Below are positions 1-23,415 of a DNA stretch of 23,415 nucleotides, piece after piece (within the stretch, counting starts at the first letter, position 1; each line of letters begins with the position of its first letter). The DNA comes from a virus: positions 1 to 23,415 of the IMG/VR virus record IMGVR_UViG_3300035701_003366. One strand, written 5' to 3'. Below the pieces are notes generated by a model, which searched no databases, was not told the origin of the DNA, and saw only the letters and a program-made list of their open reading frames with translations. The position numbers were made by a program, and so were the translations under genes.

Positions 1-6
1 TGCTAA

Positions 7-291
7 TCACTGTAGGCCAGACATTGCTAGCGGGTATCTCATTAGGAGGCCAGGGATGATCATGGCCCACCACATCTTCTGTATCTTCCTCTGTATCCAC
101 TGCTGCTCTAGCACAGGTGGCCTGTCTGATGGGCCTGCTCTCACTACACGAGCAGGAGCAATTGGCTTCCATTGCAGTAGCATATCTAGTGCGTGTGGCA
201 TGTTGTCCGCTGCCACTTCATACGTCAGTTGGCTGCCATCAACCTCATTCACCACTATCTCGAACACAACCTTCTTCACTACTCTGTACAT
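7..291 (-). CDS. Hypothetical protein (94 aa)
   Basis: I do not recognise this family. The protein starts MYRVVKKVVFEIVV and has a basic, beta-prone first third, a central stretch with Pro and Arg, and a hydrophobic C-terminal segment (MWWAMIIPGLLM) that could be a buried helix or a single weak membrane segment. The ATG at 291 is preceded by AAGGA about 10 nt upstream, an acceptable ribosome site. It is the last gene of the minus-strand run in this window, 75 nt after the Zn-ribbon gene. No signal peptide or catalytic motif is visible. The reading frame is open and collinear with its neighbours, so I consider it real but functionally unknown. Confidence 0.6.
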   Translation of the reverse strand: MYRVVKKVVFEIVVNEVDGSQLTYEVAADNMPHALDMLLQWKPIAPARVVRAGPSDRPPVLEQQWIQRKIQKMWWAMIIPGLLMRYPLAMSGLQ

Positions 292-366
292 AGTAGCTTT
301 TCCTTACATGGCTGCCAACTTTTGGTAACTTCCTGCGGCTCAGGAGGCTCTGGGCGTGGCGTTGGC

Positions 367-651
367 TTAATCTGGGCTTGCCACCCGCTCCCTGGCCGTG
401 CGCTCCTTGCACTCCCAGCACTGTGCCACCCAGTACACATACACGTTATGGCACACCGGGCATACCCAACCCTGGGTGTAGCCTGGTTGCTGTATGGGCA
501 GTGATGACATATCGCACTTGCACACGTCATTCACGTCAGTGGTATCACTATGGTGCACTGGCTTGTTGCATCTACCACAGCGCCATTTGCCTCCGAGCCA
601 TCGGTAGGTCCAGTTGGTAGCAGGTACTGCTTGGCTGGTGTCTTGTGCCAT
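367..651 (-). CDS. Small Zn-ribbon protein (94 aa)
   Basis: Three Cys pairs suggest one or two treble-clef or zinc-ribbon folds: CGRC near residues 25-28, CKC near 44-46, CPVC near 64-67 and CWEC near 78-81, with two adjacent His (HH) after the first pair. Such proteins are common among small phage accessory genes and usually bind nucleic acid or protein, but the substrate cannot be told. An AGGAGG ribosome site lies 9 nt before the ATG at 651. The upstream leader carries the 12-mer GCTAGTTTAGTA, also found upstream of the SSB gene. A shorter overlapping reading frame (279-530, same strand) is a shadow. Confidence 0.75.
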   Translation of the reverse strand: MAQDTSQAVPATNWTYRWLGGKWRCGRCNKPVHHSDTTDVNDVCKCDMSSLPIQQPGYTQGWVCPVCHNVYVYWVAQCWECKERTARERVASPD

Positions 652-670
652 TGGTCATACCCTCCTGTTC

Positions 671-682
671 TACTAAACTAGC
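671..682 (-). promoter_or_regulatory. Shared leader 12-mer (copy 1)
   Basis: GCTAGTTTAGTA on the minus strand lies about 20-30 nt before the start of the Zn-ribbon gene at 651. An identical 12-mer lies at 19148-19159 upstream of the SSB gene. Both copies are intergenic and in the same orientation relative to the downstream gene. A TATAAT hexamer (726-731, minus) lies upstream but lacks a good -35. The role (mRNA leader element or phage-specific promoter) is inference. Confidence 0.25.
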
Positions 683-788
683 CTGGGCCTAATGGACTGT
701 TTGGTGCTTCCTACTATGCAACTGAATTATAGTGCTGTTGGAGGATAGGAGATTGTATGGGATGCATAAGTTTGCCTATACTCGACCT

Positions 789-1223
789 TCATACTGCTAC
801 TGCATATGGGTCAAATGCCGCATTTTGCTTAGCGACTTTGATGGCGTACAATGCAACGGCCTTGCTATATGAATACCCCACACCTGTATACCTAGTATCG
901 TCTTCTTGCATGTCTTGAATGCTCTCTGTTGCCTCATCAAGATCTCTACTACCCTGCAATATATCATCTATCGTATCATGAATGGCTAATTCAACTTTCT
1001 TGTCTTTGGGCAAGTTCCATGTGCCTGTAGTTGAATTGATCCTTTCATAGTTTGAATTGTATATACTACGCATGTCATCTGGTATATCTTGTATAATGCG
1101 CTTGGTTTCCGCCGCACTCATATCCTTGGTAGGATCATGGGATTGTTGAGCGTGTTGACCTGGTAGGTGTTTGAGGGGTTCCTGTATGCTATCTAACTTG
1201 GCAAGCGTCTCTTGTGCGCCCAT
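789..1223 (-). CDS. Hypothetical protein with KHLPG-H N-terminal tag
   Basis: This 144-aa protein has no enzyme motif I recognise. Residues 10-34 (LDSIQEPLKHLPGQHAQQSH followed by DPTKD) closely match residues 11-35 of the ADP-ribosyltransferase at 4559-5671, at the same distance from the start, while the rest of the two proteins is unrelated. Similar KHL-G-H-Q-H motifs are, to my knowledge, recurrent near the N-terminus of phage head-associated and toxin-like proteins. The remaining part is acidic and helical (IHDTIDDILQGSRDLDEATE). AGGAG precedes the ATG by 8 nt. Its location just after the replication-initiator gene gives no clear functional clue. I infer a virion-associated or injected protein, with low certainty. 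Confidence 0.7.
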   Translation of the reverse strand: MGAQETLAKLDSIQEPLKHLPGQHAQQSHDPTKDMSAAETKRIIQDIPDDMRSIYNSNYERINSTTGTWNLPKDKKVELAIHDTIDDILQGSRDLDEATESIQDMQEDDTRYTGVGYSYSKAVALYAIKVAKQNAAFDPYAVAV

Positions 1224-1418
1224 CGGTCTCTCTCCTGGATCTCAGTATCTGTCTCTTCAGTCTAAATGCTACGCACTTCTGGCGCAGCCTGCTCTTGGCT
1301 GCACTCGATTTATCGAAATAGCTAGAACATAGAACGTTCTCTATATGCTATATAGCTTTAGGGGAAAATTTGATGGCTTGCTAGTTGTCATTTAGTTCAA
1401 ATTCCTCCTATAAAATGC
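1224..1418. other. Intergenic region with clustered palindromes
   Basis: This 195-bp gap lies immediately downstream of the iteron-bearing initiator gene. It holds several perfect dyads: TCGATTTATCGA (1305-1316), AGAACGTTCT (1331-1340) and GCTATATAGC (1347-1356), in an AT-rich stretch. A 6-bp hairpin, GCAGCC/GGCTGC with a 7-nt loop (1284-1302), lacks a T-tract on either side, so I do not call it a terminator. A 16-codon ORF (1391 down to 1341) follows an AGGAGG, but at 12 nt spacing, and I do not call it a gene. Position next to iterons makes a DNA-unwinding element or regulator sites plausible, by inference only. Confidence 0.4.
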
Positions 1419-2039
1419 CTATATTTGACTAGGCTTTTGGGTGCGTCGAAGTAAACTTGCGTTCATTGTTCGAAGTAAACTTGCGTTGCTATTCGAAGTA
1501 AACTTGCGCCCACTAGAAGTAAACTTGCGTTCCTCACTAGATACAGAAGTAAACTTGCGTTCTTTGTCCGACGTAGTGTTGTGATTTTCTGCTTTTGCTT
1601 CCTTAGTTGCTACTATAAGATAGTGATGACGTGCATGCTTCCATGGCATATCGTCTAGGAAACGAAGATCTACTTTGATATTATTATGAGTGGCTCCATT
1701 ATTGTCTTCTCGATCCACCTCATACGACATTTCATGCCCACGACTACCACCACAACGCGTCAACAATGGTGTATCTACTAATACGCCTAATGCTGAATAT
1801 ACAACCTTGCGACTATATCTACTGAGACGCATCATATCTTTATAAGAGAAATGCGCCAGATAGCATCTCTTGTTTTGCCTAGTGTGGTGCCAGTTGCTTA
1901 GAGCGAGTGCCACCCCAAACACATAAGCCGCCGCTTCTCCATATTTGCCTAGGAGATCCTGTCTTATCATTATGTGATTGATGTCCGCAGTTCTTGACGC
2001 GCCCGCTCGCTTGAGGTATTTACAATTATGGTCAGTCAT
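1419..2039 (-). CDS. Putative winged-helix replication initiator (iteron-bearing)
   Basis: The protein is 206 aa from the ATG at 2039; a TTG at 2051 would add four residues, but GAG lies about 8 nt before the ATG, which I prefer. The central part, with YKDMMRLSRYSRKVVYSALG followed by TPLLTRCGG and MSYEVD, has the look of a winged-helix DNA-binding domain of phage and plasmid initiators (recognition helix, then wing). The C-terminus consists of short repeats: KFTS three times, then NASLLR twice. These come from one 14-bp DNA repeat read in two frames, so the DNA is what is conserved. This mirrors lambda O, whose gene contains the origin iterons. The start overlaps the upstream gene by 8 nt. 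Origin binding is inference; a transcriptional regulator is the alternative. Confidence 0.65.
   Translation of the reverse strand: MTDHNCKYLKRAGASRTADINHIMIRQDLLGKYGEAAAYVFGVALALSNWHHTRQNKRCYLAHFSYKDMMRLSRYSRKVVYSALGVLVDTPLLTRCGGSRGHEMSYEVDREDNNGATHNNIKVDLRFLDDMPWKHARHHYLIVATKEAKAENHNTTSDKERKFTSVSSEERKFTSSGRKFTSNSNASLLRTMNASLLRRTQKPSQI
1448..1559. repeat. Five iterons, GAAGTAAACTTGCG
   Basis: Five exact copies of the 14-mer GAAGTAAACTTGCG lie at 1448-1461, 1472-1485, 1495-1508, 1516-1529 and 1546-1559, with start-to-start steps of 24, 23, 21 and 30 bp. Four of the five are followed by TT and three are preceded by TC. The 23-bp step shifts the coding frame of the surrounding gene, so three copies encode R-K-F-T-S and two encode N-A-S-L-L-R. 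Spacing near two helical turns is typical of initiator-binding iterons. I propose this as the replication origin or an autoregulatory site. The short spacers and non-identical spacing argue against CRISPR. Confidence 0.75.
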
Positions 2040-2265
2040 CGTCCATCTCAATCGTTATACCCTTAGACATAGCCTGCTGTATAAGACGTACGACCTGTTT
2101 ATACGTACCTGCCTTCTTAAGTGCTACCATTACTAACGTGCCATGAACTATGGCAGCAGCATGTAATTCTTCTGAAGACATGCCTTTCTTTTCCAGTCGC
2201 TCCATCAAGTCAGAACTAACTGGTATCCAATTACTGTCGTGCGTATCCTCTAATTTCACTCTCAT
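2032..2265 (-). CDS. Small hypothetical protein (77 aa)
   Basis: This helical, soluble-looking protein has the segments WIPVSSDLMERLEKKG and YKQVVRLIQQAMSKGI and an acidic tail MDDD. No family is recognised. Its ATG at 2265 overlaps the stop of the preceding reading frame (ATGA), and its own stop overlaps the start of the initiator-like gene by 8 nt. This indicates translational coupling in a short operon of four genes (2699 to 1419). The size, charge and position next to an initiator gene would fit a loader or copy-control accessory, but nothing in the sequence proves it. Confidence 0.7.
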   Translation of the reverse strand: MRVKLEDTHDSNWIPVSSDLMERLEKKGMSSEELHAAAIVHGTLVMVALKKAGTYKQVVRLIQQAMSKGITIEMDDD

Positions 2266-2537
2266 ACTACGCTACCACGACCTCTATTACGCTTGGCTTG
2301 TTTCCGTGCAGCTTCCTTTTGCTCCCATATAGCAGCCTCAGCCTTGCACTCCCTTATTTTATTTTCTAGCCCATTCTGCGCTTCTATCAACTTTTCTTGT
2401 CGTTTCTTCAGACTCTCTAACTCTTTTACGTTCTTCTTATACCACCATTGGCATCTTTTAATGCCAGCCTTGCAACAGTTGGCTTGCTTGCGTTCTTTAC
2501 TTAGTCTAGTCTCCGCTGCGCGCTCCTTTTCTGTAAA
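2262..2537 (-). CDS. Coiled-coil ORF lacking a start codon
   Basis: An open frame of 91 codons runs from just after the TGA at 2540-2538 to a TGA at 2264-2262 that overlaps the next ATG (ATGA). It encodes a Lys/Glu-rich helical protein beginning FTEKERAAETRLSKERK, with a Cys/Trp patch (CCKAGIKRCQWWYKK) and a long heptad-like stretch to KRNRGRGSVV. Coupling to the next gene and coding-like composition say it is translated, yet the frame has no ATG or GTG and its only TTG is at codon 50. It is in the same frame as the preceding 53-aa gene, separated by a single TGA. Options are stop readthrough, a nonsense mutation splitting one ~146-aa gene, a non-canonical ATT/CTG start, or a sequence error. 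An AAGGAG at 2528-2523 has no usable start after it. Confidence 0.5.
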   Translation of the reverse strand, partial: FTEKERAAETRLSKERKQANCCKAGIKRCQWWYKKNVKELESLKKRQEKLIEAQNGLENKIRECKAEAAIWEQKEAARKQAKRNRGRGSVV

Positions 2538-2699
2538 TCACAACCATTCAATATGAGAATCTTCATAGTCACGTAATAGTTCTTCTGACGCATCGCTTTG
2601 CTGTTCTAATACCTCAGTCAAAAGTCTATTAAGGTTCCTACTTAAACGCCCTCTTTCTTTGAGAGCTTCGCTTATCTTGCGCCGTGTTGTCTCATTCAT
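2538..2699 (-). CDS. Small basic protein with NUMOD3-like segment
   Basis: Starting at the ATG at 2699 the product is 53 aa; a GTG at 2720 would give 60 aa. The ATG is favoured by AGG at 8 nt. The segment TTRRKISEALKERGRLS resembles the NUMOD3 motif found next to HNH nucleases (compare HRRKISEARKNLSEE in the HNH protein at 20685-21230), followed by an acidic helix. It may be a detached DNA-binding piece or the first part of a longer protein, because the frame continues open for 91 codons after its TGA. The leader AGGCTTGATTATG is identical to that of the Cys-rich gene at 12985-13368. Confidence 0.55.
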   Translation of the reverse strand: MNETTRRKISEALKERGRLSRNLNRLLTEVLEQQSDASEELLRDYEDSHIEWL

Positions 2700-2796
2700 A
2701 ATCAAGCCTACAATGCACACTTCTTATAGGACCTATCAATTCCTATGAGATTTGGTCCGCCAACAGCCCTAGCTAATGCAAAGGTAATAGTTTACG

Positions 2797-2825
2797 CATA
2801 TAAGGTGTAACTCACCTATAATCAA
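2797..2825 (-). promoter_or_regulatory. Candidate promoter with operator-like dyad
   Basis: On the minus strand, TTGATT (2825-2820) and TATATG (2802-2797) are separated by exactly 17 bp, a sigma70-like arrangement with 4 of 6 matches in each box. The spacer contains a perfect 5-bp dyad, AGGTG-N5-CACCT (2803-2817), placed where a repressor would block polymerase. It lies about 100 bp upstream of the four-gene set ending in the initiator-like gene, in a 150-bp gap after the terminase gene. Promoter activity is inference. Confidence 0.4.
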
Positions 2826-2874
2826 AGATTTCATACGCGCAGCGTTGATACTATAGGGCAAGTCTAGCTCCATC

Positions 2875-4365
2875 TTACATTCCACTCAAAGCCCAGCCAC
2901 CACTAGTGTCCTTGCGCGTATATGCCTTGTATGCTGCCATGGACTGCGCCACTACGGCGTCAACTTTCCTATGTTCCTCGTCCTCTGCTACTATAGGCTT
3001 GATGATACGGTATTCCTCGTCATCCCGACCTACCTTGATGGCAGATGCTGCCAGGACGTGCTGGCGCAACTGTGGATGGGCCCAATTGACGATGGCACCA
3101 GTCTTGTACATCTTATACAGGAAGGTGTCTGCCTTGACACGCTCCGCTCCCTGGCTGAATTCCTCGCACTTTACTCCTTTGAGTCGCAAGTCCTGTGCCA
3201 TCTTTACTAATTGGTATGGGTCATAGTACAAGGGTGGCTGCAACAAGCCAGCCTTGTGCAACTCAAGAATGACACGCATGACATCATTCTGGTCTACTTC
3301 TTGACCGCGTGGCTCCCATATCCTTACATCTGTGGTATGGACTACCTCTCCCTCTTTGACGCATCCTACTAAGGCAGTGCAGTCACCGTTCTTGCTGCCA
3401 TCGATGGCATAGGTTGCTTTGACTGGCAATGGCCCTTCCCTACGGCAACTGTTGTTCCACATGTCCAGTGTGATAAAGGACTCGTCGCTATCTACCCATT
3501 GGTTCTTGTGGAGGCGTAGGAAGGCATTGGTGCGCAACTGGACTTCCTGGCTCTGATAATACTCCATTGTCTGCCAGGGCATGCGAGCAGTGTGATCCCA
3601 GAAGACAAGCAGGCGATCATCCTCCAACCCATACACAGGCAAGTCGTGCCATAGCTTAACCACGCCAGGATTTAGCGTCTTCTCCGTATCATCGGCAAAG
3701 ATTCGCTTGTACATGTTATATAGCAGCAAGCTCTCAGAACGGAAGCCTGCGTAGGTCTCTACCCAGCGCATGCGGAAGCGCCGGGTGGGAGGTGGCGTCA
3801 TCTCTTCCCATAGACGTTGTAGACGTTCACCAGAGTAAGCCCACAACTCAGACCACAAGCTGATGCCCTGATTACCACCTGCTGCTCCTCTATAGTTAGT
3901 GGTAATGGCCTTGGCAACACTACCATTAGAACCATATGCCATCGTGCCAGTGGGACTTGTGGGAACAGTCCAGCCTAACGACTCAAGCGTAGGAACCATG
4001 GCAGCGAATACACGTCCAGTGCCTTGCTCCAGGTTGTTGGCAACACAGGATATCTCATTAGGACTTTCCACCTCAACCGCCACCCAGGCTCCTACTGCAC
4101 CTGCTATAGCTGTCTTGCCACTCTTCTTTGGCTGTGACCATACTACCATGTTGTATCGGCTGTAACCATTGTGATCCATCTGTAGCGCGTGGCGGAGGAT
4201 CCTGCGTTGATAGTCCTCTAACTTGATGAGACGTTTGGAGATTGGGTCTATGTAGTTGTCGCTTATCCATTGGACGGCAGGCACAGGAAGGATATACTCT
4301 GCCTTGGTCTGTGCCAGGGCATAATTGAACAAGTCGGATATGGTTGTATACTCTGCTACTGCCAT
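2875..4365 (-). CDS. terL: Terminase large subunit
   Basis: This is the ATPase-nuclease motor that packages phage DNA into the prohead. The N-terminal ATPase shows an adenine-binding-like LEDYQRRILR (residues 49-58), a Walker A variant SQPKKSGKT (77-85) and a Walker B-like ISLWSELWAY with the catalytic Glu (168-177). The C-terminal RNase H-like nuclease shows YAIDGSKNGDCTAL with Asp322, YYDPYQL with Asp382, and KVDAVVAQSMAAY with Asp469, all expected acidic positions. At 496 aa it has normal family length. The ATG at 4365 begins 6 nt after the stop of the 62-aa gene, with only a weak ribosome site, which suggests coupled translation. It lies downstream of the TerS-like and ADP-ribosyltransferase genes. 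Confidence 0.95.
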   Translation of the reverse strand: MAVAEYTTISDLFNYALAQTKAEYILPVPAVQWISDNYIDPISKRLIKLEDYQRRILRHALQMDHNGYSRYNMVVWSQPKKSGKTAIAGAVGAWVAVEVESPNEISCVANNLEQGTGRVFAAMVPTLESLGWTVPTSPTGTMAYGSNGSVAKAITTNYRGAAGGNQGISLWSELWAYSGERLQRLWEEMTPPPTRRFRMRWVETYAGFRSESLLLYNMYKRIFADDTEKTLNPGVVKLWHDLPVYGLEDDRLLVFWDHTARMPWQTMEYYQSQEVQLRTNAFLRLHKNQWVDSDESFITLDMWNNSCRREGPLPVKATYAIDGSKNGDCTALVGCVKEGEVVHTTDVRIWEPRGQEVDQNDVMRVILELHKAGLLQPPLYYDPYQLVKMAQDLRLKGVKCEEFSQGAERVKADTFLYKMYKTGAIVNWAHPQLRQHVLAASAIKVGRDDEEYRIIKPIVAEDEEHRKVDAVVAQSMAAYKAYTRKDTSGGWALSGM

Positions 4366-4370
4366 TGTAA

Positions 4371-4559
4371 CTATCTCTTGGGGAACTGTTTGAGCGCCTT
4401 TGTTAATGCACCTATGTTCTCAGATGCTTGGGCCGCTTTATTCGCTAGCAATCCTTGCACTTTTTCCCATTCACGCTTCAACTGCTTTACCAATGCTGGA
4501 TCTTCTATAGATACACCAATAGGTGGGACGTCAACACCCAATTTATCAAACAGGTCCAT
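4371..4559 (-). CDS. Small hypothetical protein between ART and terL
   Basis: The product is 62 aa from the ATG at 4559. The upstream GTG at 4562 is less likely, because AGGAGG sits 7 nt before the ATG, the ideal spacing. The TGA of the ADP-ribosyltransferase gene overlaps this start (TGATG). The protein is helical and charged (LVKQLKREWEKVQGLLANKA) with a Gly-Val-Pro-rich first 20 residues. No family is recognised. The position between an ADP-ribosyltransferase and the terminase large subunit would suit a packaging cofactor or an immunity or chaperone partner of the toxin, but neither is supported by a motif. Confidence 0.7.
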   Translation of the reverse strand: MDLFDKLGVDVPPIGVSIEDPALVKQLKREWEKVQGLLANKAAQASENIGALTKALKQFPKR

Positions 4560-5671
4560 CACTTTGCCTCCTTGACAGGAAACTTTTCCAACTCTGGTAT
4601 TCCTAGATATTCTAGCACTATGTGACCATGAGCATCTGTAGCCTCAACTGGCGCGATCGCACTTTTGACCTTGAACCTTCCCATAGCCAAAACCTCACCC
4701 TGTGGGAAGGTTGATATTGCATTTATGTCTAGTGCTCGTGCTCCAGGGGCAATCTCTATAATCCAACCTGCTTGGACTGATGGTACTCGTGGGCTCATTG
4801 AACCTTTGATAGTGCCATCCGCGAATTGATTACCCATCTCAGCACTGGATGTAAAACTGGTTGGGCCCATTATGTGCTCAGAACCAGGCGCAAACTCCTT
4901 CAATATCTTTGCAGTGTCCTCATGAGGTTCAATTATTCCTCGATAAATGGGTGCATCCTGAGGAATGGAGGCCTCCATAACTTCCTTCAATGTTTCCATG
5001 CGTCCTGCTACCTCAGCAGTAGTCATCTTAGTCTTCTTGATTTTCTGCCCGTCCGGTCCGAATACATTGTTGCCAGTACCCCAATACCCCTCAGATGCCT
5101 TGGCCGCCTTCTTATAGTATTTGTCTGGTACTGGGAATTCATCCCTCACGCGCCTAGCTATAGCTACTGCCTTCTCTTGCGTGCTATTTTCTGGGTCTCG
5201 GCTCAACAGACCCGCTATTTCAAATTCAGTATAGTGTCTGCCAGTTTCAGCAATAAGAGCCTTTTGCATCGCTACATACCGTGCATTTACAAATTCACTG
5301 TCCCTGTTTGCCAATCCTCTCGCGACATTTTGAATGTAAGTTCCTTCCATCAATTGCGTCCCAATACCGCGTATGCCTTGGTAATAACCCTGGGTGTAGT
5401 GAGCCATCATCTGATAAAATGCCCTAGCTTCCGGATCGTTCTCATACAAATCCATCAAACCAGATTCCTTCATGGCCGCCCGTTTTGTTTCATTGTCTGC
5501 GCCCGGAGCAACTACTGGTATGTGTGCAGCGAAACGCGCTCCTGTAGTGCCTCCTTCTACTTGCCTACCCTTGGTAGGATCATGCGTAAATTGGTCATGC
5601 ATGCCAGGAAGGTGCTTAATGGATTCTTGTATAGCATCTAGTTGTATAAGCAACTCTTGCGTGTATTTCAT
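4559..5671 (-). CDS. Phage ADP-ribosyltransferase with R-S-QxE signature
   Basis: The C-terminal ~150 residues carry the conserved marks of the R-S-E class of mono-ADP-ribosyltransferases: PIYRG with Arg244, a Ser-rich strand GPTSFTSSAE (269-278), and FPQGEVLAMGRFKV with Gln324-Gly-Glu326. The usual E-x-E is Q-x-E here, as in C3-type toxins that modify residues other than Arg. Residues 11-35 hold the tag LDAIQESIKHLPGMHDQFTH followed by DPTKG, shared with the protein at 789-1223. The middle is helical. Phage enzymes of this class, such as T4 Alt, are packaged in the head and injected to modify host proteins. The location among packaging genes fits that. It overlaps the TerS-like gene by ATGA. 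The target is unknown. Confidence 0.82.
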   Translation of the reverse strand: MKYTQELLIQLDAIQESIKHLPGMHDQFTHDPTKGRQVEGGTTGARFAAHIPVVAPGADNETKRAAMKESGLMDLYENDPEARAFYQMMAHYTQGYYQGIRGIGTQLMEGTYIQNVARGLANRDSEFVNARYVAMQKALIAETGRHYTEFEIAGLLSRDPENSTQEKAVAIARRVRDEFPVPDKYYKKAAKASEGYWGTGNNVFGPDGQKIKKTKMTTAEVAGRMETLKEVMEASIPQDAPIYRGIIEPHEDTAKILKEFAPGSEHIMGPTSFTSSAEMGNQFADGTIKGSMSPRVPSVQAGWIIEIAPGARALDINAISTFPQGEVLAMGRFKVKSAIAPVEATDAHGHIVLEYLGIPELEKFPVKEAK

Positions 5672-6291
5672 TGGTTTATTACCTGTCCTGTCAATAGTGC
5701 TGGTGCTTCTACCTCATTGCGCCACCTTACTATGAAGTCAGCCATCAGCATCTCTGGGATGAAGTCACGCGCCACCTCTATTGCCTTGCTTATCATGAAC
5801 CTAGCTGTGGCTGCTGTCAGAACTTGCTGACTTTGTATCTTCTCTATCTTGGCAACAGATTCCACTACGTCGCGTATCAGGCCAAGGATGTACTTAGAAT
5901 CTACTGCTGTTGGGTCATCATTGAATGCCCGCATTGCTTGCGCCAGCAGTGTCCTCTGAAGTGATAACTCTGGCGTGATATCTAACAACCTTGGGTCTGT
6001 TACGAAGTTCTCGTAATGGGCGCGCAACTCACCTTCTACTACAGCCTCATAGCGCCCCATTGTCGCTATATCTTCTGCACTGGCCTTGGTATGGAACTTG
6101 CAGCGCCCTTCTCCAAGGTGGCTTGTACCCATGCCCGCTTGCTGCGCACAGAACTCATAGCCAGAGAACCACTTCTCGCATATAGGCTGTAAGCAATATG
6201 GCTTGCCGTCCAAGTAATATGTACCCTGGTCTGTTCCATTAGCACGGAACAGCAGGGTCTTCGAACTCAATTGCTTCCAAAACAATCCCAT
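5668..6291 (-). CDS. TerS-like protein with Cys/His metal motif
   Basis: The protein has 207 aa. Residues ~33-67 carry a Cys/His cluster: YCLQPICEKW, then FCAQQAGMGTSHLGEGRCKFH. The C-x-A-G-x-G-T-x-H-x-G-x-G-x-C-x2-H pattern is one I associate with phage small-terminase-like and related DNA-binding proteins, where it usually ends in HGG. The rest is long helices (LSLQRTLLAQAMRAF and VVESVAKIEKIQSQQVLTAA), as expected for an oligomeric small terminase. It precedes the ADP-ribosyltransferase and terL, as terS often does. The TerS role is inferred from pattern and context; a different Zn-binding structural or regulatory protein remains possible. Confidence 0.6.
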   Translation of the reverse strand: MGLFWKQLSSKTLLFRANGTDQGTYYLDGKPYCLQPICEKWFSGYEFCAQQAGMGTSHLGEGRCKFHTKASAEDIATMGRYEAVVEGELRAHYENFVTDPRLLDITPELSLQRTLLAQAMRAFNDDPTAVDSKYILGLIRDVVESVAKIEKIQSQQVLTAATARFMISKAIEVARDFIPEMLMADFIVRWRNEVEAPALLTGQVINQ

Positions 6292-6351
6292 ACAGCACGC
6301 ACCCCAATAACAGTGGCTTAGAATAACTACGTTGTCACATACTACAAGCCC

Positions 6352-7086
6352 TTAGAATTTGACAAATGATCCATCAAATATTCGTTTGACCTTGTCAGCA
6401 CTTTCTGAGCCAATGAGAAGAACTACCTCTGGCACCAGGGTCATCTCCATATGCTTCACACTAGCAAGTTCTAGCGCCACCTCTATATTATCACGCCATG
6501 GATGCCCTAAGGCCTCCATTCTGCACACAGACAGGCACGCACGGCATATTATCAGCGAGGCATGCTTGCTTATCGGATACATAGTGCTAACAGTTCTAGC
6601 AGCACCCTTGCATAACCCACTACACCCCTCTATCATAGCCTCAACTACATATGTAGAAACATCCTTCATAATAGAACTACCCAGAGAAGGAAACCGCCGT
6701 GCCACATACCTTGTGACATCCTCCCAATTACCATCGCTTATACCGTCTGTATAAGCATTCAAAGGTACATTGAGTTCTATTTCCTCACATGGGACAGTGT
6801 TTGTTATGCTAGGTGTTCTCATAGAGTCTAGCATGTGGTTACGCAGAGCAGTGCTAAGGAAGGAGTACATCTTGCCACGCTGCTTGCAATAAGACTTTTT
6901 GGTTAATATCAACTGAATCTTGAGGTGGCCTTCTTGTGTCAGGTCACCGAACTTGGATGGGTCTAATGAGGTAGCAATAACCTCTATCAGAGGCCTACAT
7001 ATGGAATGAAACTCCTCTATGCCATGAAGGTCCCCGTTTATTGCCCGCTTGTATGTTTGTTCTGCTTGCTCACTGTCAAGTATCAT
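6352..7086 (-). CDS. Phage sigma factor-like protein
   Basis: Residues ~45-90 resemble sigma70 region 2: KFGDLTQEGHLKIQLILTKK, then CKQRGKMYSFLSTALRNHMLD and SMR, which corresponds to the core-binding helix and the -10 recognition helix. The C-terminal half (ARTVSTMYPISKHASLIICR and beyond) may hold a degenerate region 4 but is not convincing. Phage sigma factors such as T4 gp55 are short in the same way and direct late transcription with a viral coactivator. At 244 aa it sits just upstream of the packaging genes and overlaps the nuclease gene (GGATGA). I infer a middle or late transcription factor. The -10 it reads might differ from the host consensus. Confidence 0.8.
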   Translation of the reverse strand: MILDSEQAEQTYKRAINGDLHGIEEFHSICRPLIEVIATSLDPSKFGDLTQEGHLKIQLILTKKSYCKQRGKMYSFLSTALRNHMLDSMRTPSITNTVPCEEIELNVPLNAYTDGISDGNWEDVTRYVARRFPSLGSSIMKDVSTYVVEAMIEGCSGLCKGAARTVSTMYPISKHASLIICRACLSVCRMEALGHPWRDNIEVALELASVKHMEMTLVPEVVLLIGSESADKVKRIFDGSFVKF

Positions 7087-7583
7087 CCTATGCTCAACAT
7101 ATTAAGTGGTAATGCGACCTGCAAGTAGAGCGCATAAGGATTGAGAGCAATGAAGTCTGCCAACTCCATAACCATGTAGGATATATCGCCGACACTTATG
7201 CACATATAACATCTACCGACTACATTTACGCCTGCCGCCCGCGCTGCTATGTACATTGGGCGTCTGTTCCTACTAAATATCAAGACAGGCAGATAAAACC
7301 TACCTGTCTTTGTTAGCATCTCCTTACCTTGGCTCTCGGCTTGCTCTACCCAGTCAAAGAATGGACCCTGACCGGCAAACAACTGATCCAGGCACCATGC
7401 CTCCGACTTTTTACACTCTACAGCCAATGGAAAGTCAATTTGCGGGTCCTTAGGCCATATATCTGCCTTGCGGCAGGCCCAGGCACCAGACATAGGCACA
7501 CGGCCTAACTCAATGCCGCACCAGGCTCCTAGTACCTGGGCCACCGCTCTCTCAAAGGATTTGCCCTTCGCCATCCCGTTCAT
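7083..7583 (-). CDS. PD-(D/E)XK nuclease, resolvase-like
   Basis: Motifs of a PD-(D/E)XK nuclease are visible in order: KGKSFERAVAQVLG with Glu11, RVPMSGAWACRKADIWP with the metal Asp, and LAVECKKSEAW with E-x-K. The arrangement matches phage resolvases and putative nucleases of about 160 aa. It overlaps methyltransferase A by ATGA (7580-7583) and the sigma gene downstream. A second, truncated copy of its first codons is present in the scar at 8284-8346, so this gene was once duplicated together with its neighbours. It could resolve Holliday junctions before packaging, or act with methyltransferase A as a restriction-type pair; the sequence does not decide. Confidence 0.75.
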   Translation of the reverse strand: MNGMAKGKSFERAVAQVLGAWCGIELGRVPMSGAWACRKADIWPKDPQIDFPLAVECKKSEAWCLDQLFAGQGPFFDWVEQAESQGKEMLTKTGRFYLPVLIFSRNRRPMYIAARAAGVNVVGRCYMCISVGDISYMVMELADFIALNPYALYLQVALPLNMLSIG

Positions 7584-8269
7584 CGTGATTTACCAATAGC
7601 AACCTGCGCCTCTGTTATGCGTTTGACAGCAATGTCAAAATATTTCTCCTCTATTTCGCTCCCAATGAACCTACGTCCGGTGCTAACAGCGGATACTCCA
7701 GTTGTACCTGATCCCATAAACGGATCAACCACTATGTGACCAGGTAAGGACACATTACACACTAGCCGCGTCCATATCTTTATTGGCTTCACGCATGGGT
7801 GACCATTCTTCTCTGGCTTCTCTGTTAACTGATATGAGCATGGAACACCCATATTTCGTTTGATGGCGTTCTTACCATAATAGAAAATAGGTTGTGCGTC
7901 CAAGTTTCCGAATGTCTGCAACCCTATGGCTGCCGGTTGGTAAAAGCACCCAAACGAATCTGGTTGCGGATACAGGTGGAAATTCCTATTACCGGGGGTC
8001 ACTACAACGCAATTACATAAACCTCGCAATGCCTCTATACACGGTACTACTACTGTTTTCACATATTCTGTTGTATCTACAAAACAACTACTGCCATAAG
8101 AACCTTTCGCACGTGCTCTGGATACAGCTCCGCTACTACCACCATCAATTCCATATGGAGGGTCTGTTACTACTACATCAACATCCCCTGCTTGCAATGT
8201 TTGTATCATTTCTCTAGCATCGCCGCATATTAGTATGCAATCCGGACCCAAATCAATCCATTTAGTCAA
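7580..8269 (-). CDS. DNA methyltransferase A (N6/N4 type)
   Basis: This is an SAM-dependent DNA amino-methyltransferase of the beta order: catalytic TDPPYG (residues 35-40) first, then the SAM-binding VVDPFMGSGTT (180-190). An HPCVKP motif (157-162) precedes the SAM site as usual. At 229 aa it is short, with a compact target-recognition part. The start is TTG at 8269, supported by AGGTG five bases upstream, the same AGGTG-N5-TTG layout as methyltransferase C and the small gene at 9520. Its first residues (WIDLGPDC) match those of methyltransferase C (WIDMGPDC), so the two are paralogous there. It would protect phage DNA from host restriction; the recognition site is unknown. Confidence 0.92.
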   Translation of the reverse strand: MTKWIDLGPDCILICGDAREMIQTLQAGDVDVVVTDPPYGIDGGSSGAVSRARAKGSYGSSCFVDTTEYVKTVVVPCIEALRGLCNCVVVTPGNRNFHLYPQPDSFGCFYQPAAIGLQTFGNLDAQPIFYYGKNAIKRNMGVPCSYQLTEKPEKNGHPCVKPIKIWTRLVCNVSLPGHIVVDPFMGSGTTGVSAVSTGRRFIGSEIEEKYFDIAVKRITEAQVAIGKSR

Positions 8270-8283
8270 TTAAGCACCTACAA

Positions 8284-8346
8284 TTAGGCTACCACTCGTA
8301 TTTGCACCGCTCGCTCAAATTGCTTGCCCTTTGCCATTCCATTCAT
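8284..8346 (-). pseudogene. Chimeric recombination scar (nuclease start + Zn-ribbon end)
   Basis: The first 13 codons read MNGMAKGKQFERAV, nearly identical to the start of the nuclease at 7083-7583 (MNGMAKGKSFERAV). From the shared GCGGTG onward the DNA matches the end of the Zn-ribbon gene at 9151-9258: GCGGTGCAAATACGAGTGG then TAG here, against GCGGTGCAAGCACGAGTGG then TAG there. The fusion shifts the frame, so the 20-codon ORF ends at TAA (8284), while the ancestral Zn-ribbon stop remains at 8289-8291. It lies directly between methyltransferases B and A. I read it as what is left of a nuclease gene plus Zn-ribbon gene deleted by recombination at the hexamer. Confidence 0.75.
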
Positions 8347-8349
8347 AAA

Positions 8350-9144
8350 CTATGCGCCAACTAACACATCAAATACATTATATGGTTTGCAGTTTGGTAT
8401 TTTCCCAAGCCTAACTTCTGTAATGTTTATAGCTTCCTCACTATCATCACAACCTATCCAATCACGCCCCAATTCCTCGGCTGCTACCAAAGCAGTACCA
8501 CTGCCGCAACAGAAGTCAGCAACAATCCCATCTAGTGGGCAAGATGATGCTATAATCTTGGCTAGCAATTTAACTGGCTTCTGTGTTGGGTAGCCTACAC
8601 GCTCGCTACGATCCCCTTGTGCAAGCATATGAATATCCCAAACATCATCAGCAACCTTGCCTCTTATATCATAATAATGGGCTTTGCCTTTCGGGAAGTT
8701 AGAAATAGCATAAGGCTCTCGAACAGGATTATCATCGAAGAAGTACTCAGAACTTTTTGAGTAGCGAAATATGGTATCGTGCCTGCGTCCAAAATCTTTC
8801 TTTTTCCTAGGAGCGCTATTATAGTGCCATATTATCTCATTCCGAAGATTATCATACCCAAATATGTTATCGGCTTCTATTTTGATATAATGACTTGCAT
8901 GCCAGTCAACGTGTATGTAAACCAACCCTGTAGGTTTTAGCAGCCGCCTCATCTCCTGCATTCTTACACCCAACCAAGCAATATAATTCGGCAACCCACC
9001 CTTCCAAACATCAGAAAAGCTCCCAGCAGCTGCAGTATGTTTGTGCCCTGTGAAGAAGGGTGGATCAATGTATATCAAGTCAATGCTTTCGTCAGGCAAA
9101 TAACGCATAACCACCAAATTATCCCCGAAGAATAATTGGTTCAT
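8350..9144 (-). CDS. DNA methyltransferase B (N6 type, DPPF)
   Basis: This is a beta-order DNA adenine methyltransferase: catalytic YIDPPFFTG (residues 25-33) near the N-terminus, then YPTQKPVKLL and the SAM site ADFCCGSGTALVAAEE near residues 208-223, then IGCDDSEEAI. DPPF in place of DPPY is common in the type III and Mod-like branch of this family. Length is 264 aa. The start at 9144 lies 6 nt after the stop of the 35-aa Zn-ribbon gene. It differs clearly from methyltransferases A and C in sequence, so it should recognise another site. The product presumably modifies phage DNA to evade host restriction. Confidence 0.92.
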   Translation of the reverse strand: MNQLFFGDNLVVMRYLPDESIDLIYIDPPFFTGHKHTAAAGSFSDVWKGGLPNYIAWLGVRMQEMRRLLKPTGLVYIHVDWHASHYIKIEADNIFGYDNLRNEIIWHYNSAPRKKKDFGRRHDTIFRYSKSSEYFFDDNPVREPYAISNFPKGKAHYYDIRGKVADDVWDIHMLAQGDRSERVGYPTQKPVKLLAKIIASSCPLDGIVADFCCGSGTALVAAEELGRDWIGCDDSEEAINITEVRLGKIPNCKPYNVFDVLVGA

Positions 9145-9150
9145 AAGATC

Positions 9151-9258
9151 CTACCACTCGTGCTTGCACCGCGTGCATATATGCTTGATGCGCGATTTTC
9201 CTACATCCGCTACCACTTTCGTCTCAACCCTTTTGCAACCGCACATAGGGCATATCAT
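9151..9258 (-). CDS. Tiny Zn-ribbon protein (35 aa)
   Basis: The product is only 35 aa: it begins MICPMCGCKRVETKVVADVG and ends ICTRCKHEW, with two CxxC knuckles (CPMC at 3-6, CTRC at 28-31) about 21 residues apart, a minimal zinc ribbon. A strong ribosome site, GGAGG, lies 7 nt before the ATG at 9258. It stands between the tRNA-like element and methyltransferase B. The 3' end of a second copy is preserved in the scar at 8284-8346 just before methyltransferase A, so Zn-ribbon plus methyltransferase appears to have been a repeating unit. The role is unknown; DNA binding or assisting the methyltransferase is possible. Confidence 0.75.
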   Translation of the reverse strand: MICPMCGCKRVETKVVADVGKSRIKHICTRCKHEW

Positions 9259-9288
9259 TTATCTTCCTCCTATCTATATTTACGTGAG

Positions 9289-9361
9289 TGCCAGTGATGG
9301 GGGTCGAACCCATACCTCCGGGAGCATGCCGGACGCCCTACCTAGTTAGACGCACACTGGC
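9289..9361 (-). tRNA. tRNA-like element with atypical anticodon loop
   Basis: On the minus strand a cloverleaf can be drawn: a perfect 7-bp acceptor GCCAGTG/CACTGGC, a D-arm CGTC/GGCG with a GG-containing loop, an anticodon stem TCCGG/CCGGA, and a perfect T-arm ATGGG/CCCAT with the loop TTCGACC. The discriminator is A and CCA is not encoded. The anticodon loop reads CATGCTC. By position the anticodon would be TGC (Ala), but base 33 is A instead of the near-universal U and base 37 is T. The variable loop has only 3-4 nt. The body resembles elongator-tRNA sequences with TTCGA. It abuts the stop of the 51-aa gene. It could be a degraded tRNA or a deliberately altered one. Confidence 0.7.
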
Positions 9362-9517
9362 TTACTGCAATGCGAGAAGCGCCTCCAATTCACGAATCCT
9401 ATGATATAACAGTTCCTGCGCTTCCTTGCTTATACTACCAAATTCCTTACTTGCCACTTTCGCTTTGTAGAGTTTGAGGTCATCCTCGTATTCCTTGCGC
9501 TGCTTGTCTAACAACAT
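9362..9517 (-). CDS. Small coiled-coil protein (51 aa)
   Basis: The ORF of 51 codons encodes a highly charged helical protein (MLLDKQRKEYEDDLKLYKAK and then RIRELEALLALQ), likely a short coiled coil. AAGGAG is 6 nt before the ATG at 9517, a strong site. The stop TAA is directly followed by the first base of the tRNA-like element, with no spacer, so the tRNA would have to be processed from the gene's own message. It starts 3 nt after the stop of the Zn-ribbon gene upstream. No family is recognised. Confidence 0.7.
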   Translation of the reverse strand: MLLDKQRKEYEDDLKLYKAKVASKEFGSISKEAQELLYHRIRELEALLALQ

Positions 9518-9519
9518 GT

Positions 9520-9726
9520 CTAACTCCTTCCCACAACCCTATATGACTCACACCTGCACTCTGGGCATACAAAGTAGATCGCTATTGGCATGCTCTTGTT
9601 AGGTATGTAGAACAGCAGATTATCCAACTCTGCTTGCGAGTCGGCAAACCACACCCTATTGCAATTGCTGCATGTTGCCGAGTATACCCCACTAGCGCCC
9701 TTCCAAATTCTGTGCTGCTTTTCCAA
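9520..9726 (-). CDS. Zn-ribbon protein (68 aa)
   Basis: Two CxxC knuckles, CSNC (residues 19-22) and CPEC (54-57), are separated by 31 residues, with a third Cys at 59; this is a typical zinc ribbon of a small phage protein. The start is TTG at 9726, with AGGTG five bases upstream, the same layout as at the starts of methyltransferases A and C. It overlaps the 3' end of methyltransferase C by 35 nt, which is unusually long for this window and suggests the start was acquired together with the leader cassette. The function is unknown. Confidence 0.7.
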   Translation of the reverse strand: MEKQHRIWKGASGVYSATCSNCNRVWFADSQAELDNLLFYIPNKSMPIAIYFVCPECRCESYRVVGRS

Positions 9727-12028
9727 CTGGGCACCTGTTCAATTGATGGTATCGTATTCTGGCTTGCGAGATGTCTATGTAGTCGGGAACGTTATCCATA
9801 CCTATAAATTGCATATCATTATCAAGTGCTGCGCAACCAGTAGAGCAACTGCCGGCAAATGGGTCAAGCACCACACCACCAAACGGTGTGCGTGCTAATT
9901 TGCATAAATACTCCATCAAAGATAGTGGCTTGACTGTAGTATGTATATTGCCTTGCGCCCTTTCCTTCTCGGGCAACTTTTCCCATTCTCTATAGCTTAT
10001 TCGCACATAGCCGCAAGATGTAGAGCCAACTCGTTGCCAATAGAAATCGTCGCACCCTTGGTTGCGCTCGCTGCGTGATGCCTTCGCCGTGTAGAAGAAC
10101 CGGGAAGCGCCGCCAGTGTCTTTGTGCCGCGTCTTGGATGCTCCGCCAGCGTTCCCCCATATCGTCGTCGTGCTATCACAAGTGTCAGAAGGGCGCCATC
10201 CGTTGCTCACCCCGCTCTGCTCATTTAGCAGCCGCACGGGGCAATCCGGCGTACATTCCCACGCCTCGACCGTCTCCATGCCGTCGGGATCAGTACGGCT
10301 ACGGTTGCCCTTGCCACCACCGAATACAACCCCTGCCTCTGATTGCGGCGCGTTATCCGTACCATTCCATCGCGTCTTCACCCGCTTCGTCCCCACCTGC
10401 CTGCACTCCGGCGTATGGCTCAGCACGAGGTTGGCGGGGAAGCGACCTATTGCAGGATTAGGATCTGGCAATCCTAATCCTGCTTGTTTACTTGCCTCGT
10501 GCGTATGCTTAAATCCAGCATTCCCACCCCAACCTACCTTATCAGTCCCTATTCTACTTCCATCTATATTCAATCCGGCCACACCCCACTTAATAGCGTT
10601 CTGCGCAAAGGTTCCATCTAGTGGCTTCATAGCCAGCACAATAGGCTCCCAAGCAGGCTTGAGCGCAGTGCCATAACCTTCCCATAGTTGCGCGTCAGGC
10701 GTGGAAGGGATAGTAACATTAAGCCCACCAAGGTCTTCAGGCCCATCATATCTCCCATAATCATGGCTTGGTTTCCTCTTATTTCCACTACCTACGTATT
10801 TGCGCCCAACCACTTCTCTTTCTGCTCCTGCTTCCTTATCCATTCCCTTACTGATATCAAACGACTTTGGAAATCCCATGCCGTACAACCACATTAAGCA
10901 ATCACGTATCTCCCACCCAGCATCCTCTATGGCACACAGCAGCCGGTGGTGGGTGCGTGTACCGCCAAATGCCATAAGCATAGCACCAGGTTTGGCAACA
11001 CGTAGTAGCTCGCGCCAAATTTGAGGATCTGGTAAGGCGGAGTCCCAGCATTTGCCCATAAATCCACCATTAGGTATAATTTTAACATTCTTAGAATTGA
11101 AAGGAAGCCATAAATGGAACCAGTACAGAGAACGTGCCCCATCTGTGGTACAAACTACAAAGCGAACCCGAACAAGTTGCGCTACGGACGCCAAACTACT
11201 TGTAGTAGAGGTTGCTCTTACAAGTTTCGGGCCATCAAACTTTCCAAGGGTTGCCAAATGATCTGCCCTGTTTGTGGCAAGCAATTCTACAGGCCTCCCA
11301 GTGGAATCAAAGCGAAGCATAAGACTATTTACTGTTCCGGGCACTGTCAATATGCAGGACGCAGTCTCGGACTGACAAAAAGAATCGTTACCAAGCCTTA
11401 TGTCATGGTGTCCAAATGTGATCATCATGCCTCTGGAATCAAAGCATGGAGAACCAGACGCGAAACTGGCAAAGATAGGCACAGCAAAGCCACCATAGAA
11501 CACCTCCGCCAAACAACTATCAGGTATATCACCAACAACACCAAAGGACGGCATATCTCCCAACTTGAGAACGAAGTCGCCCAAGAATTGCTCTGCATTG
11601 GCATAAATTTCATCCGACAATATCCTATCCGCAGCCCAAAGACCGGACGTTTCATCGCTGTTGCAGATTTCTTCCTCAATGATCATTTTGTGTTGGAAGT
11701 CAATGGAACCTTTTGGCATTCCGATCCGAGATTCTATCCTACTGGTCCTAGCTTTCCTGCACAATATAGAACTGCTACTGGCTATATTCGCAAAGTCATG
11801 GCTCTTAAGGAGCTCGGCATTCCTCTTATAGAGATCTGGGAAGCCGATCTTGAACAAAGCGTCATAAACACGCTGCGAAGTGCCTTGAGTGGTATTATTC
11901 TTTGATAATCCATAAGGCGGATCTGTTATTATGGCATCCACACTATTCTTTGGCAAATCCGCTAACCCCTCCAAACAGTCGCCGGAGAACAGAGCGCAAT
12001 CGGGTCCCATATCAATCCAGTCACCCAA
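9692..12028 (-). CDS. DNA methyltransferase C with in-frame 280-codon antisense insert
   Basis: The uninterrupted frame encodes 778 aa. Residues 1-42 are the start of a DNA methyltransferase ending at the catalytic TDPPYGLS. Residues 43-322 are the antisense translation of a homing endonuclease gene and resemble no protein. Residues 323-778 resume with FMGKCWDSALPDP, AFGGTRTHHRLLCAIEDAGW and, near the end, VKPLSLMEYL and VVLDPFAGSCSTG, where the usual GSGST has Cys for Gly. Relatives read DPPYGLSFMGK without a gap, so the ancestral enzyme had about 498 aa. The start is TTG at 12028 with AGGTG five bases upstream. The region 10020-10470 is near 60% GC against about 45% around it, which suggests a foreign origin. 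Activity of the interrupted protein is doubtful but not excluded. Confidence 0.85.
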   Translation of the reverse strand: MGDWIDMGPDCALFSGDCLEGLADLPKNSVDAIITDPPYGLSKNNTTQGTSQRVYDALFKIGFPDLYKRNAELLKSHDFANIASSSSILCRKARTSRIESRIGMPKGSIDFQHKMIIEEEICNSDETSGLWAADRILSDEIYANAEQFLGDFVLKLGDMPSFGVVGDIPDSCLAEVFYGGFAVPIFASFASGSPCFDSRGMMITFGHHDIRLGNDSFCQSETASCILTVPGTVNSLMLRFDSTGRPVELLATNRADHLATLGKFDGPKLVRATSTTSSLASVAQLVRVRFVVCTTDGARSLYWFHLWLPFNSKNVKIIPNGGFMGKCWDSALPDPQIWRELLRVAKPGAMLMAFGGTRTHHRLLCAIEDAGWEIRDCLMWLYGMGFPKSFDISKGMDKEAGAEREVVGRKYVGSGNKRKPSHDYGRYDGPEDLGGLNVTIPSTPDAQLWEGYGTALKPAWEPIVLAMKPLDGTFAQNAIKWGVAGLNIDGSRIGTDKVGWGGNAGFKHTHEASKQAGLGLPDPNPAIGRFPANLVLSHTPECRQVGTKRVKTRWNGTDNAPQSEAGVVFGGGKGNRSRTDPDGMETVEAWECTPDCPVRLLNEQSGVSNGWRPSDTCDSTTTIWGNAGGASKTRHKDTGGASRFFYTAKASRSERNQGCDDFYWQRVGSTSCGYVRISYREWEKLPEKERAQGNIHTTVKPLSLMEYLCKLARTPFGGVVLDPFAGSCSTGCAALDNDMQFIGMDNVPDYIDISQARIRYHQLNRCPVGKAAQNLEGR
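11052..11080 (+). promoter_or_regulatory. Promoter for the homing endonuclease
   Basis: TTGCCC (11052-11057) and a consensus TATAAT (11075-11080) are separated by exactly 17 bp on the plus strand and point at the endonuclease gene. The -35 box lies in methyltransferase codons and the -10 in the insert, so the promoter spans the insertion junction. Transcription would start near 11087, about 27 bases before the ATG. An AAAGGA ribosome site (11100-11105) sits 8 nt before that ATG. Confidence 0.6.
11063..11902 (+). mobile_element. 840-bp homing endonuclease insert in methyltransferase C
   Basis: The insert separates DPPYGLS from FMGKCWD codons of methyltransferase C. It is 840 bp, or 280 codons, and leaves the host frame open throughout. 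Outside the endonuclease ORF it holds only about 50 bp upstream and nothing downstream, too little for a group I or II intron. The insert ends show no intein splice residues. A near-repeat, ATAAATCC on the left and ATAATCC on the right, flanks it. The exact edges could shift by a few bases. Confidence 0.75.
11114..11905 (+). CDS. Vsr-like (EDxHD-type) homing endonuclease
   Basis: This is the only plus-strand gene. Two N-terminal Cys4 modules (C8, C11, C30, C34; C51, C54, C74, C78) are followed by a basic linker and a Vsr-like nuclease: SQLENEVAQELLCIGINFIR with Glu152/154, FIAVADFFL with Asp185, VLEVNGTFWHSD with Glu195, His202 and Asp204, then MALKELGIPLIEIWEADL. This fits the homing nuclease family related to very-short-patch repair enzymes, as in I-Bth0305I. 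The 263-aa gene has its own promoter and AAAGGA site. Its codons are exactly in register with the host codons on the other strand: none of its 17 Leu or 16 Ser codons is TTA, CTA or TCA, so the methyltransferase frame has no stop. Its TGA reads as a Ser codon of the host. Confidence 0.88.
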   Translation: MEPVQRTCPICGTNYKANPNKLRYGRQTTCSRGCSYKFRAIKLSKGCQMICPVCGKQFYRPPSGIKAKHKTIYCSGHCQYAGRSLGLTKRIVTKPYVMVSKCDHHASGIKAWRTRRETGKDRHSKATIEHLRQTTIRYITNNTKGRHISQLENEVAQELLCIGINFIRQYPIRSPKTGRFIAVADFFLNDHFVLEVNGTFWHSDPRFYPTGPSFPAQYRTATGYIRKVMALKELGIPLIEIWEADLEQSVINTLRSALSGIIL

Positions 12029-12983
12029 CTGAGCACCTCGGCAATTTCGTCACTACTGGTAGCCGCAACTTGCTAATGTCGCTCAGTATAGTCTTTGGGT
12101 CACTCAGCCGTCGGAACGCATTGTAAAATGACGGCTCCATCAAACTCACCAAAGCATACATCTGAAGGAACTGCTTGCACTGGCTATGGTCATAGGATTC
12201 CCAGGCATTGAACGCTTTGAGCAATGCATGCCTGGCACCGCACAGATCCATATCTAAGCGCATTGTCATCATGGCATGGAAGAAGCCTTCCTTACCGTAG
12301 CCCTTGATCTTCTCTCTTAGATGGGTGGGCATATCCAAATCAACTTCTGCTGCCCTTAGTATATCAGACCGGTTGCCTCCATACTGATATATGAGCTTAG
12401 CAGCAGTCTTCTCCCCTACACCTTTTATGCCAGGAATTCCATCAGAACTGTCACCAACCATAGCCTTGTACACAAGATATGCGCTTCGTGGCACTCCGAC
12501 CATTTTCTCAAAGCCTTCGTTGGTAATTGTCATCTCCTTGGTAGGAGATATAACATCAACATCCTCGCTAATTGCCTGGTACAAGTCCTGATCAGTAGTA
12601 AGGATGCTCTTGTGCCCTGCAAGCATCAAAGTTGACTGATATGCCAGGTCATCTGCCTCGCAACCTCGGTGCCGAACGGATACCACACCAAGGATTGGGA
12701 GCACATCGTTCAACTCCTGCATCTGAGTTATGAAGTCAGGCCAGGTAGGATCCTCGTCATGCGCGTGGAACTTATAGGTTGGGGTGTGCTCGTAACGATG
12801 GGCTGGAGCGCCACCATCCCAACATACTACTACAACTTCTGGGGTGTGCTCTCGCATAACAGAGGAAAGGGTGCGCAGGAAGCCATAGGTAACAGACACA
12901 TCCAACCCCCTGAATGATAGATCAAATGTGTGGCGACAGCGGTGCGCTAAGTTTGTCCCATCAATTATTAGCACATCAGCCAT
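12021..12983 (-). CDS. 5'-3' exonuclease (FEN / Pol I N-terminal type)
   Basis: The 320-aa protein has the metal-binding acidic residues of the family: LIIDGTN (Asp8), VVCWDGG (Asp56), GCEADDLAY (Glu109, Asp111, Asp112) and TTDQD (Asp131, Asp133). The helix-hairpin-helix part is GDSSDGIPGIKGVGEKTAAKL split near residues 177-197. It removes primers and flaps during replication and would complement the polymerase at 21227-23415, which lacks this domain, as in phages that encode the two separately. Its stop overlaps the start of methyltransferase C by 8 nt, and its ATG follows GGAG at about 10 nt. Confidence 0.94.
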   Translation of the reverse strand: MADVLIIDGTNLAHRCRHTFDLSFRGLDVSVTYGFLRTLSSVMREHTPEVVVVCWDGGAPAHRYEHTPTYKFHAHDEDPTWPDFITQMQELNDVLPILGVVSVRHRGCEADDLAYQSTLMLAGHKSILTTDQDLYQAISEDVDVISPTKEMTITNEGFEKMVGVPRSAYLVYKAMVGDSSDGIPGIKGVGEKTAAKLIYQYGGNRSDILRAAEVDLDMPTHLREKIKGYGKEGFFHAMMTMRLDMDLCGARHALLKAFNAWESYDHSQCKQFLQMYALVSLMEPSFYNAFRRLSDPKTILSDISKLRLPVVTKLPRCSVG

Positions 12984-12984
12984 T

Positions 12985-13368
12985 TCACGCCTGCTCCGTT
13001 ATAAGTTCGCAGAACGTTGGACCTTCCTCACGCATGTTTTCACGGCATTCTACCTCACGGGAACAAGGGCAACGACGCCAACGGCTTGACGGACTATATT
13101 TACGGGTGGGACGCATCGGGTTGTATGGCTTAGCCAGTACCGCAATCCCATCAGCCTTGACATGCGTCCGTTTACGGCATGTGCAGCACTCAAATGAATC
13201 CTCCGCTACGCGACAAGTCCCACACCCGCACCCAGCACACAATGGGTTGCCATTGGTCAATTCGCCCCAAGTTTTACTGCAAGCATAACAGTAATAGCGC
13301 CCATTATGCAACTGCGTGCATTTCTTGGCTCCGCAAAGTAAGCATGGTGGGTTGTTGTTAATATACAT
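12985..13368 (-). CDS. Cys-rich multi-Zn-ribbon protein (127 aa)
   Basis: The protein contains roughly 17 Cys, including CLLC, CYAC, CAGCGC, CCTC, CPC and a final FC, consistent with at least two zinc ribbons. The first ribbon (CLLCGAKKCTQLHNGRYYCY) and the following AC are regular; the second is denser. The C-terminal third is basic (RPTRKYSPSSRWRRC). I favour the ATG at 13368, with AGG 7 nt upstream, over the TTG at 13374. The stop lies within the leader of the exonuclease gene. The family is unknown; nucleic-acid binding in replication is a guess from position. The leader shares a 14-mer with the gene at 2538. Confidence 0.7.
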   Translation of the reverse strand: MYINNNPPCLLCGAKKCTQLHNGRYYCYACSKTWGELTNGNPLCAGCGCGTCRVAEDSFECCTCRKRTHVKADGIAVLAKPYNPMRPTRKYSPSSRWRRCPCSREVECRENMREEGPTFCELITEQA

Positions 13369-13376
13369 AATCAAGC

Positions 13377-13571
13377 CTATCCCATGTTGCCGCCCTCACC
13401 ACCCGTTGGTATTCCCCGTTTGCAGTCGTCGCAGGCTGCGCTGCCCTTGTACTTGTAGAGCCTGATAGTAGTCCCCTTACCTATGGACTCTCTAGGAATA
13501 TGCGAGACGCAAACATGCTTGGTTGAACCGCGAGAGATATCAACAACCTCGTATTTGGCCTTGTTTACCAT
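13377..13571 (-). CDS. Small hypothetical protein (64 aa)
   Basis: A small beta-rich, basic protein (KYEVVDISRGSTKHVCVSHI and then TIRLYKYKG) with CVSH and CDDC, possibly a single zinc site. It ends in a Gly-rich tail. AGGGAG lies 6 nt before the ATG at 13571. It precedes the Cys-rich protein gene and follows the 137-aa gene by 25 nt. No family is recognised. Confidence 0.65.
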   Translation of the reverse strand: MVNKAKYEVVDISRGSTKHVCVSHIPRESIGKGTTIRLYKYKGSAACDDCKRGIPTGGEGGNMG

Positions 13572-13595
13572 AATAGACTCCCTTGCGATAGACTA

Positions 13596-14009
13596 CTAAT
13601 CTACCTTCTGGTGCCACTGCTCTATATTGGGCCAATTAGGAACCACTTCGCAACCAATAGACACATACACAAGCAAAATACTATTAGCTGGGCCTAGCAT
13701 TACAGGATGAGGCATCCAGCGCCTTAACATCTTGCAATATTGGAACGTTAGGATAGTTTCGCTCTCTACAAAACAATCGGCCGGACCGCACAACGCGTGC
13801 TGAAGAACAAGGGTGCAGTCATCTGGGAAATCTAATAAGAACTTGCTTAGTATTCCACACAGTAATATCCTTTGAATGCCTCCTTGCCATAGCACGCGCT
13901 CAACACCAACACCATCAAGGAATTCGTACTTCCCATCTGATGTTTGCAAAAACAGTGAGGTCTCATCCCTAAATGGCGGAAACGGTCGATGCGTAGGCTT
14001 AAGAGGCAT
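13596..14009 (-). CDS. Hypothetical protein (137 aa)
   Basis: I do not recognise this protein. It is hydrophobic in the middle (GGIQRILLCGILSKFLLDFP and LVLQHALCGPADCFV) but has no clear membrane segment, and it ends with a Trp-rich stretch (PNWPNIEQWHQ). The start at 14009 overlaps the deoxyribosyltransferase-like gene by 11 nt and is preceded by GGGGAG at 10 nt. A compact alpha/beta fold is possible. It is probably a true gene because its frame is the only long one on the coding strand and is tightly coupled. Confidence 0.65.
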   Translation of the reverse strand: MPLKPTHRPFPPFRDETSLFLQTSDGKYEFLDGVGVERVLWQGGIQRILLCGILSKFLLDFPDDCTLVLQHALCGPADCFVESETILTFQYCKMLRRWMPHPVMLGPANSILLVYVSIGCEVVPNWPNIEQWHQKVD

Positions 14010-14427
14010 ATTGTGTCATCTCCCCATCTAGGTCAGCCTCCCGATTGAGAAAGGCAGCAACCAGTGGGAGGCTGTAAAATGCGTATGCCTTATTAGTCAG
14101 TATCATCTTTGCCACGGCCATCAGGGATTTCCATTGAGACCTACTAAACTCACTATCTCCATCTACGGCAAGCACGCAAAACAAAGTCTTATCAGGATGC
14201 TTGTTACTATCGTCAACTACCTCGGCAATAGTGTAGACGCCGGTCATTTTTGGCGTCACAACATACAAGCAAAAATCACACTCCTGGCGCTGCCTTATTT
14301 CCCCTGCCTGGCACTCAGGCGTCCAATCCGGAACAACTGGATTGTAGTGGTCTATCTTTATCATAGGAATCAGTTCCTCGCGCCAAGTAGAACCATTACA
14401 AGTGCCACCCAAGAATACCTTTGTCAT
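13999..14427 (-). CDS. Nucleoside 2-deoxyribosyltransferase-like protein
   Basis: The N-terminus KVFLGGTCNGSTWREELIP with a following YNPVVPDWTPEC resembles the nucleoside 2-deoxyribosyltransferase-like family: a beta strand, then a Gly-rich loop and W-R. The later QECDFCLYVVTPKMTGVYTI and AEVVDDS fits the family's strand with an active-site Glu (here in AEVVD). Members cut or transfer the base of deoxynucleosides or deoxynucleotides, which in phages can shape the nucleotide pool or supply modified nucleotides. At 142 aa it has normal size. ATGA overlaps join it to the gene upstream. The exact substrate is unknown. Confidence 0.72.
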   Translation of the reverse strand: MTKVFLGGTCNGSTWREELIPMIKIDHYNPVVPDWTPECQAGEIRQRQECDFCLYVVTPKMTGVYTIAEVVDDSNKHPDKTLFCVLAVDGDSEFSRSQWKSLMAVAKMILTNKAYAFYSLPLVAAFLNREADLDGEMTQYAS

Positions 14428-14765
14428 ATGCTCATCCCCTCCCCATATGCTACTATCTCTTGATGCCGGATGATGCGCAACAATACGTCACGTTCCCTTG
14501 CCATTTCGTTCAAGGCATTGACCAGCCACTTGCACTCCTGCGTGTGGTTGCGAAACAGGACTTTCTCTATGGTAGGAGGTTCCATATCTGTAGCAGGTTT
14601 TGGATGCAATTCCTCTAATCCTGGCACTATTATTAACTCGACCACATAATGCTCTTCATCCCTCTCCCGAAATTCATATGTCTGCCCGTATTTTGCCTCA
14701 ACTACCTTAAATGCCTCGCCATCTCCGTCCTGAAGAGCCCAAGGTGCCATTGCATTGTTGATCAT
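14424..14765 (-). CDS. Hypothetical protein (113 aa)
   Basis: The protein is acidic at its N-terminus (ALQDGDGEAFKVVEAKYGQT), has an extended proline-containing middle (GLEELHPKPATDMEPPT) and ends with a helical stretch (CKWLVNALNEMARERDVLLR). No known family. It overlaps the recA stop by ATGA at its start and the next gene's ATG at its end, so it is translated as part of this run. It may be a recombination or nucleotide-pool accessory by position, but that is only context. Confidence 0.65.
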   Translation of the reverse strand: MINNAMAPWALQDGDGEAFKVVEAKYGQTYEFRERDEEHYVVELIIVPGLEELHPKPATDMEPPTIEKVLFRNHTQECKWLVNALNEMARERDVLLRIIRHQEIVAYGEGMSI

Positions 14766-15817
14766 AATCCCTCCGCATAAGTCTTGGCAATCAATTCTCG
14801 TAACCGATCCCCGTGCTCGGCCTGTAGATCATACCAGGTCTTCTTAGTAAAAGATAAATCCTCACCACTCTCTAATGGGAACTTGTAGCGCCCACCCTCG
14901 CCACCAGTTACAACTTCCAATTCCTTGGCGAAGGTAAGAGTGGCCTCCCAATCATCTATGCCATACCCAAAATAAATAGGCACTTTCACAGACTGGAATG
15001 GCGGAGCTAGTCTGTTCTTGCTGGTACAAGCATCCACCCATATGCCAATCTTGCGAGAGTCCTTCTTGTCCCCATCCTTGATAGTCTGGTTGGTCTTCAA
15101 CTCAATACGCACGCTGGCATGGAAGCGTATGGCTTTACCACCATATGTAGTAATCTTCTCACCAAACATCACCCCAATATTATCACGCACCTGGTTAGTG
15201 AAGATAGCACATACACTGCTACGGGCAATCTTGCGTGCCATAGTGCGCATTGCGCGACTGATCTGTGGTGCAGCGGAGGCATACATTTTCTTATCCAGGT
15301 CTTCCTCTTCCATCTCCGCCCGCGTGGTAGTGGCTGCAACGCTATCCCACACGAACACCATTGGATAGTCTTTGCCCAGCTCCTTATCCTTGCGTTCTAT
15401 AAGGTCTAGCCACACCTCAAACAACTGATTAACGGTATCTGGCGTAAAGTATATCAGCGTGCTAACATCTACGCCCAACTTCTCCATCAACGGCTTGCTG
15501 ACTGACGATTCGACATCAGCAAACACTGTCAGAGCGCCAAGCGCCTGACCTTGTATAATAGCGTGGGTTGCCAGCAAAGATTTCCCTGTAGAGTTCTCCC
15601 CGTAGATCTCTGTAATGCGCCCAACAGGAAACCCACCGCCCATAATAAGGTCCAATGGGAAGCAACCACTAGGTATCCACTCCTTTACCACACACAGAGA
15701 GGAAGGATTAGACAAGGTTGCCACACTACAACCCTCGTCATCATCGTCTTTTGTCTTATCCATACCTTTGATTAGGCCGGACACTGCTGCCTCATTCAAC
15801 TTGTTACGGTCAGGCAT
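14762..15817 (-). CDS. RecA/UvsX-type recombinase
   Basis: This is a strand-exchange ATPase. From the ATG at 15817 it is 351 aa: CFPLDLIMGGGFPVGRITEI, Walker A GENSTGKS at residues 73-80, Walker B-like PMVFVWDSVAA, and the RecA-typical FTNQVRDNIGVMFGEK with TYGGKAIRFHASVRIEL, the DNA-binding loop region. An upstream ATG at 15841 would add eight residues; I prefer 15817 because GAAGAG lies 7 nt before it and it overlaps the upstream stop by 8 nt. The role is recombination-dependent replication and repair, with the gp32-like SSB encoded upstream. The C-terminal domain is shorter than in bacterial RecA. Confidence 0.93.
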   Translation of the reverse strand: MPDRNKLNEAAVSGLIKGMDKTKDDDDEGCSVATLSNPSSLCVVKEWIPSGCFPLDLIMGGGFPVGRITEIYGENSTGKSLLATHAIIQGQALGALTVFADVESSVSKPLMEKLGVDVSTLIYFTPDTVNQLFEVWLDLIERKDKELGKDYPMVFVWDSVAATTTRAEMEEEDLDKKMYASAAPQISRAMRTMARKIARSSVCAIFTNQVRDNIGVMFGEKITTYGGKAIRFHASVRIELKTNQTIKDGDKKDSRKIGIWVDACTSKNRLAPPFQSVKVPIYFGYGIDDWEATLTFAKELEVVTGGEGGRYKFPLESGEDLSFTKKTWYDLQAEHGDRLRELIAKTYAEGL

Positions 15818-16223
15818 TGGCAATCTCTTCCATAGCAACATCTGCGAAGTATTGCACCCCTGTAGGTATGGATGTCAAGAACCTCTTAGGCTTTGCGATG
15901 TTGTGATTGTATACCTGTAATGGCTGCTGAACTGCGATGCTATATTTGCGTATGGTTGACCGGACTTCAGGAGTGCCATGGTCTGCTCCTATCTCACTAC
16001 GCCCGTTGTCCAACCTTGCGTAATCAGATTTGTCTGGAAAGACACTGACAACATAAAGTAGATCCCCAGACTGGAGATCTTCATCATGAGCAAACACTTC
16101 CTTGACATTAGCCTCTGCGCCAGGCAGTGTCATAAATAATGGCGTCAAACCCTCTTCATCAGCCACGAACCTTCTTTCCTCTCCGATCTTTTCTAGCATA
16201 ACTGCAAACATTAGGCCACTCAT
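15810..16223 (-). CDS. Hypothetical partner of the radical-SAM enzyme (137 aa)
   Basis: No family is recognised. It begins MSGLMFAVMLEKIGEERRFV, has an acidic, beta-rich core (LQSGDLLYVVSVFPDKSDYA) and a C-terminal part with PKRFLTSIPTG. It overlaps the radical-SAM stop by ATGA and the recA start by 8 nt, so kinase, radical-SAM protein, this protein and RecA are co-translated. There is no Cys cluster and no leader-peptide-like sequence, so it is unlikely to be a classic RiPP precursor. It could be a binding partner or substrate carrier of the radical-SAM enzyme; this is inference from overlap only. Confidence 0.7.
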   Translation of the reverse strand: MSGLMFAVMLEKIGEERRFVADEEGLTPLFMTLPGAEANVKEVFAHDEDLQSGDLLYVVSVFPDKSDYARLDNGRSEIGADHGTPEVRSTIRKYSIAVQQPLQVYNHNIAKPKRFLTSIPTGVQYFADVAMEEIANA

Positions 16224-17428
16224 TCTGCTTCTCCTTGGTTTTGCAACTTCTTGTCTGTTGGTTTTATCATCCTAGGGCATAATGGATCTGGGGTTGGGTG
16301 GTAAATATCCTGTAGACTTTTCTCGTGCGCATGTAACTTTTGTGCTGGGCACCCACCCTTACAAGTATTTAACCACACGCAGTTGGCACACCGCCCTTCT
16401 ATATTCTCGTAATCTACGGCTGTGAACTGACGTATGGCATTGAAAACCTGGCTGTTCTCCCATATCCACTCCAGGGAATGCTCTCGAACATTCGAGTCAG
16501 CAGTAAGGCTTTTCCAAGCTGCACAAGGGTGCACGGTGCCATCCGGTCTAACCAGGATCAGATCCTGACCCGCATGACATGCCTTAGCCTTTCCTAACTT
16601 GGCAAGGTTCTGGCTGGTTCCTACTGCTGCGTGCCTGAAATCTACTGGGCACCCAAACCGCAGGGCACACTGCATCTCCTTACGCGCAGGATCTGTCGCT
16701 TCATAGTCCATTATATCCTGCAACTTGCTAAACTCTAGTGGAGAAAGGTTGAGGACGGACCGATGAACATACCCACGCGTCTGAGGCACAAACCGTAGGA
16801 CAGACATTTTGCTGACGCCAAGTCCTTCACACAGATCTCGTACGGCTGACAGGTGCGCGTAATTCGGCAACATAGGTACAAAATGAACATTGACCCGAAT
16901 GCCGTAAGCCACTGCTGTGCGGATACCCTCTATAATAGCTTGCCAAGCACCAGCCACGTTCATGATATAATCATTCACAACTGGTCTGTGGCTATGTAGA
17001 CTGAATATGAACGTCAACCCTCTAGGAGCCAAATCCCTCATACTTCGAACATATCCCCAACTCCTTAGTCCTCGTATACCCTGATGATAGCAATCAAAGT
17101 ATCTGCTATCTGTGTTGATTACCTTGCCATCCACCACGCTGTAGTCTATATCCCAAATACCCGTAGAGTAGAACAACACCTCAGAGAATCCCAAATCAAG
17201 GGCATGCTCTATGTAATCAATCGCAAGAGGACCCAACAGGATAGGATCCCCACCACTTAGGCTAAGTGTTGTAGCGCCAAGCGCCCGCGCCTCTTCCATC
17301 AGCCGCCAATGCTCTTCTGGCGTCAACTCGTTCCGCAAGGCTGTCGGTGCCGAACCACTTGAGCAGTGTATGCACCGCACCAAGCACTTATTGCTGACTT
17401 CCAGTGATAATTCCTCGACTTGCTGCAT
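16220..17428 (-). CDS. Radical SAM/SPASM enzyme
   Basis: The product is 402 aa from the ATG at 17428 (GGAG 6 nt upstream; the TTG at 17431 is less likely). Near the N-terminus, NKCLVRCIHCSSG is the C-x3-C-x2-C motif that binds the 4Fe-4S cluster, and LSLSGGDPIL is the SAM-contacting motif, with Asp where Glu is usual. The C-terminal ~110 residues form a SPASM-type Cys domain: ACHAGQDLILVRPDGTVHPC, then CANCVWLNTCKGGCPAQ and a final CPR, enough for auxiliary clusters. Family members modify peptides, proteins or small molecules, such as PqqE or sulfatase-maturing enzymes. A phage copy next to a hydroxymethyl-dU-kinase-like gene suggests base hypermodification, but the substrate is unproven. Confidence 0.9.
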   Translation of the reverse strand: MQQVEELSLEVSNKCLVRCIHCSSGSAPTALRNELTPEEHWRLMEEARALGATTLSLSGGDPILLGPLAIDYIEHALDLGFSEVLFYSTGIWDIDYSVVDGKVINTDSRYFDCYHQGIRGLRSWGYVRSMRDLAPRGLTFIFSLHSHRPVVNDYIMNVAGAWQAIIEGIRTAVAYGIRVNVHFVPMLPNYAHLSAVRDLCEGLGVSKMSVLRFVPQTRGYVHRSVLNLSPLEFSKLQDIMDYEATDPARKEMQCALRFGCPVDFRHAAVGTSQNLAKLGKAKACHAGQDLILVRPDGTVHPCAAWKSLTADSNVREHSLEWIWENSQVFNAIRQFTAVDYENIEGRCANCVWLNTCKGGCPAQKLHAHEKSLQDIYHPTPDPLCPRMIKPTDKKLQNQGEAE

Positions 17429-17431
17429 CAA

Positions 17432-18109
17432 TCACTCCTTGTTCGCATCTGATGGCCTGTATTTGTCTACTCGATAGCATTGGTCGATGGTCAAGAAGTC
17501 ATTGGCCTGATCGAACAAGCTGGTCAGGTCACTCACCTCATAACAGGCGTAACTTATATCCTCTACATCAAAACTAGCGTCAATAGCCCGCTGCCGTACT
17601 TTCTGTATGGCGTACCATTTATCCTCGGTGTTTTGCGTATTGAACTCACTCTTTGTGCCACGTTCCTCACGTCGCTTGAGAACGTTCTCTATGCACGCCT
17701 CAAGAGGTGTATCAAGGAATAGCCACTTGTATTGTAGCCCAAATCCATTGATCTCGCGCGTCAACTCTCTATAGCGTGTCCATAGGTGGCTTACTATCAA
17801 GCCCTCAAACACAACATGTCCGAACTGGCTAAAATAGCGCACCGTGCTACATATCCAGTCCTGATTGGTAATAGTGTCGCAACCTCCGCATACATTGACG
17901 TAAGACCCGATAGCAAACATAGGAACACCACTAGGTAAGACTACACCAGTTGCTAAGGTCTTGCCATGGTGTTTTACCTCATAAGAGGATACACCCATCC
18001 CGCAGGCCTCAAGCAACTGGCGCACGATGTAAGACTTACCAGATCCAGACGTGCCACGAATGTTGATCACCACGGAGATATACCTCGGGATGGCTCCACT
18101 ATGAGCCAT
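17432..18109 (-). CDS. P-loop kinase resembling 5-hmdU DNA kinase
   Basis: The product is a 225-aa P-loop NTPase: VVINIRGTSGSGKS (Walker A at residues 19-26), then IGSYVNVCGGCDTIT (CGGCD at 74-78), HVVFEGLIVSHLW and a lid region LKRREERGTKSEF. To my knowledge the G-Y-x3-CGGCD and F-E-G-L motifs mark the phage kinase family that includes 5-hydroxymethyldeoxyuridine DNA kinases of thymine-hypermodifying phages, though homologs occur elsewhere with untested substrates. It is followed 3 nt later by the radical-SAM gene. The start at 18109 has a poor ribosome site; a GTG at codon 13 or 14 with GAGG upstream would give VVINIRG, closer to relatives, so the N-terminus is uncertain. Confidence 0.78.
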   Translation of the reverse strand: MAHSGAIPRYISVVINIRGTSGSGKSYIVRQLLEACGMGVSSYEVKHHGKTLATGVVLPSGVPMFAIGSYVNVCGGCDTITNQDWICSTVRYFSQFGHVVFEGLIVSHLWTRYRELTREINGFGLQYKWLFLDTPLEACIENVLKRREERGTKSEFNTQNTEDKWYAIQKVRQRAIDASFDVEDISYACYEVSDLTSLFDQANDFLTIDQCYRVDKYRPSDANKE

Positions 18110-18128
18110 CCCTTATATGACTTGCGTG

Positions 18129-19064
18129 CTACCGTTTCTGCTGCTGCCGCATCTTCAAACGGCTGCGAATGTCGGATCCTACCTCGTCCTGTACGGTCTC
18201 TTCCTCCTTGGCTGCTGACCTTGCCGATCGCGTTGGCGCAGCATTCCCACGCCGCTTGTTACTGGCTGGGACGGATGGCTGCTCCTCTTCCTGAGCCAAC
18301 TCCTCCACATCCGCTCCTGGGCCAAGACCGTACTTCTCCAGGATCCGGTCGTAGGGCATCAACACTACGACAGCATCACCCTTGACAGTGATGTCCTCAC
18401 TTGGGTCATCACCTAGCATAACAGGTGTGAGGTCCTTAGCTTCTTGCAACCACTCATCAACCTTCTCGGCATCAGGGGACAGTGCGAATGAGTGCTTGCG
18501 AGACAGCACTTCGTACTCGGTATCCAGCCCCTGTCCCTTGCGGTCTACAGTCAAGTCTATACCATCATCTACATCGGAGATATCCCCATAGTCTGGATCC
18601 CCAACCAGCGTCTGGACTGACTTGAACACAGAGGTGCCTGGGGTGTAAATGAGCGGTCCATTACCAGTCTCACCCTGTCGGTCGCCTGCCTCACGCACGA
18701 CAACATTCATCCAAAACTGCCGTCGCACGCGCAGCTTGCCAGCCAAGTCGCGATAGGATTTGCCAGCCTTGTACAACTCCTCCACCAATTCACATATGGG
18801 GCAGGTATAGGCACCATTGGTCGTGAAACTGGGGCACTTCTCTGTAGCACTGTCAGGCAGGTTGTAGTGAGTGCCAACCTCCTGGAAGAAGTACTCCATG
18901 GCGCCAACTGCTGGAAGGATGCGGATGACGTTGCGACCTTCTTTCGGCGTGAAAAATCCCTGCCCACCTCCAAGGTCCATGCCAGAAATCTTAGCACGGA
19001 GTGCGGCCAACCGCTCCTCTGAGGTTGGCTGCTGTTTAGTTGCTGATTTCGCTACTGTTGCCAT
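18129..19064 (-). CDS. gp32-like single-stranded DNA-binding protein
   Basis: This 311-aa protein matches phage gp32-type SSBs: a basic, flexible N-terminus, then FFTPKEGRNVIRILPAVG, FFQEVGTHYNLPDSATEKC, and TCPICELVEELYKAG, with the His/Cys zinc site (H, C, C, C) of T4 gp32. KLRVRRQFWMNVVVRE continues the OB core. The C-terminal third is low-complexity and acidic (ELAQEEEQPSVP and KEEETVQDEVGSD), as needed for binding partner proteins, and it ends with a basic QQQKR. It covers ssDNA in replication and recombination, with RecA and the polymerase encoded on either side. The leader carries the shared 12-mer GCTAGTTTAGTA. Confidence 0.85.
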   Translation of the reverse strand: MATVAKSATKQQPTSEERLAALRAKISGMDLGGGQGFFTPKEGRNVIRILPAVGAMEYFFQEVGTHYNLPDSATEKCPSFTTNGAYTCPICELVEELYKAGKSYRDLAGKLRVRRQFWMNVVVREAGDRQGETGNGPLIYTPGTSVFKSVQTLVGDPDYGDISDVDDGIDLTVDRKGQGLDTEYEVLSRKHSFALSPDAEKVDEWLQEAKDLTPVMLGDDPSEDITVKGDAVVVLMPYDRILEKYGLGPGADVEELAQEEEQPSVPASNKRRGNAAPTRSARSAAKEEETVQDEVGSDIRSRLKMRQQQKR

Positions 19065-19147
19065 TTCTGTTACCCTTTCTTTTTGCTTGTGCCTTATGCC
19101 CTTGCCTTGCGGCTCGTAGCTTACGGCTCTGACTAAAGGTTTCGCTT

Positions 19148-19159
19148 TACTAAACTAGC
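19148..19159 (-). promoter_or_regulatory. Shared leader 12-mer (copy 2)
   Basis: The same GCTAGTTTAGTA as at 671-682 lies in the ~105-bp gap between methyltransferase D and the SSB gene, about 85 nt before the SSB start. The gap has no convincing terminator; CGTAAGCTACG (a 4-bp stem) is its only dyad. A shared control element for strongly expressed small or structural DNA-binding genes is a guess. Confidence 0.25.
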
Positions 19160-19169
19160 GAGGAAAGCA

Positions 19170-19904
19170 TTATATCTTCTGCAACCACAACACCACATCG
19201 ATTCCTAAAGACCAAATTCCATACTTAAACCTGCGCACGCGCCACAAGTTCTCGTTCCTAGCACCGGATGTGGCACCGCCTTTGGTTTCTCCGAAGCCTC
19301 GCACAACCCGGCCCAGTAGCCTAAACCTATCCCACAACCTGGGCCATAATTCCAAGTCTAGCGCATACATCTCACTGTTCTTGTAGACCTGTCCTACTAT
19401 CAATACTAGAACGTGGCCTGGCTTGAGGGCAGTGTATATGTTATCAAACACCTGCTCCATACCCTCTAGGAATGCTTCCAGGCTATTCACTGCTAGTGTG
19501 CCTTCTCCTTCCCAGGGGATGATGTCCATATAAGGTGGATGGCATATCACCATATCAACTGGCTCATCTGGCTTCCACACCCGGCTGTCTGCTTTGATGA
19601 TACTGCTGCGCGTGGGATTGATATCGTTAGCAATGCATCTATTGCCCATATGCTCACATACATCAATGGTAGTGCCGCCACCTGCAAAGCAATCCCACAC
19701 CACATCATTACACCTAGTATAGCGTTCCAGCGCCACGTAGATTATCTCTGGGTGGGTGCGACCATGGAAAGAGATATCCCCATAGTGCTGTGGCGAGCTA
19801 GGCAATACATCCGGCCATATAGCCTCTGTGTAGTGAGGCGCATAACCGCGCCACTCAGTAAGGTTGACGCGCCCAAACTTTGCCGGGTTGATGAATGGAC
19901 TCAT
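19170..19904 (-). CDS. DNA methyltransferase D (HPPY motif)
   Basis: This is a SAM-dependent DNA methyltransferase in which the SAM site comes first (VVWDCFAGGGTTIDVCEHMG, residues 68-87) and the catalytic motif second (MVICHPPYMDII, 118-129), the reverse of the beta order in A, B and C. The first residue of the catalytic tetrad is His instead of Asp or Ser/Asn, unusual for base amino-methyltransferases. THPEIIYVALERY near residue 50 is a family-typical motif. It has 244 aa with ALKPGHVLVLIVG downstream. ATGA overlaps join it to the gene upstream. It may be a working enzyme with a variant motif or a catalytically weakened one; the site is unknown. Confidence 0.85.
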   Translation of the reverse strand: MSPFINPAKFGRVNLTEWRGYAPHYTEAIWPDVLPSSPQHYGDISFHGRTHPEIIYVALERYTRCNDVVWDCFAGGGTTIDVCEHMGNRCIANDINPTRSSIIKADSRVWKPDEPVDMVICHPPYMDIIPWEGEGTLAVNSLEAFLEGMEQVFDNIYTALKPGHVLVLIVGQVYKNSEMYALDLELWPRLWDRFRLLGRVVRGFGETKGGATSGARNENLWRVRRFKYGIWSLGIDVVLWLQKI

Positions 19905-20695
19905 TCCTTTTTGACTCTTTTGCCCGCCATTGACTTGAGGATTTCCTTAGTGTCTTGTATATTGGAGCCGGTCGCATCCATCTCAGCCCGCAACTGAGCA
20001 CCCAACGACACCAACATGTCGCCGCGAAGGCGCATAGCGTCTGTAATAGCCCGTAGCAACTTGTAGGCATACAGCCGATCGTTCTCTGCTGTAACTGATA
20101 CAAGATACTCCGGGTCAATGAGCACCAACGCCTTGATTTGTGCCTCAGTGGTCTTCTCTAACTTCATCTCCTCACGCAAGTGCAATTCCACTTTGGCATA
20201 TACAGAATCCCGAGAGGTCTTAGATTCATTAGCATCCGCCTCAGCCGATGCGCATTGCATCGCTACCCAGGCATACCGCGCAGCTTGGGTAGAGAATTCG
20301 TAGGAGATACCTGTCTGCTCTATTCCTAGCAATTCTCCAACAGTAACTTCCTTGCCTGCCAACGGGATTGTTTGCTGAAATATGTCCCTATCTAGTTTCT
20401 CTAGGTCACTTCCATTCGTTGCCATTAGTCCTCCCCTATGCGATAACTCTGAATTGAACACCAACGCATCGAACACCGTTCTACTTACCAGGTCTACCTT
20501 AGCAAACCTCTTGTATAATAAACTAGCTGCTTCTTCTGCCTTGTCCTCCTCGTGATATGACAGCAACTTGCCTAAATTGACGGCCAGAGCTATGTAGCCA
20601 TCTTCACCATGCCTATAGTACAAGTCCTGCACCCCGATACTATTGGCGATGATGTCATCGTATAGATCTAATGAGCGTGATATATTAGGCAGCAT
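19901..20695 (-). CDS. Conserved-looking phage replication-region protein (264 aa)
   Basis: The protein is mostly helical. A C-terminal region (ASAEADANESKTSRDSVYAK and then EEMKLEKTTEAQIKALVL, DPEYLVSV, LLRAITDAMRLRGDMLVSLG and AQLRAEM) resembles a pattern seen in phage recombination and replication operons, where a UvsY-like mediator or an SSB-loading role is suspected. I cannot assign it to a named family. It overlaps the HNH gene by 11 nt and methyltransferase D by ATGA, and it lies between the polymerase and SSB genes. A recombination mediator role is an inference from its place and helical build. Confidence 0.6.
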   Translation of the reverse strand: MLPNISRSLDLYDDIIANSIGVQDLYYRHGEDGYIALAVNLGKLLSYHEEDKAEEAASLLYKRFAKVDLVSRTVFDALVFNSELSHRGGLMATNGSDLEKLDRDIFQQTIPLAGKEVTVGELLGIEQTGISYEFSTQAARYAWVAMQCASAEADANESKTSRDSVYAKVELHLREEMKLEKTTEAQIKALVLIDPEYLVSVTAENDRLYAYKLLRAITDAMRLRGDMLVSLGAQLRAEMDATGSNIQDTKEILKSMAGKRVKKE

Positions 20696-21230
20696 TCTTC
20701 AACTTCAGTTCTTTCTCCCTAGCACGCCTGCGCCTCTGCGCCTCCCTCATATTGTTATGAACCTCCTCTGATAGGTTTTTACGTGCCTCACTTATCTTAC
20801 GCCTATGATCCTCTGTCAATGTCTTGCCTCTCTGTGCTTTACCCATCTTTATACGGGAAGCCATTGTAGGATGAAACCCCAATGTATTCTGGTTTCCTAA
20901 CATAGCTACGGAAAGATTCTTCCTAAACTCTTCAGAACGAACTAGTCTTCCTTTTCGACTAGCATCATACATATTATCTTTTTGCGTACCAATGAACAGA
21001 TGGGATGGGTTACAACATCTTGTATTATCGCAAGTGTGACATACTAGCATCCCATCTGGTATGGGTCCATATATTAGTTCCCACGCTACACGATTTGATC
21101 TCCTTGGGCCGTCATATTCCTTCCAATAAAACTGACCATAACCATCCCAGGAAATGCCCCGTTTCCAATCCCAACATTCGTCATCATCACCGATATTTAC
21201 CTCACCCCAAAACTTCTCTTCCTCTGTCAC
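20685..21230 (-). CDS. HNH homing endonuclease with NUMOD3-like tail
   Basis: The product of 181 aa has an N-terminal part (DDECWDWKRGISWDGYGQF), then an HNH core MLVCHTCDNTRCCNPSHLFI followed by GTQKDN, and a C-terminal DNA-binding tail with NUMOD3-like repeats (RIKMGKAQRGKTLTEDHRRK, ISEARKNLSEE). Such genes are mobile, free-standing homing endonucleases, often found beside or in phage DNA polymerase genes. It overlaps the polymerase gene by ATGA and the next gene by 11 nt, so it is fully embedded in the operon, with no promoter of its own visible. Its DNA target could lie in the polymerase or neighbouring gene of related phages. Confidence 0.9.
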   Translation of the reverse strand: MTEEEKFWGEVNIGDDDECWDWKRGISWDGYGQFYWKEYDGPRRSNRVAWELIYGPIPDGMLVCHTCDNTRCCNPSHLFIGTQKDNMYDASRKGRLVRSEEFRKNLSVAMLGNQNTLGFHPTMASRIKMGKAQRGKTLTEDHRRKISEARKNLSEEVHNNMREAQRRRRAREKELKLKNAA

Positions 21231-23415
21231 ACGTCTACTCTCTTTACTTCATATGGCTCAAGTGCCCCATAATGACTACCAGTTTCCACATCTACCTTAA
21301 GTTTACACTTTAACCAAGAGAAGTCCAATCTGGGAAAGAACACTGGAGCGTATGTAGGCAAATTCTCCATAATACCTACACACATAGTAGCAAACTTATC
21401 AAGCTCGCCTGGAAACACATCTGCTACTAGCGAGTCGTGTACGGTGTTGACTATTAACGTCTTCATACCACGTTCGCGCCTATAGCAGTCAATTACTATT
21501 AGGGCGCATAGGAGCATGTCACTAGATAACCCCTGTATCGGCATGTTTAAGGCTGTTCTCTTATCATCTTCTGCCTTCCTTCTATCTCTGTCATTGATGT
21601 ACGGTAGATACAGTCTCCTACCAAACGATGACTCCACATAGCCACTTGACTTGGCAAAAGATGCAGTGCTCTCCTGATAATCTAGTATCTCTGGGAACTG
21701 CTCAAAATATCCGTTGATTAAGGACTCTGCCTCACTTAGAGGTATATCATATAGATTGTGTAAAGTGTGAGCACTACCCCCATAAATGGTACTCCAACTA
21801 ACCCATTTCCCTCTATACCTTTGTTCTTTTGTAATTTCCTCATACGGAACATTATACAAAAGTCCAGTAACATACTTGTGTATATCCAGCCCGTTAGAGA
21901 AAGCATCTATCATTCCCTGGCAACTCGCTACACTTGCCATTACGCGAAGCTCCATCCCTGAGTAATCAAATGCAGCCAAGCAACCATCATCCCACGTATG
22001 AGTGAAAATGTTTTTGATTGGTAGTACGGAGAGCAACGTACCAGATTCGCTTTCTGGCGTAGGTATATTTTGTAAATTTGGTGAGGAGGAGCTAAGCCTT
22101 CCCGTTTTGGCACCGCCCATATTGAAACTAGCATGTACCCTATCATCCCCAGCACCTTCCTCCCACTCCCCCTTAATGGCAGGACCTAGGTACTTGGACA
22201 GCATGCTAGCAAGCAACCTCCACTTGCGGTACGGCTCAAATAATGAGTCCTTACTCACACTACTTTGCTTGAGTGTATCTATAGCAACAGATGGCTTGCC
22301 TGTGGCTGTCCTGTCTGTTACCTTGTGCTTCTTGTATTGATAGAACACTGCTGCCATCTGATCGCCACTGTTTGGGTTAAATTTGAACTTCTTGCTAGCT
22401 GCTTGTTTATCTTCAATGAACTGCTTGACCTGCTTGTCCTTGAGCATCTGCTCCTTGTATTTATCTGCAGCCATTTGATATAAGGTGTAATATCGCAGTG
22501 TTATGTACTTGTCTATCCTGAATCCAGATGACTCTATGTTCCCAAGTGCATAATCAGCGGGCATAATCATCTGTTCGTGCAGCACCTTTTGCTTGTCTGT
22601 GAGATCTCCTTCTAGCCTATAAAACAAGGCATATGTAGCAACTGCGTCCTTGGCCCCATAAGGAAGTAATATTCCAAGTGGTATCTTCCCAAAGTCCCCA
22701 CCCTTGCCAGGGTCTGCTTCCCTATGCTCTGCTTTGTACTGATTCAATTCCCTATCATAATCATACATTCCTACATATAGTCCAGCCAACCGCTTCAGTC
22801 CATGAATGCCAACCCTACTATCTATTAGTTGGCTCACGCGCATGGTGTCGCCAATTGCTTGTATCTCTATACCCAACATTCTCCGTGTCATACGGCTGTC
22901 AAACCGAATGTTGTGCCCTATAATAGGCACGCTTTGTAGCACTTCTTCTAGTTGGGATACCACATACTTGTACTCTACTTCGTCCCAAGGAGCTTCTGGG
23001 TGCTTGAGAGGCAGTGACCACACCTTCTTGTCAATGGCAAGCGAGCAGGACACTATAGCATTGCCTGGTTTGAATTCCTCTAGCCAGCGTGTCTCGACGT
23101 CATAGGCCACAACCCTGCCAGACTCTCCTGCCCATTCTATAATCTCATTCCGCATGTCAAGCACTTCTTGAGTGGTAAGAGGATATACAAACTCATAACC
23201 GCTCTCGGCAGAGGTGGGCACGCTGGATGCGCCATTATTGCTTACCTCTGCCGCCTTGCCTAGCGCCATTAACCACTCATTTAGCAACTCATCATTCATG
23301 CCACGCATGATGTATGCTGGGTGATAGGCAGGGATGTATGTAGTGCCGCCGCGCTCTACTACCACCCCATTCCAGGTAGTGATACCAGATTCTCCCAGCA
23401 CAATTTTGAGTGGGA
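21227..23415 (-). CDS. polA: UDG-like/DNA polymerase A fusion (5' end cut by window)
   Basis: The frame stays open to the window edge, so the protein starts outside. The first residues (PLKIVLGESGITTWNG, then YIPAYHPAYIMRG) resemble the end of a uracil-DNA-glycosylase-like domain with its HPx motif. A 3'-5' exonuclease follows: VVAYDVET (Exo I), IIGHNIRFDSRM (Exo II), YGAKDAVATYAL (Exo III). The polymerase has AAFDYSGMELRVMASV (motif A), KEQRYRGKWVSWSTIYGG (motif B, Trp where Phe is usual) and VNTVHDSLVAD (motif C, Ser where Glu is usual). There is no 5'-3' exonuclease domain; that is encoded at 12021-12983. As I recall, UDG-like polymerase fusions occur in hydroxymethyl-uracil phages such as SPO1, but also elsewhere. 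Confidence 0.9.
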   Translation of the reverse strand, partial: PLKIVLGESGITTWNGVVVERGGTTYIPAYHPAYIMRGMNDELLNEWLMALGKAAEVSNNGASSVPTSAESGYEFVYPLTTQEVLDMRNEIIEWAGESGRVVAYDVETRWLEEFKPGNAIVSCSLAIDKKVWSLPLKHPEAPWDEVEYKYVVSQLEEVLQSVPIIGHNIRFDSRMTRRMLGIEIQAIGDTMRVSQLIDSRVGIHGLKRLAGLYVGMYDYDRELNQYKAEHREADPGKGGDFGKIPLGILLPYGAKDAVATYALFYRLEGDLTDKQKVLHEQMIMPADYALGNIESSGFRIDKYITLRYYTLYQMAADKYKEQMLKDKQVKQFIEDKQAASKKFKFNPNSGDQMAAVFYQYKKHKVTDRTATGKPSVAIDTLKQSSVSKDSLFEPYRKWRLLASMLSKYLGPAIKGEWEEGAGDDRVHASFNMGGAKTGRLSSSSPNLQNIPTPESESGTLLSVLPIKNIFTHTWDDGCLAAFDYSGMELRVMASVASCQGMIDAFSNGLDIHKYVTGLLYNVPYEEITKEQRYRGKWVSWSTIYGGSAHTLHNLYDIPLSEAESLINGYFEQFPEILDYQESTASFAKSSGYVESSFGRRLYLPYINDRDRRKAEDDKRTALNMPIQGLSSDMLLCALIVIDCYRRERGMKTLIVNTVHDSLVADVFPGELDKFATMCVGIMENLPTYAPVFFPRLDFSWLKCKLKVDVETGSHYGALEPYEVKRVDV

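Follow-up and report, generated by a model that had tools for sequence, protein, structure and literature searches.

A five-copy direct-repeat array read in two frames at the 3' end of an orphan phage gene, a candidate embedded replication origin

INTRODUCTION

The closest described counterparts of the locus reported here are the replication origins of lambdoid phages. In the lambda ori, located in gene O, and in five other O genes, the iterons lie within the coding sequence, past the part that encodes the N-terminal domain, as do the repeats at the present locus. The lambdoid iterons are imperfect inverted repeats of 18 to 19 bp, whereas the repeats described here are exact, 14 bp long, and contain a 10-bp dyad. 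Lambda O continues for ~150 residues after its iterons and is followed by P (likewise in MPK9), whereas here the open reading frame (ORF) ends. Stx phages carry six iterons, four of which are strongly bound (PMC7466680), a precedent for additional copies on the outside.

Three other systems share part of this anatomy. Iteron plasmids and phage-plasmids (P1 RepA, RK2, and F) also combine direct repeats and an AT-rich region with a DNA-binding gene (PMC5043065). Their iterons are generally helix phased, whereas the spacings here are 21 to 30 bp, the array is inside the 3' end of the gene, and the protein matches no Rep family. In the mycobacteriophages Miko and Rachaly, the parS locus lies immediately downstream of repA, which encodes a helix-turn-helix replication protein, and comprises five direct repeats (PMC7157519); we likewise find five direct repeats associated with a probable DNA-binding gene. 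The mycobacteriophage repeats are outside the gene, in phages that have parABS, whereas those described here are inside it. Finally, the rep-ori of PICI/SaPI links iterons and an AT-rich region to a rep gene (PMC6092414), much as our array is linked to a candidate one, but in PICI/SaPI two iteron sets flank the AT-rich region, whereas a single set lies on one side of it here. In the present study, we analyze this array in a stretch of 23,415 nucleotides (IMG/VR record IMGVR_UViG_3300035701_003366, positions 1 to 23,415), referred to below as the window.

RESULTS

The exact 14-mer GAAGTAAACTTGCG occurs five times within positions 1448 to 1559, with plus-strand starts at 1448, 1472, 1495, 1516, and 1546 and thus start-to-start distances of 24, 23, 21, and 30 bp along that strand. 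All five copies fall in codons 161 to 197 of a 206-amino-acid (aa) ORF on the minus strand (positions 1419 to 2039), that is, in its last 46 codons, where the gene-strand form of the 14-mer is CGCAAGTTTACTTC. In gene order, copies 1 (1546 to 1559), 2 (1516 to 1529), and 3 (1495 to 1508) are read as RKFTS, and copies 4 (1472 to 1485) and 5 (1448 to 1461) are read in a shifted frame as NASLLR. The gene strand translates as ERKFTS-VSSEERKFTS-SGRKFTS-NSNASLLR-TMNASLLR, with the copies in frames 0, 0, 0, 2, and 2. Our sequence scan therefore confirmed a sequence-only reading of this DNA, which had described five exact 14-mers, a 23-bp step that changes the frame, and KFTS peptides from three copies and NASLLR from two. 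Each unit contains a 10-bp hyphenated dyad, AAGT-AA-ACTT.

The array is the sole cluster of at least four copies of any 9-mer within 250 bp in the window, where no further exact copy of the 14-mer was found. When up to three mismatches were allowed, the 23.4 kb contained 8 matches versus 1.4 expected, a number reached in none of 100 shuffles; the three matches outside the array are scattered singles with three mismatches each. The array was absent from all fetched loci except those of the same virus, and no comparable array of five 12-mers was present in 1.6 Mb of related viral contigs. Two kinds of candidate were rejected. Three-copy arrays of AAGTTTACTT turned up at 25 genome loci and in a handful of viral contigs; we judged them to be regular tandem repeats or to stand in unrelated contexts. 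Degenerate KFT-coding arrays were found in six stretches, one from the same virus and five that were not homologous. An Rfam search gave no match.

The likeliest start of the 206-aa ORF is the ATG at 2039; a TTG at 2051 would give 210 aa. The start overlaps the stop of a 77-aa ORF lying just upstream (2032 to 2265, minus strand; no convincing family match) in the sequence ATGACTGA, as in translationally coupled operons. Over codons 1 to 160, frame 0 scored best of the three forward frames (0.016 bits per codon versus -0.43 and -0.57), at a level below the 0.09 to 0.27 bits per codon of the core genes. The encoded protein, probably DNA binding and a candidate initiator, is an orphan: it matches no family in Pfam, PHROGs, or NCBIfam, known Rep/RepA families included, and has no sequence match in the PDB. 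A winged-helix domain had been proposed for it. Both single-sequence AlphaFold2 models showed a compatible element order, helix-helix-helix-strand-strand, over positions 1665 to 1961 (minus strand), at a mean pLDDT of 35 and 40, so these low-confidence models provide only a hint of such a fold. The ORF stops about 9 codons past the last repeat copy. The product of the next gene is 144 aa long and matches no family convincingly; near its N terminus it carries a motif, KHLPGQH, that another protein of the window shares. The large terminase subunit gene (2875 to 4365, minus strand; phrog_9, E value of 8.9e-32), which served as context and as a route to relatives, is 1.3 kb from the array, and the replication genes do not adjoin the array. 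Promoter and terminator scans gave results near chance.

Beyond the array, positions 1308 to 1447 form an AT-rich stretch, a candidate unwinding element. The 150 bp at 1308 to 1457 have a GC content of 0.347, the minimum of the record (mean, 0.479), and the windows at 959 and 21736 are equally low. The AT content just after the array is 63 to 67%, versus 65 to 80% in six lambdoid controls. Palindromes had been reported just downstream of the array, and we indeed found two perfect 10-bp ones, AGAACGTTCT (1331 to 1340) and GCTATATAGC (1347 to 1356), where the density of such palindromes in the window predicts 0.1 per 224 bp. GC skew showed no clear switch at the array and is uninformative on a fragment of 23 kb whose genes almost all share a strand.

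For comparison with lambdoid origins, we retrieved the O gene of lambda, gene 18 of P22, and a number of further O genes and located their iterons from the annotation (lambda) or by direct-repeat detection. In lambda, the annotation gives iteron spacings of 20, 24, and 23 bp. The same 20/24/23 spacing was detected in P22, mEp043, Yersinia 21.09, and Salmonella 64795_sal4, and a 19/23/24 spacing was detected in Mannheimia 1152AP2, with iteron sequences that differ among the phages sharing the pattern. Three other O genes lacked the full pattern under the same detection (Klebsiella 5 LV-2017, 21/21; MPK9, 33/23; IPK, one pair 45 bp apart). At our locus, the last four copies are in the same orientation, 21/23/24 bp apart in gene order and in frames 0, 0, 2, and 2. 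These spacings are within 1 bp of 20/24/23 or 19/23/24, and the reversed order fails; random spacings match the lambdoid pattern in 1 to 3.5% of cases, a figure that applies to a match spotted after the fact. The fifth copy, 30 bp out, falls outside the pattern. Each of the six lambdoid controls that show the pattern has its iterons spread over two or three reading frames, with an AT-rich stretch beyond them on the side where we find it here; the iterons of the Mannheimia O gene also yield a repeated peptide, PEKVG.

The likeness does not extend to the protein. Its N-terminal part has no detectable similarity to O (Phage_rep_O) and no Pfam or PHROG match, and hhalign against an alignment of eight O N termini returned a probability of 0.4, with 10 of 100 shuffled sequences scoring as well. 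Since the 206-aa protein ends right after the repeats, it lacks the C-terminal domain that in lambda O binds the helicase loader, and no helicase or helicase-loader gene lies beside its ORF. The locus had been read as a lambda-O-type initiator gene carrying its own origin. The unique in-gene array, its spacing, the multiframe reading, the AT-rich flank, and the palindromes agree with that description, whereas the protein sequence, the C-terminal end, the neighboring gene, and the lack of the gene in a sister phage (see below) do not. With sequence, C-terminal domain, and neighboring gene all failing, we reject membership in the lambda O family by these tests and limit the claim to a possibly similar way of working.

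A search for relatives yielded one near-identical IMG/VR contig, 3300031999_001845 (99.99% identity, the same over 14 kb except for the left edge), which for this reason is not independent evidence. At 114 to 358 in the window, sequence shared with this contig flanks a replaced stretch on both sides, suggesting a population variant. This contig held the only homolog of the 206-aa protein in IMG/VR, and none was found in plasmids (tblastn), GTDB genomes, 46 RecA-related viral records, or 5072 ORFs of related contigs. Four matches in Microbacterium phages were discarded, having E values of 0.07 to 0.8 and lying on the strand opposite the annotated genes.

A more distant sister phage, 3300035698_022738 (96.9 kb), was found through RecA (44% identity) and the large terminase (62 to 63% identity). 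It carries PolA, SSB, exonuclease, resolvase, and small terminase genes in the same order, but a different gene set follows its large terminase gene, with neither a counterpart of the 206-aa gene nor a GAAGTAAACTTGCG array. The 206-aa homolog and the repeat were also absent from 16 further terminase relatives. Judged by these comparisons, the 206-aa gene is accessory in this lineage. The sister phage has an intergenic array of its own at ~47.77 to 47.99 kb, made of the 14-bp palindrome TCATGAGCTCATGA and GAATATAAGTG units. An AT-rich stretch comes after it, and the array is a candidate for an origin or for a regulatory role. The phage of the window encodes PolA, a gp32-type SSB, RecA, and an exonuclease and so probably runs its own replication.

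DISCUSSION

The best single explanation of the locus, mainly on anatomy, is that the array and its AT-rich flank constitute a replication origin, or an accessory one, embedded in the gene of a putative initiator, and we consider this to have a little less than an even chance of being correct. In such an origin, the 3' end of the gene would serve as the iteron array next to the stretch to be unwound. The 206-aa protein would contact the repeats with its N-terminal domain, and the hyphenated dyad suggests that it would probably do so as a dimer. Lined up on four or five copies, it would melt the AT-rich stretch and assist in loading the replisome of the phage. The chief weakness of this explanation is that our searches found no diverged homolog for a conservation comparison. 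It is also weakened by the sister phage, which lacks the gene and whose different array is intergenic and far away, by the missing initiator family match and C-terminal domain, by the distance to the replication genes, by the 30-bp fifth spacing, and by the equal AT levels elsewhere in the window.

The two reading frames had been taken as proof that selection acts on the DNA. Three of the four spacings (30, 21, and 24) are multiples of 3 and the fourth, 23, is one short, and the alternative frame across the last two copies reads QRKFTSNNERKFTSTHPKA*, ending at an earlier stop. Starting from (E)RKFTS units that all share one frame, the loss of a single base between copies 3 and 4 would be enough to produce both frames, and because a recent deletion of this kind also fits, the frame change alone is insufficient as proof. 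Five (E)RKFTS units selected as a basic protein tail would account as well for the fact that the 14-mer coincides with the R-K-F-T-S codons minus the final wobble base, which itself varies (TCT/TCG). However, random draws give three or more spacings divisible by 3 out of four in 11 to 14% of cases, and the observed spacing agrees with that of the lambdoid phages, in which steps of 3 are not the rule. The wobble bases of the four codons R, K, F, and T are the same in every copy, whereas the spacers vary in sequence and length. Codons drawn independently from the phage's own usage would give such invariance with a probability of ~1e-8, a value that overstates the case since the copies may stem from duplication, which breaks independence. 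Identical RKFTS codons beside diverged spacers nevertheless favor a constraint at the DNA level, and we regard the peptide repeat as distinctly unlikely. The array probably grew by duplication, as neighboring spacers, compared by eye, keep some resemblance (TTCTAGTG in copies 1 and 2; TTCGAA in copies 3 and 4). A neutral local tandem duplication would leave just such traces, and recent copies would be identical. The spacers have, however, accumulated substitutions and indels, whereas the five copies still agree at all 14 bases, and the related contigs hold no array of this size, making a functionless duplication improbable.

Another possibility is that the array is a binding site for the product of its own gene or for another phage protein, acting in autoregulation or as a partition-type centromere. 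A probable DNA-binding gene adjoining a unique array fits this explanation, as do its accessory status and the five repeats downstream of repA in Miko and Rachaly. On the other hand, operators usually lie upstream of the gene and not at its 3' end, and no ParA or ParB was found among the proteins scanned with family libraries (part of the ORFs of an incomplete genome, most of which may lie outside the window). We consider a binding site of this sort possible, if unlikely. Direct repeats near terminase genes might instead be bound by the small terminase as a cosB- or pac-like packaging site, since the terminase genes are in the same neighborhood. Yet the array is 1.3 kb past the large-subunit gene, within a different gene, rather than in the small-subunit gene or ahead of it, and the sister phage has homologous terminases and no such array; a packaging function thus seems very improbable.

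If the array is indeed an origin, the design of an origin inside its initiator gene is also used by an uncultured phage lineage that encodes a wide range of its own replication proteins, and it can be asked whether nucleoprotein geometry, rather than common descent, sets iteron spacing. A more specific version, in which a lambda-like embedded origin evolved independently around an initiator unrelated to O and lacking its C-terminal domain, with a 20/23/24-type spacing, appears rather unlikely; if true, it would suggest that unrelated initiator proteins stack by a common geometric rule. If the array is not an origin, the locus becomes a clear example of why a reading in two frames is not, on its own, proof that selection acts on the DNA of repeats inside a gene.

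Several other genes of the window deserve mention. The proteins encoded at 4559 to 5671 and 789 to 1223 are otherwise different but have a common N-terminal motif, KHLPG-H...THDPTK or SHDPTK; the gene for the longer one (4559 to 5671) separates the terminase genes, which adjoin each other in the sister phage. An HNH homing-endonuclease-like ORF (20685 to 21230) follows PolA, and a plus-strand zinc-ribbon ORF (11114 to 11905) lies within a long minus-strand methyltransferase ORF. The protein encoded at 17432 to 18109 matches the Pfam 5-hmdU DNA kinase family (E value of 9.4e-9), and the adjoining gene (16220 to 17431) encodes a radical SAM/SPASM protein with a 44% identical counterpart in another relative, a pair suggestive of possible phage DNA hypermodification.

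Follow-up and report, generated by a model that had tools for sequence, protein, structure and literature searches.

Homing endonuclease genes (HEGs) that spare their host gene without splicing have recently been described in phages. Arsenault, Gosselin, and Gogarten reported in 2025 (PMC11855218) the ShiLan domain, an out-of-frame HNH endonuclease encoded on the same strand of a phage methylase in the absence of splicing. Pacc40 gp60 is a second case in that work, and Applejack gp54/55 is a related case (PMC12613952). Here we analyze a single viral contig of 23,415 bases (IMG/VR record IMGVR_UViG_3300035701_003366; this whole stretch is called the window hereafter), in which a HEG lies within a DNA methyltransferase (MT) gene on the opposite strand. 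Like ShiLan, the window element is placed inside a phage DNA methylase with an uninterrupted host frame and no splicing signals, and the two share a predicted loop and a patchy distribution. By contrast, ShiLan is encoded on the host strand in the third frame, specifies an HNH nuclease, occupies the site ALKPxxEPIVVARKP, and has no detectable ribosome-binding site, whereas the window element is antisense in exact register, specifies an EDxHD/Vsr-fold nuclease, occupies the site DPPYxL^FMGK, and carries promoter and ribosome-binding site signals. The words "antisense" and "opposite strand" are absent from PMC11855218, and neither the antisense register form nor its EDxHD nuclease, site, spread, or codon-level selection was found in the literature searched, the preprint 10.1101/2025.01.02.630785 not being excluded. 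An earlier note on the window, made from sequence alone, knew of no described element using this strategy. This claim failed in part: the general idea of an unspliced, host-sparing HEG had been published with a same-strand counterpart in 2025, and the antisense register lineage is a new variant of it.

Three other known systems share single traits with the window element. I-Bth0305I (PDB 3R3P), an EDxHD homing endonuclease and the best profile match, has the same nuclease domain, but its PDB record describes a protein of a mobile intron, whereas the window HEG has no intron, possesses an N-terminal zinc-ribbon-like domain, and lies antisense in a protein gene. Inteins with an embedded homing endonuclease are likewise situated at conserved host residues and translated with the host protein, as we infer for the window element, which differs in lacking splicing residues and in encoding its HEG on the opposite strand. 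Free-standing HEGs, as in T4-like and other phages, likewise have an independent promoter and ribosome-binding site, but lie between genes and not, as here, within a gene in a dual-coding arrangement.

Anatomy of the interrupted methyltransferase gene

The features of the locus, in window positions, are as follows.

9692..12028, minus strand: host beta-class DNA methyltransferase of the phrog_67 family (Pfam N6_N4_Mtase), the 280-aa loop included
9848..9865, minus strand: SAM-binding motif I DPFAGS (aa 722-727), identified by sequence and nearly invariant in homologs
11052..11057, plus strand: -35-like hexamer TTGCCC, within the host codons for Met-Gly-Lys of FMGK
11063..11902: inserted element, whose minus strand reads as an MT loop of 280 aa, delimited by alignment with uninterrupted MTs
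11063..11113, plus strand: leader of the element, 51 bp, stop-free in the MT frame too
11075..11080, plus strand: -10 hexamer TATAAT, within the insert, at a 17-bp spacer from the host-derived -35
11101..11107, plus strand: Shine-Dalgarno-like AAGGAAG, preceding the ATG at 11114
11114..11905, plus strand: homing-endonuclease-like gene, 263 aa, with N-terminal zinc-ribbon-like Cys pairs and a C-terminal EDxHD/Vsr-fold nuclease
11912..11923, minus strand: catalytic motif IV DPPY (aa 36-39), identified by sequence, just upstream of the insert in the MT reading

The boundaries of the insert were fixed by aligning the MT with 40 uninterrupted MTs (DPPYxLxFMGKxWD), a check that the earlier note had proposed. 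The 840-bp insert corresponds to 280 MT codons, K43-G322, between DPPYGLS (aa 36-42) and FMGK (F323), and the MT frame of 778 aa continues through it without a stop. HEG codons on the plus strand and MT codons on the minus strand are in exact register, the TGA stop of the HEG being the antisense of the host Ser42 codon (TCA). None of the 17 Leu and 16 Ser codons of the HEG is TTA, CTA, or TCA; in this phage TTA and CTA together account for 30% of Leu codons, and TCA for 14% of Ser codons. The insert size and coordinates, the register, the Leu and Ser counts, the 51-bp leader, and the 778-codon frame had all been given in the earlier note, and all held. Based on the phage's own codon usage, an open register frame arises by chance with P = 2.4e-4 (Fisher P = 2e-4), and the other four frames of the window HEG were never open in simulation. 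Elsewhere in the window, an unrelated gene (4559-5671, minus strand) also has a stop-free antisense register run of 279 codons, and thus the window case alone is not decisive; its relatives, described below, make it so. A 271-aa antisense ORF at 4826-5641 (plus strand), in register with that unrelated gene, is apparently fortuitous and served as a control. A second contig, IMGVR_UViG_3300031999_001845, is identical to the window over the MT/HEG region, which makes a simple error of assembly less likely; the two contigs share 10.8 kb and differ at 11 positions, all at 16,829 or beyond.

The position of motif IV near the N terminus and of motif I near the C terminus assigns the MT to the beta class, and the host MT meets the criteria for a beta-class N6-adenine/N4-cytosine MTase in motif order and MTase fold. 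D-P-P of motif IV is invariant across 52 homologs. In a Foldseek search, a model of the fused protein matched CcrM (6PBD, E 2.4e-5), M.BceJIV, M1.HpyAVI, and M.RsrI in alignments long enough to span the insert. AlphaFold predicted much of the core of the fused MT with a pLDDT of about 90-98, and residues 43-322 mostly with 25-55. These values are compatible with a loop that is disordered while the MT core is confidently folded, but the low ones are weak evidence by themselves because the underlying alignment is thin over the loop. A relative without an insert at the DPPY/FMGK site (L006) has 20-30 aa there as a natural loop.

The endonuclease and its expression signals

The HEG family profile matched 3r3p best (E 3.8e-6), followed by Vsr (E 1.3e-3). 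In a comparison of the HEG with 19 relatives, E152, D185, E195, and D204 were invariant and H202 nearly so. PHROG matches of the HEG were weak and named HNH or homing endonuclease, and a Foldseek search with the predicted HEG model gave a best E of 0.02, with no match below 0.001. Based on the sequence profile and the conserved catalytic residues, we place the nuclease among EDxHD/Vsr-fold homing endonucleases, its DNA cleavage and homing being inferred. The earlier description of a Vsr-like endonuclease thus held, with 3R3P ahead of Vsr.

An independent -35/-10 promoter of the insert, as previously claimed, was confirmed only in part: the -10 hexamer is in the insert, but the -35 hexamer is in host MT sequence coding for the conserved MGK. 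Across 14 nested loci, TATAAT-like hexamers peak at 17 bp from a TTGCCC-like hexamer antisense to the host MGK codons. It is thus possible that the target site completes the HEG promoter by lending a -35 from host codons; this is suggestive at 14 loci, and there are no expression data. Upstream of the HEG start, AGGAGG is matched at 4/6 positions or better in most of these 14 loci. Leaders at the other nested loci are 30-60 bp long, every one a multiple of 3.

Recurrence of the nested arrangement

To find the HEG family, we aligned the HEG with the relatives found first and used this alignment to search viral contigs. In scans with single sequences, the HEG query returned the same phage only and the MT query few MTs; the top MT matches from profile scans included few interrupted genes, the interruption probably lowering their rank. 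About 15 distinct loci, most of them strongly diverged, have an antisense HEG in register with an open MT frame (the window, L276, L277, L278, L279, L282, L283, L284, L285, L286, L287, L289, L291, L197, and the more divergent L294). They share the insertion site, which is preceded by DPPYxL and followed by (G)FMGKxWD or an equivalent motif. The MT frames comprise 513-1142 aa and are open over about 220-290 codons in 15/15 loci, at a HEG GC content ranging from 39 to 69%. Motif IV and the FMxK-like motif are intact in all 15 MTs; motif I was found by pattern in 10, the remaining ones including contig-cut or divergent ends.

Identity of relatives to the window HEG protein ranges from 52% down to about 29%. 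HEGs of L289 and L291 are 98% identical at 72% identity of the MT core, and those of L282 and L284 are 91% identical at 49%. HEGs are thus more alike than their host MTs, indicating lateral transfer of the HEG. No relative of the HEG was matched in plasmids, and the HEG profile gave no match at E 1e-15 in 399 genomes of one bacterial phylum, a search without a positive control.

Two of these loci carry further inserts. The antisense ORF of L282 (1447-3900) is an MT with two nested homing genes, the EDxHD gene antisense at DPPY^FM and, further along the MT, a sense out-of-frame HNH gene of the Cr-LKS3/ShiLan type. The MT of L286 contains an intein-like insert in addition to the antisense HEG.

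Codon-level selection on the methyltransferase frame

In the 15 nested loci, none of 476 Leu and Ser codons was stop-linked, that is TTA, CTA, or TCA, compared with 91.9 predicted from the codon usage of local genes (log10 P about -47 for the 15 loci combined). This value is not corrected for ancestry, and combined P values are overstated because the loci share ancestry. Reading the 15 HEGs in each of their five other frames gave 0 stops for the register antisense frame and 134, 282, 76, and 242 for the rest.

The composition of the loop was examined with the HEG protein held fixed and codons drawn from local usage, stop-linked codons being excluded. Loops read in the MT frame contain 440 D+E residues versus 296 expected and 275 R+H versus 425 expected; a set of small and polar residues is enriched (z = 16.6), and Cys is depleted. 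The D+E, R+H, and small/polar shifts, which render the loop acidic and hydrophilic, have the same sign in 14/14 loci (overall z 11-19). With MT-core codon usage as the reference instead, z was 14.4 for D+E and -10.7 for stops. C-ending codons are favored mainly where the loop gains D, E, or G (GTC, ATC, CTC, TCC, ACC, CCC), but not where it receives V or A (AAC, GAC, CAC, TGC, CGC, GGC). This preference depends on the loop residue and thus does not reflect a general bias at the third position. Part of the composition shift is seen in the sense+1 frame as well, which nevertheless contains 65 stops; its shift is presumably a consequence of the same third-position choices.

Taken together, the 15 nested relatives, the absence of stop-linked codons, and the loop composition indicate that selection, and not luck, explains the open frame. 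The earlier note had proposed a read-through loop after the catalytic motif, "selected, or lucky"; the loop is supported, and selection is favored by the nested relatives. We consider it very likely that the 280-aa loop is translated, retained, and under selection, in the absence of expression data and with its retention in the mature protein inferred.

Relatives outside methyltransferase genes

Four near relatives of the HEG (L288, L295, L199, and L293) were not inside an MT gene on inspection and formed a control group. Stop-linked codons were also scarce in this group (2/131 vs 19.3 expected), whereas the composition shift was absent (z about 1); it was reversed in distant relatives, which use TTA, CTA, and TCA freely. 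In a tree, L288 and L295 fall inside the nested clade, and these GC-rich members are likely escapees from nesting. L199 and L293 form a separate branch outside it with modest support, so that stop avoidance is not tied perfectly to nesting. The missing composition shift in the control group would fit recent escape, and another cause of their stop avoidance is possible. The earlier note had named, as a refutation, relatives that avoid these codons when not antisense to a gene, and the count of 2/131 meets this in part.

At L288 (about 2839-4007), a repeated segment flanks the non-nested HEG (GSEQPYGLNLLYSCESP in plus-strand translation), and MT fragments in permuted order lie on both sides of it. 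In the isolated mycobacteriophages Seagreen (L303) and Langerak (L302), a distant Vsr-like relative is antisense in a split MT (1563-3894), and frame-keeping is thus not universal. The antisense register ORF of Langerak is annotated as hypothetical gene 59.

Nested homing genes of other origin

HNH_3 genes in another sense frame are nested in MT genes with an open frame at L006 (733-1203) and L089 (3463-3888). The HNH_3 gene of L006 has a GC content of 38%, and 0 stops were seen where 25 were expected. ShiLan-type HNH genes in an MT with an open frame were also found in Mantra, Bipolar, MISSy, and cyanophage Cr-LKS3. The isolated Mycobacterium phage MKC-IRE-02 (L179, PP711298.1) provides a second antisense case, an unrelated one, in which an HNH gene at about 1486-1851 (plus strand) occupies a non-register antisense frame of an MT gene at 938-2491 (minus strand) whose frame is open. 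The acidic loop shift was observed in 7/7 other nested cases, which are of the HNH type, of different origin, and on either strand (single-locus z 2-7).

In a huge phage (L181, LR756508.1 298614-303072; positions 1256-3604 and 1629-2510), an MT carries an intein-like insert with Cys...Asn/Ser ends and, inside the intein, an HNH endonuclease in another reading frame, that is, an intein with an out-of-frame homing endonuclease.

Interpretation and rival explanations

The anatomy of the insert, its recurrence, the absence of stops, the composition shift, and signs of lateral transfer are shown here. As an explanation we propose that a mobile EDxHD/Vsr-like HEG targets the most conserved stretch of the MT, the codons from DPPYxL to FMGKxWD, where it lies antisense with its codons exactly in register. 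It would be expressed from a short promoter of its own, with the -10 in the element and the -35 from host codons, and a ribosome-binding site. Without splicing, the MT mRNA would be translated through the insert, so that 280 extra residues would follow motif IV as a loop. Selection acting on the host protein would have purged the three HEG codons that read as stops on the other strand, and would bias synonymous choices toward an acidic loop with many small residues and little Arg, His, Cys, or Trp. Such a loop may be soluble, disordered, and tolerated, and the parasite would thereby spare an important host gene. We regard a read-through HEG with a retained MT loop as very likely the best explanation, DNA cleavage, homing, MT activity, and loop retention being inferred; in particular, that the MT is active with the loop is an inference made without activity data.

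Alternatively, the HEG could have split or inactivated the MT, with a second fragment starting from Met324 of FMGK or no function remaining, and the open frame would be incidental. A GGTGG stretch precedes the ATG of FMGK in the window, the MT of Seagreen and Langerak is truly split with the distant Vsr-like relative between the pieces, and MTs are dispensable in some mycobacteriophages (PMC11855218). Incidental frames would, however, close by neutral drift, whereas all 15 are open even where the HEG GC content is as low as 39%, the composition of the loop is under selection, and motif IV and the FMxK-like motif are intact in every nested MT, so that we consider this reading very unlikely. We hold even less confidence in removal of the insert as an unrecognized intron or intein. 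These are the usual host-sparing routes, and the same MT family hosts intein-like inserts (Lilac L007, L286, and L181), but an intron would have only 51 bp besides the HEG, there was no Rfam match at E up to 1, and an excised RNA needs no stop-free, acid-biased frame. Against an intein, there is no Cys or Ser at the insert start (K43), and Phe (F323), not Cys, Ser, or Thr, follows the insert. The earlier claims of too little DNA for an intron and of no intein signals thus held.

An intrinsic codon preference of the HEG clade for C-ending codons and against TTA, CTA, and TCA, unrelated to the host frame, would account for the low count in near free-standing relatives. This is again very improbable: the C-ending bias is mainly limited to codons turning the loop residue into D, E, or G, free-standing relatives lack the composition shift, and the avoided codons occur freely in distant relatives. 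Chance, that is a lucky insertion that happened to be open, draws support from the 279-codon run in the unrelated window gene, but is all but excluded by the low probability for the window alone and, ancestry uncorrected, by that over all 15 loci.

With the read-through interpretation, the antisense, register-matched lineage takes its place beside the same-strand example published earlier, both being homing elements that spare the host without splicing. PMC11855218 lacked evidence at the codon level for selection on the host-frame reading as a protein, and such evidence is supplied here. With the overlap in register, the double constraint stands out unusually clearly: 3/61 codons are ruled out, and the choice among synonymous codons adjusts the loop. 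A bolder reading, toward which the balance of evidence tilts slightly, is that read-through homing elements constitute a third host-sparing way besides introns (at the RNA level) and inteins (at the protein level), through dual coding, with repeated origin (EDxHD antisense, HNH sense, and HNH antisense) in a single MT family, at several of its sites and on either strand. If so, the host protein keeps the other frame of the mobile gene as a tolerated acidic loop. The loci offer a natural system for studying overlapping genes, the tolerance of enzymes for 280-residue loops, and the lowering of the cost of a selfish gene to its host.

Other genes of the contig

Elsewhere in the window, a radical SAM/SPASM protein (16220-18109, minus strand) is encoded beside a 5-hmdU DNA kinase-like protein (Pfam HMUDK_HMUD1), a pair that suggests a thymidine hypermodification pathway in the phage. 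Three more N6/N4 DNA methyltransferase genes are present (7580-8269, 8350-9144, and 19170-19904, minus strand), and a free-standing HNH_3 endonuclease gene (20685-21230, minus strand) adjoins a family A DNA polymerase gene. A tRNA-Ala (TGC) gene (9288-9361, minus strand) adjoins the interrupted methyltransferase.
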